Shown here: in pieces, positions 1 through 64,000 of the stretch
Layout: each line of letters opens with the position of its first letter
Position numbering within the stretch: position 1 is the first letter of the stretch
Source of the DNA: Stutzerimonas stutzeri
Lineage (GTDB): Bacteria; Pseudomonadota; Gammaproteobacteria; Pseudomonadales; Pseudomonadaceae
Assembly (NCBI RefSeq): GCF_024448895.1
Contig: NZ_JAMOIC010000009.1
Coordinates: forward strand, 1 to 64,000
Length of the DNA: 64,000 nucleotides
Reading direction: 5' to 3'
Translations under genes and position numbers: made by a program
Notes under the pieces: model-generated
Databases searched by the model: none
The model's input: only the letters and a program-made list of their open reading frames with translations
What the model was told of the DNA's origin: nothing

Positions 1-59
1 CCAAGTAATCGGGCAAGTGCGGTGCCAATGGCACCGGCTCCAATAATGCTAATGCTCAT
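1..59 (-). CDS. NAD(P)-binding oxidoreductase, N-terminal 19 residues only
   Basis: The reading frame begins with ATG at 59 and runs off the left edge of the window. The visible start, MSISIIGAGAIGTALARLLG, is a beta strand followed by the Gly-rich turn GAGAIG of a Rossmann fold. It resembles the N-terminus of the NADPH-dependent F420-reductase-like or coenzyme-binding family. It lies 11 bases downstream of the stop of the SDR remnant, so the two were probably one operon. Nothing about the substrate can be said from this piece. Confidence 0.6.
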   Translation of the reverse strand, partial: MSISIIGAGAIGTALARLL

Positions 60-70
60 AGGCTTGCTCC

Positions 71-150
71 TTAGGCAGTAAAGCCGCCGTCGACCATCAG
101 TTCAGCACCGCTGACGAATGAAGCTTCGGGGCTAGCCAGATAAGCGCACT
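71..150 (-). pseudogene. C-terminal remnant of a short-chain dehydrogenase/reductase
   Basis: About 25 codons end at a TAA at 73-71 and read AYLASPEASFVSGAEL then MVDGGFTA. This is the hallmark C-terminus of SDR-family oxidoreductases (YLAS...S.VTG..L.VDGG). No N-terminal Rossmann motif or YxxxK catalytic motif lies upstream, because the frame breaks near 150 at a 12-bp palindrome. This is the stub of an SDR gene truncated by a rearrangement. The family call is firm from the motif; the truncation is seen directly. Confidence 0.7.
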
Positions 151-348
151 GTCAACGTTGACGATGCGCAGTGGCTACCTGACGCTCCCTATCTTTTGCT
201 AAGGAACTGGGAACTGGCTGAAAAGTGCGCCGTGAACTTTCTCAAAGATTCACTCCATTTGCACGGAAGCGCCGCCGTCGATAAGGCGGAACAACGACAG
301 AGATCGATTGCCGAGGAGTCACGCTATATCGCCTCGACGTTTAATTGA
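148..348 (+). pseudogene. C-terminal gene fragment of unknown function
   Basis: An open frame without any start codon runs from the scar near 150 to a TGA at 346-348. The roughly 65 residues include APYLLLRNWELAEKCAVNF and end RYIASTFN. It is amphipathic and rich in charged residues, and looks like the real C-terminus of a helical protein that lost its 5' part at the same junction that truncates the SDR gene. I do not recognise the family. It converges on the integrase at 406-1698 and may belong to the same insertion. Confidence 0.35.
151..162. repeat. 12-bp perfect palindrome at a rearrangement junction
   Basis: GTCAACGTTGAC is its own reverse complement and sits exactly where the SDR remnant on the minus strand and the plus-strand fragment both lose their coding frames. 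It could be a recombination core site for the neighbouring tyrosine recombinase or a chance feature of the breakpoint. I did not find a second copy in the gene-poor stretch up to 2685. Confidence 0.4.
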
Positions 349-405
349 ATTGGGGATATTGAATCCTTGTTGTCGCTCACCTGCGAGTTTGAGGCGAGAG
401 CACTC

Positions 406-1698
406 TCAGTTTTTTATTTTGAGCCCCTTCACGGAGTGAGCTCGCTGTTCGTCAAGTGAGTTGTAGTAGGTATTCTGGGTGGTGCTGAGGCTGTTATGGC
501 GAAGATCGGCCTGCAGATCCTTCATGTCCCGATGCGGCGCATCGAAGGTGGCCGATGTGTGTCGCAGCCAGTGCAATGACGCCGAACGCAACTGGTCGAT
601 CTCATCGTTGTTCCAACCTTCCTGGGCCATGCGCACCAGGGTACTGTCGAACACTTCTTGCAGAAGAAGCCGGATATGACGGTCGGAAAGGCCGCCTCGA
701 CCCTTAAGCGTGCTGATCAACGACGTTTTTTCGTGGGCGGAGGGGAGGGAAGAGAGCTGCAGGTGCCGACGATAACGCACTAGGTAGTTCTGGATGTAAT
801 CGTCGCGGATGCTGATCTTCGCCGCCTTGTTTCCCTTACCCACCACATGAAACCACCAGTTACCCATGCTATCGCGGCGGATATCACCCATCGTGGGCCT
901 CCAGTTATCCCGCCCCACCAGATCGGACACCCGTAGATACATGGAAAACAGAGTGGCAACGATGAACAGAGTGCGCTCGTGCAGCGGATTAGCGACAGCC
1001 ATCTGCTCGGCGGTTTCGATCACATAGCTCCACTGCAACTGAGTCAGTGAGCGAGAAGCGACATCTAGAGTGTTGCGTTGCTTATAGATGGATTTCTGCT
1101 TCACCGCCCGGAACGGGTTGACCTCGGTCAGGCCTTCATCAATGGCGTGCTGGAAGAAGCTGCCACATACCGCAAACACCTGGGCCACGGAGCCCTGGGA
1201 CATGCGATAGGGACGGGAGGGAAGGGTGGCCACGGCCTCTCTGGCGATCTTGCGCTCGCGCTTCGCCACGGTGTGGCTGAAGGGCCGCCATTGCTCATTG
1301 ATAATGTAGCTGTCAGTGTCGAGTTTCTTGCGGCTGCCCAAGCGCAAGAAGCGGGATTTCACCACAGGACCAATCCAGTCAGACGGTGGATTGAGGCAGA
1401 ATTCCATGAAAGCTTCGGCGTCTCGTCGACGCAACTCGACGATGGGTTTACCGGCCACTAGCAGGGACCAGAGCAACAGGCGCTCAACATGGGTTCTGTA
1501 AGAGTTGTAAGTAGCTTCGTTGCCAGCGTAGGACTTCAGAAAACCCCGGACGGCGCGATACCCCTCAGCCGCCTCAAGCCCATCACCAAAACCAAGGAGG
1601 AAGTCCCGAACCACCGGAAGCTCGCCATTGAGGTGGAGGAAGTTGAGTTCGTGAAAGCGATCAAATGTCTCGAAGAACGGTTGGGGACGTTGCGACAT
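406..1698 (-). CDS. Tyrosine recombinase / site-specific integrase
   Basis: A 430-residue protein of the phage-integrase (XerD-like) superfamily that would catalyse DNA strand exchange. The catalytic domain is in the C-terminal half: the first Arg is in LFSMYLRVSDL, the HxxRH box is in SLHWLRHTSATF, and the nucleophilic Tyr is in TTQNTYYNSL about 30 residues later. The N-terminal half should be the SAM-like core-binding domain (EATYNSYRTHVERLLLWSL). The start at MSQRPQPFF is the only plausible one. It is solitary: no excisionase or cargo gene is recognisable next to it. It sits beside two truncated genes, so it is probably what remains of an insertion. Confidence 0.85.
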   Translation of the reverse strand: MSQRPQPFFETFDRFHELNFLHLNGELPVVRDFLLGFGDGLEAAEGYRAVRGFLKSYAGNEATYNSYRTHVERLLLWSLLVAGKPIVELRRRDAEAFMEFCLNPPSDWIGPVVKSRFLRLGSRKKLDTDSYIINEQWRPFSHTVAKRERKIAREAVATLPSRPYRMSQGSVAQVFAVCGSFFQHAIDEGLTEVNPFRAVKQKSIYKQRNTLDVASRSLTQLQWSYVIETAEQMAVANPLHERTLFIVATLFSMYLRVSDLVGRDNWRPTMGDIRRDSMGNWWFHVVGKGNKAAKISIRDDYIQNYLVRYRRHLQLSSLPSAHEKTSLISTLKGRGGLSDRHIRLLLQEVFDSTLVRMAQEGWNNDEIDQLRSASLHWLRHTSATFDAPHRDMKDLQADLRHNSLSTTQNTYYNSLDEQRAHSVKGLKIKN

Positions 1699-1719
1699 AA
1701 AAATGGCCAGCCTGGGTAG

Positions 1720-2685
1720 ATGCGCCTAAATAGGTACTCCCCGCCAGTATAGAGTAATATCCGGGTCTGGTGATTATCGGATATCGCGTCTGGATGATGC
1801 CATAGGCCCGTGCGAAGATTCGGTAAGCAACTCCTTGGCTGTTTCCCGCATTTGGACCTAGGCAAGGCATTCAGGCTGAACAGGTCTGTGAACGGGCGAC
1901 CCTAAGTCCGTCTAGATGCAGCTACAACCCCCCGGAACGCGACGACTGGCAAAGCCCTAACCGAAGCATTGCCAAGGTAGGTGGGTGTGAGCTTATCCAG
2001 CCTATGGCAATTGGCATCGGTGTATCGCAAGAAATCCGTGGGCCAACAAAACAACTATTCGGGATGCACTGCTTGACGGCCTGAACATCAGATATCCACA
2101 TCTGCCGCGCTCATACCCCCGAGCAGCGATTACCGCCACGCTAGCTAAGGTCAGCCTGACGGCTCACGTGTGCTTTCTCTCTTTTTTAGTGACTTTAATT
2201 TTAAAACTTCAACGAAATCAAAGGTGAAACGGACGCCGCTGTAATTTTCTATGACTTTTCAGATCTCAATGCGATTCTTTTTATGAGCACGTTGCCATGC
2301 AGAGCACAAATCGACGTCCCTGTTAGCCACCTTAACGTTCCAGAGATGCAAAAAATCGCTATCTCGACGTGACGCAAAGTCCGTCTTAGGCTGGGGTTCT
2401 ATGCAAAAAAAGCCTTGTAACCACTGCGGTACGGCGTTCTCCGATTTATTGACTGAAATTGGCGCCAATGGTGACTGACCACAAACTCAATGTGAGAGGC
2501 GGCAGCTTTTCAGCCAGGTGTCGGCCATAGAGAATCAGAATCCTATACTTCGCATAATCTATATTATGTTAAATAGAGTATTGGGTTATTAAAGACGCTC
2601 ACGTCCCCGGGGTTCTCCAATGGCAATCACTTGATGCCGCCCTCGCTCCGTAAGAACGCTGCGGCATCTCCGCGATCACTAATGA
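1720..2685. other. Gene-poor region behind the integrase
   Basis: No convincing coding sequence is visible in about 965 bases. Local composition is patchy, with AT-rich stretches near 2165-2290 and 2540-2600 that contrast with the surrounding high-GC genes. A very short plus-strand frame at 2401-2478 encodes a 25-residue peptide with a CNHC pair (PCNHCGTAFSDLL), and a 69-residue minus-strand frame spans 2259-2468. Neither has a clear ribosome binding site or a recognisable family. The stretch probably belongs to the degraded insertion. Confidence 0.4.
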
Positions 2686-3732
2686 TTACCGGTGTTGAAT
2701 CACTACGGCGCGGATGTCTTCAGCCAGTTGGCGCACTCGTTCCTCGCTGGTGTCCCACGAGCACATGAAGCGTGCACCGCCTACGCCGATGAACGTGTAG
2801 AACATCCAGCCTCGACTTCTCAGTGCTTCGAGTGCCAATGGCGGAATGCTGACGAATACGCCGTTGGCTTCGACCGGAAACATCAGCTCCACGTCAGGGA
2901 TGTCGCTGATCAGCTCGGCCAGCAACTGTGCACATTGATTGGCGTGCTCTGCATACTTCATCCAGGCGCCGTTTTCCAACAAACCAACCCAGGGCGCGGA
3001 TAGGAAACGCATCTTGGATGCCAATTGGCCGGCTTGCTTGCAGCGATACTCGAAGTCTTCAGCCAGGTCGCGATTGAAAAACAAGATCGCTTCGCCCACG
3101 GCCATGCCGTTCTTGGTGCCGCCGAAGCACAGCACATCCACGCCGGCTTTCCAGCTCAGCTCGGCTGGTGACAGGCCGAGAAAAGCACAGGCATTGGCGA
3201 AACGAGCGCCGTCCATGTGCAGATGCAGGCCCAGTTCCTTGCAGGTATCGCTGATGGCTTTGAGTTCGTCCGGCCGGTACACCGTGCCGATCTCCGTTGC
3301 CTGGGTGATGCTTACAACCCTTGGCTTGGGGTAGTGAATATCCTTGCGTTTGAGCGCAATTTCGCGGATTGCCGTAGGGGTAAGCCTGCCCTGCTCTGTC
3401 CGGGCTACCAGCAGCTTGGAACCGTTTGAAAAGAATTCCGGTGCACCGCACTCGTCGGTTTCGATGTGCGCGATGTCGCCGCAAATTACGCTGTGATAGC
3501 TCTGGCAAAGCGATGACAAGGCCAGGGAATTGGCTGCCGTGCCGTTGAATGCAAAGAAGACCTCGCAATCGGTCTCGAACAGCTGACGAAAGTGATCTGC
3601 CGCACGGGCTGTCCACTGGTCGTCACCGTAGGCGCGATCGTGTCCCTGATTGGCGCGTGCCATTGCGTCCCAGGCTTCGGGACAAATGCCTGAATAGTTG
3701 TCGCTGGCAAACTGCTGATTGGCGGTTGTCAT
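2686..3732 (-). CDS. ltaE: Low-specificity L-threonine aldolase
   Basis: A 348-residue PLP-dependent fold-type I enzyme that splits L-threonine or L-allo-threonine into glycine and acetaldehyde. The likely Schiff-base lysine is Lys207 in CFGGTKNGM, and the conserved HMDGARFANA segment (Asp binding the PLP pyridine nitrogen) lies about 35 residues before it. Length and start (MTTANQQFASDNYSGICPEA) match the bacterial family used by pseudomonads. It is transcribed alone, ahead of the DUF202 genes on the same strand. Whether it acts mainly in glycine formation or threonine catabolism cannot be read from the sequence. Confidence 0.9.
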   Translation of the reverse strand: MTTANQQFASDNYSGICPEAWDAMARANQGHDRAYGDDQWTARAADHFRQLFETDCEVFFAFNGTAANSLALSSLCQSYHSVICGDIAHIETDECGAPEFFSNGSKLLVARTEQGRLTPTAIREIALKRKDIHYPKPRVVSITQATEIGTVYRPDELKAISDTCKELGLHLHMDGARFANACAFLGLSPAELSWKAGVDVLCFGGTKNGMAVGEAILFFNRDLAEDFEYRCKQAGQLASKMRFLSAPWVGLLENGAWMKYAEHANQCAQLLAELISDIPDVELMFPVEANGVFVSIPPLALEALRSRGWMFYTFIGVGGARFMCSWDTSEERVRQLAEDIRAVVIQHR

Positions 3733-3756
3733 CTAAGCCTCTTTGAAAATGCTGCC

Positions 3757-4131
3757 CTAATCAGTGATCGGCAAGAAAATTACAGTGTAGAGCCCGAGTG
3801 CTCCCATTATCGCCACCGACGCACCCAGCCAGAGTATCGAGGTGGCATCTGCCTGTATGCGGCCGCTCTTCAATCCGCTGGCACTGCGCATATAACGGCG
3901 CTGCTGGGTCGTCCAGATGCCGAGCGCGGTGATCAGTGAAAGCGCCACGAGCGCACCGACGAAAGCCCCGTGATAGGGCATCCAGCGCAGGAACAACGCG
4001 CTTACCGTAAGCATCGTAAGCAGCGTTCGACCCCACGCCAACGATGTGCGTTCCGGCTGGAGGCCCGGGTCTTCATGCAACGGTGGCGGCGGCGGCTGGG
4101 GTTCCAGACGGCGGCGAAAGGAAATGTGCAT
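3757..4131 (-). CDS. DUF202 family small membrane protein (second of a pair)
   Basis: 124 residues starting MHISFRRRL, with a proline run (PQPPPPPLHEDPG), the family signature LQPERTSLAWGRTLL and three hydrophobic segments typical of YidH/DUF202 proteins. The start at 4131 lies two bases after the stop of the upstream DUF202 gene (4134-4136), so the two are translationally linked. A longer in-frame extension to 4272 overlaps the neighbour and is not credible. The molecular function of the family is not established. Confidence 0.8.
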   Translation of the reverse strand: MHISFRRRLEPQPPPPPLHEDPGLQPERTSLAWGRTLLTMLTVSALFLRWMPYHGAFVGALVALSLITALGIWTTQQRRYMRSASGLKSGRIQADATSILWLGASVAIMGALGLYTVIFLPITD

Positions 4132-4133
4132 AG

Positions 4134-4502
4134 TCAGCTGCCAAGGGCGATGTAGCTGATCAGTACCAGGGTAACCAAGGTCCCGCCAATCGACAGGATC
4201 GGTACCAGCAGCGGAAATGGTAACGGCCCGCTGTGGCGCATCGCCCGTTCGATGGTCAACCAGCGCACGCAAGCCGATGAGCTGATGAAAATGGCGAGGA
4301 GCAACAAGGAAACCGAGAGAATCTTGCGAATTTCCAGCGTGAAGATCTGACCGGCGAAAGCTTCAACCGCAACGCCGCCGGCCAGAAGCGCCAGGGACGT
4401 TCGGATCCACGCCAGAAAGGTGCGCTCGTTTGCCAGGGTGAACCGCGGATCGGGTTCCTTCCCGCCTGACAGCAACCGGTGACTCCAGCGACTTCGTTCC
4501 AT
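4134..4502 (-). CDS. DUF202 (YidH-like) membrane protein (first of a pair)
   Basis: 122 residues. The conserved cytoplasmic entry RFTLANERTFLAWIRTSLALL around residues 20-40 merges into the first of three transmembrane segments (SVSLLLLAIFISSS and LVPILSIGGTLVTLVLIS follow). It begins MERSRWSHRLL and is directly followed by a second DUF202 gene; tandem pairs are common for this family. Function is unknown beyond inner-membrane localisation. Confidence 0.8.
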   Translation of the reverse strand: MERSRWSHRLLSGGKEPDPRFTLANERTFLAWIRTSLALLAGGVAVEAFAGQIFTLEIRKILSVSLLLLAIFISSSACVRWLTIERAMRHSGPLPFPLLVPILSIGGTLVTLVLISYIALGS

Positions 4503-4684
4503 TGGACGATGCGACTCCGATTCAAATAGGTGTGGTGTTCTATAGGCTCATTCAAACAGAAACACAGCGGCCGTGCAGGTTCCATTGCGACGACCGAGCA
4601 GGCATTCCAGTGCCTTTGGTGTGAAGCCGGGCGACGGATTGCCATGCTAATGTGCGGCCTTCAAACCCGCTCTGGAGACAATCC

Positions 4685-5170
4685 ATGTTGCTTCGCCTGG
4701 TAACCGCTTTCGTGCTCGGCACGGCCACCTTTACCGCCATCGCGGAGGACCACGCTCACCACATGACGGATGAAAAACCGGCCGTCACCCAGGCTTGGTC
4801 CCGTGCCATGCCGCCTACCGCACCCACAGGTGCGGTGTACTTCCTTATAAGCAACCCGGGCAAAACGGCGGACAAGCTTGTCGGCGTGCAAACGCCCCGC
4901 GCTGATAAAGCTGAACTGCATACCCACGTTCAAAAAGGCGAAATGATGAGCATGCAGCAAATCGAATCGGTAGAACTGGCCGCTGACGGCGAAGTGGCGT
5001 TCAAGCCAGGCGGAAACCACGTGATGCTGTTCCAACTAACCGGGCCGCTCGTTGCAGGTGAGCACTTCCCCCTTACGCTGATCTTCGAGAAAGCCGGCGA
5101 AGTGACAGTTGAAGTTGGCATCCATGATCAGGCTCCCGAATCGGACCACAACGCCCATCATCAGCACTGA
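4685..5170 (+). CDS. Periplasmic copper chaperone of the PCu(A)C family
   Basis: About 161 residues with an N-terminal signal peptide (MLLRLVTAFVLGTATFTAIA). The PCu(A)C domain has the metal-site pattern of His and Met ligands: AELHTH, then KGEMMSMQQ, then GGNHVMLFQL. A His-rich tail (HNAHHQH) may also bind metal. Members deliver Cu(I) to cytochrome oxidase or take part in copper homeostasis. I chose ATG 4685 because it has GGAG at the right distance and begins the signal peptide; an upstream start at 4652 adds 11 unlikely residues. No other copper genes are adjacent. Confidence 0.88.
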   Translation: MLLRLVTAFVLGTATFTAIAEDHAHHMTDEKPAVTQAWSRAMPPTAPTGAVYFLISNPGKTADKLVGVQTPRADKAELHTHVQKGEMMSMQQIESVELAADGEVAFKPGGNHVMLFQLTGPLVAGEHFPLTLIFEKAGEVTVEVGIHDQAPESDHNAHHQH

Positions 5171-5183
5171 ACTCATCGCCCTG

Positions 5184-5216
5184 CCGGACGGACAACCTGA
5201 GCCAGGTTCCGTCCGG
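5184..5216. terminator. Strong hairpin between convergent genes
   Basis: CCGGACGG and AACCTG pair with CAGGTT and CCGTCCGG around an AGC loop, with a two-base bulge. It lies between the stop of the copper chaperone and the convergent glutathione reductase gene. There is no long T-run on either side, so it may be an imperfect terminator or a REP-like hairpin. Confidence 0.45.
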
Positions 5217-5286
5217 ACGCCCTCCTCCTCGCCCTGCCCCTGCTAACAACCCACCGCGACATCGATCCCCTGCGCCTGCTGAGAAT

Positions 5287-6645
5287 TCAAATACCCGTAG
5301 GTGTGCGCATCGTGACGAACTCTTCGGCCGCCGTAGGATGAATGCCCAACGTATCGTCGAAGATCCGCTTGGTCGCGCCTGCCTTCAATGCGACTGCCAG
5401 GCCCTGGATAATTTCCCCAGCCTCCGGACCGGCCATATGGCAACCCAGCACCTTGTCCGTGTCGGCATCGACCACCAGCTTCATCAGGCTGCGTTCCAGG
5501 CTATTGGTCATCGTCAGCTTCATCGGCCGGAAGCGACTCTCGAACAGCACTACCTTATGACCTTTCGCTCGAGCTTCTTCCTCGGTCAACCCGACAGTGG
5601 CCATATTCGGCAGGCTGAAGACCGCGGTGGCAATGGTGTTGTAGTCCACTGGCCGATATTCCTCGGGCTTGAATAGCTGTCGCGCTACGGCCATGCCTTC
5701 TGCAAGTGCCACTGGTGTCAGCTGGACACGCCCGATCACGTCGCCAATGGCCAGGATCGACGGTGTCGTGGTGCGGAACTGCTCGTCTACGGCGATGAAT
5801 CCGCGCTCGTCCAGGGTGACGTCGAGATTCTCCATCCCCAGGCCATCGAGCATCGGGCGGCGGCCTGTCGCGTACAGGATGCAATCGGCTTCCAGCGTAC
5901 GGCCGTCCTTGAGGGTGGCCAGCAGCGTTCCGTCCGGCTGCTTGTCGATACGGGTGATATCGGCGTTGAACTGCAGGTCGACGTCTTTCTTGATCAGTTC
6001 ATCCTTGAGGTGATCGCGCAATGAACCGTCGAAGCCGCGAAGAAAGAGGTCGCCCCTGTACAGCAAGCGGGTTTCCGAGCCACAACCGTGAAAGATCGAG
6101 GCAAACTCGACAGCAATGTAGCCCCCGCCGACAACCAATACGCGGCGCGGGAGCTCGTCGAGATAGAAGGCTTCGTTGGAGGTGATGGCGTGCTCTCGTC
6201 CTGGGATATCAGGCACGAACGGCCAGCCGCCGGTTGCAATCAGAATGTGCTCGGCAGTGTAGTGCTGACCTTCCACTTCGACGGTATGGGCGTCGACCAG
6301 CCGCGCGTGGGCCTGCAGCAGCGTGACACCGCTGTCGGTCAGCAGATTTTTGTAGATGCCGTTCAGGCGCTGGATTTCGCGATCCTTGTTGGCGATCAGG
6401 GTTTTCCAGTCAAAGGTCGCGCCGTCGATGGTCCAGCCGTAGCCCTGAGCCTGATCGATGTCATCTGAATAATGTGCGCCGTATACCAACAGCTTTTTGG
6501 GTACACACCCAACGTTCACGCAGGTGCCACCCAGGTAACGGCTTTCGGCCACCGCCACACGAGCGCCAAACCCGGCGGCGAAACGAGCGGCCCGGACGCC
6601 ACCGGAGCCCGCGCCGATGACGAATAAATCGAAGTCGTAAGCCAT
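5287..6645 (-). CDS. gor: Glutathione-disulfide reductase
   Basis: About 452 residues. An FAD- and NADPH-dependent flavoenzyme that reduces GSSG in the cytoplasm. Visible motifs in order: FAD-binding GxGxxG at residues 11-16 (GAGSGG), redox pair Cys42/Cys47 ([14 protein letters not shown]), the NADPH Rossmann motif [12 protein letters not shown], and the C-terminal dimer-interface HPTAAEEFV with the catalytic-base His. The NADPH side has no Asp/Glu in the usual discriminating place. Start [11 protein letters not shown] at 6645 has a GGGAG ribosome site; an upstream extension to 6678 is weaker. It is a single gene, divergent from the VOC gene. Confidence 0.95.
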
Positions 6646-6728
6646 GTACTGTTGTCTCCCTTGTAGAGCGGACAGCATAACCCAGCAGTTTCACCCGATC
6701 ACCGCACCTGTGTATTGAAGGAGTGCCC

Positions 6729-7151
6729 ATGCGCCCTACCCTGACACATCTCGCCTTGCACGTACCGGATCTGGATGCCTGCATCGCCTTCTATGAGCGA
6801 TTCTGCGGGATGCACGTATTCCATGAACGGGCCGGCAAAGGCTCGCGAATCGTCTGGATGGCCGAGCCCGGCAGAGAGCGCGAATTCATCTTCGTCATCA
6901 TGCCCGGGGGGCAGGATCGGGCCCTGGCTGACAACGATTACAGCCATTTCGGTTTCGCGATGGCCAGCCGGGACGAGGTCGACCTGATCGCCGATAAGGC
7001 GCGCGAGGCCGGATGCTTGATCTGGGCGCCGCGTGATGAGCCCTACCCCGTCGGTTACTACTGCGGCGTGCGCGATCCGGCGGGCAATTATGTGGAGTTC
7101 AGCTACGGACAACCGCTGGGTCCAGGCGCCGAGGAAATGCCAGCGCCCTGA
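6729..7151 (+). CDS. VOC-superfamily (glyoxalase-like) protein
   Basis: 140 residues with two beta-alpha-beta-beta-beta modules of the vicinal oxygen chelate fold. The first metal-ligand region is LTHLALHVPDLDACIAFYERF and the second ends with GYYCGVRDPAGNYVEFSYGQ, where the final Glu is a usual metal ligand. Such proteins are glyoxalase I-like lyases, dioxygenases or antibiotic-binding proteins; the substrate is not predictable here. ATG 6729 is preferred because the AAGGAG at 6717-6722 is correctly spaced for it and too close to the GTG at 6723. Confidence 0.75.
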   Translation: MRPTLTHLALHVPDLDACIAFYERFCGMHVFHERAGKGSRIVWMAEPGREREFIFVIMPGGQDRALADNDYSHFGFAMASRDEVDLIADKAREAGCLIWAPRDEPYPVGYYCGVRDPAGNYVEFSYGQPLGPGAEEMPAP

Positions 7152-7155
7152 AACG

Positions 7156-7182
7156 ACAAAGCCACCCGAAGGTGGCCTTGTA
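7156..7182. terminator. Bidirectional Rho-independent terminator
   Basis: ACAAAGCCACC, loop CGAA, then GGTGGCCTTGT form a stable hairpin flanked by A-rich and T-containing sequence. It sits between the convergent VOC gene and galU and can serve both. Confidence 0.8.
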
Positions 7183-7198
7183 CAAAACGCTTTGTTGC

Positions 7199-8038
7199 TT
7201 AGAACGCTTTACCGGTCAGGTAGAAGTGCTCGTAGCAGAAGTTGGTCGCTGCGATATAGCCCTCGGCGGAACCGCAATCGAAGCGCTGACCTTTGAACTT
7301 GTATGCCAGCACGCAACCGTCCTGCGCCTGACGCATCAGCGCGTCGGTGATCTGGATCTCACCGCCCTTGCCCGGCTCAGTCTGCTCGATCAGGTCGAAG
7401 ATGTCCGGAGTCAGGATGTAACGTCCGATGATCGCGAGGTTGGATGGTGCGTCTTCCGGCTTTGGCTTCTCGACCATGTGGCTGACACGGAAGATGTCGT
7501 CACGAATCATCTCGCCGGCGATCACACCGTACTTGCTGGTCTCTTCCGGCGGCACTTCCTGGATGGCGACGATCGAGCAGCGGAACTGGTTGTACAGCTT
7601 GACCATCTGCGCCAAAACCGGATCACCGTTCAGATTAATGCAAAGGTCATCGGCCAGAACCACGGCGAAGGGTTCATCACCAATCAACGGGCGACCGCTG
7701 AGAATGGCGTGGCCCAGGCCCTTCATTTCGACTTGGCGGGTATAGGAGAAGCTGCACTCGTCAATCAGCTTGCGGATACCGACCAGGTACTTTTCCTTGT
7801 CGGTGTTACGAATCTGATGCTCGAGTTCGTAACTGATGTCGAAGTGGTCTTCCAGGGAGCGCTTACCGCGACCGGTAACGATCGAGATCTGACTCAGCCC
7901 GGCGGCCAGTGCCTCTTCAACCCCGTACTGAATCAGGGGCTTGTTCACTACCGGCAACATTTCCTTTGGCATCGCCTTGGTTGCCGGAAGGAAGCGCGTG
8001 CCATATCCGGCCGCAGGAAAAAGGCATTTTTTGATCAT
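7199..8038 (-). CDS. galU: UTP--glucose-1-phosphate uridylyltransferase
   Basis: 279 residues, the usual bacterial GalU length. Makes UDP-glucose from glucose 1-phosphate and UTP for LPS, exopolysaccharide and trehalose or glycan synthesis. The nucleotidyltransferase signature is at the N-terminus (FPAAGYGTRFLPATKAMPKE), with the metal-binding Asp in AVVLADDLCI and the sugar-binding EKPKPEDAPSNLAIIGRY. It begins at the window's clearest GalU start, MIKKCLFPAAG, and ends just before a shared hairpin terminator. Confidence 0.95.
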   Translation of the reverse strand: MIKKCLFPAAGYGTRFLPATKAMPKEMLPVVNKPLIQYGVEEALAAGLSQISIVTGRGKRSLEDHFDISYELEHQIRNTDKEKYLVGIRKLIDECSFSYTRQVEMKGLGHAILSGRPLIGDEPFAVVLADDLCINLNGDPVLAQMVKLYNQFRCSIVAIQEVPPEETSKYGVIAGEMIRDDIFRVSHMVEKPKPEDAPSNLAIIGRYILTPDIFDLIEQTEPGKGGEIQITDALMRQAQDGCVLAYKFKGQRFDCGSAEGYIAATNFCYEHFYLTGKAF

Positions 8039-8392
8039 GTGAGTCCTTTAAGAGGAAGGTTCCAGTTGATGCACTGCGCCCGGATCGGTCAGCAGTCATA
8101 TCCTGCATGTCCCGCCGACAGCGGCTGACTAGAGGCTACGACCACCGAAACGATGAGGGGTTCTACGATTGGCCTTGTGAATTCCATCAGCTCACGCGAA
8201 CCGACCAGAGGTGATTGACATGAACGACGCCTAGCGTGAGGCGAGACAAGCCAATTGCCAAGTAGGGCTGTAAAAAAGACACGCGCTGCAACACGGGCTG
8301 AAAATTCAGAGCAGGTTTCACCCTGGGCCGCAAACCTACCGGGGTTCATCCCCTCGGCAGATCGCTCGAAATCGGCTTCCGCATGCCACGCT

Positions 8393-8414
8393 TTTACTGA
8401 CCGAGATCAGTAAA
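8393..8414. repeat. Perfect 8-bp inverted repeat upstream of the chemoreceptor
   Basis: TTTACTGA, six-base spacer, TCAGTAAA. It lies in the 620-base gap between galU and the chemoreceptor gene, 122 bases before the sigma28-like promoter. It could be an operator or the terminator stem of an unseen transcript. Apart from this and the promoter I see nothing in the gap. Confidence 0.4.
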
Positions 8415-8535
8415 TCATCAGATTGATTTCATTTCGTCGTGCCCCTTGGGACTGCCTCGCAGACCAAAGGCTAGGATGTCACGCGCTTGATTGATGGCGT
8501 TATGCCTTCACAGCTCCACTATTGGTAAAACCCTG

Positions 8536-8562
8536 TAACGCGCAGGGATTTGCTGCCGATAC
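8536..8562 (+). promoter_or_regulatory. Sigma28 (FliA)-type promoter
   Basis: TAAC, 15 bases, then GCCGATAC. This matches the flagellar sigma factor consensus TAAA-N15-GCCGATAA with one mismatch in each element. It lies about 100 bases upstream of the chemoreceptor start, which is the class of gene FliA normally transcribes. Confidence 0.7.
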
Positions 8563-8658
8563 ACCCATCGGATGATGCGCGTTAGTCGGCCTGAGGGCTG
8601 TAGCGACCGCACCCCCGGTCGTGTTGGCTGGTACTTGTTGCAGCTTTTAAGGAACAGA

Positions 8659-10284
8659 ATGAATAGCACCGCTCCCGTTCGGCAAATGTCCGTTCAGTCG
8701 AAAATCAACCTCGCCCTACTGGTGGTTTTCGCTCTGGTCCTGGCTGCATCACTTCTTTATTCAGCCGGATCAGAGAAGAAACTGATCCTGCATGTCGTCG
8801 AGCAACAAACCAAGGACACGGCCGATTCCTATTTCGACAGCATCAACACCATGATGCTGACCGGCACCATGGGGCAGCGCGAAGTGCTGCGCGACAAGAT
8901 ACTTGCGCGTCCCGGTGTGATCGACGCTCGCATCGTTCGTGGCGAGCCAGTGACCAAGGTCTTCGGGCCCGGGCTCGCGCATCAGGCGCCGGTCGATAAG
9001 CTCGACGAGCGGGCACTGGCCGGTGAAGCCACCATTGAAGTGAGCGATGGCAAGAATGGTCGCGTGCTGACGGTGATCAATCCAATTCACGCCCAGCAGG
9101 ACTATCGCGGCACCAATTGCCTTACGTGCCACCAGGTGCCGCAAGACACAGTCATGGGCGCCGTTCGGATCAGCTATGACCTTTCCGCACTGGACAATGA
9201 AGTACACGGCAACATCCTGATGTCAGCCGCGATACAGGCGCTGTTGCTGGTCGTTGGCCTTATCCTTATGAGCTACATCATTCGCAGAGTCATCATCAGC
9301 CGCGTCAACGACATGCGCCACACCATGGAGGCCATGACCACCGACGAGGACCTAAGCCGCACCGTTGCCGTCCACGCCCATGACGAGGTTGGCGCCATGG
9401 GGCATGCGTTCAATCAAATGATCTTCAAATTCCGCAACAGCCTGGAAGCCGTGGCAGCGGTGACTAAACAACTGGGCGAGGTATCGGGCCGGGTGTCCAG
9501 CGTTGCCGAGCGAACCCATACCGCGGTCATGGAGCAACGCAGCGAGACCGACATGGTCGCCTCTGCGATGAATGAGATGAGCGCGACCGTCCAGGAAGTG
9601 GCGCGTCACGCCAACCAGACGGCGTCGGCTTCCAGCGGCGCGGATGAGGAGTCACGTGCCGGAGTCTCGCTTGCCACAGAAGCGTTAGACGGTATCGAAG
9701 TGCTGATCCGCGACATTGAGCATGCCGCACAGGTGATCAAACAGGTCGAAACCGACAGTGTCAGCATCGGCATGGTGCTGAACGTAATCAACGGTATCGC
9801 CGAGCAGACCAACTTGCTGGCGCTGAACGCCGCCATCGAGGCGGCCCGAGCCGGTGAACAGGGTCGCGGCTTTGCCGTGGTTGCCGACGAAGTTCGCACC
9901 CTCGCCTCGCGGACCCAGAAATCGACCGAAGAAATCCAGCGCACCATCGAGCAGCTGCAAAGCGGCGTTCGCAAAGCCGTACAGGCAATGGAAGGCGCGC
10001 AAGAGCGTGCTCACACGGGCTCGGAATGCGTCGCCAGGACTGCGCAGAGCCTGTCGGTGATCGCCGGTGAGGTGAATACCATCAATGGCATGAACACGCA
10101 GATTGCCACGGCGGCCGAGGAGCAGAGCACAGTGGCCGAAGAGATCAACCGCAACATCACCACCATTAGCGCGATTGCTGATACCACGCTGGCCGATGCC
10201 TCGCAGAATTCACAGATCAGTGATGAACTGGTCAGGCTCGCCGCGGAACTGGACCGTCTGGTTGGTCAATTTCGCCTTCGCTAA
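8659..10284 (+). CDS. Methyl-accepting chemotaxis protein with a periplasmic c-type haem motif
   Basis: 541 residues. Transmembrane helix 1 at about 15-35 and helix 2 at about 188-208 frame a periplasmic sensor of roughly 150 residues. A CXXCH motif (Cys154, Cys157, His158, in GTNCLTCHQ) sits near the end of this sensor, so covalent haem c attachment is likely. A HAMP linker follows (about 210-260), then a long cytoplasmic coiled coil with the conserved tip [20 protein letters not shown] and [13 protein letters not shown]. Haem c suggests sensing of redox state, oxygen or NO. ATG 8659 has AAGGAA upstream; an in-frame extension to 8572 lacks one and overlaps the promoter region. It is probably expressed with the flagellar regulon. 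Confidence 0.88.
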
Positions 10285-10482
10285 AAATGGCCGGCCGTGC
10301 CTGAGGCAGGCCCTGGCCTTGCGCTGACTCCAGCGGCGGCAATGGCCCTCAAGGTGCACGGATCTTGATCTGAGACAGCCGACGGATGAACTAGAATCAG
10401 GGATAATCGCGCCACGATGTCGCAGGCCGCAATCGGATCCCGCCCGGCCATCCACCCTATCAACCGCAAGGTAAGCCCACTC

Positions 10483-11871
10483 ATGGACCAAACGCCGAGC
10501 TTTAACCGCGCCCTGGTCGAGAAATACGACCGCCCGGGTCCTCGCTACACCTCCTACCCCACCGCTCCGCAGTTTCATCAGGCGTTTGCCATTGATGACT
10601 ACCGTAGCGCTGCGCAGGAAACCAACGAGGCCGGGGCACCCAAGCCGCTGTCGGTGTATATCCATATCCCGTTCTGCAAAAGCCTCTGCTACTACTGTGC
10701 CTGCAACAAGATCATCACCCACAAGACCGACCGCGCCGTTGAGTATCTGGAATACCTCAAGCGAGAAATCCAGATGCAGGCGGCGCTGTTCGACCGCTCC
10801 CGCAAGCTGACCCAACTGCACCTGGGTGGAGGTACGCCGACCTATTTCACCAGCGAGCAGCTGGCCGATCTGATGGGTGCCTTGCACGACGCATTCAACA
10901 TGGATGACAGCGACAGCCACGAGTTTTCCCTGGAGGTCGACCCGCGCACCGTCACGCCAGAGCAAATTCACCAGCTGCGCAAGCTGGGCTTCAATCGGTT
11001 GAGCTTCGGCGTGCAGGATTTCGATGAACAGGTCCAAATTGCGGTCAACCGCATCCAGACCGAAGAGCAGACCCGAGAGCTGGTCCAGGCCGCCCGGGAT
11101 GCGCAGTTCAAGTCCATCAGCGTGGACCTGATCTACGGCCTGCCCTTGCAGACCGTCGCCAGCTTCGACGTGACACTGGACAAGATCATCGACATCCGTC
11201 CGGACCGTATTGCCGCCTACAGCTACGCGCATCTGCCGGAACTGGTCCGTGCCCAAAAGCTGATCCGTCCCGAAGACATGCCGCCGCCGGAACGCAAGCT
11301 GGAGTTGCTGGAGCTGACCATCAAGCGTCTGACCGACGCGGGCTACGTCTATATAGGAATGGACCATTTTTCCCTGCCAGACGACGAGCTGACACTTGCC
11401 CGCGCCAACGGCACGCTGCAGCGTAACTTCCAGGGTTATTCGACCCATGCCGACTGTGACCTCATCGGGCTGGGCATTTCCTCCATCGGCAAGGTCGGCA
11501 ACAGCTACAGCCAGAACGTGAAGGAGCTGTCGCAGTATTACGCGCGACTGAACGAAGGGATGTTGCCGGTGCACCGCGGTTACAAGCTCAGCGAGGACGA
11601 CCGGCTGCGTCGCGACGTGATCATTTCGCTGATGTGCCACGGCCGCATTGATTTCGCGGAAATCGAAAAGCGCTACGACATCGATTTCCAAGCGTACTTT
11701 GCCGACGCTCTGGCCAAGCTCGACGAGCATATCGCCGATGGCTTGGTGCAAATAGACGAGAGCAGTGTCCAGCTGCTGCCGCAGGGCCACCTGATGATGC
11801 GTAACGTCGCCATGGCATTCGACGCTTATCTGGGTGGTGAGCAGCGCGGGCGCTTCTCGCGCACGGTTTGA
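10483..11871 (+). CDS. hemN: Oxygen-independent coproporphyrinogen III oxidase
   Basis: 462 residues. A radical-SAM enzyme that decarboxylates coproporphyrinogen III to protoporphyrinogen IX without oxygen. The 4Fe-4S cluster cysteines are Cys65, Cys69 and Cys72 (IPFCKSLCYYCACNK, the CxxxCxxC motif plus the extra Cys typical of HemN). HLGGGTPTYF is the SAM-binding glycine motif. N-terminal KYDRPGPRYTSYPTAPQF is the HemN trip-wire segment. The start at MDQTPSFN (10483) is preferred to an extension to 10417. No convincing ANR box is visible, although pseudomonad hemN genes often have one. Confidence 0.95.
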   Translation: MDQTPSFNRALVEKYDRPGPRYTSYPTAPQFHQAFAIDDYRSAAQETNEAGAPKPLSVYIHIPFCKSLCYYCACNKIITHKTDRAVEYLEYLKREIQMQAALFDRSRKLTQLHLGGGTPTYFTSEQLADLMGALHDAFNMDDSDSHEFSLEVDPRTVTPEQIHQLRKLGFNRLSFGVQDFDEQVQIAVNRIQTEEQTRELVQAARDAQFKSISVDLIYGLPLQTVASFDVTLDKIIDIRPDRIAAYSYAHLPELVRAQKLIRPEDMPPPERKLELLELTIKRLTDAGYVYIGMDHFSLPDDELTLARANGTLQRNFQGYSTHADCDLIGLGISSIGKVGNSYSQNVKELSQYYARLNEGMLPVHRGYKLSEDDRLRRDVIISLMCHGRIDFAEIEKRYDIDFQAYFADALAKLDEHIADGLVQIDESSVQLLPQGHLMMRNVAMAFDAYLGGEQRGRFSRTV

Positions 11872-12180
11872 TCTTCGATCAGGCCAAACGCCTGGACGCT
11901 TCCACTGCATGGGTATCGCTACGCTCAACCACATCCTACAAGCCGGGCCAGCTTCGGTAGGATGGGTTGAGCTAAGCGATACCCATCACGCAACCAGCCA
12001 AGACAACCGCCCCCAGCCCCCGCGGTTTGATCTTCTCAGGCCAAACAGCCCGGACGTTTCACCGCATGGGTATCGCTACGCTCAACCACATCCTACAAGC
12101 CAGGCCAGCTTCGGTAGGACGTGTTGAGCAAAGCGATACCCATCACCCTACCAGCCAAGACAACCGCCCCCAGCCCCCGC
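11864..12180. repeat. Two tandem copies of a ~158-bp unit containing a long imperfect hairpin
   Basis: Unit 1 (11864-12022) and unit 2 (12023-12180) are nearly the same. Each begins CGGTTTGATCTTC and ends in the run CCCCCAGCCCCCGC. Within each, an inverted repeat (11909-11987 and 12066-12143) pairs ATGGGTATCGCT and CTCAACC with GGTTGAG and AGCGATACCCAT. The first unit starts inside the last codons of hemN, so the hemN stop codon is part of the repeated sequence. It resembles pseudomonad REP/BIME-type extragenic repeats. Confidence 0.8.
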
Positions 12181-12197
12181 CACTGATCGTCCAACCA

Positions 12198-12225
12198 TTG
12201 CCAAAATCACAGGCAACTGTATAAA
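12198..12225 (+). promoter_or_regulatory. Sigma70-type promoter of the nuclease-helicase operon
   Basis: TTGCCA at 12198-12203 and TATAAA at 12220-12225 are separated by 16 bases. The -10 element lies within the putative LexA box. Confidence 0.55.
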
Positions 12226-12232
12226 TACCCAG
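12217..12232 (+). promoter_or_regulatory. Putative LexA (SOS) box
   Basis: CTGTATAAATACCCAG has the invariant CTG-N10-CAG frame and agrees with the proteobacterial consensus CTGTATATATATACAG at 13 of 16 positions. It overlaps the predicted -10 element and ends 44 bases before the nuclease start codon, so bound LexA would block transcription. Confidence 0.6.
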
Positions 12233-12276
12233 CTCTACGGGCCGCTACGCCCACGTATTACCGAACCGGACGTTCG

Positions 12277-13917
12277 ATGCGCCAGGCCCTGGAAAACCCC
12301 TTCTATTACCTCGATAACTTCCGCCAGGTGCTCGCGTGGGTAGGTGAGCGCCACGGTGATCTGCTGGATGAAGATGAGCGGGCTTTCATCGACCGTTTCC
12401 AGCAGATCCCGCAGCCATCGCAGGCACTTCTGGTCCGCATGGTGATGCGCAAGGGTGTGCTGTTCCGCGCCAGTAAATTGCGCTATGCCGAGATCGGTTG
12501 CCCGCTTCAGGCCTCGACGGCGCTGGTCGAGCAAGGCTGGATCGAGCCTGACCCTGCGCTGGACCTCATCCAGTTATTTGGGCTACTGAAAAAGGACGAA
12601 CTGCTCCGTGTGTTTGGTTCGTCGCTCAGCAGTCAGCGCAAGAGCGATCTGCTCCAAGCCCTGTTGGCCGAGCATGCCCAACCGAAGCCCTTCGCCAACT
12701 GGTGCCACGCGCTTGGCGATGCGGCATTCGCGCTGACCATCAACGACCTGTGCGACCGGCTGCGACTGATGTTCTTCGGCAATATTCATCAGGATTGGTC
12801 GGAGTTCGTGCTCGCCGATCTGGGCATCTTCCGCTATGAGCAGGTCGCCTTCTCCTCGGAGTCACGCGCCTTTCATCTGCGAGCCGAGGTGGATGTGTAT
12901 CTGCACCTGCACCGCTGTCGTGAGCGCTTCGAAGCCGGCAAGTCGGTTGAAGACGTACTGATTGACGTGCCCATGACGCCGTACGCCAACGACTGGCTGG
13001 AGAATCGTCGCGGCAAGCTGCTGCTGGGGCTTGCGCGACAATGCGAGCGAGTCGGTGATCTGCAACTGGCGCTGCGGCTTCACGCCGCCAACCGCTATCC
13101 CGGCGCTCGAGAACGTGCAATCCGGGTGCTCGAGCGTAGCGAACAACCGGAGGCTGCATTGCAGCTGGCGCTGGTCGCCGAGGCTGCACCAGAAAGCGAG
13201 CATGAAGCCCAGCAGCTGCAGCGAATCCTGCCTCGTCTACGGCGGGCGCTCGGCGGTCCTGCGTCGCGGCGCGCAGGCTTCTCCCAGCCGCAACGCATTG
13301 ATCTGATGCTGCCCAGGCCGGGCGCAATGAGTGTTGAACGCGCCGTGCGCGAACACCTGACCTCCACAGAAGCGCCGGTTTATTACGTGGAAAACGCCCT
13401 GATCAACTCGCTGCTCGGGATGCTCTGTTGGGACGCGATCTTTGCGCCCTTACCCGGTGCTTTCTTCCATCCGTTCCACGCGGCACCGGCGGATCTCGCA
13501 CGGCCAGACTTCCATACGCGTCGAGCCGGGCTGTTCGATGAATGCCTGAGCAAGCTTGGCACGGGCGAATACCGCGACTGCATACGCCGCGTGTATCACG
13601 AGAAATTCGGACTGCAATCACAGTTCGTCAGCTGGGGGCTGTTCGACGAAACGCTGTTGGAACTGGCGCTCGATTGCATTCCTGCCGAGCACTTGAAGGC
13701 CTTCTTCCAGCGCATCCTTCTGGACGTGCCCAACCATCGCAGCGGCTTGCCGGATCTCATTCAGTTCTGGCCTGACGAGCAACGCTACCAACTGATCGAG
13801 GTAAAGGGCCCTGGCGATCGTCTGCAGGACAACCAGAAGCGCTGGATAGAATTTGCACAGCGGAATCAGGTGCCGATCGCCGTCTGCTATGTCCAATGGG
13901 CGGAGAGCGACGCTTGA
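12277..13917 (+). CDS. FAN1-type structure-specific nuclease (VRR-NUC domain)
   Basis: 546 residues. The C-terminal roughly 100 residues form a VRR-NUC (PD-(D/E)xK) domain with catalytic residues in SGLPDLIQFW and LIEVKGPGDRLQDNQKRW. The first 400 residues match the layout of bacterial FAN1: an N-terminal helical or winged-helix DNA-binding part, then a TPR-like alpha-helical region (ALRLHAANRYPGARERAIRVLERSEQPEAA). FAN1 proteins cut 5' flaps and unhook interstrand crosslinks. The stop overlaps the start of the helicase gene, so the two are co-expressed and probably act together. A LexA-like box lies in the promoter. Confidence 0.85.
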   Translation: MRQALENPFYYLDNFRQVLAWVGERHGDLLDEDERAFIDRFQQIPQPSQALLVRMVMRKGVLFRASKLRYAEIGCPLQASTALVEQGWIEPDPALDLIQLFGLLKKDELLRVFGSSLSSQRKSDLLQALLAEHAQPKPFANWCHALGDAAFALTINDLCDRLRLMFFGNIHQDWSEFVLADLGIFRYEQVAFSSESRAFHLRAEVDVYLHLHRCRERFEAGKSVEDVLIDVPMTPYANDWLENRRGKLLLGLARQCERVGDLQLALRLHAANRYPGARERAIRVLERSEQPEAALQLALVAEAAPESEHEAQQLQRILPRLRRALGGPASRRAGFSQPQRIDLMLPRPGAMSVERAVREHLTSTEAPVYYVENALINSLLGMLCWDAIFAPLPGAFFHPFHAAPADLARPDFHTRRAGLFDECLSKLGTGEYRDCIRRVYHEKFGLQSQFVSWGLFDETLLELALDCIPAEHLKAFFQRILLDVPNHRSGLPDLIQFWPDEQRYQLIEVKGPGDRLQDNQKRWIEFAQRNQVPIAVCYVQWAESDA

Positions 13918-16172
13918 GTTATCGAGTCGCGGTACGTGCGCTGTGCGAGTTCACGGCCAAACTGGGTGATCTGGACCTGCGCTTCACGCCCTCTCCCACC
14001 GCGCTGGAGGGCATCGCCGGTCACGCCGCCGTTACCGCACGACGCGGAAATGGCTATGAGCGCGAGGTCACGCTCGAAGGCCGTTACGGCCCCCTTCACG
14101 TTCGCGGCCGCGCCGATGGTTATGACTCGGCAAAGAATCGTCTGGAGGAAATCAAAACCTACCGCGGCGATCTGGACCGGCAGCCGGCCAATCATCGCCA
14201 TCTGCATTGGGCTCAAGCCAAGGTGTATGGCTGGCTGCTCTGCGAATCACGCTATCTGCAAACGCTCGATATCGCGCTGGTGTACTTCGATGTGGTCACG
14301 CAGAAGGAAACGCTGCTGATTGAATCCTTCAGCGCGGACTACTTACAGAATTTCTTCGAGGCACAGTGCAAATCCTTCATCGCCTGGGCCGAGCAGGAGC
14401 TGGCGCACCGTGCCGAGCGAGATCAGGCGCTCAAGGTCCTGTCGTTTCCGTACGGCGAGTTTCGCAATGGTCAGCGGCAGCTGGCCGAGGCCGTCTATAA
14501 GGCCGTGTGCACCGGGACTCACTTGATGGCTCAGGCACCCACCGGCATCGGCAAGACGTTGGCGACCCTGTTCCCACAGCTGAAAGCCTTTCCGGGTCAG
14601 CAGCTGGACAAACTGTTCTTTCTCACCGCGAAAACCTCTGGTCGCCAGCTCGCCCTCGATGCGCTGAAAAGCCTGTCGAGCGATTCGACGCCGCTGCGGG
14701 TTCTGGAACTTGTTGCGCGTGACAAGGCATGCGAGCACCCCGACAAGGCCTGTCACGGTGAATCGTGCCCGCTCGCCCGTGGCTTCTATGATCGGCTCGC
14801 CGCTGCTCGTGCGGACGCCATTACGCGAAGCGTTCTGGATAAGGCGACGTTACGTGAGGCCGCGCTGGCGCACGGGATCTGCCCTTATTACCTCAGCCAA
14901 GAGCTGGCTCGCTGGGCTGACGTGGTGATTGGCGACTACAACTACTACTTCGACCTGAGCGCCCTGCTCTACAGCCTGACGCTGCTGAATCAGTGGCGCG
15001 TCGGCGTGTTGGTCGACGAGGCTCACAATCTGCTCGAACGCGGTAGAAGCATGTACAGCGCTGAGCTTGATATGAGGCAGATCAATGGGTTACGCAAGAC
15101 TCTTCCCGTAGTGTTGAAGAAGCCCGTCGAGCGTGTGCTGCGCGGTTGGAGCGATCTCCAAAGGGATCAGATCGGTGCGTATCAGGTTCTCCCGGACCTG
15201 CCATACAAGCTCATCAACGCTTTGCAACAAGCCGTCAGCGCCATAACCGAGTACATGGGTGAAAACCCGGCGGGCCTTGATCCCCTGTTGTTGGCGGCCT
15301 ATTTCGACGCCATGCATTTCTGTCGCCTGGCCGAGGAGTTCGGCGAGCATTCGCTGATCGACTGCACCCTGGCGTCGGGGCCGGACCGCAACGGCACGAA
15401 ATCGTCGGTTCTCTGCATACGCAACGTGCTCCCCGCCCCCTTTCTCACATCGCGTATTCGGGAAGCTCGCTCATGCGTACTGTTTTCCGCTACGTTGGCA
15501 CCGCAACGGTTTTACGCCGATACCCTGGGCGTGCCGCTCAATCACGTCTGGATTAATGTGGAATCGCCCTTTCGGCCAGAGCAATTGCACGTCCGACTGG
15601 CGCGCAATATCTCTACGCGCTACCGGGACCGTTACGCTTCCTTGCAGCCCATCGTGGACCTGATAGCCGAGCAGTACCGTGAGCGCCCGGGTAACTATCT
15701 CGCCTTTTTCAGCAGCTTCGATTACCTGCAACAGGTAACGGCTCTGCTCAGTGCACAGCACCCTGACCTGCCCTACTGGGAGCAGACCCGCAGCATGCAG
15801 GAAACCGCACGCACCGCCTTTCTCGAGCGTTTTACCGAGCAGAGTAGCGGTATCGGATTCGCTGTATTGGGCGGCGCCTTTTCTGAAGGAATCGATCTGC
15901 CCGGTAGGCGTTTGATTGGCGCTTTCGTAGCGACCCTGGGCCTGCCGCAGATCAATCCGGTAAATGAGCAGATGAAGGCTCGGATGGACCAGCTGTTTGG
16001 CGCCGGTTACGACTACACCTACCTCTACCCAGGCCTGCAAAAGGTGGTGCAGGCGGCTGGCCGAGTGATCCGTACAACGGAAGACGCCGGAACCCTTCAT
16101 CTCATCGACGACCGCTTCGCTCGTTCACAGGTCAGACGACTGCTGCCGGGCTGGTGGCCTAACCCAGCCTGA
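13914..16172 (+). CDS. PD-(D/E)xK nuclease fused to an XPD/DinG-type Fe-S helicase
   Basis: About 752 residues. The N-terminal 120 or so carry a RecB/Cas4-like nuclease signature: the Asp of VRGRADGYD, then LEEIKTYRGD, then a conserved Gln in HLHWAQAKVYGW. The rest is a superfamily 2 helicase of the XPD/DinG group, with Walker A APTGIGKTLAT, four Fe-S cysteines (KACEHPDKACHGESCP and GICPYY), DEAH box VLVDEAHNLLER and motif VI VVQAAGRVIRTTED. I prefer the TTG start at 13914, which overlaps the nuclease stop by four bases and has GGAG upstream; ATG 13896 has no ribosome site. It likely unwinds and processes damaged DNA with the FAN1 nuclease. Confidence 0.85.
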   Translation: MSYRVAVRALCEFTAKLGDLDLRFTPSPTALEGIAGHAAVTARRGNGYEREVTLEGRYGPLHVRGRADGYDSAKNRLEEIKTYRGDLDRQPANHRHLHWAQAKVYGWLLCESRYLQTLDIALVYFDVVTQKETLLIESFSADYLQNFFEAQCKSFIAWAEQELAHRAERDQALKVLSFPYGEFRNGQRQLAEAVYKAVCTGTHLMAQAPTGIGKTLATLFPQLKAFPGQQLDKLFFLTAKTSGRQLALDALKSLSSDSTPLRVLELVARDKACEHPDKACHGESCPLARGFYDRLAAARADAITRSVLDKATLREAALAHGICPYYLSQELARWADVVIGDYNYYFDLSALLYSLTLLNQWRVGVLVDEAHNLLERGRSMYSAELDMRQINGLRKTLPVVLKKPVERVLRGWSDLQRDQIGAYQVLPDLPYKLINALQQAVSAITEYMGENPAGLDPLLLAAYFDAMHFCRLAEEFGEHSLIDCTLASGPDRNGTKSSVLCIRNVLPAPFLTSRIREARSCVLFSATLAPQRFYADTLGVPLNHVWINVESPFRPEQLHVRLARNISTRYRDRYASLQPIVDLIAEQYRERPGNYLAFFSSFDYLQQVTALLSAQHPDLPYWEQTRSMQETARTAFLERFTEQSSGIGFAVLGGAFSEGIDLPGRRLIGAFVATLGLPQINPVNEQMKARMDQLFGAGYDYTYLYPGLQKVVQAAGRVIRTTEDAGTLHLIDDRFARSQVRRLLPGWWPNPA

Positions 16173-16303
16173 TTCAGTGCGGGGGTGAGAAGCGCAAAGA
16201 ATGGGGCCGCTCTCCCCTGCAGCCTAGTGCTGCGAGACTTGCAAGCGGCCTGCTTACCCTACTAGACCAAAGTCTGAGACCTAACAATTCTTTACAAATT
16301 GAA

Positions 16304-16331
16304 TTGACAAGCCCTTCCCCGTAGCCATAAT
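16304..16331 (+). promoter_or_regulatory. Sigma70 promoter of the porin gene
   Basis: A perfect -35 TTGACA (16304-16309) is followed after 16 bases by CATAAT (16326-16331). The regulator site at 16339-16358 starts seven bases after the -10, over the transcription start. Confidence 0.75.
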
Positions 16332-16338
16332 CCGATAC

Positions 16339-16358
16339 GTCATCAGACAACTGATAAC
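16339..16358 (+). promoter_or_regulatory. Palindromic operator shared with the aldarate/uronate genes
   Basis: GTCATCAG-ACAA-CTGATAAC is an inverted repeat around a 4-base centre. The same 8-4-8 design occurs before the second gudD (28077-28096) and udh (34384-34403). Its place just after the -10 suggests repression, and ties the porin to the regulon. Confidence 0.65.
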
Positions 16359-16471
16359 GGTTTCGTTGCCTGATGAGCGCCGCTCCACATCCGCGGTCGC
16401 GCTACATCCCGCCTCGTCTTAGGCCTTGGCCGCACGGGGTGGACTACTTAAAAAAAGGGAGCACAACAACA

Positions 16472-17716
16472 ATGACCCCACGCAATCCTCTGTCGGTCGC
16501 CGTATTCGCAGGCACTCTGTCCCTGGCGCTTGGCATTCCTGCCACGGCCAGTGCTCAAGGCTTCGTCGAAGACACCAAGATCAACGTGAACGCACGTAAC
16601 TTCTACATCGGCCGCGAGTTCCGCGACGACGCCGAGGACCGGACCAAAGCTGAGGAATGGACCCAGAGCTTCATCCTTAACATCCAGTCCGGCTACACGC
16701 CCGGCCCGATCGGCTTTGGCGTCGACGTGCTTGCCGGCGTTGCGGTCAAACTTGACGGCGGCAAAGGCACCTGGGGCACAGGCTTGCTGCCACGCCACAG
16801 CGATGGCCGCCCAGCGGATGATTTCGGCCGCTTTGGTGTTGCTGCCAAAGCCAAGGTCTCCAATACCGAACTGAAAATCGGCGAGATGATGCCTGTGCTG
16901 CCCATCTTGCGCGCCGACGATGGTCGTTCGCTGCCGCAGACGTTCGAAGGCGGCATGATCACCTCCCGCGAGTTCGATGGTCTAATGCTCACAGCCGGTC
17001 AGTTCCGCCAGAATAGCGAACGTAACGATGCCAGCATGGAAGACATGAGATTCGGTGGCGGCGCCTCGGATCGCTTCAATTACATCGGCGGTGAATACGC
17101 CATCAGCAAGCAAACCACCGTTGGTTTGTGGACCGCTGAGCTGAAGGACGTCTACGAGCAGCAGTACGTACAACTGTTGCATACCCAACCGCTGGGGGAT
17201 GACCTCGCGTTGACTGCAAACCTTGGTTACTTCCAAGGTGACGAGAGTGGCAGCGCGCGTGCCGGCAATCTCGACAACAAAACCTATTCAGGTCTCTTCG
17301 GCTTGAAGACGGGCGGTAACACTTTCTACGTTGGTCTGCAGAAGGTCAGCGGCGATGCCTGGATGCGCGTTAACGGCACGAGCGGTGGCAGCTTGGCGAA
17401 CGACAGCTTCAACAATGCTTATGACAATGCCGAAGAACGTTCATGGCAAGTACGCCACGACTACAACTTCGCTGCTGTCGGCGTGCCCGGCCTGACCTTG
17501 ATGAACCGTTACATCAAAGGCGACAACATCGAGCTAGCCGGCAACGACGATGGCAAGGAGTGGGGGCGTGAATCCGAACTTGCCTACACCATTCAGAACG
17601 GCCCAGCGAAGAACCTCAACATCAAGTGGCGCAATTCGAGCTTCCGCTCACAAGCCAACACGCGCGATCTCGACGAGAACCGCCTGATCTTCAACTACCC
17701 GCTGTCCATTTTGTAA
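16472..17716 (+). CDS. OprD-family outer-membrane porin, likely for uronates or aldarates
   Basis: 414 residues with a clear signal peptide (MTPRNPLSVAVFAGTLSLALGIPATASA). The mature part starts GFVEDTKINVNARNFYIGREF, the OprD-family beginning (an early F..D and an NxRNFY strand). Alternating beta-strand segments run to the end, where the last residue (SIL) is hydrophobic but not the usual Phe. OprD porins admit small carboxylates or basic amino acids. The operator it shares with gudD and udh makes uronate or aldarate entry the best guess. ATG 16472 follows AAAGGGAG; the frame open upstream to 16373 crosses the regulatory region. Confidence 0.85.
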   Translation: MTPRNPLSVAVFAGTLSLALGIPATASAQGFVEDTKINVNARNFYIGREFRDDAEDRTKAEEWTQSFILNIQSGYTPGPIGFGVDVLAGVAVKLDGGKGTWGTGLLPRHSDGRPADDFGRFGVAAKAKVSNTELKIGEMMPVLPILRADDGRSLPQTFEGGMITSREFDGLMLTAGQFRQNSERNDASMEDMRFGGGASDRFNYIGGEYAISKQTTVGLWTAELKDVYEQQYVQLLHTQPLGDDLALTANLGYFQGDESGSARAGNLDNKTYSGLFGLKTGGNTFYVGLQKVSGDAWMRVNGTSGGSLANDSFNNAYDNAEERSWQVRHDYNFAAVGVPGLTLMNRYIKGDNIELAGNDDGKEWGRESELAYTIQNGPAKNLNIKWRNSSFRSQANTRDLDENRLIFNYPLSIL

Positions 17717-17770
17717 GCGTCACGCACCACGCTGGACGCAACTCTCCTCGCTCCTGTTGCGGAAACTTTC

Positions 17771-17797
17771 GCCCGTCCTTGAGACGGGCTTTTTTTT
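17771..17797 (+). terminator. Rho-independent terminator after the porin
   Basis: GCCCGTC, loop CTTGA, GACGGGC, followed by eight T residues. Confidence 0.9.
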
Positions 17798-17896
17798 GCC
17801 AGGTGAACAGGGAGCGCATAGTTAAGGAGCGGAGGATCGCGATAGTTGGGCGATAGCTATCGAGCCGTTGCGGGGTTGAGCGCGAGCTTAGATTCA

Positions 17897-17924
17897 GATC
17901 GCCAGCAAGCTGGCTCCTACAGGG
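17897..17924. repeat. Single Pseudomonas-type REP sequence
   Basis: The sequence around GCCAGCAAGCTGGCTCCTAC is the familiar REP motif of pseudomonads: a short GC-rich hairpin followed by CTCCTACAGG. It lies in the 263-base gap between the porin terminator and the convergent epimerase gene. Confidence 0.6.
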
Positions 17925-17979
17925 ATCGTCGAGGCATTAGGCGGATCGTGTTCTATCCGCCTGACAGCAGGCTTTCGCG

Positions 17980-18897
17980 CTACGCGTTGAAAGCAGCGGT
18001 GCGTTGGATCTGGAGCCGGCAGCTGACCTGCATCGTTTCACCAGGCGCCAAGGTGCGCGTTCCATTGCTGGCCGGATCCTGCATACACAGAGCGTTGTTG
18101 GCGTGTGAAACAGGCTCGACCGCGAAGAATCCCATCTCGGCAGGCGGCGTGAATACGACTAGATGGTCGAGCCCTTCGCTGGCATCCATGGTCAACACGA
18201 TGCTTTCGTTGGGCCAGTCGATCTGCACAGTCCCGTTACGCCCCACGAAACAGTTATCAAGACCGGGCTCCCGTAAAGGTCGGGCGACTGAGAAGTCCCA
18301 TTTCGGTGGAATCGGCGACAGGTGTGAAGGCAAATTCCGCGAGTCGTTCTGCCACACCGATTGCGCGGCAAACCGCAGCCGACACTCTTCGTGACGCAGA
18401 AAATAGGGATGCCAGCCAAGCCCGGAGGGCATGGAGCGGGTGTCCAGGTTGCGTAGCTTCAATTGCAGCTCAACGCCCTTGTCGCTCAGCCGCATTTGGT
18501 GTTCGACTTCGAACGCGAATGGCCAGTCCAGCGCGCCCTCCCCCTCGGGTTGATGGCTGCAGGTCAGAACCAGGCTGGCGGCGTTCTGCTCGACAACGCT
18601 CCAGGCTCGCTTCCAGGCCACGCCGTGGATTGGCAGTGGATGATCGGCCGACAGGCTACGCAGCGGATAACGCTGGCCTTCATGCTCGAAAGCGCTGTCA
18701 CCTACACGGTTGGAGAACGGCGCCAGTACGAAACAGCCGGTCTTTCGCACGCTGTCAGAACCGTCCCAGGGCCGCAGGAGGTCAATACCATCAATGCTGA
18801 GCCGTGTGATCGCTCCACCTAATGCCGGGCACACTGACAAGCTCAGTGAGCCATGCTGCAGTTCGATTTCGCTCAGCGCTGATTGGGTTTCGGTCAC
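17980..18897 (-). CDS. Aldose 1-epimerase family protein
   Basis: 305 residues of the galactose-mutarotase-like fold. Visible family landmarks are LLRPWDG near the start, the FVLAPFSNRVGD segment holding the substrate-binding Arg, PIHGVAWKRAW with a catalytic His, GLGWHPYFLR with the second His, and the C-terminal AVEPVSHANNAL with the catalytic Glu. It would interconvert alpha and beta anomers. Near the uronate genes its natural substrate may be a hexuronate, to feed the anomer-selective uronate dehydrogenase; that is inference. It is transcribed in the same direction as the kdgD-gudD-garD group but separated from the dehydrogenase gene by about 190 bases. Confidence 0.8.
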   Translation of the reverse strand: MTETQSALSEIELQHGSLSLSVCPALGGAITRLSIDGIDLLRPWDGSDSVRKTGCFVLAPFSNRVGDSAFEHEGQRYPLRSLSADHPLPIHGVAWKRAWSVVEQNAASLVLTCSHQPEGEGALDWPFAFEVEHQMRLSDKGVELQLKLRNLDTRSMPSGLGWHPYFLRHEECRLRFAAQSVWQNDSRNLPSHLSPIPPKWDFSVARPLREPGLDNCFVGRNGTVQIDWPNESIVLTMDASEGLDHLVVFTPPAEMGFFAVEPVSHANNALCMQDPASNGTRTLAPGETMQVSCRLQIQRTAAFNA

Positions 18898-19084
18898 GGT
18901 TGCTGCTCCGCTGGCGAGCGGTCATCGCTCGCGAGATGAATTGAAGCGGCGCCCCGCGCCTGCACGTTTGTGGCATGCGGTGGGTAGCGCCTATAGGGGT
19001 GTCGCATGAGGGTCGACCCACACCTTGTGGGTGAAGGCCTTGATGGCAAAGCCATCTCGATCTGATTCGTGCCGGTAAGCACGC

Positions 19085-20014
19085 TCAGACCGCCGTCAGC
19101 ATCTCTCCACGCTCCAGAAAGGCGCGCAGGTTGGCCAACAGCAATTCTTCCATCGCCAGGCGTGTTTCCTCGGTGGCGCTGCCGATGTGCGGCAGCAGCA
19201 CGACATTGGGCAGGTCCAGCAGCGCGTGCGGGACCTCGGGTTCCTTGGCGTACACATCGAGCCCGGCGCCGCCCAGGCGTCCTTCCACCAAGGCCGTGAC
19301 CAGGGCAGGCTCGTCTACCACGGAGCCCCGAGACACATTGATCAATGAGCCATTAGGCCCCAACGCGTCGATGACTTCACGATTGATCAGGTTGCGCGTG
19401 CTCTCCCCGCCCGGACAGGTCAGCACCAGGAAATCGCTCCAGCGCGCCAGATCAATCAGGTTGGCTTCGTAACCGTATTCGCTGTCCGGCACCGGTCGGC
19501 GGTTGTGATAGCGCACCTGCATGTCGAACCCGCTTGACCGTTTGGCCACTTCTTCACCAATGCGTCCAAGGCCGACGATGCCAAGCTTTTTACCGCTAAC
19601 CCGAGCGGCCAATGGCAGCCCGCCGGACGGCCACTCGCCGGCGCGAACGAAGCGGTCGGCACGGGACATCTGGCGGGCACAGTCGATGATCAGACCGAAC
19701 GCCAGATCGGCCACGCAATCATTGAGGACATCCGGCGTGTTGCTTACAGGAATGCCGCGGGCCTTGGCTGCAGCGACATCAATCGAATCGTAGCCAACGC
19801 CAAAACTAACGATGGCGCGCAGGTTGGGCAGCCGCTCGATCAGTGCCGCTGTGCAGCCGAAACGTGCAGAGGTCACCACGACATCGACTCGATCGCGGTG
19901 CTGGTCGAGCAACGCTTCGGCGTCCTGTTCCCAGATGCGCAAAACCTCGTGTTCCGCAGCCAGGCCACGGTTGAAACGTTCGGTCAGGGGGCCGAGCTGG
20001 AGAATGCAGGTCAC
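19085..20014 (-). CDS. D-2-hydroxyacid dehydrogenase (glyoxylate/hydroxypyruvate reductase-like)
   Basis: 309 residues. NAD(P)H Rossmann motif LGIVGLGRIGEEVAKR in the middle, catalytic Arg in LINVSRGSVVDEPAL, and the Glu/His pair ending in VVLLPHIGSATEETR. Members reduce glyoxylate, hydroxypyruvate or related 2-oxo acids. The Asn after the Gly-rich motif (YHNRRPVPDSEY, with HNRR) favours NADPH. It follows the FAD-linked oxidase gene by 39 bases, so the two may form a reductase/oxidase pair on the same 2-hydroxy acid. The substrate in this locus is not clear. Confidence 0.85.
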   Translation of the reverse strand: MTCILQLGPLTERFNRGLAAEHEVLRIWEQDAEALLDQHRDRVDVVVTSARFGCTAALIERLPNLRAIVSFGVGYDSIDVAAAKARGIPVSNTPDVLNDCVADLAFGLIIDCARQMSRADRFVRAGEWPSGGLPLAARVSGKKLGIVGLGRIGEEVAKRSSGFDMQVRYHNRRPVPDSEYGYEANLIDLARWSDFLVLTCPGGESTRNLINREVIDALGPNGSLINVSRGSVVDEPALVTALVEGRLGGAGLDVYAKEPEVPHALLDLPNVVLLPHIGSATEETRLAMEELLLANLRAFLERGEMLTAV

Positions 20015-20053
20015 AGGAACACCTCGATTGGGTTAGCGGTTCGGCACGGTCAG

Positions 20054-21472
20054 TCAGAGCACCTTGCCGGGATTCATCAGACCCTTCGGGTCAAGTGTCG
20101 TCTTGATTGCGCGCATCAGTTCGAGTTCCAACGGATCCTTGTAGTGCCGCGCGGCGTTGCGCTTGGCCTGACCGATACCGTGCTCGGCACTGATGCTGCC
20201 GTTGAGTCCGGTAGTCGCGTCGTAGATCAGCTGCATGATTGCCTCGTGCTGCGCTTTGAAGGGCGCATCGTCGGAGCCGATCGGCTTGCTGATGTTGTAA
20301 TGCAGGTTGCCATCGCCGACATGGCCGTAGGCGACGATCCGCACGCCCGGAAAATGCTCTTGCAGCCGCTGGTCGGTCGTCTCTATAAACGCTGGGATAC
20401 AGCTGACCGGCACGCTGATGTCGTGTTTCAGACTCGGCCCTTCGTGGTTTTGCGCTTCGGAGATTCCTTCTCGCATGGCCCATAGCGCGGCGACTTGAGC
20501 TTCACTGGCGGCGATTACGGCATCGATGACCCAGCCACGCTCCAGGGCTTCGCTTATCCCAAGTTCAAGCAACTCATTGAGGGGCGCATCGGGCTGGGTA
20601 TCGCTCAGTTCGATCAGCACGTACCAGGGATGGGGCTCTGTGAACGGGTCCCTGCAACCGGAGACGTGACGCAGCACGAAATCGACGCTCTGCCGCGACA
20701 TCATTTCGAAGCCGGTCAGTCGGTCTCCGCAGAGTCCACGGATGACGCCGATCAGTTCGACTGCTGCAGACGCGCTCGGCAACGCCACCCAGGCAGTCGT
20801 CGTGCTGCGCACCGCTGGATACAGTTTGAGCACGGCGGCGGTGATGATGCCGAGCGTGCCTTCCGAGCCGATGAACAGATGCTTTAGGTCGTAGCCGGTG
20901 TTGTCCTTGCGCAGGCCGCGCAGGCCGTTCCAGATCTGCCCGTCCGGTAGCACGACTTCCAGGCCTAGAGTCAGGTCACGCATGTTGCCGTAGCGCAGCA
21001 CCGCCGTGCCGCCGGCATTGGTGGCGAGGTTGCCGCCAACCGTGCAGCTGCCCTCTGCGCCCAGGGACAAAGGAAACAGCCTTCCCGCCTCGGCGGCAGC
21101 CTCCTGCAAGTTCTGCAGGATTACGCCCGCTTCAACGGTGATGGTTTCGTTTGCGGGATCGATGTGGCGAATCCGGGTCATTCTTGTCAGCGACAGCACC
21201 ACCTGATTGCCGCTGTCATCCGGAATCGAACCGCCGCACAGACCGGTATTGCCCCCTTGTGGGACCAGCGCGATGCCGTATTGGTTACACAGCCGAACAA
21301 CCGCTGCCACCTCGTCGGTATTGGCTGGACGCACGATCAGCGCCGCTTTGCCCTGATAGGCATTGCGCCAGTCGCTCAGGTAGCCACCGATGCGTTCTGC
21401 ATCCCGCACGATGCCTGCCGCTCCAACGACCGCTTCGATCTCACGAATGAACGCGTCTAACACTGTACTCAT
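20054..21472 (-). CDS. FAD-linked D-2-hydroxyacid dehydrogenase
   Basis: About 472 residues. The N-terminal PCMH/FAD-binding domain has the signature LVPQGGNTGLCGGSI and GSCTVGGNLATNAGG. The C-terminal cap domain ends SAEHGIGQAKR then DPKGLMNPGKVL, as in D-lactate dehydrogenase (cytochrome), D-2-hydroxyglutarate dehydrogenase and GlcD. It oxidises a D-2-hydroxy acid and passes electrons to the respiratory chain. ATG 21472 has GGAG upstream. It sits at the tail of the kdgD-gudD-garD group, separated from garD by a repeat array. It may handle a hydroxy acid released in aldarate metabolism. Confidence 0.8.
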   Translation of the reverse strand: MSTVLDAFIREIEAVVGAAGIVRDAERIGGYLSDWRNAYQGKAALIVRPANTDEVAAVVRLCNQYGIALVPQGGNTGLCGGSIPDDSGNQVVLSLTRMTRIRHIDPANETITVEAGVILQNLQEAAAEAGRLFPLSLGAEGSCTVGGNLATNAGGTAVLRYGNMRDLTLGLEVVLPDGQIWNGLRGLRKDNTGYDLKHLFIGSEGTLGIITAAVLKLYPAVRSTTTAWVALPSASAAVELIGVIRGLCGDRLTGFEMMSRQSVDFVLRHVSGCRDPFTEPHPWYVLIELSDTQPDAPLNELLELGISEALERGWVIDAVIAASEAQVAALWAMREGISEAQNHEGPSLKHDISVPVSCIPAFIETTDQRLQEHFPGVRIVAYGHVGDGNLHYNISKPIGSDDAPFKAQHEAIMQLIYDATTGLNGSISAEHGIGQAKRNAARHYKDPLELELMRAIKTTLDPKGLMNPGKVL

Positions 21473-21554
21473 CGCATTCTCCGCCTGGGTGTGGCTCATG
21501 ATCGCCGGCGCTTGCCCTACCGCAAGGCGTCCACCGAGGCACGCTGTAGGGTGA

Positions 21555-21850
21555 TTGGGCGAACAAGTTCGTCCCTACGTCATCAGTGCGAACCCGAAGA
21601 CTGCAGACTGACCGGCTTGAGTAGGGGCGAATTCATTCGCCCAAGTACGCTGCAGATCAACTGGGCGAACAAGTTCGTCCCCACATCGCTTGTGCGAGCC
21701 CGATAACTGCAGCCTGACGGTTTGTGTAGGGGCGAATTCATTCGTCCGTGCGCCACAGGACAATTGGGCGAACAAGTTCGCCCCTACGTCATCAGTGCGA
21801 CCCGAAGACTGCAGACTGACGGGCTTGTGTAGGGGCGAATTCATTCGCCC
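21555..21850. repeat. Three tandem copies of a ~90-bp hairpin-bearing repeat (BIME-like)
   Basis: Copies begin at about 21555, 21661 and 21764. Each starts TGGGCGAACAAGTTCG and ends with GTAGGGGCGAATTCATTCG, so the ends of a copy are inverted complements and could fold into a long hairpin. Copies are separated by about 15 to 20 bases of diverged spacer. The array fills the gap between garD and the FAD-linked oxidase gene. Confidence 0.8.
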
Positions 21851-21870
21851 ACGCACCCTGATGTGCTGAA

Positions 21871-23436
21871 TCAGGTGATCGGCGCCGGGTTGAACAGGGT
21901 GATGTCGTTGTGAATCTTGTGTTGCTCGGCCCAGGTTTTCTTCTTTCCGCTAGCGACATCCAGATAGTAGTGGAACAACTCCCAGCCAAGCTCCTCGATG
22001 CTGGAACGCCCCGTGGCGATGCGCCCGGCGTCCACGTCGATCAGGTCCGGCCAGCGCTCGGCGAGCTCGGTACGGGTGGAGACTTTCACAACTGGCGCCA
22101 TTGCGAGGCCATAAGGCGTACCGCGCCCGGTGGTGAAGACGTGCAGGTTCATCCCTGCCGCCAGCTGCAAGGTGCCGCAGACGAAATCACTCGCTGGCGT
22201 CGCGCAATAGATAAGCCCCTTGTCGCTGAATCGTTCACCAGGGCCTAGCACGCCGTTAATGGCGCTGCTGCCGGACTTGACGATGGAGCCTAAGGACTTC
22301 TCGACAATGTTCGACAATCCGCCTTTCTTATTACCCGGCGTGGTGTTGGCGCTGCGATCAGCCGCGCCGCGTTCGAGGTATTGGTCGTACCAGTCCATCT
22401 CGCGCACCAGGGCTTGGGCCACTTCCGGCGTCTCAGCACGCGAGGTAAGCATGTAGATGGCATCGCGTACTTCAGTGACTTCCGAGAACATCACCGTGGC
22501 GCCGGCGCGGATCAGCAGATCAGAGGCATAGCCAAGGGCCGGATTGGCGGTGATACCGGAGAAGGCATCGCTGCCGCCGCACTGCATGCCGAGGATCAGC
22601 TCCGAAGCCGGGACGGTCTCGCGCTGGCGGCGGTTGAGCTTTTCCAGGCGGGCTTCTGCCAACGCCATGATCTGCTCGATCATTTCGTTGAAGCCGGTAT
22701 TGGAGTCCTGCAGGCGATACAACCAAGGTTCGCTGAGGTCGACCGAAGCATCGCCCTGGTGCATCACCTGCTCGGCTTGCAGCTTCTCGCAGCCAAGACT
22801 GATCACCAGCGCTTCGCCGCCGAGATTCGGATTGCGCGCCAGGTTGCGCACCGTGCGAATGGGGATGTAGGCGTCCTTTGCGGTAATTGCCACACCGCAG
22901 CCGTAGCTATGCGTCAGCGCAACCACATCGTCGACGTTGGGATACTTGGGCAGCAGCTCTTTGCGGATGCGTGCCACAGCATGATCGAGCACTCCGGTGA
23001 CGCATTGCACCGTGGTGGTGATGCCAAGGATGTTACGCGTACCCACCGTGCCGTCGGCGTTGCGGTAACCCTCGAACGTGAAGCCGTCGAGTGGTTCGAG
23101 CCGGGCAGGTACTGCGTCGGACATGGGAAGACTGTCGAGCGGCGGCGCGGATGGCATGCGCAGCTGGGTCTCTTTGACCCATGATCCCCGCGCGATGGCT
23201 TCCAGCGCATAGCCAATAATCTGCCCGTAGCGGCGCACAGGCTGGTCGATGGCGATGTCGACCAATGCGACCTTGTGGCTCTGCGGTACGGATTCAACCG
23301 TGACCAATCCGTCCTGGAACCAAGCGCCTCTCGGCACACCGCCATCGTTGACTACAACTGCCACGTTGTCCGCTTCGTTCAAGCGTATGTAACGAGGCGA
23401 ATCTTGATGCTGAATCAGTTCCACGGTTTCGTTCAT
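21871..23436 (-). CDS. garD: Galactarate dehydratase
   Basis: About 521 residues, close to E. coli GarD along its whole length. An N-terminal SAF-like domain ([11 protein letters not shown]) is joined to the UxaA/GarD catalytic part, with [35 protein letters not shown] and [17 protein letters not shown], whose Cys residues bind the catalytic metal. Dehydrates meso-galactarate to 5-keto-4-deoxy-D-glucarate. ATG at MNETVELIQ has GGAGACTGAT upstream; the open frame beyond it runs into REP sequence. It lies after gudD, from which a REP cluster separates it. Confidence 0.95.
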
Positions 23437-23500
23437 ATCAGTCTCCGGTCGGGCCCGGTTATTGTTGTTGAGCGGTCGGCGCAAAATTCCAAACGGACTC

Positions 23501-23653
23501 AGGCACCCTGGTGGGCTGAAGCCCACCCTACGCCGCTGAGTCGTTTACACGGTTTCGTTCGGCGCACAGTGCGGCTTTTTCGTAGGGTGGGCTTTAGCCC
23601 ACCAAATCGCTCCCTATCAGGCACCCTGGGGGGCTGAAGCCTACGCTACGACT
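23501..23653. repeat. Cluster of REP-like inverted repeats
   Basis: GTGGGCTGAAGCCCACCCTACG at 23511-23532 occurs in inverse form at 23581-23603 (CGTAGGGTGGGC, TTTAGCCCACC) and again, decayed, at about 23621-23653. Each copy carries its own hairpin. The cluster separates gudD from garD and may affect mRNA stability in this operon. Confidence 0.75.
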
Positions 23654-23665
23654 GTTTCAGCCAAA

Positions 23666-25009
23666 TCAGCGCACCATGCACGGCTTCTTGTTGTTGAAGG
23701 TCCATTCCGGAATCAGATACTGCATGGCAGTCGCGTCGTCGCGAGCGCCCAGCCCTTTGGCCAGGTACAGCTCATGGGCCTTTTGCAGCGCATCTTCATC
23801 CAGCTCCACACCGAGCCCGGCCTTGGCCGGCACTGCGACCTTTCCGCCCACGATCTGTAGCGGCTCGCGGGTGAGGTATTGGCCGTCCTGCCAGATCCAG
23901 TGAGTGTCGATCGCAGTGATCCTGCCCGGCGCGGCGGCGGCCACGTGGGTAAACATCGCCAGCGAGATATCGAAATGGTTGTTGGAGTGCGAACCCCAGG
24001 TCAGGCCCCAGTCGTGGCACATCTGCGCTACCCGCACCGAACCGCTCATGGTCCAGAAGTGCGGGTCGGCCAGCGGAATGTCCACTGATTGCAGGCTGAT
24101 GGTGTGGCCCATCTGCCGCCAGTCGGTTGCGATCATGTTGGTCGCGGTTGGCAGCCCGGTAGCGCGGCGGAACTCGGCCATCACCTCGCGGCCGGAATAG
24201 CCGTTCTCTGCACCGCAGGGGTCCTCGGCGTAGGCGAGCACGCCGTGCAGGTCCTTGCACAGGTCAATGGCTTCGGCCAGCGACCAGGCGCCGTTGGGAT
24301 CAAGGGTGATGCGGGCGTCGGGGAAGCGCTCGGCCAGGGCTCGTATCGCCTTGACCTCCTCGCTACCAGGCAATACGCCGCCCTTGAGTTTGAAATCCTT
24401 GAAGCCGTAGCGCTCGTAGGCTGCTTCGGCTTGGCGCACAACGGTTTCGGGCGTCAGCGCTTCTTCGTTGCGAACCCGAAACCAGGCATCGCTGGCGCTC
24501 GATTCATCGCGGTAGCCTAGGTCGGTCTTATTGCGATCGGCGATGTAGAACAGATAACCGAGCATCTCGACTTCGTCGCGCTGCTGGCCATCGCCCAATA
24601 GCGCGGCAACCGGCACGCCAAGGTGCTGACCAAGCAGATCCAGCAGTGCTGATTCGAGTGCGGTAATGGCGTGAATGGCGATGCGCAGATCGAACGTCTG
24701 CAGGCCACGACCGCCGACATCACGGTCGGCGAACGCCTTGCGCGCCTGGTTCAGCAGGCCGTTGAAATTACCGACCGATTGCCCAATCAGCATCGCGCGG
24801 GCATCTTCCAGGGTCTGGCGAATCGCCTCGCCACCGGGGACTTCGCCGACACCTGTGTTGCCGGCGCTGTCCTTGAGAATGAGGATGTTGCGGGTGAAGT
24901 ACGGACCATGAGCGCCGCTCAGATTGAGCAGCATGCTGTCCTGACCGGCGACCGGAACCACTTTCAGTTCAGTGACGACCGGAGCACCTTGATTCACAGA
25001 ATTATTCAT
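23666..25009 (-). CDS. gudD: Glucarate dehydratase
   Basis: 447 residues of the enolase superfamily, nearly colinear with E. coli GudD. Visible: capping-domain segment [15 protein letters not shown], base motif DFKLKGGV, metal ligands in TLDPNGAWS and [23 protein letters not shown], and the His of [10 protein letters not shown]. It converts D-glucarate (and often L-idarate) to 5-keto-4-deoxy-D-glucarate in the cytoplasm. ATG 25009 follows GAGAGACG. It belongs to a minus-strand operon after kdgD and the semialdehyde dehydrogenase gene. A second, diverged paralogue lies at 28326-29714. Confidence 0.95.
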
Positions 25010-25131
25010 GAGCGTCTCTCTTTTATTCTTATGGTCCGCGTTACGGGTGTAGCGCATTTGCCGCCATGGGGTGCGCCCCGCGAGCCCCAGTGGACTCGCA
25101 CGGGTACGCCCCATGGGGACGGATCGGCTGA

Positions 25132-26574
25132 TCAGCCGATGTAGGTAGTCTTCACCGTGGTGTAGAACTCCTGGGCGTAGCGACCCTGTTCGCGCGGGCC
25201 GTAGGACGAACCTTTACGACCACCGAACGGCACGTGATAGTCCACGCCCGCCGTCGGCAGGTTGACCATCACCATGCCGGCCTGGGAATGACGCTTGAAG
25301 TGATTGGCATGCTTCAACGAAGTGGTGCAGATGCCAGCGGACAGACCGAACTCGGTGTCGTTGGCCATCGCCAGGGCTTCGTCGTAATCCTTCACGCGGA
25401 CGACGTTAGCCACCGGGCCGAAGATCTCTTCGCGGCTGATGCGCATGTCGGCGGTGCTGTCGACGAACAGCGTCGGCGCAAGGAAATAGCCATCGGTGCC
25501 GCAACTTACACGCTCCCCGCCACAGGCCAGGCGTGCGCCCTCCTCCTTGCCAATCTCGATGTAACGCAGGTCCTGATCGAGCTGGGCCTGGGATACCACC
25601 GGGCCGACATCGACGCCTTTTTCAAGCGCGGGGCCAACTTTGATTTTCTTGATGCGCTCGACCATCGCCTCGACAAAACGGTCGTAGATGCCTTCGGTAA
25701 CGATGATGCGGCTGGACGCCGTGCAACGCTGGCCGGTGGAGTAGAAGGCGCTCTGGGTAGCCAGTTCGACAGCAGTATTGAGGTCCGCGTCATCGAGGAT
25801 GATCTGCGGGTTCTTGCCGCCCATTTCCAGCTGAACCTTGGCACCGCGGTTTACGCAGGTATTGGCAATGCCGCGGCCTACGCCGACCGAACCAGTGAAG
25901 CTGACGCCATCAACACGCTTGTCGTTGACGATGGCTTCGCCCACTTCGCGGCCCTTGCCCATCACCAGGTTGAACACACCGGCCGGGAAACCCGCACGCG
26001 AGATGATCTCGGCGATGGCCCAGGCGCAACCGGGCACCAGATCAGCAGGTTTGATCACTACGCAGTTGCCGTAGGCGAGCGCTGGAGCGATCTTCCACGC
26101 CGGAATGGCGATCGGGAAATTCCACGGGGTGATCAGGCCGATCACGCCCAGTGGCTCGCGGGTCACTTCGACGCTGACGCCCGGGCGAACCGACTGCAGG
26201 GTCTCACCAGCCTGACGCAGGCATTCGCCGGCGAAGTACTTGAAGATGTTGCCGGCCCGGGTCACTTCACCGATCGCCTCCGGCAGGGTCTTGCCCTCTT
26301 CGCGGGCCAACAACGCACCGAGCTCTTCGCGACGAGCGAGGATTTCAAGGCCTACCTTCTCCAGCGCATCGGCGCGCGCCTGAATGCCGGAGGCGGCCCA
26401 TGCCGGGAACGCTTTACGGGCTGCCGCCACGGCGGCTTCGACCTGAGTGCTGTCAGCCTGGGCATATTCGCCGATCACGTCCGACAAGTCGGAGGGATTG
26501 ATATTGGCCTGGTAGTTCTTGCCGGCTACCCATTGGCCATCGATGTAATTGTCATAGCGTTGTACGTCTGCCAC
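25132..26574 (-). CDS. 2,5-dioxovalerate (alpha-ketoglutarate semialdehyde) dehydrogenase
   Basis: About 480 residues of the aldehyde dehydrogenase superfamily. Conserved pieces: cofactor motif [32 protein letters not shown], general-base Glu in [12 protein letters not shown], catalytic Cys in [13 protein letters not shown], and [10 protein letters not shown]. It oxidises 2,5-dioxovalerate, the KdgD product, to 2-oxoglutarate. I chose the GTG start (26574, [13 protein letters not shown]) because AAGGAG lies nine bases upstream. The position between kdgD and gudD supports the role. Confidence 0.9.
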
Positions 26575-26670
26575 GGGACTTTCTCCTTCGTGAGTTCCGC
26601 CTGCCACTATCCGTTCAAAAGGCCGAACAGCCGCAGGCGGTTGGGGCGAATGATGGGTCGGGCTGGACCG

Positions 26671-27582
26671 TTATTGCGCACCTTGCTTTTTGATCAGCGC
26701 AGCGAGCGCTTCGTACTCGTCTGGCAGCAAGTCGGTCAGCGGAGCGCGCACAGGCCCGGCGTCATAACCGGAGATTTTGGCGCCGGCCTTGACGATGCTG
26801 ACAGCGTATCCCTTGCAGCGATTACGGATATCGAGGTACGGCAGGAAGAAGTCATCGATCAGTCGGCCGACCGTTTCGTGATCCTCACGCGCGATAGCGC
26901 GATAGAAATCCATCGCCATTTTTGGAACGAAGTTGAAAACGGCGGACGAATAAACCGGCACGCCGAGAGCTTTGTAAGCCGCTGCGTAGACTTCCGCGGT
27001 GGGCAGACCACCCAGGTAAGTCAGGCGTTCACCGAGGCGACGGCGGATGGAAACCATCATCTCGATATCGCCGAGACCATCTTTGTAGCCAATCAGGTTC
27101 GGGCAGCGCTCTGTCAGCTGCTCGAGCAGCGGCGCTGTCAGACGGCACACGTTGCGGTTATAGACCACTACCCCGATATCGACTGATTTGCAGACTTCCT
27201 CGACGTGACGTGCAACACCTTCCTGACTGGCTTCTGTCAGGTAATGCGGCAGCAACAGCAGGCCCTTGGCGCCAAGACGCTCGGCTTCCTGTGCGTAGGC
27301 GATAGCCTGACGAGTCGGACCGCCGACGCCGGCAAGAATGGGCACCTGACCTGCACAGGTATCGACGGCTGTCTTGATGACATCCGGATATTCCTGCGGC
27401 GTCAGAGAGAAGAATTCGCCAGTGCCACCCGCGGCGAAGAGCGCCGTTGCGCCATAGGGCGCCAACCATTCCAGTCGCTTGATGTAACCGTCGCGGTTGA
27501 AGTCGCCCTGCTGGTCGAAGTCAGTGACCGGGAAAGACAGCAGACCGGAAGAAAGGATGGACTTCAGTTCTTGTGGATTCAT
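26671..27582 (-). CDS. kdgD: 5-dehydro-4-deoxyglucarate dehydratase
   Basis: 303 residues of the DapA/NAL aldolase superfamily. It dehydrates and decarboxylates 5-keto-4-deoxy-D-glucarate to 2,5-dioxovalerate. The Schiff-base Lys is in [13 protein letters not shown] and the active-site Tyr in [25 protein letters not shown] is the carboxylate-binding loop. First gene of the minus-strand kdgD-dehydrogenase-gudD-garD set. A regulator-like site lies about 60 bases upstream. ATG 27582 follows AGGATGC. Confidence 0.93.
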
Positions 27583-27640
27583 TGTTTGAGCATCCTGTGA
27601 AGCAATCAATGTAAGAGGTAAGGCCGCAGCCTTGAGATAC

Positions 27641-27660
27641 GTTATCGTACAACTACAGGT
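27641..27660 (+). promoter_or_regulatory. Diverged member of the 8-ACAA-8 operator family, upstream of kdgD
   Basis: GTTATCGT-ACAA-CTACAGGT. The left half and centre are identical to the site in front of the FadR-type regulator gene (41106-41125 on the minus strand). The right half is degenerate. It lies 59 bases upstream of the kdgD start. Confidence 0.5.
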
Positions 27661-28038
27661 GGCGCTACCGGTTTATCTAAAATTCTTTACTGCAGCTTCG
27701 CCTGCATGATCGGCTGCACTGGCGCCGATTTGCTGGTCACTTCATACCGCTGCACCATTGCACGAATAGACGATACAGCCATATGCGCTATTAGTTATTC
27801 GTACAGGCGTTGGTGGGTTGGTGCGGGTGACGAAGTGAAACTACAAGACCTTCGTCATTCGCAATGGCCCTATCGAGTTTCCAACTTGTCGGCTGGGCCA
27901 GTCGGTTTCGCACGTCGGGCTTAGGCCTTCGCGCCTAGACAGTAAAGATGCGATGAGGACATTGCTGAACCATAAATGTTGAGGAACCCGCAGCCTGACC
28001 GGCCAGTCACAAGCGGCCATTTTTTATATTTTGATGAT

Positions 28039-28067
28039 TTGACAACCACCACCGGCACTGTTAAAAA
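28039..28067 (+). promoter_or_regulatory. Sigma70 promoter of the second gudD and TTT transporter genes
   Basis: TTGACA (28039-28044), 17 bases, then TAAAAA (28062-28067). The operator starts nine bases further on, as at the porin and udh promoters. The rest of the 743-base kdgD/gudD gap holds no convincing gene. Confidence 0.5.
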
Positions 28068-28076
28068 TTCGCTCAA

Positions 28077-28096
28077 GTCATACGACAACGTATGAC
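28077..28096 (+). promoter_or_regulatory. Perfect palindromic operator before the second gudD
   Basis: GTCATACG-ACAA-CGTATGAC has fully complementary 8-base arms. It is the best example of the site family and probably the binding site of the FadR-type regulator encoded at 40317-41069. Confidence 0.7.
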
Positions 28097-28325
28097 AGAA
28101 AATAACCAGAGCTCAAAAGCCATGTCCTACTCCGCACTTCCCAAGTGTGCTGCTGCCGCTCCACGCGGCTGCCAAAGCACACCGCCGCAGACCCAAGTGT
28201 TCAGTGCCGGGCTCGTCCCAGTTTCCTCCCTGTTGAATTACGCATGCGCTGAGGTTCACCACCGCACAGCGTGACCGGCCGTAAATTTTCGACGCTCATA
28301 AGAATAATCAGGAGCACGTAACGCG

Positions 28326-29714
28326 ATGTCAGACGCGAACAACACCACCCCTGTCGTCACCGATATGCAGGTTATTCCGGTAGCCGGTTACGACAGCATG
28401 CTTCTGAACCTGTGTGGCGCCCATGCGCCCTACTTCACCCGCAACCTCGTCATCTTGAAGGACAGCAGTGGGCGTACCGGGATCGGCGAGGTGCCAGGCG
28501 GTGAAGGCATCCGTAAAGCACTCGAGCGCACCAAGGGTTTGGTGATCGGGCAACGCATCGGCCGCTACAACCGCGTCCTCAATGCGCTTCGTCATGCAAT
28601 TTCTGGCGGTACGGCAGGGCCTCAGACCACGCAGCATCAGGTCACGTCCGAATCCGAAGCGGCAGTGCTCAAGCAGCCCCATGAGATCAATTTGCGGCTG
28701 GACAACGTCATCACTGCAGTCGAAGCCGCCCTCCTCGACCTGCTCGGGCAGCACCTCGATGTTCCTGTAGCCGAGCTACTGGGCAGTGGCCAGCAGCGAG
28801 ACAGCGTGCCGATGCTGGCCTATCTCTTCTATATAGGTGATCGCACTCGGACTGATCTGCCCTATCTGACCGGAACCGGTTCGGCTGATGACTGGTACAA
28901 CATCCGTCACCAGGAGGCAGTCACCCCGGACGCCATAGTGCGACTGGCAGAAGCTGCGACGGCGCGCTACGGCTTCAAGGACTTCAAACTCAAGGGCGGC
29001 GTAATGCGCGGCAGTGAGGAAATGCAGGCCATTGCCGGGATCAAGGCACGCTTCCCCGACGCTCGCGTCACGCTGGACCCCAACGGCGCCTGGTCGCTGG
29101 CTGAGGCCATCGAGCTTTGTCGCGGTCAGGGGCACATCCTGTCCTACGCTGAAGATCCTTGTGGTCCGGAAAAGGGCTATTCGGGCCGCGAGGTCATGGC
29201 CGAGTTCAAGCGTGCCACGGGTATCCCCACCGCAACCAACATGGTTGCAACCGACTGGCGGCAGATGGGTCATTCGCTACGGCTCGAAGCAGTCGACATC
29301 CCGCTGGCCGATCCGCATTTCTGGACGATGCAGGGCTCGGTTCGGCTGGCGCAGATGTGCGAGCAGTTCGGCCTGACCTGGGGTTCGCATTCGAATAATC
29401 ACTTCGACGTGTCGCTGGCGATGTTCACTCATGCCGCTGCCGCAGCGCCGGGCAAGATCACCGCGATCGACACACACTGGATCTGGCAGGAAGGTCAGGA
29501 GCGCCTGACCCGAGACCCGCTTCAGATCGTTAACGGAGCGGTTCAGGTTTCGGACAGGCCAGGGCTCGGCATCGAGCCTGACATGGACCGGATCATGGCC
29601 GCCCACGAGCTTTACAACAAAGTCGCCACGGGCGCCCGTGACGATGCCATGGCCATGCAGTATCTGGTCCCTGGCTGGAAGTACGATCCCAAGCAACCGA
29701 GCCTGGGTCGCTAA
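28326..29714 (+). CDS. Glucarate dehydratase paralogue with altered capping loop
   Basis: 462 residues of the glucarate dehydratase group. All catalytic blocks are present: [43 protein letters not shown] and GSHSNNHFD. In place of the usual DRD.GGRG.QTFDLR segment it has a longer, unrelated stretch ([15 protein letters not shown] to [12 protein letters not shown], residues about 95-125). That segment belongs to the capping region, so substrate choice may differ from gudD at 23666. It leads the plus-strand operon with the TTT transporter and has the strongest operator. It could be a GudX-like partner or a dehydratase for another hexarate. Confidence 0.85.
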
Positions 29715-29775
29715 TAAGAAGAAGGCAAATTTCAAACGCAAAGCGCCGCAACCCAAACCACCGGAGAGACATACA

Positions 29776-30744
29776 ATGAAAAAAGCAATCAGCGCCTCCC
29801 TTGTTTCCGCCGTTTTGGCGACATCCCTGGGCCACGCATACGCCGCGGAAACTGAATGGCCGACCCGCCCGGTTCAGGTCGTGGTGATCGCAAACGCAGG
29901 CGGCGATACCGACTTCAATGCCCGCACCATGGCCAAGTACTTCACCAAGATCACCGGCAAGCCAATGGTCATCACCAACATGGCTGGCGGGGGCGGCACC
30001 ATCGCAGCCGATCAGGTAAAGAGCGCGGCCCCAGATGGCAACACCATTCTCTTCACTCACACCGGCCAGATGATCGTCAACGAGGTCGCCGGACTGACAG
30101 AAGACAGCTTCGATGCCTTCGATGTGTCGTGCATCGCCGGTGTGGACAAAGGTGCAGTCTTCGTTTCGTCCAAAAGCTCCGGTCTGACGACCCTCGACCA
30201 GCTGATCAGCAAGTCGAAGGCCGAGCCCAGCTCCGTGACCTACGGCACCGAAATGGGCAGCTACTCTCACCTGCAGGGCCTGATGTTCGAGAAGCTCACC
30301 GATACCAAGATGAAGATGGTCGACGCCGGCACCGTCTCGGAAAAGGTCGTCGCCCTGTTGGGCGGCCGTATTGACCTGGGCGGCATCAGCTACGGGTCGG
30401 TGCAGGATTACGTGGGCAACGGCGAGATGTTTGCCCTTGGCCAGCCCAACGCGGAGCGCAACCCGCTGCTGGGTGATGTGCCGACCTTCAAGGAACAAGG
30501 CGTGGACTTCGTGATGGAGAAGCCTTACATCGTCGCGTTCCCCAAAGGCACTGACGGTGCAATCGTCCAGAAGATGGCCGACGTGATGAAGCAAATCACT
30601 GAAGACCCCGCCTATGCAGAAGAGCTGAAAAAGACATTCAAGCAGCCAGTGAGCTACTACGGCACTGAAGAGTCCATTGCACTGCTGAAAAAGACCCGTG
30701 AAGAATTCATGGAGTTCAAGGACGAGCTGCGCCAGAGCAAGTAA
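29776..30744 (+). CDS. TctC-type periplasmic substrate-binding protein of a TTT transporter
   Basis: 322 residues with a signal peptide (MKKAISASLVSAVLATSLGHAYA). The mature protein starts EWPTRPVQVVVIANAGGDTDFNAR, the usual beta strand and carboxylate-binding loop of Bug/TctC receptors, and has NMAGGGGTIAADQVKSAAPDG. It captures a carboxylate in the periplasm for the TctAB membrane part encoded next. Given the operon with a glucarate-dehydratase paralogue, an aldarate is the likely ligand. ATG 29776 has GGAGAG upstream. Confidence 0.88.
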   Translation: MKKAISASLVSAVLATSLGHAYAAETEWPTRPVQVVVIANAGGDTDFNARTMAKYFTKITGKPMVITNMAGGGGTIAADQVKSAAPDGNTILFTHTGQMIVNEVAGLTEDSFDAFDVSCIAGVDKGAVFVSSKSSGLTTLDQLISKSKAEPSSVTYGTEMGSYSHLQGLMFEKLTDTKMKMVDAGTVSEKVVALLGGRIDLGGISYGSVQDYVGNGEMFALGQPNAERNPLLGDVPTFKEQGVDFVMEKPYIVAFPKGTDGAIVQKMADVMKQITEDPAYAEELKKTFKQPVSYYGTEESIALLKKTREEFMEFKDELRQSK

Positions 30745-30811
30745 GTTCTGACCAACGCCGGACGCGCCCGCCGCGTCCGGTATTCCGCCCTTAACCCATG
30801 AGGAGCCGCCC

Positions 30812-31291
30812 ATGGATACGTATAAGAAAAAGGAGCTGGTGGTCGGCGCAGTTATGCTCTGCGCAGGCCTGTTCTACCTGATCCTGACCATGAATTTGCC
30901 GCGCAAGGGCACCATCGACGCCTCGACCGTTCCTTATGTCCTTGCCATCGCGCTGTGTCTGCTGGGTTTTCTCCAGCTACTCGGTGCGCGCAAAGCAGTT
31001 CGCCCTGATACCGACACCGATGATGACGCGCCCAAGACAGCGGCCGACTACCCCACCGTGCTCAAGACGCTCGCCCTTATCGCCATATACATCGCACTGC
31101 TCGAGAAAGTGGGCTTCCTGATCACGACCGCGTTGTACCTATACGCGCAGTTCATTGTGATCACGCCAAGCGATCAGAGGGTCAAGCATCTGTCCTACGT
31201 GATCATCGCTGTGGTTGCGTCCGTCGCCATCTATTTCACCTTCCGCCACGGCTTCGACCTGATGCTTCCGGCCGGCTTTCTGGACCTTTAG
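30812..31291 (+). CDS. TctB small membrane subunit of a TTT transporter
   Basis: 159 residues with four hydrophobic helices (ELVVGAVMLCAGLFYLILT, VPYVLAIALCLLGFLQLL, LKTLALIAIYIALL plus the C-terminal pair) and a charged loop between the second and third. Size and layout fit TctB. It has GAGGAG before the start and lies nine bases before tctA. Confidence 0.88.
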   Translation: MDTYKKKELVVGAVMLCAGLFYLILTMNLPRKGTIDASTVPYVLAIALCLLGFLQLLGARKAVRPDTDTDDDAPKTAADYPTVLKTLALIAIYIALLEKVGFLITTALYLYAQFIVITPSDQRVKHLSYVIIAVVASVAIYFTFRHGFDLMLPAGFLDL

Positions 31292-31300
31292 GAGGCCGAC

Positions 31301-32821
31301 ATGATCGAGTTACTGCAGGCGGGCTTCGGCGCCGTCTTTACTCCTTACATCTTCGTGTTGATCACACTCGGCGTCGCTGTCGGGATCGTGTTTGGCGCGG
31401 TACCCGGCCTCTCGGCCACAATGGCAATCGCACTTTGCCTGCCACTGACTTACACCATGGGCCCGGCTGCTGGGCTTTCTTTGCTTGTTGCCCTGTTCGT
31501 TGGCGCGACCTCCGGAGGATTGATCTCGGCGATCCTGCTGAAGATTCCCGGTACCCCCGCCTCCATCGCCACCACCTTCGACGGTGCACCGATGATGGAA
31601 AAAGGCGAAGGCGTGAAGGCCCTCGGCATGGGCATCGTGTTTTCCTTCCTCGGGACCATCCTCAGCATCGTTGCACTGATGTCGATCGCGCCCTGGCTCG
31701 CCAAAACCGCCCTGCGCTTCGGTCCGCATGAATATTTCGCGATCGCGGTGTTTTCCTTGACGCTGATCGCGACGCTTTCAGCAGGCTCGTTGCTCAAGGG
31801 CATTTACGCCGGCACTCTGGGCTTTGCGTTTTCCACGGTTGGCATCGCGCCGGTCGAGGCAGTTCGACGCTTCACCTTTGATTCACCCAACCTCAATGCT
31901 GGCTTTGCGATGCTGACCGTGATGATCGGCATGTTCGCTGTCGCCGAAGTGATCAAGATTGCCGAGACAGGGCGCTCCGTCCACCGTACTCGCATCCCTG
32001 AAGTCAGCATGAAGAACATCAAAGGCTTCGGTTTTTCGGTCAAGGAGTTCTTCGGTCAGATCCCCAACGCCATCCGCTCCTCGCTGGTCGGTATTGGCAT
32101 TGGCATTCTTCCGGGCATCGGTGCAGGAACCTCGAACATCGTCTCCTACATCATTGCCAAAAAACGCTCCAAACACCCCGAGCGATTCGGCAAAGGCGAG
32201 CCCGCAGGCGTGGTAGCCAGTGAAACTGCCAACAACGCCGGTATCGGCAGCGCCATGATTCCGCTGATGACGCTCGGCATTCCGGGAGACGCGACCACGG
32301 CCATCCTGCTCGGCGGCTTCCTGATTCACGGCATACAGCCAGGTCCGATGCTGTTCATCAGCCAGGGGCCTTTGGTGTACACCATCTTCGCCGCGCTGCT
32401 CCTGGCCTCGCTGATGATGTTGATGCTGGAGTTCTACGGGCTGCGTATCTTCATCAAGCTGTTGGCTGTACCCAAGCACATCCTGCTGCCGATCATTCTG
32501 GTCCTTTGCGTAGTCGGTGCATTCGGGCTCAGCAGCCGGATATTCGATGTCTGGACCATCATCCTGTTTGGTCTGATCGGTTATGGATTCGTCAAAGGCG
32601 GCATGCCAGCGGCGCCTTTCATCATCGGTTTCATCCTGGGGCCGATGGCCGAAACCAACTTGCGGCGTGGCTTGATGTTGTCCGATGGAAACTTCATGGG
32701 CTTCCTCACCAACCCTATCGCTGCATCCTTCCTGCTACTGGCAGTGGCCTCGGTGGTGTGGCATCTGGTCAGCGCGCTGCGAAGCCGAAAAGGTGCAGTC
32801 GCTAAACTCCAAGACGCCTGA
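31301..32821 (+). CDS. TctA large membrane subunit of a TTT transporter
   Basis: 506 residues, about 12 transmembrane segments, two internally similar halves. TctA signatures: GAVPGLSATMAIALCLP near residue 35, then FVGATSGGLISAILLKIPGTPAS, and in the second half GILPGIGAGTSNIVSY and MIPLMTLGIPGDATTAILLGG. It is the sodium- or proton-coupled permease working with the TctC-type receptor. It ends just before a strong bidirectional terminator. Confidence 0.93.
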   Translation: MIELLQAGFGAVFTPYIFVLITLGVAVGIVFGAVPGLSATMAIALCLPLTYTMGPAAGLSLLVALFVGATSGGLISAILLKIPGTPASIATTFDGAPMMEKGEGVKALGMGIVFSFLGTILSIVALMSIAPWLAKTALRFGPHEYFAIAVFSLTLIATLSAGSLLKGIYAGTLGFAFSTVGIAPVEAVRRFTFDSPNLNAGFAMLTVMIGMFAVAEVIKIAETGRSVHRTRIPEVSMKNIKGFGFSVKEFFGQIPNAIRSSLVGIGIGILPGIGAGTSNIVSYIIAKKRSKHPERFGKGEPAGVVASETANNAGIGSAMIPLMTLGIPGDATTAILLGGFLIHGIQPGPMLFISQGPLVYTIFAALLLASLMMLMLEFYGLRIFIKLLAVPKHILLPIILVLCVVGAFGLSSRIFDVWTIILFGLIGYGFVKGGMPAAPFIIGFILGPMAETNLRRGLMLSDGNFMGFLTNPIAASFLLLAVASVVWHLVSALRSRKGAVAKLQDA

Positions 32822-32879
32822 GTTGCCTGGGCCCGCTCGCTATGCGGGTGGGCCTCAGGCATCGGACAGCAACGGCGAG

Positions 32880-32905
32880 AGCCGCGCCATATGGCGCGGC
32901 TTTTT
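32880..32905. terminator. Bidirectional terminator between convergent transcripts
   Basis: A 22-base perfect palindrome (AGCCGCGCCAT and its complement) is followed by five T. It lies between tctA and the convergent talarate dehydratase gene. Confidence 0.85.
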
Positions 32906-32908
32906 CGT

Positions 32909-34063
32909 TCATGCCCGGGTGCCGAACTCGACCTGTGCAAGCGTCCAGGCATTCACCTCTTCGCTCAGGCTCAACCCGAGCCCAGGTCGATCCGGCACGA
33001 TCATCATCCCGTCACGAATTTCCAATCGTTCATTGAACGCCGGTTCCAGCCATTCAAAATGCTCCACCCAAGTCTGGTGCTCGTAGGCAGCGGCGAGGTG
33101 CAGATGAATCTCCATGACGAAGTGCGGCGCCATGATCATTCCACGCTGCTCAGCGGCGCTGGCGACCTTCAGAAATGGCGTGATGCCCCCTAATCGCGGC
33201 GCGTCGTGCATGATCACGTCGACCGCGCCCGTATCAACATAGGCCAAGGCCTCGCTGGCGCTAGTCAGCATTTCTCCCGTGCCGATCGGTGTGTCGAGCT
33301 GCGCGGCCAACGCGGCGTGACCAGTGACATCGTGTGCATCCAGTGGCTCTTCGATCCATTCCAGGGCGTATTGCTCAAGCTCTCGCCCCATCCGCAGTGC
33401 CGTGATGCGGTCCCACTGCTGGTTCACGTCAACCATCAAGGGAACCTGTTCGCCGAGCTGCTTGCGCAAGGCATCCACGCGTCGCACATCCGCTCGCCTG
33501 TCGGGCTGGCCGACCTTCATCTTGATTCCACCTATTCCGCGTTCGCGGGATTGGATGGCTTTCTCGATGACCTCCTCGATGGGTGCCTGTAAATAACCAC
33601 CGGATGTGTTGTAGCAAGGTACTGCGCTGCGATGTGCACCTAAAAGTTTGGACAACGGCAAGGCAGCACGCCGCGCCTTCAGGTCCCACAGCGCGGTATC
33701 CAGCGCTGCGATGGCTTGCGCGGCGACACCACAACGCCCAACCGAAGCGCCAGCCCAAGCCATTTTCGTCCAGAGCCGGGCAATGTCGTTGGGGTCTTCT
33801 CCAATCAGCAGCGGCGCGATTTGCTGTGCATGCGCATACTGGGCCGGCCCGCCAGTACGCAGGCTATAGCTGAAACCAAGGCCTGCGTGGCCGTGGCTAG
33901 ACTCGATCTCCGCAAACAGTAGCTGCACCGAATCCAGCGGCTTCTGCCGCCCGGTGAGCACCTTTGCATCGCTCACCGCAGCGCGCAGAGGCAGGTTGAC
34001 TGTTTTCAATCTGATCCAGCAGATTTGGTCCGCTACACCCTGCCCATTTCCCGTGTCAGTCAT
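32909..34063 (-). CDS. L-talarate/galactarate dehydratase (enolase superfamily)
   Basis: 384 residues, very close in remembered sequence to Salmonella TalrD/GalrD: PVSDAKVLTGRQKPL near the N-terminus, WAGASVGRCGVAAQAI, LLGAHRSAVPCYNTSGGYL, GIGGIKMKVGQPD with the KxK base motif, VDVNQQWDR, WIEEPLDAHDVTGH, GTGEMLTS and APHFVMEIHLH with the catalytic His. It dehydrates galactarate or L-talarate to 5-keto-4-deoxyglucarate. The window therefore carries two unrelated galactarate dehydratases, this and GarD. Start MTDTGNGQG at 34063; upstream codons to 34096 look untranslated. A regulator-like site lies 53 bases upstream. Confidence 0.85.
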   Translation of the reverse strand: MTDTGNGQGVADQICWIRLKTVNLPLRAAVSDAKVLTGRQKPLDSVQLLFAEIESSHGHAGLGFSYSLRTGGPAQYAHAQQIAPLLIGEDPNDIARLWTKMAWAGASVGRCGVAAQAIAALDTALWDLKARRAALPLSKLLGAHRSAVPCYNTSGGYLQAPIEEVIEKAIQSRERGIGGIKMKVGQPDRRADVRRVDALRKQLGEQVPLMVDVNQQWDRITALRMGRELEQYALEWIEEPLDAHDVTGHAALAAQLDTPIGTGEMLTSASEALAYVDTGAVDVIMHDAPRLGGITPFLKVASAAEQRGMIMAPHFVMEIHLHLAAAYEHQTWVEHFEWLEPAFNERLEIRDGMMIVPDRPGLGLSLSEEVNAWTLAQVEFGTRA

Positions 34064-34115
34064 TGTTGTTCTCGCTCTGTTCGAATGCGTTCGCAATGGA
34101 GCAATTACTCATGTC

Positions 34116-34135
34116 GTCATACAACAACCAACATA
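34116..34135 (+). promoter_or_regulatory. Half-conserved operator upstream of the talarate dehydratase gene
   Basis: GTCATACA-ACAA-CCAACATA. The left half matches the perfect site at 28077 in seven of eight bases and the centre is identical; the right half has decayed. Confidence 0.45.
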
Positions 34136-34345
34136 GCTGCTAATTGATTACTCTGCCTGAGCGGGTGTCAACGCGTTCGACTTTAGTGGTATGTGAATGG
34201 CGGTTAGTGAGCGCTAGCTTGGACATGCGAAAGCGCACAGCGAAAGGGCTACACGCTTGAAATTGCTGGCCTGGCGCGGAGCTTGCCATCGCGACCAAGT
34301 CTTGGATTATGGAAAGCCGAGCTGATGCAGCGTCCCAGTTTCGGG

Positions 34346-34375
34346 TTGACAAAAGGGCGAGTCCGTAGAAATAAT
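34346..34375 (+). promoter_or_regulatory. Sigma70 promoter of the udh operon
   Basis: TTGACA (34346-34351), 18 bases, AATAAT (34370-34375). The operator starts after eight more bases. Confidence 0.65.
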
Positions 34376-34383
34376 CGAGGCAA

Positions 34384-34403
34384 GTCATCCGACAACCGAT
34401 GAC
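34384..34403 (+). promoter_or_regulatory. Palindromic operator of the udh operon
   Basis: GTCATCCG-ACAA-CCGATGAC. The outer arms are complementary and the design equals that at the porin and second gudD promoters. It overlaps an in-frame ATG at 34399, which argues that translation of udh starts later, at 34435. Confidence 0.7.
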
Positions 34404-34434
34404 ATCAAAAACAATAAGCGACGGGCAGACCTCA

Positions 34435-35259
34435 ATGACAAGCACGACGACCGCTCCCACACCCTTCAATCGCCTCCTGCTGACTGGCGCTGCAGGGGGA
34501 TTGGGCAAGGTGTTACGCGAAACGCTTCGCCCCTATGCCAAGATTATTCGCCTCTCCGATATCGCCGGCATGGAACCTGCCGCTGGCGATCACGAAGAAG
34601 TAGTCCAGTGCAACCTCGCCGATAAAGCCGCAGTACACGCCCTCTGTGAAGGCGTTGACGCCATCGCGCATTTCGGCGGCGTTTCGGTAGAGCGTCCCTT
34701 CGAGGAGATTCTCGAGGCCAACATCAAAGGCGTCTTTCACATCTACGAAGCTGCGCGCATGCACGGCATCAAGCGCGTGATCTTTGCCAGCTCCAACCAT
34801 GTCATCGGCTTCTACAAGCAGACCGAGAAGATCGACGCTGGCGTGGCCCGTCGTCCTGACAGCTATTACGGGCTGTCCAAGTCCTACGGCGAAGACATGG
34901 CGAGCTTCTACTTCGACCGTTACGGCATTGAAACCGTCAGCCTGCGCATCGGCTCTTCTTTTCCCGAGCCGCTGAACCGCCGGATGATGGCGACCTACCT
35001 CAGCTATCGCGATCTGACCCAACTCATCGAGCGCTCCCTGTTCACACCCAATGTCGGTCATACCGTGGTGTACGGCGCATCGGCCAACCGCGACGTCTGG
35101 TGGGACAACCACATGGCCGCCCACCTTGGCTACGAGCCCAAGGATAGCTCCGAAGTCTTCCGCGAGAAGATCGAGCAGCAGCCGCAGTACGAGCCCAATG
35201 ACCCCGCCTTGATCTACCAGGGCGGGGCCTTCTGCGAAGCCGGCCCGTTCGAAGACTGA
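34435..35259 (+). CDS. udh: Uronate dehydrogenase
   Basis: About 274 residues of the extended SDR family. The N-terminal NAD motif is TGAAGGLGKVLRETLRPY. FGGVSVERPFEEIL, ASSNHVIGFY and the catalytic YYGLSKSYGED (Tyr-x-x-x-Lys) follow, with RIGSSFPEP. The sequence closely resembles the characterised Pseudomonas syringae Udh. It oxidises D-galacturonate or D-glucuronate with NAD+ to the aldaro-lactone. First gene of udh-lactonase-TRAP operon; the lactonase follows by about 40 bases. ATG 34435 is chosen because the upstream ATG lies in the operator. Confidence 0.93.
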   Translation: MTSTTTAPTPFNRLLLTGAAGGLGKVLRETLRPYAKIIRLSDIAGMEPAAGDHEEVVQCNLADKAAVHALCEGVDAIAHFGGVSVERPFEEILEANIKGVFHIYEAARMHGIKRVIFASSNHVIGFYKQTEKIDAGVARRPDSYYGLSKSYGEDMASFYFDRYGIETVSLRIGSSFPEPLNRRMMATYLSYRDLTQLIERSLFTPNVGHTVVYGASANRDVWWDNHMAAHLGYEPKDSSEVFREKIEQQPQYEPNDPALIYQGGAFCEAGPFED

Positions 35260-35298
35260 CCACCCCGCCACGCTGCGAATTACAACAAGAGAATCGCC

Positions 35299-36198
35299 AT
35301 GGCACATACAGCAGAACTGATAGTCGACGCGCAGAACGCAACTGGAGAAAGCCCGGTATGGGTGGCCTCCGAGCAGGCGCTCTACTGGGTCGATATTCCG
35401 AATCGCCAGTTGCTTCGCTGGAAAGCGGCGGACGCTTCGGTAACCCGGTGGACCGGCGAGCAAATGATTGCCTGCATCGCGCGCCGTCAGAGCGACGCCA
35501 ACCGCTGGGTTGCGGGAATGGAAGACGGCCTCTTCGATATCGTCCCGCAGGCTGATGGCACGCTGCAGTCCACTCGTCTCGCAGACGTGGAGCACCGCAA
35601 CACCAATATGCGTTTCAACGACGGGCGTTGCGACCGCCAAGGCCGTTTCTGGGCCGGCACCATGGTCATGGACATGGCTGCCGGTATCAGTGCCGGCGCG
35701 ATGTACCGCTTCGACGGCAGTTCGTCCAACCAGGCCCTGAATGCGCAGCTGCAGGACTTCATCGTGCCCAACGGCCTGGGTTTCAGCCCAGACGGCCGCA
35801 CCATGTACCTGTCCGACTCGCACCCAACGGTACAAGCGATCTGGGCCTTCGATTACGACATCGACAGCGGCACGCCGAGCAATCGTCGCCTGTTCGTCGA
35901 CATGAACCAGCATCCGGGCCGTCCAGACGGTGGGGCGGTCGACGTCGACGGCTGTTACTGGATTTGCGGCAACGACGCCGGCCTGATCCATCGCTTCACG
36001 CCGGATGGTCGCCTCGATCGTTCACTTCAAGTGCCTGTTAAGAAGCCCGCCATGTGTGCGTTCGGCGGCGCTGGCATGGACACCCTGTTCGTCACTTCCA
36101 TCCGTCCCGGTGGAGACCTCTCCGACCAGCCACTGGCTGGCGGCGTGTTCGCACTCAAAGCCGGCGTCGCAGGACTGGAGGAGACCCGTTTCAAATAA
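35299..36198 (+). CDS. SMP-30/gluconolactonase family aldarolactonase
   Basis: 299 residues of a six-bladed beta-propeller with a divalent-metal site: Glu in ATGESPVWV, Asn/Asp in NDGRCDRQGRFWAGTM, VPNGLGFSPDGRTMYLSDS and the final Asp in GRPDGGAVDVDGCYW. The neighbour of uronate dehydrogenase, so it should open galactaro- and glucarolactones to the free aldarates before dehydration. Ribosome site ACAAGAGA precedes ATG 35299. Confidence 0.9.
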   Translation: MAHTAELIVDAQNATGESPVWVASEQALYWVDIPNRQLLRWKAADASVTRWTGEQMIACIARRQSDANRWVAGMEDGLFDIVPQADGTLQSTRLADVEHRNTNMRFNDGRCDRQGRFWAGTMVMDMAAGISAGAMYRFDGSSSNQALNAQLQDFIVPNGLGFSPDGRTMYLSDSHPTVQAIWAFDYDIDSGTPSNRRLFVDMNQHPGRPDGGAVDVDGCYWICGNDAGLIHRFTPDGRLDRSLQVPVKKPAMCAFGGAGMDTLFVTSIRPGGDLSDQPLAGGVFALKAGVAGLEETRFK

Positions 36199-36281
36199 AG
36201 CTTCACCCATGGAAAGGCCCGCATTGCCCGGCCTTGCCGCTCGCAACGCTGCACACCAACAAAAACAAGATGGAGATCCAC

Positions 36282-37256
36282 ATGAACTTCAAACGCAAGT
36301 TGCTTATCGCTGCACTCCCCTTCGCCTTCTGCCTGTCGGGCACGGCTTATGCCGAGATGACGCTGAAGATCGCTGAGATCCACCCGGCCGGCTATCCGAC
36401 GGTCGTCGCTCAAGAGAACATGGGCAAAAAGATCGAAGAGGCCACCGACGGCGAACTCAAGTTCCGCATGTTCTCGGGCGGCGTACTGGGTTCCGAGAAG
36501 GAAGTCGTTGAGCAAGTTCAGCTTGGCGCAGTCCAGATGACTCGCGTCAGCCTGGGCACCCTGGGCCCGGTCGTACCGGACGTTAACGCCTTCAACATGC
36601 CCTTCGTGTTCCGTGACAACGCACACATGCGTGCAGTGATCGACGGTGAGATCGGCCAGGAGATCCTCGACAAGATCACCAACTCCGAATTCAACATGGT
36701 CGGTCTGGCATGGATGGATGGCGGTGTGCGCAACCTGTACACCAAAGACCCTGTGCGCAACATTGAAGACCTCAAGGGCATGAAGATTCGTGTGATGGGT
36801 AACCCTCTGTTCATTGACACGCTCAACGCCATGGGCGCACAGGGCGTGGCGATGGACACAGGTGAGATCTTTAGCGCCCTTCAAACCGGCGTCGTAGATG
36901 GCGCGGAAAACAATCCGCCGACCATGCTCGAGCACAACCACTTCCGTGCTGCGAAAAACTACTCGCTGACAGGTCACCTGATCCTTCCCGAGCCGATCGT
37001 GATGTCGAAGGCTACCTGGAACAAGCTCACGCCTGAGCAGCAGGAGATCGTCAAGAAGTACGCCAAGGAAGCGCAGATGGAAGAGCGCAAGCTGTGGGAC
37101 GAGAAGACTGCCAGCAGTGAAGCCAAGCTCAAGGAAGAAGGCGTTGAGTTCATCGAAGTCGACAAGAAGCCCTTCTACGACGCAACCGCTCCGGTTCGCG
37201 AGAAGTACGGCGCGCCTTACGCCGAACTGATCAAGCGTATCGAAGCCGTTCAGTAA
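36282..37256 (+). CDS. TRAP transporter solute-binding protein (DctP family)
   Basis: 324 residues, signal peptide MNFKRKLLIAALPFAFCLSGTAYA. Mature part typical of DctP: LKIAEIHPAGYPTVVAQENMGKKIEEATDGELKFRMF, GVLGSEKEVVEQVQLGAVQM, then the carboxylate-pairing Arg region DLKGMKIRVMGNPLFID and QTGVVDGAENNPPTM. It delivers an organic acid to the DctQM permease encoded next. Linked to udh, so hexuronate is the likely ligand. ATG 36282 has TGGAGATCC in front; a much longer open frame overlaps the lactonase gene. Confidence 0.9.
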   Translation: MNFKRKLLIAALPFAFCLSGTAYAEMTLKIAEIHPAGYPTVVAQENMGKKIEEATDGELKFRMFSGGVLGSEKEVVEQVQLGAVQMTRVSLGTLGPVVPDVNAFNMPFVFRDNAHMRAVIDGEIGQEILDKITNSEFNMVGLAWMDGGVRNLYTKDPVRNIEDLKGMKIRVMGNPLFIDTLNAMGAQGVAMDTGEIFSALQTGVVDGAENNPPTMLEHNHFRAAKNYSLTGHLILPEPIVMSKATWNKLTPEQQEIVKKYAKEAQMEERKLWDEKTASSEAKLKEEGVEFIEVDKKPFYDATAPVREKYGAPYAELIKRIEAVQ

Positions 37257-37320
37257 AAGCCCCTCTGAAGAACCTCGCGGCGGCGGGCCTCGCCCGTCGC
37301 CGCGTCTGTGGTGAAATCTG

Positions 37321-37848
37321 ATGAAAAACACGCTGCTGCGCGTCAATGACGCGATCTACAAGACCTGTGTATGGGTCGCGGGGCTGGCCATCGTGGTCAT
37401 GTCCATGATCATCCCCTGGGGGATATTCGCGCGCTACGTGCTAGGCACCGGAGCCGGCTGGCCTGAGCCCGTGGCCATTCTGTTGATGGTGATATTCACA
37501 TTTCTTGGCGCTGCGGCGAGCTATCGCGCCGGCGCGCATATGGCGGTGACCATGTTCACCGACCGTCTTCCTGTCTATCTGCACCGCCACGTCGAAGTGC
37601 TGGTACAGATCCTCATGGGGATCATTTGCCTGTTCATGACGATCTGGGGTGTGAAGCTGTGCATGGCGACCTGGAACCAGTTCATGAGCACCCTGCCGAC
37701 CTTGCGCGTTGGTATCGCATACGCACCTATCCCTCTTGGTGGGGCTATCACACTGATCTTCGTCCTCGAGCGAATGGTATTCGGCGACCAGAGCCAACGC
37801 CGCGCGGTCGATTATGAATTCGTAGAAAGCAGCAAGGAGGCAACGTAA
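37321..37848 (+). CDS. TRAP transporter small permease (DctQ family)
   Basis: 175 residues with four transmembrane helices (VWVAGLAIVVMSMIIPWGIFARY, EPVAILLMVIFTFLGAAASYR, VEVLVQILMGIICLFMTIWG, IAYAPIPLGGAITLIFVLE). The GAGWPEP and AASYRAGAHMAV pieces are standard for DctQ. The stop overlaps the start of the large-subunit gene by one base (TAATG). Confidence 0.92.
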   Translation: MKNTLLRVNDAIYKTCVWVAGLAIVVMSMIIPWGIFARYVLGTGAGWPEPVAILLMVIFTFLGAAASYRAGAHMAVTMFTDRLPVYLHRHVEVLVQILMGIICLFMTIWGVKLCMATWNQFMSTLPTLRVGIAYAPIPLGGAITLIFVLERMVFGDQSQRRAVDYEFVESSKEAT

Positions 37849-39128
37849 TGGACGCGCTGGTTCTACTCGGCAGTTTCGCTGTCCTCTTTCTGCTCCGTAT
37901 GCCGGTGGCCTACGCGCTGGGCCTGTCCGCGCTGATCGGCGCCTGGTGGATCGACATTCCATTCGACGCGGTGATGATCCAGGTAGCTGGTGGCGTCAAC
38001 AAGTTCTCACTGTTAGCCATTCCGTTCTTCGTCCTGGCCGGCGCGATCATGGCCGAAGGTGGCATGTCCCGGCGCCTGGTGGCTTTCGCCGGGGTACTGG
38101 TCGGCTTCGTTCGTGGCGGTCTGTCGCTGGTCAATATCATGGCCTCGACTTTCTTTGGCGCGATCTCCGGATCGTCACTGGCTGACACTGCCTCGGTCGG
38201 TTCGGTGCTGATTCCCGAAATGGAAAAGAAGGGCTATCCGCGGGAGTTCTCAACTGCCGTAACTGTCAGCGGCTCGGTTCAGGCGTTGCTGACGCCACCC
38301 AGCCACAACTCGGTCCTCTACTCGCTCGCTGCAGGCGGCACGGTGTCCATCTCATCGCTGTTCATCGCGGGCATCGGGCCAGGCTTGTTGCTGAGCGCAG
38401 TGATGATGACCATGTGTCTGATCTTTGCTCGGGTGCGCAACTACCCAAAGGGCGAGGTCATCCCGCTCAAGCAGGCGTTGAAGATCTGTGTCGAAGCGCT
38501 TTGGGGCTTGATGACGATGGTCATTATCCTCGGCGGTATCCTCTCCGGGATATTCACGGCGACCGAGTCTGCGTCGATTGCAGTGGTCTGGGCGTTCTTC
38601 GTGACCATGTTCATCTACCGCGACTACAAGTGGCGCGAACTGCCTAAGCTGCTGCATCGCACCGTTCGCACCCTGTCGGTGGTAATGATCCTGATCGCCT
38701 TTGCAGCAAGCTTCGGCTACATCATGACGCTGATGCAGATACCCTCGAAGATCACCACGATGTTCCTGACTCTGTCGGACAATCGCTATGTGATCCTCAT
38801 GTGCATCAATTTGATGCTGCTGGCGTTGGGCACGCTGATGGACATGGCTCCGTTGATCCTGATCCTGACACCGATTCTGATGCCAGTGATTCTGGGTATC
38901 GGGGTCGACCCAGTGCACTTCGGCATGATCATGCTGGTCAACCTGGGCATTGGATTGATCACTCCACCGGTGGGCGCTGTGCTCTTCGTCGGTGCGGCCA
39001 TCGGTAAGGTGACCATCGAGAACACCGTGAAAGCGCTGCTGCCCTTCTACTGTGCGCTGTTCCTGGTGCTGATCGCCGTTACTTACATTCCAGCAATCTC
39101 ACTCTGGTTGCCGAGCATGGTGCTCTGA
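37848..39128 (+). CDS. TRAP transporter large permease (DctM family)
   Basis: 426 residues, about 12 transmembrane helices. DctM motifs: FFVLAGAIMAEGGMSRRL, MASTFFGAISGSSLADTASVGSVLIPEMEKKGYPREFSTAV, GIFTATESASIAVVWAFFV, and LGIGLITPPVGAVLFVGAAI. It drives sodium-coupled uptake of the acid bound by the DctP protein. A strong terminator follows 23 bases after the stop. Confidence 0.95.
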   Translation: MDALVLLGSFAVLFLLRMPVAYALGLSALIGAWWIDIPFDAVMIQVAGGVNKFSLLAIPFFVLAGAIMAEGGMSRRLVAFAGVLVGFVRGGLSLVNIMASTFFGAISGSSLADTASVGSVLIPEMEKKGYPREFSTAVTVSGSVQALLTPPSHNSVLYSLAAGGTVSISSLFIAGIGPGLLLSAVMMTMCLIFARVRNYPKGEVIPLKQALKICVEALWGLMTMVIILGGILSGIFTATESASIAVVWAFFVTMFIYRDYKWRELPKLLHRTVRTLSVVMILIAFAASFGYIMTLMQIPSKITTMFLTLSDNRYVILMCINLMLLALGTLMDMAPLILILTPILMPVILGIGVDPVHFGMIMLVNLGIGLITPPVGAVLFVGAAIGKVTIENTVKALLPFYCALFLVLIAVTYIPAISLWLPSMVL

Positions 39129-39151
39129 CAGTCATTTACAGATGGACGAGG

Positions 39152-39177
39152 ACGCCGCCCACCCGGGCGGCGTTTTA
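39152..39177 (+). terminator. Rho-independent terminator of the udh-TRAP operon
   Basis: ACGCCGCCC, loop ACC, then GGGCGGCGT and a T-run. Confidence 0.85.
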
Positions 39178-39285
39178 CTTTATTAGCCATGAACGATCTA
39201 CACAGCGAAACGACGAAGTACTGCCAACTCCGGCTGCAGACAGCAGCCGGACATAGTGATGTTGCATAGGACAGGATTGACCACG

Positions 39286-40194
39286 ATGCAAACCCCAGCA
39301 CCATTTCCCCGTCACATCGCCGTACTGGTCCTGGCGACACTGGCTTGCTCGTTCGCGGCCAACCATGTCGCTGCGCGCATTGCGTTCGATCACAACACCG
39401 GCCTGTTGCTGGCTATGCTCTGCCGCGCCGGTGTAACGCTGCTGGCGTTAGCTGGGATTGTGCTATGGCAGCGTCAGTCCCTGCGCTTGAGCGGCAGTAC
39501 ATGGCGCTGGCAGATCCTTCTAGGGCTGCTGATTGCGGTTCAGAGTTTTTGTATCTACTCGGCCGTAGCACGCATTCCTGTTGCACTGGCTCTGCTGGTA
39601 GTCAATCTCTCGCCAATACTGCTGGCACTGCTTACGTGGGCGCTCGGCGGCCCGAGACCAACCCGTCAGGCCGCGGCGATCATGGGCTTGATTTTGGTCG
39701 GCCTCGTATTGGTGCTGGACGTCCCGACACGGCTGATGAGTAGCGAGGCGCCCGATGGTGAATGGCTGGCCGGCATTTTGTTCAGCCTAACCGCAGCCGG
39801 GGTGTTCGCTCTGGCGCTATGGGTCACCGAACATAAGCTCTCGAGCATGGCCGGTTCGGTGCGGAGCATGCTGACGCTGGTTTTGGTCTTTGGCGCTTCG
39901 GCCCTGCTCGGTGCAACCGGCCTGATACCGGGAGGGCTAGGCTTGCCCAACGCAACCGCCGGTTGGATCGCGCTGGGCTGTCTGGTGCTTCTCTATGGCG
40001 CGGCTTTCTCCACGCTCTTTATCTGCATGCCGCGACTGAACATCGCTCGCAACGCGCCAGTCATGAATGCGGAACCCGTCGCGGGCATGCTGCTTGGCTG
40101 GTTGGTGCTTGGCCAGTTGCTGGCCCCCCTGCAGATTCTGGGCGGCCTCATCGTGGTGGGCGGTATTGTCCTTCTGGCGTATCGCAAGAATTGA
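39286..40194 (+). CDS. DMT-superfamily (EamA) permease
   Basis: 302 residues with ten hydrophobic segments in two EamA repeats (first from LVLATLACSFAANHVAARIAF, second from GWIALGCLVLLYGAAFSTLF to ILGGLIVVGGIVLLAYRK). Members export metabolites or amino acids. It lies after the operon terminator and before the regulator gene, so its link to uronate use is only positional. ATG 39286 has AGGA upstream; GTG 39256 is possible. Confidence 0.8.
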   Translation: MQTPAPFPRHIAVLVLATLACSFAANHVAARIAFDHNTGLLLAMLCRAGVTLLALAGIVLWQRQSLRLSGSTWRWQILLGLLIAVQSFCIYSAVARIPVALALLVVNLSPILLALLTWALGGPRPTRQAAAIMGLILVGLVLVLDVPTRLMSSEAPDGEWLAGILFSLTAAGVFALALWVTEHKLSSMAGSVRSMLTLVLVFGASALLGATGLIPGGLGLPNATAGWIALGCLVLLYGAAFSTLFICMPRLNIARNAPVMNAEPVAGMLLGWLVLGQLLAPLQILGGLIVVGGIVLLAYRKN

Positions 40195-40316
40195 TCAGGC
40201 GAACCAGAGCATAGCTAGCACGCCTGGCGCCAAGCGGGAGCGCAATAACGAAGCGCTGCGCCTATCGGCCAGTATAGAAAGGATGCTCGCTGGACGGTTT
40301 GGGTCCGTAAATTCGG

Positions 40317-41069
40317 TCAGTCGTCCGTCTCGGCTTCTTCGTGCGCCTGGCGCAAGCGCTCGCGGCTGTTGGTCAGGTGCAAGCGCATCGCCGCTCTCGC
40401 GGACTCGGCATCCTGGCGGGCGATCGCATCATAGATCTGCTCGTGTTCACGACCGAGGCGCTGCTGATAGTGCGGCTGATCATCATGAGCCAGACGAGCA
40501 GAATTCAGGCGGCTGCGCGGAATGATTGCCGTGCCCAGGTGATTCATGATGTCGGTGAAGTACCGGTTGCCCGTTGCTTCCGCGATCTGAAGGTGGAACT
40601 GGAAGTCGGATACCGCTGCTTCGCTGGAAAGCGCTGCGCTTTGCTGCAACGAATCGAGAAAAGCGCGCATGGCAGCCAGTTGTTCGGGTGTGCGACGTAG
40701 TGCGGCAAGGCCTGCGGATTCGACCTCGAGACTGATACGCAGCTCCAGGATCGACAGCACATCACGCAGCGTACCGATGGTGGCCGGATCGATCCGCAGC
40801 CCGGTGGTGCTTGGCGTATCAAGCACGAAAGTGCCGATGCCATGGCGCGTTTCTACCAGGCCAGATGCCTGCAGCCTCGAAATCGCCTCTCGGACGACCG
40901 TACGGCTCACACCCTGAGCCTGCATGATCGCCGACTCGGTTGGCAGCTTGTCGCCACGCTTGATGTGGCCATCACGTATTTGCTGCGACAGCTCCGTTAC
41001 CAGCTCCTGCGCAAGGCTGCGGTGCTTTCTGCGAACACGCGGTGGGGCAATCTGGTTTTCCATGAGCAC
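40317..41069 (-). CDS. GntR-family regulator, FadR (FCD) subfamily
   Basis: 250 residues. Winged helix-turn-helix at about 20-90 (SLAQELVTELSQQIRDGHIKRGDKLPTESAIMQAQGVSRTVVREAISRLQASGLVETRHGIGTF is spread over these residues) and a C-terminal FCD helical domain with the metal/ligand residues in VSDFQFHLQIAEATGNRYF and the HEQIYDAI and RAAMRLHLTNSRERL helices. FCD proteins sense carboxylates. Its own upstream region has two copies of the operator core, and the same core occurs at five other promoters here, so it is the best candidate for the regulon's repressor, released by an aldarate or uronate. Confidence 0.9.
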   Translation of the reverse strand: MLMENQIAPPRVRRKHRSLAQELVTELSQQIRDGHIKRGDKLPTESAIMQAQGVSRTVVREAISRLQASGLVETRHGIGTFVLDTPSTTGLRIDPATIGTLRDVLSILELRISLEVESAGLAALRRTPEQLAAMRAFLDSLQQSAALSSEAAVSDFQFHLQIAEATGNRYFTDIMNHLGTAIIPRSRLNSARLAHDDQPHYQQRLGREHEQIYDAIARQDAESARAAMRLHLTNSRERLRQAHEEAETDD

Positions 41070-41105
41070 ATCGATCTCGTTGAAGCCAAGTTATCCTTAT
41101 CATAG

Positions 41106-41143
41106 CCGAGTAGTTGTACGATAACTATCCGACCACCGTATAT
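41106..41143 (-). promoter_or_regulatory. Two overlapping operator-like sites upstream of the FadR-type regulator gene
   Basis: On the minus strand 41125-41106 reads GTTATCGT-ACAA-CTACTCGG, the same left half and centre as the kdgD site. On the plus strand 41124-41143 contains ATCCGACCACCG, which matches the udh site core (ATCCGACAACCG) in 11 of 12 bases. This suggests autoregulation. Confidence 0.5.
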
Positions 41144-41234
41144 TGACTAGTCGACCTTATGTCCGAAAACGCTGCTGAATTTCGGTGGGTTCTATACTGC
41201 ATTGGACCTAGCCATTTATCAGGAGACTGACATC

Positions 41235-41474
41235 ATGCGCCGCACAATGCTATTTCTCGCTGCAGCCGTTGTAAGCACCCCACTCTGGGCCATGCACTGC
41301 CCAATGGACATGGCCAAGATCGACGAGCAATTACAGTCAAATCCGCCAGCCGATCCTGCGATTCTGACCCGGGTCAAATCGCTACGTGAGGAAGGCGAGA
41401 AGCTACACAACGCGGGCGATCATGAAGGCTCGCTCAAGGTTCTCGGCGAAGCTCAGGAGTTGTTGGACAGCTGA
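41235..41474 (+). CDS. Small exported protein of unknown function
   Basis: 79 residues: signal peptide MRRTMLFLAAAVVSTPLWA, then MHCPMDMAKIDEQL and a helical tail (ILTRVKSLREEGEKLHNAGDHEGSLKVLGEAQELL). The mature N-terminus has an HCPMDM cluster (His, Cys, Met) that might bind metal. The helices resemble a single tetratricopeptide-like hairpin. AGGAG lies nine bases before ATG 41235. I know similar short periplasmic proteins from pseudomonads but no function. Confidence 0.7.
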   Translation: MRRTMLFLAAAVVSTPLWAMHCPMDMAKIDEQLQSNPPADPAILTRVKSLREEGEKLHNAGDHEGSLKVLGEAQELLDS

Positions 41475-41502
41475 GCGCAGCGTCTTCCCGGCAGCGTCTT
41501 GA

Positions 41503-41763
41503 TCAACGAGCGCTGTCGGCGTCCTCCGAACACCTGATCCGCAGTTCCTTTCGCTCGAAATTCTCCTCACTGCTCAACGTCTCGAACCCGTCCGGGCAGA
41601 CTGAGGCTGCCCGTGCTTCGCATTCCGATTGTCCTGCAGCTTTGGCGCAAGCAAAGACGTACTCATCATCACCCTCCGGCGGCGGAACGGATTCGAAGCT
41701 TGAGCAACCGCCAATGAGTCCGGTGGCGATGACCAACAGAACCGGCTTGAAATCAATCTGCAT
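41503..41763 (-). CDS. Small putative lipoprotein
   Basis: 86 residues with a type II signal sequence (VLLVIATGLIGGCSS; lipobox IGGC). The mature part contains three more cysteines (FACAKAAGQSECEARAASVCPDG) and a fourth near the end (IRCSED), which may form disulfides. The start is at MQIDFKPV; a longer frame would overlap the Rsm-type sRNA gene region on the other strand. Function unknown. Confidence 0.65.
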   Translation of the reverse strand: MQIDFKPVLLVIATGLIGGCSSFESVPPPEGDDEYVFACAKAAGQSECEARAASVCPDGFETLSSEENFERKELRIRCSEDADSAR

Positions 41764-41780
41764 ATAACTGCCTTGGAGTT

Positions 41781-41798
41781 TGTACGCTATGGCTGACA
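41781..41798 (+). promoter_or_regulatory. GacA-box-like upstream activating sequence
   Basis: TGTACG-CTATGG-CTGACA fits the GacA element TGTAAG-N6-CTTACA with one change in each arm. Its centre is about 66 bases before the predicted start of the Rsm-type RNA, the distance usual for rsm promoters. A -10-like TATGAT lies at 41843-41848. Confidence 0.65.
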
Positions 41799-41854
41799 CA
41801 GCCTGGTGGGTTTCGTCCATTCCTGCCGACCCGCGATCTGAATATGATTCTCTC

Positions 41855-41975
41855 CAGTAGCGCAGGACGCGCAACGAGACAGGATGCTCGAATGGACCAG
41901 CCGGCAGACGTCGGCATCAGGGACTACGGAACGACAGACACAACGCCTATAGCCCCGCCTCGTGCGGGGCTTTTT
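41855..41975 (+). ncRNA. Rsm-type regulatory sRNA (RsmX/Y/Z family)
   Basis: A gene of about 120 nucleotides with no reading frame. It carries five GGA motifs (GCAGGACG, ACAGGATG, AATGGACC, CAGGGACT, ACGGAACG) spaced along the transcript and ends in a Rho-independent terminator. A GacA-box-like element and a TATGAT -10 are upstream. Such RNAs titrate the translational repressors RsmA/RsmE/RsmN through GGA motifs in loops. The response regulator gacA is at 60916-61560 in this window, and a mobile RsmN-like gene at 51668-51874. Exact ends are estimated. Confidence 0.72.
41951..41975 (+). terminator. Rho-independent terminator of the Rsm-type sRNA
   Basis: AGCCCCGC, loop CTCGT, GCGGGGCT, then a T-run. 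Confidence 0.9.
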
Positions 41976-41987
41976 AATGGCCGGCTA

Positions 41988-42269
41988 TCAGCGTGGATTG
42001 GGCGCGTCATCGAGCTCGGCATTGTCGACATCAATGTCGGGCACATCTTCATCAAGCACTGCATCGTCATCGGAATCCAGCGGCACCTCACCATCGTTGT
42101 GAGGCAATTCGTCGATGCCCGCTTCATCGCCAGGATTCACGTCGGTTCGCTCCGTACCCAGCGGCGGCGGCGATCCAGGGACGAGGATTCCGTCATCGTT
42201 CGCATCAGCGCCGCTACTCAGATTTTGCTGATCGCTCGACAGTCCATCATTTCGGTGCTGGGTAGTCAT
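41988..42269 (-). CDS. Small strongly acidic protein
   Basis: 93 residues starting MTTQHRNDGLSSDQQN, with GGAGG directly upstream of ATG 42269. The C-terminal two thirds are dominated by Asp and Glu with Pro and Gly (GEVPLDSDDDAVLDEDVPDID). No domain is recognisable and it is probably disordered. Pseudomonads have comparable small acidic proteins without known function. Confidence 0.55.
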   Translation of the reverse strand: MTTQHRNDGLSSDQQNLSSGADANDDGILVPGSPPPLGTERTDVNPGDEAGIDELPHNDGEVPLDSDDDAVLDEDVPDIDVDNAELDDAPNPR

Positions 42270-42479
42270 AACCGCCTCCGCTCGTTGGTCTTGTATATGA
42301 GAGGCTGAGTCCGCTTCGACGTTCAGAGCAAAAGCAGCCACTAGTCCTGAACCGAATCACGATGGAGTATCAGCAAATAAATCGTGCCGGCGCACCCATG
42401 CAACCACCCTCAGAGTTGCACCCTGCCCAGCTGCTCGTTATAGTCCTGCGCCGCGACTACACGTCGCGTGATCATCCAG

Positions 42480-42566
42480 GCCCGGATGGCGAAATTGGTA
42501 GACGCAAGGGACTTAAAATCCCTCATCCGAAAGGGTATGCGGGTTCGATTCCCGCTCCGGGCACCA
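42480..42566 (+). tRNA. tRNA-Leu (anticodon UAA)
   Basis: 87 nucleotides with an encoded CCA. Acceptor GCCCGGA pairs with TCCGGGC. The anticodon arm is AGGGA-CTTAAAA-TCCCT (anticodon TAA). The long variable arm (CATCCGAAAGGGTATG) is that of a class II tRNA and the T arm has GGTTCGATTC. The 3' 23 bases are the attachment site of the element that follows. Confidence 0.96.
42544..42566 (+). other. attL, left attachment site of the integrated element
   Basis: The 23-base 3' end of tRNA-Leu, from TTCGATTC to CACCA, is repeated at 52158-52179 with one G missing. Confidence 0.85.
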
Positions 42567-42609
42567 AGAGCATGATTTCAGACGTCCCCATGTGAACCTG
42601 AAACCCAGT

Positions 42610-42637
42610 AAAACCGGCCTCCGTTGCCGGTTTTGTT
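42610..42637 (+). terminator. Rho-independent terminator of tRNA-Leu
   Basis: AAAACCGGC, loop CTCCGTT, GCCGGTTTT. It now lies inside the element, so the element supplies or preserves termination of the tRNA transcript. Confidence 0.8.
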
Positions 42638-42677
42638 GTATCTGGGGTCATACGAATGCATCTATACATACCATCTG

Positions 42678-42701
42678 TTTAGGGGTACGTTTAGGGGTAC
42701 G
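42678..42701. repeat. Left pair of 12-bp integrase arm-type repeats
   Basis: TTTAGGGGTACG occurs twice in tandem. The inverse CGTACCCCTA follows at 42719-42728, between the ribosome site and start codon of the integrase gene. The same pair recurs at the right end of the element (52081-52104). These are probably arm-type binding sites for the integrase, and the inverted copy may allow autoregulation. Confidence 0.65.
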
Positions 42702-42727
42702 CAGGTTCGATAATGGAGCGTACCCCT

Positions 42728-44038
42728 ATGGCGCGCACGGTCACCCCTCTTTCTGACTCAAAATGCGAAGCATCACGCCCCCGTGATAAGGACTACAAAC
42801 TGTCCGACGGCGGCGGCCTGTTCCTGCTTGTGAAGGCGAACGCGAGTAAGGTCTGGCGCTTCAAGTTCAAGCGTCCTGACGGCAGAGAAGGACTCGCTAC
42901 CTTCGGCAGCTATCCAGCAACTGGATTGAAAGCAGCCAGGGCCAAACGAGCCGAGGCGACGGAATTGCTCGCAAAGGGTATAGACCCAATCGAGCACGAA
43001 GGTCAGAAACGGATCAAGGCGGCGCAGTCATCATGCAATACCTTCAAGGCCGTTGCGCTGGAGTGGCACACGAGCATGGCCGGCAAATGGTCGAAGGGTC
43101 ACGCCACCCGTGTAATGAACGAGTCCGAAGCCGATCTATTCCCGCTGCTTGGGGACCGTCCTATCGCTGACCTCAAGACCAGCGATCTGCTGGCCGCGTT
43201 AAAGCTGGTGGAGAAGCGCGGCGCATTGGATCTAGCCGGCCGGCTGCGGCAACGCGTCGTTGGCATCATGCGAACCGGCGTCCAGCGCAACATGATCGAC
43301 TACAACCCAGCGCTTGATCTGCTGGGAGGCACCGCCACGCCGAAGACAAGGCACCGCCCTGCCCTGCCATTGGAGCGACTCCCCGAGCTGCTGGAGCGCA
43401 TCGAGGCCGACACCGGGCGGCCGCTAACCCGTCTGGCCGTACAGCTCACCTTGCAGGTATTCATCCGTTCCAGCGAGCTCCGATTTGCCCGCTGGGATGA
43501 GATCGACTTCGGCCGTTCTATGTGGATCATCCCCGGCGAGCGTAAGCCCATCGAAGGCGTGAAGCACTCGCACCGTGGCGCCAAGATGGGCACACCGCAC
43601 ATGGTGCCGCTGAGTCGCCAGGCATTTGCCACCCTGGATGCAATCAAGCCGCTTACTGGCCGCTTCGAGCTGGTCTTTGCTGGCGATCACCACCATTGGA
43701 AGCCGCTCTCGGAAAACACGGTTAACAAGTCGCTGCGCCGCATGGGCTATGACACCAAAGCGGACGTATGCGGGCACGGTTTCCGCACTATGGCTTGTTC
43801 GGCGCTGGTGGAATCCGGCTTATGGAGCCGCGACGCGGTAGAGAGGCAGATGAGCCACCAAGAGCGCAATGGCGTCCGCGCCGCTTACATCCACAAGGCA
43901 GAACACCTGGAAGAACGCCGGCTGATGATGACCTGGTGGGCGGACTACCTCGACGCCAACCGCCACCAGCACATCACGCCATATGAGTTCGCGCACCGTG
44001 GCAAAAGTGGCGCCAACGTAGTGGAGCTAAGGGCATGA
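42728..44038 (+). CDS. P4-type tyrosine integrase
   Basis: 436 residues. The N-terminal DUF4102 arm-binding domain is visible (RDKDYKLSDGGGLFLLVKANASKVWRFKF overlaps residues 20-50), followed by the SAM-like domain and the catalytic domain: Arg in IRSSELRFARWDEI, HxxR in CGHGFRTMACSAL, and the Tyr in RAAYIHKAEHLEER. It integrates and excises the element at tRNA-Leu. GGAG at 42715 fits ATG 42728 (MARTVTPLSD) better than ATG 42713. The stop overlaps the next gene by four bases. Confidence 0.95.
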   Translation: MARTVTPLSDSKCEASRPRDKDYKLSDGGGLFLLVKANASKVWRFKFKRPDGREGLATFGSYPATGLKAARAKRAEATELLAKGIDPIEHEGQKRIKAAQSSCNTFKAVALEWHTSMAGKWSKGHATRVMNESEADLFPLLGDRPIADLKTSDLLAALKLVEKRGALDLAGRLRQRVVGIMRTGVQRNMIDYNPALDLLGGTATPKTRHRPALPLERLPELLERIEADTGRPLTRLAVQLTLQVFIRSSELRFARWDEIDFGRSMWIIPGERKPIEGVKHSHRGAKMGTPHMVPLSRQAFATLDAIKPLTGRFELVFAGDHHHWKPLSENTVNKSLRRMGYDTKADVCGHGFRTMACSALVESGLWSRDAVERQMSHQERNGVRAAYIHKAEHLEERRLMMTWWADYLDANRHQHITPYEFAHRGKSGANVVELRA

Positions 44039-44658
44039 AGAAAATGAAGCCTCAGCAAACAGGCGGTGGGGTTGATGAATCCTTGCCTGAACGGTGCGTT
44101 GCGCTAATTCAGCAACTGCCTGGCGACACGAAAGAAGTCGAACGTCTTATCGGTATACGCGTGGGGCAATACCGAAGCGATTGGAAGTTTCATAAGACCA
44201 TGGCGACCAAGGCTCAGACCATCAAGCATCTTCACTCCATAGCGGATCAAGCGCAGCGATTGAATGAGTCGATCAAATTAAATCCTGAAAACGCTAGAGC
44301 AAAACTGAAGGACGTTTACCGCCTATCTCCGTGGAGGACTTCGTACAACGACATGGAATACGAGCTGGGCATATGGCTTACAAGATTGCATGTCGCCACG
44401 ACGGAAGTAGCCAAAGAATTTGAGTCGTACAGGGGTAAATCTGGAGGTCAATTGAAGAACCTCGAACGCTGGCTCCTATCAGACGTTTCAGAGCTTCTCC
44501 AGAACCACTCCAATCACCAGCTTACAGAAAAGGAAATCGTTGATTTAGCGGCAAACATCATCATTGCCGCAGGCATCGCAAACGTACCTGCGACAGAAGA
44601 AGCAGCTCACAGGGCTTTCAAGCGTTTGCAGCGCGAGGCGGCGATTCAACCTAAATAG
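44035..44658 (+). CDS. Hypothetical protein downstream of the integrase
   Basis: 207 residues, mostly predicted helix, with no membrane segment or signal. It begins MKKMKPQQTGG in an ATGA overlap with the integrase stop. Notable parts are AQRLNESIKLNPENARAKL and NHQLTEKEIVDLAANIIIAAG. I do not recognise a family. Placement suggests a role linked to integration, or simply cargo. Confidence 0.6.
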   Translation: MKKMKPQQTGGGVDESLPERCVALIQQLPGDTKEVERLIGIRVGQYRSDWKFHKTMATKAQTIKHLHSIADQAQRLNESIKLNPENARAKLKDVYRLSPWRTSYNDMEYELGIWLTRLHVATTEVAKEFESYRGKSGGQLKNLERWLLSDVSELLQNHSNHQLTEKEIVDLAANIIIAAGIANVPATEEAAHRAFKRLQREAAIQPK

Positions 44659-44733
44659 GTGCAATCACCGCACTATCTCTCAGTCATTCTCTGTGAATAA
44701 TGGGGGGCATCCAAACCAAACGGATGCTCTCAA

Positions 44734-44958
44734 ATGCTCACAAGCCACCCCAGCGTAGACCAATCTCTAATCTCCCAGACCGAAGTCTGCAAAGCCATCG
44801 GCCAAACTCGCAGCGGCCTACAAAAGCTGCGCGAGAAAGATTCAACCTTTCCCAAGCCGATCAAGTTTGGTGCCACCCGGCAATCAGCCTCGTACTACGT
44901 TGTTGCCGAGGTGAATGCCTGGCTTCGGGCCAAGATCGAAGCGAGGGACTGCGCATGA
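44734..44958 (+). CDS. AlpA-like DNA-binding regulator
   Basis: 74 residues with a winged helix-turn-helix of the AlpA/MerR-like type: LISQTEVCKAIGQTRSGLQKLREKDSTFPKPIKFGATRQS with VAEVNAWLRAKI is spread over residues 12-70. AlpA proteins activate excision or early genes of P4-like islands. The stop overlaps the next gene (ATGA). Confidence 0.8.
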   Translation: MLTSHPSVDQSLISQTEVCKAIGQTRSGLQKLREKDSTFPKPIKFGATRQSASYYVVAEVNAWLRAKIEARDCA

Positions 44959-45239
44959 AAAAGGCCGCCCCGGCGAAGGAAAGCGGCCTGCACAACATGC
45001 ACGCCGATTATAACCATCACCACATCAACGACCACCGTCAGTTCTTCATCGAACAGGTGTTGCCGCTCATCGTCGGTTATGCCCGCAAGAGCAGCGCCCC
45101 GTCTGATGATGTGATCCTCGTTTCTTTTCTCAGCCTCTCGACGATCTTGCAAGTAAGAGGCTTCAGCCGCGCCACGCTAATAACTACTGTCGATGCTTCG
45201 CGCCTTCCGATTCACACCGCGCCGGAGGGTTTGCAATGA
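44955..45239 (+). CDS. Small element protein of unknown function
   Basis: 94 residues, His-rich near the start (LHNMHADYNHHHINDHRQFF), then a hydrophobic helix (ILVSFLSLSTILQV). Both ends overlap neighbours by four bases (ATGA), showing translational coupling. No family recognised. Confidence 0.55.
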   Translation: MKKAAPAKESGLHNMHADYNHHHINDHRQFFIEQVLPLIVGYARKSSAPSDDVILVSFLSLSTILQVRGFSRATLITTVDASRLPIHTAPEGLQ

Positions 45240-45685
45240 ATGAACTTGCCCCGGTCTGCGCCCAGAGGTATTGTCTGCCCGTCGCTGCAAAATCAGCGAC
45301 CTGGATTGGCGTCCTGAATTCCAAGGCGGACACACCGCCTAACGAGCGGTTTTTTTGTGTCCGCAACATGGCTAGTCCTTTATGGGCGGGCCGTGTGGGG
45401 AGCATTCGTGCTCAGCAGCCCTTGGACTGCCACGCCAACCTGCACGGTTCCGCCCTCCATGATTGGCGTCATGGCCGCGGAGTTTTAAGCCGCTATCCAA
45501 GGACTACCACCATGACAATCCGTCATACCCTTACCCTCAATCCGTCCAAATCCCACGCTGCCGCCTGGAAGGCCCGCGCGTTCGCTGCCCTGCGCGCTGA
45601 TTCAAGCCTGGCTGTACGTCTGCGCCGATATAACTTGGCCATGGAGCGTGCCCGCGCTCTGGAAGCCGAAGGAGGTGCGCAATGA
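45236..45685 (+). CDS. Ash/Icd-like protein (P4-type leader region)
   Basis: 149 residues. The centre (WIGVLNSKADTPPNERFFCVRNMASPLWAGRVGSIRA, residues about 23-60) matches the conserved part of phage Ash and host-division-inhibitor Icd-like proteins found ahead of P4-type replication genes. An in-frame ATG at 45512 with AAGGA upstream would give a separate 57-residue basic peptide (MTIRHTLTLNPSKS), so this frame may hold two products. A terminator hairpin lies inside it at 45331-45357. Confidence 0.55.
   Translation: MNELAPVCAQRYCLPVAAKSATWIGVLNSKADTPPNERFFCVRNMASPLWAGRVGSIRAQQPLDCHANLHGSALHDWRHGRGVLSRYPRTTTMTIRHTLTLNPSKSHAAAWKARAFAALRADSSLAVRLRRYNLAMERARALEAEGGAQ
45281..45300 (+). promoter_or_regulatory. 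Stem-loop in the satellite leader
   Basis: GTCGCTG, loop CAAAAT, CAGCGAC: a perfect 7-bp stem about 30 bases before a terminator hairpin. P4-like elements use structured leader RNA of this kind for immunity by premature termination. Confidence 0.45.
45331..45357 (+). terminator. Intragenic terminator in the Ash/Icd-like leader
   Basis: ACCGC, loop CTAACGA, GCGGT followed by seven T, with outer arms GACACA/TGTGTC able to extend the stem. It lies within an open reading frame upstream of the replication genes, so it probably acts as an attenuator. Confidence 0.6.
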
Positions 45686-45936
45686 TTCCCCGCACTTCTG
45701 AAAGCATCGCGGCCGACGCCATCGAATCGATTGGTTTCGGTGAGCAGCACACCCGCTGGCTGTCTGCTTTGATGGTCGCTATCGACGCCGATATCACTCG
45801 CGGTTACGGCCTCAAGGCGAAGGATCTGGCCAGCCTGGGTCAGTACCTGGCTGACGAAGGCGCTAACTACCTAGAGCGTGAGCGTCAAAGGCTCGAGCAA
45901 GAGCTCAGCGCCGCCCGCAACCAAGCCGGGGAGTAA
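45682..45936 (+). CDS. Small element protein of unknown function
   Basis: 84 residues, start overlapping the previous stop (ATGA) with GGAGG upstream. Helical, ending in a short coiled coil (LERERQRLEQELSAARNQ). Positioned just before the primase-like gene; no family recognised. Confidence 0.55.
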   Translation: MIPRTSESIAADAIESIGFGEQHTRWLSALMVAIDADITRGYGLKAKDLASLGQYLADEGANYLERERQRLEQELSAARNQAGE

Positions 45937-45939
45937 CCC

Positions 45940-46860
45940 ATGAAAAACAAAAACAGCGCCCATGCGCTGAAGGGATCGCTCGGCCTTGAAAAACCCGAGC
46001 TGGCTTTCCGAGACGCGATGCAGGCCGCGTTCGGACCGCTTAATTGGTTACCGATCGCTGACGGGGACATACACCGCTTCCGCGTACCGGAGGACAAGCC
46101 AGGCACGCAAAACGGATGGTACGTCCTGTACCTGGACGGCATCGCCTCCGGGGCATTCGGCAGCTGGAAGGCTAACGGCTCGCACACCTGGAGCAGCCGC
46201 AAGCCTGCCGATCCGTTTGAGGCCGACTTGATCCGCCAGCGCACCGAGCAAGCCCGGCGCCAGCGGCAGACCGAGCAGCAGCAGCGCCAGCAGACCGCCG
46301 CGATCGAGGCGCAGCGCCTATGGAGCACCGCCGCCCCGGCTGATTTGGGCCACCCCTACATAATCCGCAAGGGCTGCCAGCCGCACAACCTGCGCCAGCG
46401 GGGAACGTTACTGCTGGTGCCGCTGTATCTGGACCGCGTGCTGGTGAATTTGCAACGCATCACTATGGACGGCTCCAAGCGGTTCCTGTCTGGTGGGCGA
46501 GTAAAGGGCTGCTATTCACCCATCGGCGTGCTGGCGGCCGGTGCGCCTCTCTACCTTTGCGAAGGCTGGGCAACGGGCGCCACCATCCACGAGCACAACG
46601 GCGCCGCCGTGGCTTGTGCAATGAATGCCGGCAACCTGCTGGAAGTCGGGCAACAACTCCAACGTCAGTACCCGGAAAACCCGCTGATCGTAGCTGGCGA
46701 TGACGACCGCCAGACCGAGGGCAACCCCGGCCGCGCTGCCGCCAACCATGCTGCCGCCATGCTCGGCTGTGGCGTGGTATTCCCGCCCTGGAGCGGGGCC
46801 GAACCCCTGAGCCTCTCCGACTTCAACGACCTGCGCCAATGGCGGGAGGCCCACCCATGA
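45940..46860 (+). CDS. TOPRIM domain primase-like protein
   Basis: 306 residues. The N-terminal part fits a primase-associated beta-rich module (NGWYVLYLDGIASGAFGSWK), followed by a Gln/Arg-rich coiled coil (about 95-125) and a TOPRIM domain with Glu in PLYLCEGWATGATIH and Asp pair in NPLIVAGDDDRQTEGN. It probably synthesises primers for replication of the element. It overlaps the DUF3987 gene (ATGA). Confidence 0.8.
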   Translation: MKNKNSAHALKGSLGLEKPELAFRDAMQAAFGPLNWLPIADGDIHRFRVPEDKPGTQNGWYVLYLDGIASGAFGSWKANGSHTWSSRKPADPFEADLIRQRTEQARRQRQTEQQQRQQTAAIEAQRLWSTAAPADLGHPYIIRKGCQPHNLRQRGTLLLVPLYLDRVLVNLQRITMDGSKRFLSGGRVKGCYSPIGVLAAGAPLYLCEGWATGATIHEHNGAAVACAMNAGNLLEVGQQLQRQYPENPLIVAGDDDRQTEGNPGRAAANHAAAMLGCGVVFPPWSGAEPLSLSDFNDLRQWREAHP

Positions 46861-48497
46861 CCACGGCGCTTGTTCCACCTCACAGCTATCCAGAGCCGCA
46901 GCCACTACTGCCCGGCTTGGAAACCGCCGCACCCTATCCAATTGAAGAACTTGGTGAACTGCTGGGTGGCGCTGCCGCCGCCATCGTCGAAGCCGTGCAG
47001 GTGCCCGACGCCCTCGCCGCACAGTCCGTCTTAGCCGCAGCTGCAATGGCAGCACAACCGCACGCAAATGCCCGACGCGCTGGCCAGCTGATCCCACTGT
47101 CGCTGTTTTGCCTGACCGTAGCCGAATCTGGCGATCGCAAGTCGGCAGCTGACAGGCTGGCGCTGCGTGCGCATCAAGAGCGCCAGCGCGATCTGCTGGA
47201 GAAGTCGGGGCCAGAAATGAAACAGTACCGGGACTATCGGGACGCTTATCAGAAGGCCCGCACCGTGACACTCGAGAAGTGTAAAGGCGATCCGGAGACC
47301 GTCGCCGCTGAGCTGGCAAAACTGGTGGAGCCCGAAGCACCAGCGCTGCCATTTATCCTTGCCGAAGAGCCAACCCTGGAAGGCCTGCAAAAGTCACTGC
47401 TGCGCGGGTACGCCTCGCAAGGACTGTTCAGCGATGAGGGCGGCCAGTTCTTCGGGGGCCATGCCAGCAAGCCTGAAAACATGCTCAAGAGCGCAGCCGG
47501 CCTGTCCAAGCTGTGGGACGGTGCGCCAATTACCCGCACACGCGCCGCCGAAGGCGAAAGCGCATCGCGCAGCGGCTGCCGTCTGAGCGCACACCTAATG
47601 ATTCAGCCCATCGTCGCGCAAGAGGTGCTGGTTAATCCGGTCATGCAGGGGCAGGGCTTTCTGGCTCGGTTCCTTATCGCATGGCCTCAGTCGCTGGCGG
47701 GAACCCGTTTCTATCGGGACAGCGACCCCACCAAGGACAGGCGGCTTGGACTGTACTGGAAGCGCATGGCCTCGTTGCTGGCGCTTGAGCCGCCCATGAA
47801 TGAACGGGGAGAGTTGGAGCCGCCCGCCCTGCCCTTAGACCAACAGGCACTGGACGCTTGGATTGCCACGCATGACGCCATTGAGGCTGGGCTAGGAAAC
47901 GGCGGTGATCTGCAAGAGATCAAGCCGACCGCCGCCAAGGGTGGTGAAAACGTGCTGCGCATCGCTGGTGTGCTGGCGGTGGTGGAAAATGCCGGCGCAA
48001 TTACCCTTCCCATTGTCGAGCGTGCCGCCATGCTGGTGCGGTGGTATCTGGCAGAGGCCTTGCGTTTGACCAACCCGGCCAAGGCTGAACCCCGTTTGCA
48101 AAAGGCGCAGCAGCTGCTGGACTGGCTGCTCGTCCATGACTGGAAAAGCTTCGAGGCCAGGCGCTTGCAACGGGAAGGTCCGCGCTTCGCTCGCAAGAGC
48201 TCCAAGCAGCGGGACGAACTGCTTGCTGTCCTGCTAGAGCATCACCAACTGCTGAGTGTTGACGGCAAGAACTTCAGAATCAACCCGATGGCGACAACGG
48301 CGACAACCACGGGGTGGCAAGGCTTGAATCGTGGCGACACTCTGGCGACGGATGGCGACACCCCAACCATCCCCAGCCCCTTGTCGCCACCTGTCGCCAA
48401 GGCGTCGCCGGAGTCACCGCTGCGTAATACGGCGTGTGTCGCCACTGTCGCCACTGTCGCCACTGTCGCCACGCCAAGTGATTTCGAGGACTTCTAA
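46857..48497 (+). CDS. DUF3987 (YfjI-like) replication-associated protein
   Basis: 546 residues. LPLSLFCLTVAESGDRKSAADRLAL holds a Walker A-like GDRKS, and SDEGGQFFGGHASKPENMLKSAAGLSKLWDG with RSGCRLSAHLMIQPIVAQEVL follows, as in DUF3987 proteins that sit next to primases in prophages and satellites. Probably a helicase-like ATPase. The C-terminus is low-complexity, encoded by a 9-bp tandem repeat (ATVATVATVATPS). Start in ATGA overlap with GGGAGG. Confidence 0.8.
   Translation: MTTALVPPHSYPEPQPLLPGLETAAPYPIEELGELLGGAAAAIVEAVQVPDALAAQSVLAAAAMAAQPHANARRAGQLIPLSLFCLTVAESGDRKSAADRLALRAHQERQRDLLEKSGPEMKQYRDYRDAYQKARTVTLEKCKGDPETVAAELAKLVEPEAPALPFILAEEPTLEGLQKSLLRGYASQGLFSDEGGQFFGGHASKPENMLKSAAGLSKLWDGAPITRTRAAEGESASRSGCRLSAHLMIQPIVAQEVLVNPVMQGQGFLARFLIAWPQSLAGTRFYRDSDPTKDRRLGLYWKRMASLLALEPPMNERGELEPPALPLDQQALDAWIATHDAIEAGLGNGGDLQEIKPTAAKGGENVLRIAGVLAVVENAGAITLPIVERAAMLVRWYLAEALRLTNPAKAEPRLQKAQQLLDWLLVHDWKSFEARRLQREGPRFARKSSKQRDELLAVLLEHHQLLSVDGKNFRINPMATTATTTGWQGLNRGDTLATDGDTPTIPSPLSPPVAKASPESPLRNTACVATVATVATVATPSDFEDF
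48438..48472 (+). repeat. 9-bp tandem repeat in the end of the DUF3987 gene
   Basis: GTCGCCACT is repeated 3.9 times and encodes Val-Ala-Thr units. Because the unit is a multiple of three, copy number can change without a frameshift. Confidence 0.85.
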
Positions 48498-48498
48498 T

Positions 48499-48834
48499 AT
48501 GGCCGCCCTTGACTACTTGCAAATGGAAGGGTTGGCCGCCGAACTGAAAGGGGGGCGCCTTCGCGTCACCCCGGCAAGCCGCATCACCGACAACCATCGG
48601 CAGTACCTGTGGCAGCACCGCGCCGAATTGCTAGCCGAGCTAGCGGCAAACGACGCGCTAACACCGGAGCAAATTGGCTGGCTTGCTTCTGTCGCGTCAT
48701 GTCTCGGAGTGAGCACTGGCCATTTGCTTGAGCGGGGCTTTATCGACCGGCACGACCTGGTGGAGCAAATCGCTGCCGATCCACATCAGGTTGCCGCGCT
48801 CATCAAGAGCGATCCGAGGTGGTACCAATCCTGA
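48499..48834 (+). CDS. Protein with TubC-like N-terminal docking domain
   Basis: 111 residues. The first 50 (MAALDYLQMEGLAAELKGG, RLRVTPASRI, LWQHRAELLAEL) match the TubC N-terminal docking fold that is found in phage and island replication genes as well as in synthetases. The rest is helical. A start at 48499 has GAGGAC in front and directly follows the DUF3987 stop. Perhaps a partner of the replication proteins. Confidence 0.6.
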   Translation: MAALDYLQMEGLAAELKGGRLRVTPASRITDNHRQYLWQHRAELLAELAANDALTPEQIGWLASVASCLGVSTGHLLERGFIDRHDLVEQIAADPHQVAALIKSDPRWYQS

Positions 48835-48853
48835 CCGAAACGGAGATCAATGC

Positions 48854-49084
48854 ATGAGCATTGTCGAGGCTGAGATAAGGGAGCGGTTGCAACAAATGAA
48901 TGTCGTGCCACTTATTGGCGGGCTCATACCGGAGCAAGCCACAGCGATGCTGCTTGGCTATTCCCCCGAGTACATGAGGCGGCAGGCATCAAAGGGGTTA
49001 TCGCCGCTCCCTTACGTCCAGCGGGCCAACCGTCGCTTTTACCGGATAGAGGATATCGAAAGGTTCGCGACGGAAACCGTATAA
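48854..49084 (+). CDS. Small putative DNA-binding protein
   Basis: 76 residues. LIGGLIPEQATAMLLGYSP followed by EYMRRQASKGLSPLPYVQRANRRFYRIEDIERFA has the helix-turn-helix-wing layout of excisionase/AlpA-like proteins. ATG 48854 has CGGAGAT upstream. May be a second regulator or excisionase of the element. Confidence 0.6.
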   Translation: MSIVEAEIRERLQQMNVVPLIGGLIPEQATAMLLGYSPEYMRRQASKGLSPLPYVQRANRRFYRIEDIERFATETV

Positions 49085-49174
49085 ACCCGGACTTATTGAC
49101 ACCCTTGTTCGCATGACCTGGCGCGCTCCGGCTCGTACCGTGAGTCCATTAAATGAACGAATCAGGAGTGCCAA

Positions 49175-50299
49175 ATGAGTGCGACAGCGCAGATGGAAAC
49201 GTTGATTAATGGCGTGAAGGAAGCCACCGACGTCGTTAAGGCTAGCGCCCAAGAGGTTAAGCAAATCAAAACCCAGCTTGGAGAGCTAGAACAGGAATTT
49301 GCCCGTATCCCTTCGGGCGGATTCAAAGTTGCTCGTCTAGAGTCGAATCCTGTAGCCACAGCGGTTGTTGACGGCGATGCCTTGTCTAGCGTCCGTACCG
49401 GCAGTCCATCTACCGGTAAGATCACTACCGAGTTCGGGCTCCGCGCGGCACTGAGCAATCCTGACAGCGGCCAGGCAGGCGATACCGTTTACCCGACGCC
49501 AACCCTGCGTGCCCCCGGCGTCCAGGGAATGCCAGCCGTCCGCCTGAGCATTCTTGATCTACTTCCCGTTGTGAAAGTAAACGAGCGAACCTATGAGTTC
49601 GTAGTGCTGGATAACTACATCAACGCTGCCGATTACCAGATCGTTGAAGGCGACGTTAAGGCGCAAACCGACCTGCCCACCAAGCTAGCCCGTGCGGAAG
49701 TCGCGACTATTGCCCACTGGCTGCCGGCGAGCCTGCAAGTGCTGGACGACAATGCCGGTCTGCAAAATCTTATCGGCCAGGTTCTATCAGTCGGCTGCCG
49801 TCAGAAGCTTGAGCATGAGGTACTGGTCGGCGCAGGTGGTGACGGCCGAATCTTAGGCATCGTGCCGCAGGCTGTAGCGTTCACGACTACCGCAACCAGC
49901 GCCGCTGACCGCGTCGGTTATGCGATCACCGATCTGTCGGCGGCCGGTTGGAGTGCTAACGCCGTGGTGATGAATCCCGTGGACTGGTTCGCTGTGGCCA
50001 GCACTCGTGCCGAAGGGGGCGATGGCCAATACATCCTTGGTTCTCCCCGAGATCCGTCCCCGGCTGGCCTGTGGGGGGTACCCGTTGTAGTAAGCCCATC
50101 GATGCCGGCCGGTCAGGCTCTGGTAATGGATACATCGATCACTGCCTTGCTCGATCGTCAGCAGGTTTCGGTCCAGCTTAGCCGCCATGACAGCGATAAC
50201 TTCCGCCGTAACCTGGTGACAATTCTCGCCGAGCTGCGAGCTGGCCTGGCGCTGTATGCGCCCAGCGCAACACGCCTGGTAACTCTGGCCGTGGCATAA
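49175..50299 (+). CDS. HK97-type phage major capsid protein
   Basis: 374 residues. N-terminal delta/scaffold-like coiled coil (MSATAQMETLINGVKEATD to ELEQEFARIP, residues 1-45), then the mature HK97 fold with the N-arm, E-loop (TYEFVVLDNYINAADYQIVEGDVKAQTD) and the typical end of the A and P domains (WGVPVVVSPSMPAGQALV, VTILAELRAGLALYAPSA). AGGAG precedes ATG 49175. It is the only virion gene in the element. It may form small capsids or interfere with helper-phage assembly. Confidence 0.88.
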   Translation: MSATAQMETLINGVKEATDVVKASAQEVKQIKTQLGELEQEFARIPSGGFKVARLESNPVATAVVDGDALSSVRTGSPSTGKITTEFGLRAALSNPDSGQAGDTVYPTPTLRAPGVQGMPAVRLSILDLLPVVKVNERTYEFVVLDNYINAADYQIVEGDVKAQTDLPTKLARAEVATIAHWLPASLQVLDDNAGLQNLIGQVLSVGCRQKLEHEVLVGAGGDGRILGIVPQAVAFTTTATSAADRVGYAITDLSAAGWSANAVVMNPVDWFAVASTRAEGGDGQYILGSPRDPSPAGLWGVPVVVSPSMPAGQALVMDTSITALLDRQQVSVQLSRHDSDNFRRNLVTILAELRAGLALYAPSATRLVTLAVA

Positions 50300-50313
50300 G
50301 TCAGGGGGTTGGC

Positions 50314-50493
50314 ATGAACGATGACCAGGAAACAAACAAGGCGCTTAGGGAATTGCTGAGCACGTTCCATGCTATCGCGCAGCGAGAGCGGATTCGGTCA
50401 CGCATAAACGAGCTATTGGCTAAAGGACGTTCACCCGAGCAGGTGCTCGACTCGCTGAAGATGAACCCGCCAGTGCTCTACCCGAAGTTCTAA
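50314..50493 (+). CDS. Small protein after the capsid gene
   Basis: 59 residues: MNDDQETNKALRELL to NPPVLYPKF, soluble and helical, 14 bases after the capsid stop, with GGGGG as a possible ribosome site. Too short for a domain call. Might be a capsid partner. Confidence 0.5.
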   Translation: MNDDQETNKALRELLSTFHAIAQRERIRSRINELLAKGRSPEQVLDSLKMNPPVLYPKF

Positions 50494-50793
50494 TCAGCCG
50501 TCGCCGGAACGGTCCACTGCGCGAATCATCCGGCCCTGGGTAAAGTCGTGAGTCACCAGGTCATGAAAGAACCGCGACAGCCTGCGCAGCACTTCAAAAC
50601 CTCGGTAGCAAGCTGATAGCAAAGCTGGTGGCAGGCACCTTCTCGCGCTCGAAGGGAGGGGGTGGGTTTAGAGTTCCCAGCCTCCATCTACATGACCCCT
50701 CGGCCCCCTTTGCGCACATTCCCGCGAAAAACCGACCGGGGGTCAACATAGATTCCTAGTTTGCGATCGCCTGCCACTGCCTTAAGAACGGAG
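50494..50793. other. Gap after the capsid genes
   Basis: A minus-strand frame whose stop (50494-50496) directly abuts the previous stop codes for FFHDLVTHDFTQGRMIRAVDR. A GTG start preceded by GAGG would give about 31 residues. Otherwise nothing recognised. Confidence 0.25.
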
Positions 50794-51417
50794 CTAGTTT
50801 ACTGCCATGTCCAGCAATCTACGCTCGATAACTCCTTTCGAGTAACAAGTAATACCATCAGATGAATATGGCTGCTTAGTGGAAAAATTAAACTCGAATT
50901 TATCTTGACCAGCCGGTGCTCCGCCTGCCAAAGCCGCATAACTCACCGTTACAGGCAGGACGTATTTACCATTGACGCTGACCAACGTTCCGTCACCTTC
51001 CGGTGCTATATAGATATTCACTCGGCCACTTACCTCGGTCTTGCGGTTCGCATGGAAAGCGTGATGCTGAGGGTTGGTGATGATGAACCTCGCGCTGTCT
51101 GCGGCTTCATATTCGAAAGTCTGTTTACCGCGCGCATTGTCAAAGGTCCTGCGAGAACGGCCGCAGTCCACATATTCGCTTGGTTTACTGCTAGAAAATG
51201 AAAGGTTCATGAGGCGCGAATCTTTATCAATGTTATTGATGACAAAAAAATCGCTACTCGCCTGCCGAACTAAGTTATTCCAAACAACTTCGAATGGCTT
51301 GTTTATATGGCGGCTATTCTCGAAAGCCTGCTTTGCTGGAGGCGTGTAGTCTTGGGTGGAGGTAGCACAACCTGTGACCGACATTGCAAAAACAACAATG
51401 CTAAGCGCTTTTTGCAT
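50794..51417 (-). CDS. Putative lipoprotein in the satellite
   Basis: 207 residues with a type II signal (MQKALSIVVFAMSVTGCATS; lipobox VTGC). The mature part is mixed alpha/beta (KPFEVVWNNLVRQASSDFFVINNID). No named family recognised. It is divergent to the replication and capsid genes, so it may be expressed in the integrated state. A surface lipoprotein of this kind could act in exclusion, but that is a guess. Confidence 0.65.
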   Translation of the reverse strand: MQKALSIVVFAMSVTGCATSTQDYTPPAKQAFENSRHINKPFEVVWNNLVRQASSDFFVINNIDKDSRLMNLSFSSSKPSEYVDCGRSRRTFDNARGKQTFEYEAADSARFIITNPQHHAFHANRKTEVSGRVNIYIAPEGDGTLVSVNGKYVLPVTVSYAALAGGAPAGQDKFEFNFSTKQPYSSDGITCYSKGVIERRLLDMAVN

Positions 51418-51504
51418 ACCAATATCCATACATTAAAGAAATGACATGATAGCTATATGCCATCAACATCTGAAGCAGGCTTTTGAAACGTTTCCTATGG
51501 TGCA

Positions 51505-51667
51505 TCAAAAAAGACTTCGATGCCGAACGCGGAGATGCACGACCGGCGCCCGCTTGTGCTTTCTGCCGAATGCGCAGCACATTGGCTGACCCTGAGCTGG
51601 GCTCGAGCGAGGCCGAAAATATCAACGGTTCTGTCGGAAGGGGCCCCATCGGCGAGCACGCCAACCA
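51505..51667 (+). pseudogene. Frameshifted remnant of a SOS-response-associated peptidase (SRAP/YedK)
   Basis: One frame reads TPNAEMHDRRPLVL-like residues (visible MPNAEMHDRRPLVLSAECAA), resembling the SRAP segment with the conserved HDR(M/R)P motif. The adjacent frame continues LADPELGSSEAENI, similar to the next part of SRAP proteins. A frame change near 51575 joins them, and no N-terminal catalytic Cys is present. The remnant runs into the RsmN-like gene on the other strand. Confidence 0.4.
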
Positions 51668-51874
51668 TCAAGCCTCTTCGAGTTCCGATCGTAGTATCTG
51701 CAGATCAGCTGGTGCCTCAATAGCAATCTTAGCGCGGCTGCCATCGATGTCTTTCAGCTTGATCGTGATCCCGTCCAGCAACAGCTGGGCCAGTAGATCC
51801 TCAGCATCGGTGCCTGGCTGAACGCGCAGGGTAATGCGTTGGCCTTCTTTGCGGGTAAGTACTAGGTAACTCAT
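51668..51874 (-). CDS. RsmN/RsmF-type CsrA-family RNA-binding protein
   Basis: 68 residues. MSYLVLTRKEGQRITLRV is the CsrA N-terminal strand with conserved Leu and Arg8, and KIAIEAPADLQILRSEL is the C-terminal RNA-binding strand with Arg62. A helical insert (TDAEDLLAQLLLDG, residues 22-35) between them is the mark of Pseudomonas RsmN/RsmF and not of RsmA, in which the key Arg is residue 44; RsmN also has it at 62. It should bind GGA motifs in mRNA or Rsm sRNA. AAGGAAG lies before ATG 51874. It is inside the element, 280 bases from attR. Confidence 0.85.
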   Translation of the reverse strand: MSYLVLTRKEGQRITLRVQPGTDAEDLLAQLLLDGITIKLKDIDGSRAKIAIEAPADLQILRSELEEA

Positions 51875-52080
51875 GTGGTCGCTTCCTTGCGGTAGTCGTG
51901 ATGGGCCACTCATATTATCAGCAGGCCCTATTAAGTGAGCTGCCCTGAACGCCATGATGTGACATGGCTATCATTGCCGCGATGGGGTACCCATCTCGTA
52001 GTTCGGGCCTACGGAGATAAGAGTAAACGGGGCGTTAAGCTTTCTTTAAGCTCTAGCATCTAAGGCAGGTTGTCTTTTGT

Positions 52081-52104
52081 TTTAGGGGTACGCTTAGGGG
52101 TACG
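52081..52104. repeat. Right pair of integrase arm-type repeats
   Basis: TTTAGGGGTACG and CTTAGGGGTACG in tandem repeat the left-end pair at 42678-42701. They lie 53 bases inside attR. The rest of 51875-52407 apart from attR has no recognisable gene. Confidence 0.65.
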
Positions 52105-52157
52105 GATGAGGAATAACCCGGGCTAAATCCCGTATCCACTGCTTCCTAGGTGGTAAA

Positions 52158-52179
52158 TTCGATTCCCGCTCCGGCACCA
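52158..52179 (+). other. attR, right attachment site
   Basis: TTCGATTC to GGCACCA repeats the tRNA-Leu 3' end with a G missing (CCGGCACCA against CCGGGCACCA). Upstream bases do not continue the tRNA. Confidence 0.85.
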
Positions 52180-52407
52180 GTATCTATGCCGCTTGCAGCG
52201 ACTGCTTCTAGAACACTCCCCTCTTTCCGAATCTAAATTCGGACACGGTCTAAGCCGTCCCGCTCAATTCCTGCCCTTTTTCCAAATAGATATTGTTGCG
52301 GTATTCGCAGAGCAGCCCCCGTTTGTTGAACTCGGCAACTGCGTAACTATCGGGGCGGCTTTGGCACCTTTTGGCACCTACTGAAAAGTAACAGCGGTCT
52401 TGTCGCG

Positions 52408-52845
52408 CTACCCTTCGTCGAGGTCATTCGTGACGGACAAGGTGCCAATGTTGAAACCGATAACGGAGTCTAGCTTTCCTCGCCATAGCACTCCTCGGGT
52501 GGTGGGAATCAGGTGATTGCCAGCTAATAGATAAGCATCCTTGAGATGAATAAATACTGGCGAAAGGGGCTCCGCATTATCGGGCAGCGGCCTGATATAG
52601 CGCTCCTTCCACTGGTCCGCAATGCTGCTGAAATGCTCATGGTCTTCATCGCTAAGGACGAGCGCCATTTCCGTCTTTTGCATTTCCAGGTATTCGGAGC
52701 CTCCAATAAGCGTACCGCTAACCAACCCTGCCCCGGTCGTTAATGTCAGCCCTACATGCAAGCCGTGGTTGGCGTACTCCACTAGCGTTTGCAGAAACCA
52801 ATCGCAGTCATTCGATTTCAACTGCTGCAGTTCGTCGTCAGTCAT
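52408..52845 (-). CDS. GvpU-like small protein
   Basis: 145 residues starting MTDDELQQLKSNDCDWFLQ. The pattern DWFLQTLVEYANHGLHVGLTLTTGAGLVSGTLIGGSEYLE (residues 14-53) fits the family annotated as gas vesicle accessory GvpU, which is widespread in bacteria lacking gas vesicles. No other gas vesicle gene is present, so the name does not give a function. GAGGAG precedes ATG 52845. First host gene beyond attR. Confidence 0.6.
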   Translation of the reverse strand: MTDDELQQLKSNDCDWFLQTLVEYANHGLHVGLTLTTGAGLVSGTLIGGSEYLEMQKTEMALVLSDEDHEHFSSIADQWKERYIRPLPDNAEPLSPVFIHLKDAYLLAGNHLIPTTRGVLWRGKLDSVIGFNIGTLSVTNDLDEG

Positions 52846-53082
52846 TGCGCTCTCCTCAGGTGAGATACCTAGAAGGAGGCTAGCACAGCACTGTGTTGCC
52901 ACCGTTTGTTATGGCCCCGGCCGGACTTTTTGACGGCAAATCGCGCATAAATGCGTTATTTCACGTCATGTGGCTCGCTTCGATGGGCAGAAGGATGTTG
53001 CTGCTTCATGCCAGCATGGCGGACCGATTGATCCAGCCCGCCTTCGCTGGTCAGAGGGTCGCCACGCCACGCCGCTGCTTGA

Positions 53083-54321
53083 CTACGCAACCTTCGCCGA
53101 TGCCGGTAGCTTGACTGGGCGCTGCTCCCGAAAGGCGACCAGGAACGTCAGCAGCACTCCGAGCGCAAACACAGCTGGGAACAGCCAGATGCTTTGCCAG
53201 TCATGTGCGCCGGCCGTTGCGAAGTGGTCGGTGACCTTTCCGGCAACCCAGAACCCGATCAGCATTCCCACGCCATAGGTTGCCAAGGTAATGAGCCCTT
53301 GCGCTGAGCCTTTGAAGGTCTCGCCCGCCTTGGCGTCGGTATAGATCTGCCCGGAGACGAAGAAGAAGTCATAGCAGATGCCATGCAGTGCGATACCGGC
53401 CACCAGCATGAACAGCAGATCACCATTATTGCCATAGGCGAACATGGCGTATCGAAGCGACCAGGCAAGCATGCCTATCAACAGGGTTTTCTTGATGCCG
53501 AAGCGCTGGATGAACAACGGCAGTAGCAGCATGAACAGCACTTCCGAGATCTGTCCGAGGGTCATTTTTCCAGTCGGATTATCGACGCCGATTTCGGCGA
53601 GGAAGGGATTCGCGTTTTGATAATAGAAGGCCAACGGAATGCAGATCAGCACCGAGGCCAGAAAGAAGATCGCGAAGCTCCGGTCCTTCAACAGCTTGAG
53701 TGCATCGAGCCCGAGCATCTCTTTGATTCCGCCCTGGCCGCGCCTGGCCAGCGGCGGAGTACTTGGCAGGCTGAAACTGTAGAAGCCAAGTAGCGCAGAG
53801 GCGATAGCGCACATCAGAAAGGTGTTTTTCAGTGCTCCAGCGGCGATCGCCTGCTGAGCATCCCAGCCAAACAGAAAACTGATTACCAGCCCGGCAACAA
53901 TCCAACCTACCGTGCCCCACACCCGGATCCTGGCGAACTCCTGTCCGGGGTCACGCATCTGCCGAAACGCTACAGCGTTCACCAGCGCCAAAGTCGGCAT
54001 GTAGATGATCATGTAGCCAAGCACATAAGGATAAAAAGCGGCGAAATCACTCGCCCGGTAAAGCTGGAACAGCAGGACTGCCCCGACCATATGGAGGATC
54101 GCCAGCAAGCGTTCAGCATTGAAGTAGCGGTCAGCCACCAGCCCAATCACAAACGGGGCCAGGATCGCGCCCCAGGACTGAGTGGAGAACGCCATGCCTA
54201 TCTGACTGCCGTTGGCGCCCAGATTATTAGCCAGAAAAGTGCCGAGAGTAACGAACCATCCGCCCCAGATGAAGAACTGCAAAAACATCATCAGGCTCAG
54301 CCGTACATTGAGTGTGCTCAT
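53083..54321 (-). CDS. MFS transporter, nucleoside:H+ symporter-like
   Basis: 412 residues, 12 transmembrane helices. The start LSLMMFLQFFIWGGWFVTLGTFLANNLGANGSQIGMAFSTQS is typical for the NupG/XapB group. NPFLAEIGVDN and LHGICYDFFFVSGQIYTDA also fit. Although the group is named for nucleosides, such permeases often lie beside TIM-barrel and Gfo/Idh/MocA sugar genes. It is the last gene of the LacI-controlled cluster and likely imports its substrate. Confidence 0.85.
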   Translation of the reverse strand: MSTLNVRLSLMMFLQFFIWGGWFVTLGTFLANNLGANGSQIGMAFSTQSWGAILAPFVIGLVADRYFNAERLLAILHMVGAVLLFQLYRASDFAAFYPYVLGYMIIYMPTLALVNAVAFRQMRDPGQEFARIRVWGTVGWIVAGLVISFLFGWDAQQAIAAGALKNTFLMCAIASALLGFYSFSLPSTPPLARRGQGGIKEMLGLDALKLLKDRSFAIFFLASVLICIPLAFYYQNANPFLAEIGVDNPTGKMTLGQISEVLFMLLLPLFIQRFGIKKTLLIGMLAWSLRYAMFAYGNNGDLLFMLVAGIALHGICYDFFFVSGQIYTDAKAGETFKGSAQGLITLATYGVGMLIGFWVAGKVTDHFATAGAHDWQSIWLFPAVFALGVLLTFLVAFREQRPVKLPASAKVA

Positions 54322-54365
54322 GATCTTGTCCTTGTTTTATGCACGCGTTTTTGCCGGTCAGGTGC

Positions 54366-55439
54366 TTATTCGAGCCCTAGCAGCCGGCGGTTTCTCGAGG
54401 CACTGCTACCAACCCCGGCGAAGTCGTCGAACGCTCGCGTTGCGCGAGTAATCAGATGCTGCTCGATGAAGCGAGCGCCCTCCTCTGCCCCTTGTGCGCC
54501 ATCCTTGAGGCAGCACTCCCACTCCAGCACGGCCCAGCCGTCATAACCGTACTGGGTCAGCTTGCTGAAGATCTGTTTGAAATCGATTTGGCCATCTCCC
54601 AGCGAACGAAAGCGGCCAGGGCGTTCGATCCAGTCCTGGTAACCGCCATAAACGCCGGAGCGCGCATCTGCGCGGAACTCCGCATCCTTGACGTGAAACA
54701 TGCCAATGCGCTCGTGGTAACGGTCAATGAAGCCGAGGTAGTCGAGTTGCTGCAGCAGGAGGTGACTGGGGTCGTAAAGGATCTTCGCTCTGGGATGCTG
54801 ACCGACAGCCTCGAGAAAGCGCTCGAACGAAGCCCCGTCATGAAGATCCTCACCTGGGTGAATCTCGAAGCAGAGGTCAACGCCTGCATCGTCGAACGCA
54901 TCCAGAATCGGCCGCCACCGGCGAGTAAGCTCCGCGAAGCCTTCTTCGATCAACCCTTTGGGTCGCTGGGGCCAAGGGTAAAAATACGGCCACAGCAGCG
55001 CGCCGGAAAAGGTTGCATGTGCAGTGAGCCCAAGCCGCTGGCTAGCTTTCGCGGCAAGACGCAATTGATCCATGGCCCATTCCGTCCGGGCCGCCGGCCT
55101 GCCGCGCAGCTCTGCTGGCGCGAAATCATCGATTAGATCGTCGAACGCCGGGTGCACTGCCACCAGTTGGCCTTGCAGGTGCGTGGAAAGCTCGCTGATC
55201 TGCACGCCGGCGTCTGCGCAGATGCCGGCGAGCTCATCACAGTAGGTCTGGCTTTCGGCGGCTTGTTTCAAGTCCAGACACTGCCCACCGAGCGTTGGAA
55301 GTTGCACGCCCCGATACCCGAGCGACGCGGCCCATCTGGCAAGGTTGGGCAACGTGTCGAAGGGAGGCTCGCCGCCGAGGAATTGCGCGAGAAATATGGC
55401 TGGGCCGCGCATGCCGCTAGATTGTGAGGATTGGCACAT
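54366..55439 (-). CDS. Sugar phosphate isomerase/epimerase-like TIM-barrel protein
   Basis: 357 residues of the AP-endonuclease-2 fold group (IolE/IolI, hydroxypyruvate isomerase-like). Metal-ligand motifs: Glu in VDLCFEIHPGEDLHD, ILYDPSHLLLQ (Asp-x-x-His), MFHVKDAEF (His), and WAVLEWECC (Glu). Acts on an open-chain or oxidised sugar. ATG 55439 has AGGA upstream, seven bases after the upstream gene's stop. Works with the Gfo/Idh oxidoreductase; the exact reaction is not known. Confidence 0.8.
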   Translation of the reverse strand: MCQSSQSSGMRGPAIFLAQFLGGEPPFDTLPNLARWAASLGYRGVQLPTLGGQCLDLKQAAESQTYCDELAGICADAGVQISELSTHLQGQLVAVHPAFDDLIDDFAPAELRGRPAARTEWAMDQLRLAAKASQRLGLTAHATFSGALLWPYFYPWPQRPKGLIEEGFAELTRRWRPILDAFDDAGVDLCFEIHPGEDLHDGASFERFLEAVGQHPRAKILYDPSHLLLQQLDYLGFIDRYHERIGMFHVKDAEFRADARSGVYGGYQDWIERPGRFRSLGDGQIDFKQIFSKLTQYGYDGWAVLEWECCLKDGAQGAEEGARFIEQHLITRATRAFDDFAGVGSSASRNRRLLGLE

Positions 55440-55446
55440 ATGAGTC

Positions 55447-56613
55447 CTACCGTTCGCTTGCGATGAAAGAGGTCCACTTGCTGTCGCTGCGCTGGCTCGC
55501 TAGCACCGTTTCGATGAAAGACATGCCCCGAAGCGCGGCATCGATACCGGGAATAGTCGATGGATGCCCATCACGGATACTTGAAGCCTGATCGGTGTAG
55601 AGATTGGCCATTGCTTCGATGTAACCCTCTGGATGCCCTGCGGGCAGACGGATGCGCTTCAAGGCTGCTTCGCATAGCCAGGATTGATCAGTGCCGGCTC
55701 GTAGCGTCTGGACTGGCCCGTCGATTCTGCGGTAATGCAGTGAGCCCGGATCCTGCTGCCGCCATTCCAAGCCGCCACGCTCGCCGTACAGGCGCAAGGT
55801 CAACGCGTTTTCTTCTCCGCTGCAGATCTGACTGGCAATCAACACGCCGCTTGCACCGGCATCGGTGCGAAACAGCACGGCGCCGTCGTCATCGAGCTGG
55901 CGCCCCTCGACATGCACACCGAGGTCCGCGCACAGCTGGCCGATCCGTTGCCCACTGACGAACTCTGCAAGGTTGAACGCGTGCACGCCGATGTCACCCA
56001 TGCAACCACTCGGCCCGGCCACTGATGGATCGCCACGCCAGGCAGCCTGCTTGTTGCCCTGCCCGGCCTGATCTTCGCTTAGCCAGCCTTGCGGATACTC
56101 GACGTAGATTTTCCGTAGTCGTCCGAGCGCACCCGTTGCCACCATGTGCTGCGCCTGCCAGACCATCGGATAACCCTGGTAGGTATGCGCCAGCCCGTAC
56201 TGGCAAGCACTCCTGGCTAGGGACACAGCAAGGTCGTGGGTGTCGGCGAGCGACAGTGCGGCCGGCTTTTCCGAGAACACATGAAAGCCGGACTCAAGCG
56301 CAGCCTTGGCGATGGGCGCGTGGAGGTGATTCGGCGTAACGATGACGAGCAACTCCAGACGTTCATCGCAGGGCCGCGCAGCCTCGCCGGCCAGCAGTTG
56401 TTCCCAGGAGTCATAGCAGCGTTCCAGGTCGAGGTGCAGTGCAGAAGCGGTTCGCCTGTTGTTTTCCGGGTTGCGGCTGAATGCGCCACAAACGAGTTCG
56501 AAGCGTCCATCCAGGCGCATGGCCTGAAGATGCACCTGCCCGATGAAGGCTCCTTCGCCGCCACCGACAAGGCCTGCCCGTACCCTCGCTTTTGTTGCCG
56601 CTCGCAAATCCAT
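55447..56613 (-). CDS. Gfo/Idh/MocA-family oxidoreductase
   Basis: 388 residues. NAD(P) Rossmann motif RAGLVGGGEGAFIGQVH (residues about 11-27), the family EKP box in HVFSEKPAALSLADTH, and later GDIGVHAFNLAEFVSG with the catalytic Asp/His pair. Oxidises a sugar or cyclitol hydroxyl. ATG 56613 follows AGGAGTAGTT. First gene of the cluster, 14 bases downstream of a perfect LacI-type operator. Confidence 0.88.
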   Translation of the reverse strand: MDLRAATKARVRAGLVGGGEGAFIGQVHLQAMRLDGRFELVCGAFSRNPENNRRTASALHLDLERCYDSWEQLLAGEAARPCDERLELLVIVTPNHLHAPIAKAALESGFHVFSEKPAALSLADTHDLAVSLARSACQYGLAHTYQGYPMVWQAQHMVATGALGRLRKIYVEYPQGWLSEDQAGQGNKQAAWRGDPSVAGPSGCMGDIGVHAFNLAEFVSGQRIGQLCADLGVHVEGRQLDDDGAVLFRTDAGASGVLIASQICSGEENALTLRLYGERGGLEWRQQDPGSLHYRRIDGPVQTLRAGTDQSWLCEAALKRIRLPAGHPEGYIEAMANLYTDQASSIRDGHPSTIPGIDAALRGMSFIETVLASQRSDSKWTSFIASER

Positions 56614-56627
56614 AACTACTCCTGAAA

Positions 56628-56651
56628 ATCGATGTAACCGGTTACATCGAT
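56628..56651. promoter_or_regulatory. 24-bp perfect palindromic LacI-family operator
   Basis: The arms read ATCGATGTAACC and GGTTACATCGAT. The central TGTAACCGGTTACA has the CpG-centred form of LacI/GalR sites. It lies just upstream of the oxidoreductase start and is surely the target of the LacI-type protein encoded next. Confidence 0.88.
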
Positions 56652-56834
56652 TCAACCTAGCAGTGCTTTCTGAGGTGTCAAGCCACGGTCTCGGCGTTTG
56701 AGGACGTCGACAACTCAGCGATCATTGATGAAGAACCAGATCAGTGAGCATGTGTTGTGTGATTGCTCCCGCGCCCGCTTCGCTGGGTTAGGCTAGGCGG
56801 AATGAGCTGCGTGAATGATTTGAACCGAGGATCT

Positions 56835-57839
56835 ATGTCAAACATACGCAAAGTGGCCGAGCTGGCAGGCGTGTCGGTGGCCACGGTATCGCGAACGTTG
56901 AAAATGCCGGAGCGCGTGTCCCCGCTGACACGGGATCGCGTGCTTGCCGCAGTCGAGCAGGCGGGCTACCGCCCTAACCTCATGGCGGTGCAGTTCCGCT
57001 CGCGCAAGACCCGCAATCTGGTGGTCTTGGTCCCGGTGATAGCCAATGTGTTCTTCGCTCGGGTAATCAGCGGTATCCAGGAAGCCGCGCAGGCGATCGA
57101 CTACCGCGTGCTGTTGTGCGACACCCTTGGCCGTGAGGAAGTGGAAATCGCCTATGCCGAACTGGTGCGTGCACACCAGGCCGATGGCCTGATTCAGCTG
57201 CGCGCATTCGACCCATTCAGCAGTTCAGGTCCTCAAGGCGAAGGGCTCCCGCCCATGGTCAACGCCTGTGAAATTCTGGATGTCCCGCCCTGCCCAACGT
57301 TACGGCTCGATAACCGCGCTGCTGCCCATGAGATGACCGAGCACTTGCTTGGCCTAGGCCATCGACGGATCGGACTGATCAAGGGTCCGCAAGGTAGCCC
57401 GCTGACCCGTGAGCGTATCGCCGGCTATGAAGACGCATTGAGGCAAGCGGGCGTAGCACCTGACCCCACACTGCTCTGCCGCGGTAATTTCACCCTTCAG
57501 TCCGGCTACGATGCGGCCGGCCAGTTGCTCGGCAATATCGAGCGACCGACTGCAATCTTCTGTGAAAACGATGAGATGGCGATTGGCGCTATCAAGCGCA
57601 TTCGCGAGGCGGGCCTGGGTGTGCCGCAGGACATTTCGGTCGCCGGTTTCGATGACATCCCGTTCGCGGCCTTCTGTGACCCGCCGCTGACGACCATTGC
57701 TCAGCCTGCAGAAGCATTCGGGCGATACGCAGTCGAAATGCTCGTCGCGCAGTTCGCGCATCAGCCACTGGAGACTGCTCACCTGGTACTTCCTCATCAG
57801 CTGGTGATTCGAGGCAGTACGGCGGCCGTTGCACGCTGA
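56835..57839 (+). CDS. LacI-family transcriptional repressor
   Basis: 334 residues. N-terminal helix-turn-helix and hinge (MSNIRKVAELAGVSVATVS, RTLKMPERVSPLTRDRV), then a periplasmic-binding-protein-like sensor domain (NLVVLVPVIANVFFARVISGIQEAA, GLIKGPQGSPLTRERIAGYEDAL, VAGFDDIPFAAFCDPPLTTI). Divergent from the oxidoreductase-isomerase-MFS operon, which it very likely represses. GAGGATC precedes ATG 56835. Confidence 0.93.
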   Translation: MSNIRKVAELAGVSVATVSRTLKMPERVSPLTRDRVLAAVEQAGYRPNLMAVQFRSRKTRNLVVLVPVIANVFFARVISGIQEAAQAIDYRVLLCDTLGREEVEIAYAELVRAHQADGLIQLRAFDPFSSSGPQGEGLPPMVNACEILDVPPCPTLRLDNRAAAHEMTEHLLGLGHRRIGLIKGPQGSPLTRERIAGYEDALRQAGVAPDPTLLCRGNFTLQSGYDAAGQLLGNIERPTAIFCENDEMAIGAIKRIREAGLGVPQDISVAGFDDIPFAAFCDPPLTTIAQPAEAFGRYAVEMLVAQFAHQPLETAHLVLPHQLVIRGSTAAVAR

Positions 57840-57878
57840 ACAGGGTTTCGTCGGAGCTGCTTAGAAGACAGCTGACGC

Positions 57879-58073
57879 TCAGTGTCGGCGTCGTAACCCG
57901 ACGATGAGCCAGAACACCAGACCCAGAATTGGGAACAAGGCAATCCCCAAAGCCCACAGCGCTTTCGATCCGACGGTTCTATCGCTCTTGAACACGCTGA
58001 TGATTGCCAGCAGATCCAGCGCAATAACTGCTACCGCGACCGCTATCGCCAGATAACTCATGACGTCCGACAT
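57879..58073 (-). CDS. PLDc_N-domain small membrane protein
   Basis: 64 residues with two transmembrane helices (SYLAIAVAVAVIALDLLAIISVF and ALWALGIALFPILGLVFWLIVG) ending GLRRRH. This is the phospholipase-D nuclease N-terminal (PLDc_N) fold occurring alone. Role unknown. Confidence 0.75.
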   Translation of the reverse strand: MSDVMSYLAIAVAVAVIALDLLAIISVFKSDRTVGSKALWALGIALFPILGLVFWLIVGLRRRH

Positions 58074-58201
58074 TCAGTGCTCCTCAATGGAATCGACCCT
58101 ATTGAGGCTGCGCGGCTTGTCAGTCAGTTCATTCTTGCGGGCGAACGGCCATTTCGACTGCAAGACACCAAACACATATTTGACCGCTGAATTGCAGGCA
58201 T

Positions 58202-58231
58202 AAAAAAACCGCAAACTTTCGTTTACGGTTT
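58202..58231 (-). terminator. Rho-independent terminator of the tRNA operon
   Basis: On the minus strand AAACCGTAAAC, loop GAAA, GTTTGCGGTTT and a T-run follow tRNA-Cys. Confidence 0.85.
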
Positions 58232-58241
58232 CTTCATTTAA

Positions 58242-58315
58242 TGGAGGCCGATGTCGGAATCGAACCGGCGTACACGGATTTGCAATCCGCTGCATAACCA
58301 CTCTGCCAACCGGCC
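58242..58315 (-). tRNA. tRNA-Cys (anticodon GCA)
   Basis: 74 nucleotides with encoded CCA. Acceptor GGCCGGT/ATCGGCC, D arm with TGGTTATGCA, anticodon arm GGATT-GCA-AATCC, T arm with GGTTCGATTCC. It follows tRNA-Gly. Confidence 0.96.
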
Positions 58316-58358
58316 TCAAACGACAACGCCGCATGTCGCGGCGCTATCGTCAACAAAC

Positions 58359-58434
<76 letters not shown>

Positions 58435-58504
58435 ATCGTCTTGGTGACGGGCGCCATTTTATAGTTTCAGCACGCCCCGTCAAGCCTTTGATTAAAAAAG
58501 TTTT

Positions 58505-59062
58505 TTATTTCTTTTCGGTAGGACTGAGGTGAGGCCATGCAGCCATAAGGTAATTGACCATCGACCATAACGTCAGGGCGGCAGCGACGATCAACAAGCT
58601 GTAACCGAGCCCTACCCATATGGTTGCGAGCGGTGGGTTGGCCAGAAGAATGATGAGCGCGACCATCTGTGCGGCCGTCTTCCACTTACCCAGGCTGGAT
58701 ACCGCCACATGCGCGCGCGCGCCCAACTCGGCCATCCATTCGCGCAGTGCGGATATAACGATCTCCCGCCCAATGATGATCGCGGCTGGCAGCGTCAGCC
58801 AAAGATTCGCATGCTCTTCGACCAGCAATACGAGCGCCACAGCCACCATGAGCTTGTCCGCGACCGGATCGAGAAAAGCGCCAAATGGCGTGCTTTGCTG
58901 GAGCTTACGAGCCAGATAACCATCCAGCCAGTCAGTTATAGCGGCGATGGTGAATACCGCGCTTGCGGCCAGGTAGCTCCATTGGAAGGGTAAGTAGAAC
59001 AGCAGAATGATGATCGGTATCAGCAGTACGCGTAGCACGGTAAGAATGTTTGGAATGTTCAT
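58505..59062 (-). CDS. pgsA: CDP-diacylglycerol--glycerol-3-phosphate 3-phosphatidyltransferase
   Basis: 185 residues, inner membrane. The CDP-alcohol phosphotransferase motif DG..A....P.G...D...D is visible as [27 protein letters not shown]. It makes phosphatidylglycerol phosphate. Start [16 protein letters not shown] at 59062. It follows uvrC by 33 bases. Confidence 0.95.
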
Positions 59063-59095
59063 CGATACCACTGTCCGCGGATTTAGGAGGTGATT

Positions 59096-60916
59096 CTACT
59101 CACTGTGCAGAGTGGCATAAATCAACTCCGCAAGCTTTTTACTGATCCCAGGCGCCTTGGCGATTTCATCGAGACTCGCGCGGCAGAGTTCTTGAAGACC
59201 GCCAAAGTGCTTGAGCAGTTCGCGACGGCGCTTCGGGCCGATGCCCGGGACGCCTTCCAGCGTCGAGGTAGTCCTGGCTTTTCCTCGTCGTGCACGGTGA
59301 CCGGTAATGGCGAAACGGTGCGCCTCGTCGCGCACCTGCTGAATCAGGTGCAGCGCCGGTGAATCGCCCGGAAGCGTGAACTCATGCGCTGCGTCGTTCA
59401 GATACAGGGTCTCCAGGCCGGGCTTGCGCGTAACGCCCTTGGCCACGCCCAACAGAATCAATTCGGGGACTGCGAGCTCCTGCATCACGTCGCGAGCCAT
59501 GTTCAACTGCCCCTTGCCGCCGTCTACCAACAGGATGCCCGGAAGCTTGCCCTCCCCGTCGGCAGCCTTCTTGAAGCGTCGTGAAAGTGCCTGGTGCATC
59601 GCTGCGTAATCGTCGCCTGCAGTCACGCCCTCGATGTTGTAACGGCGGTAATCGGACTTCAATGGTCCTTCCGGTCCAAACACCACGCAAGAGGCAACCG
59701 TGGCCTCGCCACTTGAATGGCTGATATCGAAGCATTCGAGGCGAGTCGGAATCTCATCCAGATGGAGCGCCTCGGCCAAGGCCTGGAAGCGTGCGGCGAG
59801 ATGTTGCCTGTTCGCCAATCGCGCCCCCATGGCCTGTTCTGCGTTGGTGAGCGCAAGCTGCTGCCAACGTGCACGGGTACCGCGGACACGATGCGTGATC
59901 GTCAGCTCGACGTCGCGCAGCTCGTCAATGGCACTGATCAACGTTTCGAAATCTTCATGGACCGCATTGACGATCAGTTCGGCAGGCAACTCGCGCTCGA
60001 CCGAGCTGAGGTAGTACTGCTCAAGGAACGCCTGAAGCACGTCGCTGACGCTTTCTTCGATGGCGACCTGTGGGAAGAAATTCTTGCTGCCTAGCACCCG
60101 TCCGCTGCGCACGCTGATCAGATGGACGCAAGCACCACCGGGGCTCACCACCGCCGCGACGATATCGACGTTGCCGGTGCCGCCCTCCATGCTTTGCTGG
60201 TCCTGTACCCGGCGCAGGATGCCGATCTGGTCGCGAATCTCCGCAGCGCGCTCGAAATCGAGCGCCATCGCGGCCTTTTCCATGTTTTTCGAAAGCTCTT
60301 CGGCTAGCGCATTGCTACGGCCTTCCAGAAACATCACCGAGTGACGAACGTCTTCGGCGTATTCCTCGGCACTGACCAGGTTGACGCACGGCGCCTTGCA
60401 GCGCTTGATCTGGTACTGCAAGCAGGGTCGGGTGCGATTGCGGTAGTAGCTGTCCTCGCACTGGCGCACAAAGAAGGCTTTCTGCAGAAGGCTCAGGCTC
60501 TCTCGAATCGCTCCGGCGCTGGGATACGGGCCGAAGTAGCGCCCCTGACCTTTCTTCGCGCCACGGTGAATGCTGAGCCGTGGAAAGTCACCGCTCGAAA
60601 GAAACACATAAGGGTATGACTTATCGTCGCGCAGCAGGATGTTGTAGGGCGGGCGCCATTGCTTGATGAGCGTTTGCTCAAGCAACAATGCTTCGGTTTC
60701 ATTGGCTGTGATGGTGGTCTCGACCTGCGCGATCCTGGCCACCAATGCTGCGGTCTTCGGCGCCTGCCCGACCTTGCGGAAGTAACTCGCCAGTCGCTTC
60801 TTGAGGTTCTTCGCCTTGCCGACATACAGCAGCTTGGCATCGGCGTCGAACATCCGGTAGACACCGGGTCGCCCGCTACAGGAAGCAAGAAATGCAGAGG
60901 AGTCGAAGCCGCTCAT
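59096..60916 (-). CDS. uvrC: UvrABC system protein C (excinuclease subunit)
   Basis: 606 residues. N-terminal GIY-YIG nuclease ([28 protein letters not shown]), Cys-rich [18 protein letters not shown] helix pair ([24 protein letters not shown]), RNase H-like C-terminal nuclease ([32 protein letters not shown]) and helix-hairpin-helix tail ([21 protein letters not shown]). It makes both incisions in nucleotide excision repair. Its ATG shares one base with the gacA stop. Confidence 0.97.
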
Positions 60917-61560
60917 CAATTGATGGTGTCGACCATGCCGTGGCGTACCGCCAGTAGCGCCAGCTCCACGTCGCTGCTGACCGAGAGTTTCTCGTAAATA
61001 CGGTAACGGTAAGTATTGACGGTCTTCGGCGACAGGCACAGCTTGTCAGAGATCGTCTGGACCTTCTGGCAGTTGGCGATCATCAATGCAATCTGGATCT
61101 CGCGCTCGGACAGCAGATCGAAAGGTGAGCCATTAACCTTGGGCTGGAATGATTTCAACGCCAGCTGCTGCGCGATCTGCGGGCTGATATAACGCTGCCC
61201 GGCGAAAACCATGCGGATTGCCTGAACCATTTCATCGAGGGCAGCCCCCTTGGTCAGGTATCCGGCGGCGCCCGCCTGCAGGAGGCGAGTCGGGAACGGA
61301 TCTTCTTCGCAGATCGTGACCGCAATGACCTTGATGTCAGGGTGACTGCGCAGGAGTTTGCGGGTCGCTTCGAGGCCCCCGATTCCTGGCATTTTGACGT
61401 CCATCAGCACGACGTCCGGCTTCAGTTCACGCGACTTCTTGATCGCGGACTCGCCGGATTCCGCCTGACCGATAACCTGCAGGCCATCGATGTCGGCGAG
61501 CATTCGGGATATGCCTGTGCGTACCAGATCGTGGTCATCGACCACCAGCACCCTAATCAA
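60916..61560 (-). CDS. gacA: GacA response regulator
   Basis: About 214 residues. Receiver domain with [17 protein letters not shown], phospho-acceptor Asp in [12 protein letters not shown], conserved Lys in [13 protein letters not shown]-terminal LuxR-type HTH ([43 protein letters not shown]). Very close to Pseudomonas GacA. I chose TTG 61560 (MIRVLVVDD), which has GAGGTG upstream and matches known GacA N-termini; ATG 61587 would add nine residues. It activates rsm sRNA genes through TGTAAG-N6-CTTACA elements such as that at 41781. Confidence 0.95.
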
Positions 61561-61767
61561 GCAGACACCTCTTTTGTGCAAATTCAAAGCTGGCTGGCTG
61601 CTCGCTTCAATAAGCGGCGAACTCTAACAAAAACTCAGCGCCTTACCCAGACCATACGTCTAAAGCTGGCCATGTGACATCAAGCGCACCGGCAATGCCT
61701 GGCATTTCGTATGAACGGCACAGCCTCAATGCAAGTCTGACTCATTGATCAACATAGTCCCCAATCA

Positions 61768-62508
61768 ATGGTACCGCTCTTGTTAGTCAGTTTAATCGCA
61801 GCCCTTGTGTTTGCTGCTGTTCACGTATTTGCGGGACGGCTGCGAAACCTCGGCCGCATACCGCGCAGTGGATGGCTCTCCACTGCTGGTGGCGTCTCTG
61901 TGGCCTATGTTTTCGTGCATCTGCTTCCTGAACTCGCAAGAGGCCAGGAAGTGATGGACGGTAGTGACATCTGGTTGCTGAGCTATCTGGAACATCACGT
62001 TTATCTCTTGGCTCTGCTCGGACTGGCCGCGTTCTATGGCCTTGAACGACTGATCAAGAAACACCGCCGCGAGCTGCCTGAGCATCAGGAGTCGCACGCC
62101 GGAGTGTTCTGGCTACATATCGCCGCCTTCGCCATCTACAACGGGCTCATCGGCTATCTACTGGTGCATGGCGAGAATAACGGTCTCAGCACCCTTGTGC
62201 TGTACTGCATCGCCATGAGCCTGCATTTTCTGGTCAACGATTTCGCGCTTCAAAATGATCACAAGGACCTGTTCAGGCGTCGGGGGCGATGGTTGCTCGC
62301 GATGACGCCTCTTGCTGGGTGGGCCTTGGGGCTTTTTATTGAAGTCTCCGAGCTTGCCGTCTCGGCACTGACCGCGTTTGTGGGGGGCTCGATCATCCTT
62401 AACGTGCTGAAAGAGGAATTGCCGGAGGAACGGGACAGCCGTTTCAGCGCCTTTCTGCTTGGCGCTGTCGGGTACTCCCTGTTGCTCCTGGGTTTCCAGG
62501 CTGGATAG
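61768..62508 (+). CDS. ZIP-like integral membrane protein
   Basis: 246 residues, about eight transmembrane segments. AYVFVHLLPELARG resembles the His/Glu motif of ZIP metal transporters, and LHFLVNDFALQND and FIEVSELAVSALTAFVGGSIILNVLKEELPEER fit later helices, although the canonical HxxxE pairs are incomplete. It might be a distant ZIP relative or another membrane protein. Single gene, divergent from gacA. Confidence 0.6.
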   Translation: MVPLLLVSLIAALVFAAVHVFAGRLRNLGRIPRSGWLSTAGGVSVAYVFVHLLPELARGQEVMDGSDIWLLSYLEHHVYLLALLGLAAFYGLERLIKKHRRELPEHQESHAGVFWLHIAAFAIYNGLIGYLLVHGENNGLSTLVLYCIAMSLHFLVNDFALQNDHKDLFRRRGRWLLAMTPLAGWALGLFIEVSELAVSALTAFVGGSIILNVLKEELPEERDSRFSAFLLGAVGYSLLLLGFQAG

Positions 62509-62651
62509 ATGCACCCAAGTTGATCGTTTCACTGCCTTGCTGACTGCTGGTACGGGAGTGCCGCAAACGGTGTCTTCGCTCTGTCAGGGGGGCGGCGCTC
62601 AGGTGTTGGCGCCATGAATGCCCCTCACGCAGGCATCGCCGGCCAACTAGA

Positions 62652-64000
62652 TCAGCTGCCGCTACCCTCCGATTCCCCGCGTAATTTCCCTGCGCCAGCC
62701 AGAGAGCGGCGCCGCATAAGTCGATACGCCGCCGGAATCACGAACAGCGATAACAATGGCGCGCTGAGCATGCCGCCCACCATCGGCGCGGCGATGCGGC
62801 TCATCACTTCGCTGCCGGTGCCGCTGCCCCAAAAGATGGGAAGCAGGCCGGCGACAATCACGGCGACGGTCATCGCTTTGGGCCGCACCCGTTGAACCGC
62901 ACCTTCACGTATAGCCGAGCACAATCCAGCCTCATCGGCCCGTCCGGCCTTCTGCTCATCGAACCATGCATTTTTCAGATAGAGCAGCATGATCACGCCG
63001 AACTCTGCGGCCACGCCCGCCAAAGCAATGAAGCCGACGCCGGTCGCGACCGAAAGGTTGAAGCCCATCAGGTAGAGGAACCACACGCCACCCGTAAGGG
63101 CGAACGGCAGCGTCAGCATGATCAGCAGCGCTTCATCGAAACGGCTGAACGTCAGGTACAGCAGCACGAAGATGATCAACAGCGTAGCGGGCACCACCAG
63201 TTTGAGTCGGGCGTTGGCGCGCTCCAGGTACTCGAACTGGCCGGAGTAGCTGAGGCTCATCCCCGGCAGCAAAGGAACGTTGGCGTTAACCTCGTCGCGC
63301 AGGTCGGCCACCACCGAGGCAATGTCGCGACCGCGCACGTCGATGTATACCCAGCCGGTGAGCCGTGCATTTTCGCTGCGCAACATCGGCGGACCGTCGC
63401 TGACCGCTACCCGCGCCACGCTACTTAATGTGATCTGGCTACCCAAAGGCGTGAGGATCGGCAAGTGCTCAAGCGCCTGCGGTGAATCTCGCCACTCCCG
63501 GGGATAACGCACGCTGATGGGATAGCGCGCGAGCCCTTCTACCGTCTCGCCAATGGTCTCCCCGCCGATGGCACTGGCCACGATGGATTGAACATCCGCA
63601 ATATTCAGCCCATAGCGAGCAGCATCCTGACGGTCGATGTCGATGTCGATGTAGCGTCCGCCGACCAGCCGCTCGGCCAGTGCCGAGCTGACGCCTGGCA
63701 CCGTCTTGGCGACCGCTTCGACCTGCTGGCTGACGCGGTCGATTTCCTCCAGATTGGCCCCGGCAATCTTTACCCCGATCGGGCTCTTGATGCCGGTCGC
63801 GAGCATGTCGATACGGTTGCGGATCGGCGGGATCCAGATATTGGTCAAGCCTGGCACTTGCACGGCGCGGTCTAGCTCGTCCACCAGCTTTTCGGGTGTC
63901 ATTCCAGCGCGCCACTGATCTCGCGGCTTGAACTGGATGGTGGTTTCAAACATTTCCAGCGGCGCCGGATCGGTGGCGGATTCGGCGCGACCAGCCTTGC
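62652..64000 (-). CDS. CusA/CzcA-type heavy-metal efflux RND permease (C-terminal part)
   Basis: The frame is open to the right edge of the window, so about 449 C-terminal residues are seen. They begin with [29 protein letters not shown] and contain the second pore/porter region ([27 protein letters not shown]) and transmembrane helices 7-12 ([58 protein letters not shown]). Exports Cu(I)/Ag(I) or Zn/Co/Cd through a tripartite system; the metal cannot be fixed without the missing half. Confidence 0.92.

Follow-up and report, generated by a model that had tools for sequence, protein, structure and literature searches.

In this study, we describe a 64,000-nucleotide stretch of Stutzerimonas stutzeri DNA (the window) in which an rsmN-type gene is carried as cargo by a phage satellite and, on comparative evidence, is a member of a mobile RsmN lineage shared with temperate phages. 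The comparisons suggest that the satellite and the phages carrying RsmN plug into the host Gac/Rsm control circuit. The reading that we favour, with middling confidence, is that translation of this cargo regulator would be gated by a host Rsm protein at the rsmN leader and that its product would feed back on the Rsm pool.

The satellite element and its cargo

Judged by its genes and attachment sites, the element bearing rsmN is a capsid-carrying P4/PICI-like satellite with exact ends at 42544-52179. Its features are as follows.

42480..42566, plus strand: tRNA-Leu(TAA), the last 23 nt of which (42544-42566) are the attL core
42678..42700, plus strand: left copy of paired TTTAGGGGTACGTTTAGGGGTAC repeats (TTTAGGGGTACG-type), putative integrase arm-type sites
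42713..44038, plus strand: integrase (Pfam/PHROG), with a 93% identical copy in the sister satellite L154
44734..44958, plus strand: AlpA-like regulator (Pfam 17.4 bits, below the cut-off of 21; PHROG 66, E 6.6e-5)
45268..45460, plus strand: c4-a1b1 target, isrK-type RNA and C4 antisense RNA, P4/P22-type immunity
45940..46860, plus strand: Toprim primase (Pfam/PHROG), own replication gene
46839..48497, plus strand: DUF3987 helicase (Pfam/PHROG), own replication gene
49175..50299, plus strand: HK97-type major capsid protein (Pfam/PHROG)
50794..51429, minus strand: putative lipoprotein of 211 aa (assigned by inspection), second cargo gene in the stretch from the capsid gene to attR
51668..51874, minus strand: rsmN-type gene encoding P0001, a 68-aa ORF with Pfam, PDB and alignment matches
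51880..51891, minus strand: CGC-AAGGAA-GCG, possible Rsm hairpin over the rsmN Shine-Dalgarno sequence, 5 nt before the ATG
52081..52103, plus strand: right copy of the same paired repeats, putative integrase arm-type sites
52158..52179, plus strand: attR core TTCGATTCCCGCTCCGG-CACCA, with one G missing

The preliminary description had placed rsmN inside attL-attR, and this position holds, with the tRNA-Leu (42480-42566) on the left and the attR core (52158-52179) on the right. The element resembles P4-like satellites and capsid-carrying PICIs in its integrase at a tRNA gene, its candidate AlpA-like regulator, its primase and helicase, its C4-type RNA (45.3 bits for the C4 antisense RNA, against a gathering threshold of 45) and its HK97 capsid protein. 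The major capsid protein is the only capsid-morphogenesis gene among the scanned ORFs, a set that leaves out some small ORFs. The sister satellite L154 has in addition protease-like and small-terminase-like ORFs (by inspection), neither of which was recognised in the window satellite. No match to the 211-aa putative lipoprotein was found in Pfam, PHROG or PADLOC, and no near match to the satellite DNA in INPHARED. A match to the Proteo-phage-1 RNA (50498-50582; 39.8 against a gathering value of 42, E 1.7e-4) lies between the capsid gene and the cargo.

From comparison with related genomes, the window rsmN is satellite cargo and not an ancestral rsmN, because it sits between the capsid gene and attR, and neither the empty sites nor the sister satellite carry it. 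The left flank of the satellite matches 49 of the 56 genomes of the genus and the right flank 12 of them, and the two matches adjoin in G049 and G055. At the empty site of G049, the flank matches (93% and 96%) are 183 nt apart and the tRNA gene is intact; the bases that follow attR in the window, CACCAGTATC, are those that follow the intact tRNA in this genome. The same arrangement is found in G055, with flanks at 82% and 81%. Neither of these congeneric empty sites holds rsmN. The sister satellite L154 of G021 sits at the same tRNA-Leu (primase 66%, capsid 47% and attR end 78% identical) and lacks rsmN at the corresponding attR end. At E 1e-4, no RsmN was found anywhere in G021 or G049, and G055 has one elsewhere. 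The preliminary description had proposed a mobile RsmN-type gene, and the ancestral rsmN that we looked for at this site in element-free strains was not found: an ancestral chromosomal rsmN at the satellite site is ruled out by the two empty sites and by the sister element without the gene.

Outside attR, a further 0.9 kb or so, up to 53060-53084, likewise differs from G049 as well as from G055. This strip (52185-53060), absent from both empty-site genomes, holds a 164-aa ORF (52408-52902), a relative of which lies near phage tail genes in L036.

The RsmN protein

P0001 belongs to the CsrA family (PF02599, 43.9 bits for a cut-off of 27), and within it stands closer to RsmN/RsmF than to RsmA/RsmE-type chains. 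Its nearest solved structures are RsmF (4k59) and RsmN (4kji), matched at E ~1e-11 over residues 1-67, whereas RsmA-type PDB chains are matched at E 0.028 or worse, in two alignment pieces that flank an 18-residue insert. Identity with P. aeruginosa RsmN/RsmF is 43%. The RsmN-type assignment had previously been drawn from the insert and from Arg62 together. The insert does separate RsmN from RsmA; Arg62 does not discriminate between them, because it is the equivalent of Arg44 of RsmA, and its change to Ala cuts binding more than 1,000-fold according to PMC3791407. It is invariant in the 20 RsmN proteins of alignment A1, P. aeruginosa RsmF included. Among the RNA-contact residues, L4, L6, A54, I60 and R62 are retained in P0001, and three positions are altered (V58 to L, R49 to K and R56 to A). 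A single-sequence AlphaFold model has the order b-b-H-b-b-b, but with a pLDDT of 57 it is too poor for a fold search.

The RsmN protein is maintained by selection, as judged from dN/dS values of 0.05-0.15 in 14 of 15 pairs, those with a finite value. The value is 0.09 for the window gene against the prophage copy of its own genome, in a set where dS exceeds 1 in all 11 window pairs, with one saturated, and where two of the 11 pairs involve L003 and L014, neither of them in a clear mobile context. A search of the own genome at E 0.1 gave four genes of the CsrA family. One is RsmA-like (90.9 bits), and the other three are RsmN: the window gene itself, a copy on C3 (85% identical) and a copy on C6 (73%). 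The pairing of the window gene with the own prophage copy has a support of only 85/46 in a tree built on 68 columns that leaves 22 of its 50 inner branches open. The region upstream of the window rsmN gave no sigma-70-like promoter.

A mobile RsmN lineage

The census of related genes indicates that the window rsmN is a member of a mobile RsmN lineage that includes temperate phages. In the 56 genomes of the genus, 19 carry RsmN-like genes, 25 in total with the window gene (E 1e-4 or better). Sixteen of these, spread over 13 genomes, share 55-100% identity with the window protein, and the other nine 39-51%. We sorted the 16 close genes by their neighbours, through clustering of ORFs from fetched stretches. 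Twelve, including the window gene, lie in this satellite or in prophage-like loci: seven behind a CI-type repressor (L005, L029, L033, L034, L038, L039, L040; L034 was assigned through the identical contig L081), four in a prophage cargo region with umuDC (L030, L031, L032, L041) and one in the satellite. The remaining four (L006, L035, L036, L037) have no clear mobile context. Phage character was assigned from annotated examples with a terminase, a tape-measure protein, an integrase and a RecE-like exonuclease.

Over 398 genomes of the family, 61 were matched at E 1e-8; all matches of at least 95 bits lie in this genus, and the next one scores 80.7. Nine named RsmN loci comprise six from Stutzerimonas, two from Pseudomonas and one distant locus from Gimesia (39%). 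In IMG/VR, 17 distinct contigs carry RsmN. Eleven have it behind a CI/S24-type repressor on the same strand, four are of the umuDC phage type (L051, L057, L059, L060, with umuDC near rsmN in L059 and L060), and of the last two, L058 has no assigned context and L082 is chromosome-like. For five of 13 loci in other genera (L091, L092, L096, L102, L103), rsmN precedes umuD- or umuC-like ORFs, and in L094 it follows a CI-like remnant and an endonuclease-I-like ORF (inspection and BLAST). A search of 50,697 phage records (INPHARED) with P0001 gave no match at E 0.01, while the host RsmA matches 85; P0001 had no match in PLSDB, and the L083 RsmN none in INPHARED. Viral scans confirmed none with the L092 RsmN and gave no additional contigs with A3.

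The viral contig L051 has two rsmN copies 1.1 kb apart (6906-7109 and 8001-8204), with a nuclease gene between them and BstA after the second. At L033 15204, a short degenerate RsmN-like ORF that kept its CGC-AAGGAC-GCG leader lies beside an intact rsmN. The RsmN of L057, L059 and L060 have a different N-terminus (MSSVEI), with L4 and L6 replaced by V and I, and no leader hairpin.

Association with CI-type repressors and neighbouring genes

A CI-type repressor gene stands upstream of rsmN on the same strand in 16 distinct loci, counted after dropping one of each identical or near-identical pair (L029/L054, L055/L056, L034/L081). The distance from the repressor stop to the rsmN ATG is 24-33 nt in nine of them and 154-294 nt in three; the gap is 574 nt in one, about 875 nt in two and 2042 nt in one, these four all with intervening ORFs. 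The repressors were confirmed by PHROGs/Pfam in L039, L055, L081, L085 and L042 and by BLAST in L083-L085, and the others were assigned by clustering. This adjacency occurs in three RsmN branches, since it is also found in L083/L084 (about 47% identical to P0001) and, by the tree, in L042. Phage copies of rsmN often stand in line directly behind the CI repressor gene, and for this reason these copies are probably made in the lysogen. This is not directly transferable to the satellite, as its rsmN is not behind a repressor gene.

The genes that adjoin mobile rsmN vary among loci. They include BstA in L051 (E 2.7e-118), RexA in L059 (E 5.8e-35), PDC-S42 in L038 and L084, a Zeta toxin in L030, a Gp49-like protein and its HTH partner in L076, HipA_2 with DUF3037 in L035 and HipA_2 in L079, with below-cut-off HipA-like matches in L029/L054. 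A defence- or toxin-type match (E 0.01) in the next gene or genes was obtained for 10 of 19 distinct mobile loci, six of them better than 1e-10, a count made without a control set. The scan of these 19 loci used Pfam, PADLOC or both and included the window, which gave none; L035 was not counted as mobile, and L031, L032, L040, L041, L052 and L085 lay outside the scan. We consider the defence and toxin genes beside mobile rsmN as a lead. PADLOC also gave PDC-M66B matches in L035 and, weakly, in L054, and HipA-like kinase genes are found near rsmN in three arrangements.

A broader and somewhat improbable proposal is that in temperate phages of the Pseudomonadaceae RsmN would be a standing part of a lysogeny operon, cI-rsmN-(variable defence/toxin module), comparable to lambda cI-rexAB. 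It would couple the lysogenic immunity cargo to the host Gac/Rsm state, and satellites would have borrowed the gene.

The rsmN leader

In the window, the possible hairpin CGC-AAGGAA-GCG covers the Shine-Dalgarno sequence of rsmN. The comparison covered 52 distinct RsmN leaders (54 minus the distant Gimesia hit and the degenerate ORF). Of the 52, 36 have a stem of three or more Watson-Crick pairs that closes a loop of 4-7 nt containing the Shine-Dalgarno GGA, and 16 have no 3-bp stem. Shuffling of the arms gave a mean of 7.6 and a maximum of 15 (500 trials). Stems of at least 4 bp are found in 12 of the 52, against a mean of 1.8 and a maximum of 6 (500 trials). These comparisons are generous, since five of the 52 leaders offered several GGAs to the observed count and only one to the null, and the leaders share ancestry and are not independent. 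The stems differ between RsmN branches (CGC/GCG, GAAA/TTTC, CGAAA/TTTCG, GGAA/TTCC, GGCAC/GTGCC, CGCA/TGCG and TGC/GCA), which argues for pairing rather than for a frozen sequence. The stricter pattern GC-ANGGA(N)-GC occurs in 34 of 54 RsmN leaders; among other genes of the same loci whose Shine-Dalgarno sequence is of the ANGGA form, it occurs in 4 of 117. In the window, no gene besides rsmN has such a leader by the strict scan. The leader hairpins of clusters 3 and 34 overlap plain Shine-Dalgarno sequences.

None of the three leaders that were folded is clearly more stable than its own shuffles. The minimum free energy fold of the window leader prefers other pairs and lacks the hairpin (z 0.28); in L083 the fold includes the hairpin, but its shuffles fold more strongly (z 1.71).

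PMC8395346 reports for P. aeruginosa that translation of RsmN/F is repressed by RsmA and that one site suffices for RsmA while RsmN/F requires two. The 60 nt upstream of the window rsmN contain one GGA; the host RsmA is thus the likelier reader of this leader. A primer for PAO1 rsmN given in PMC3791407 implies AAGGACGCGGAAC-ATG, which agrees with the window leader in loop start and 3′ arm; the primer does not include the 5′ arm.

The host Gac/Rsm neighbourhood

Two host features flank the element.

41856..41973, plus strand: host Rsm-type sRNA, outside the element, weak match to RsmY (RF00195)
60916..61587, minus strand: host gacA (by inspection), adjoined by uvrC-like and pgsA-like ORFs

The preliminary description had proposed that the satellite may tap the host Gac/Rsm cascade, in part from the closeness of these genes. 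One form of this proposal finds backing in the Shine-Dalgarno GGA hairpin sequence of the window leader, which recurs in RsmN leaders and is what one would expect in a target of Rsm proteins. Proximity is another matter: the sRNA is a host gene whose position is independent of the element, because it is conserved beside the tRNA-Leu in both empty-site strains (95% in G049 and 85% in G055), and 7 of the 16 close RsmN genes lie behind CI-type repressors elsewhere. The nearness of the satellite rsmN to the sRNA and to gacA, which is 8.7 kb from attR, therefore looks incidental from the gene order of related strains.

The sRNA scored 26.6 bits with RF00195, below the gathering threshold of 57 (E 2.3e-4). 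Its first hairpin, GCGCAGGACGCGC, recurs in two RNAs on C5 of the own genome and nearly so at C9:172508; the true RsmY match of this genome is on C2 (77.5 bits, with GCGTAGGGAAGCGC). A GacA-box-like TGTACGctatggCTGACA with two mismatches lies at 41781-41798, and over the window the GacA-box pattern with up to three mismatches was found 11 times against 10.25 expected, which is chance level.

An element with its own decoy sRNA was also considered and rejected, as no Rsm-type RNA was found in 42500-52200 at E 0.5. The prophage loci L005, L033 and L031 gave none at E 0.1. In L037, an rsmN (9358-9558) lies 2.1 kb from an Rsm-type sRNA match (11667-11784, 39.4 bits) that looks, by eye, almost identical to the own-genome RNA at C9:172508; the own C9 has flanks collinear with L037 and a similar sRNA, but no rsmN. 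L006 has a weak Rsm-type RNA match (26.5 bits, E 0.017) 7 kb from rsmN.

A proposed role for the satellite RsmN and its alternatives

We propose the following sequence of events for a cargo regulator gated by the host. First, rsmN, which encodes a predicted RNA-binding dimer, lies between the capsid gene and attR and is missing from the empty sites and from the sister satellite. Second, by comparison, its lineage appears common to temperate phages, where rsmN often comes directly behind the CI repressor gene and in line with it. Third, leader conservation and the P. aeruginosa case suggest that host RsmA on the Shine-Dalgarno GGA hairpin would keep translation low, until GacA-driven sRNAs titrate RsmA and RsmN can be produced. 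Finally, the added RsmN would enter the Rsm pool and bind GGA-hairpin mRNAs and sRNAs. This may damp the carrier cell's Gac response or reshape it in favour of the element.

It is also conceivable, though rather unlikely, that RsmN serves the element itself by controlling how mRNAs of the element, of a helper phage or of lysogeny cargo are translated, the cargo being neighbouring genes for small exported proteins, toxin-antitoxin systems or phage defence. Similar Shine-Dalgarno hairpins are found on the nuclease gene beside rsmN in L031 (GCGC-AAGGAA-GCGC), on a small ORF after the repressor in L053 and L055 (CGC-A[AG]GGAG-GCG) and on the gene before rsmN in L029 (CAG-AAGGAA-CTG), and the neighbours of rsmN include BstA (L051), RexA (L059), PDC-S42 (L038, L084), Zeta toxin (L030) and HipA_2-type proteins (L035, L079, weak in L029). 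However, the window has no second gene with such a hairpin, the rsmN neighbours vary, and only 4 of the 18 distinct hairpin matches on genes other than rsmN adjoin it, the others being scattered, so that chance is possible. Direct control of the downstream genes through GGA enrichment was rejected, as the 150 nt after rsmN contain 57 GGAs against about 45 expected (24 loci), which is not convincing.

That rsmN is a passive passenger with little effect, picked up by chance as cargo turned over downstream of cI and near attR, is clearly unlikely in view of the low dN/dS (0.05-0.15), the recurrent leader hairpin and the cI adjacency across three RsmN branches. Such a passenger would nonetheless fit the varied neighbours and the degenerate second copy in L033, and both the stretch near cI and P4-like satellites are described as cargo hot spots (PMC9122126, PMC12894663). 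Very unlikely is a decoy or mixed-dimer modifier that reduces host Rsm activity rather than adding to it: R56 is missing in P0001, and host regulation is taken over by the plasmid protein RsmQ, whose interaction with the Rsm proteins of the host was examined (PMC9928087), but the main contact residues are retained, and mixed dimers are unlikely because RsmN is described without the domain-swapped dimer of RsmA (PMC3791407).

If the host-gated reading is true, phages and a satellite would have adopted the one branch of the CsrA family that a 2020 survey saw as a chromosomal partner of RsmA, and the leader would let the host Rsm state gate their RsmN. Phage immunity regions would then be tied to a global RNA-binding network, with a testable route from lysogeny to altered secondary metabolism, motility and biofilm choice. 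Direct tests are feasible because the cI-rsmN junctions and the leader hairpin are small.

Relation to known mobile Rsm proteins

The Rsm protein RsmQ is encoded by a Pseudomonas plasmid that we take to be pQBR103. Like the satellite RsmN, it is a mobile Rsm protein acting on the host network; it differs in being plasmid-borne and in its model, which resembles the host Rsm proteins with RsmN as the exception (PMC9928087). The window protein is closest to RsmN/RsmF of P. aeruginosa (4k59, 4kji), with which it shares the best structure match, the insert, Arg62 and, in the leader, the loop start and 3′ arm. P. aeruginosa rsmN is chromosomal, at PA5183-5184 (PMC3791407), whereas the window rsmN is on a satellite. 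For the aeruginosa, stutzeri, oleovorans and oryzihabitans branches, the survey in PMC7366521 treats RsmN as the partner of RsmA. It also reports a possible genomic island of P. mendocina NBRC 14162 in which rsmN lies near an integrase downstream of a tRNA gene; this single case, unusual according to its authors, is likened to ours by description (PMC7366521).

Phage-borne CsrA proteins are already known: PMC7366521 lists the CsrA genes of P. aeruginosa phages as RsmM, with RsmD and RsmL suspected. Carriage by a satellite and the cI-rsmN arrangement look new, as neither a cI-rsmN operon nor a satellite with a csrA-type gene was found in titles and abstract openings of the open-licence papers that our searches gave. 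RsmM of phages phi297 and AUS531phi resembles the present case as a CsrA-family gene on temperate phages, but it is of RsmA type with a C-terminal extension (PMC7366521). A CI-like repressor gene of the same strand stands 2.9 kb before the RsmM gene of phi297, with several genes between them, two on the opposite strand. On its other side, the RsmM gene precedes genes for a PD-(D/E)XK nuclease and RecT, and AUS531phi is alike on that side.
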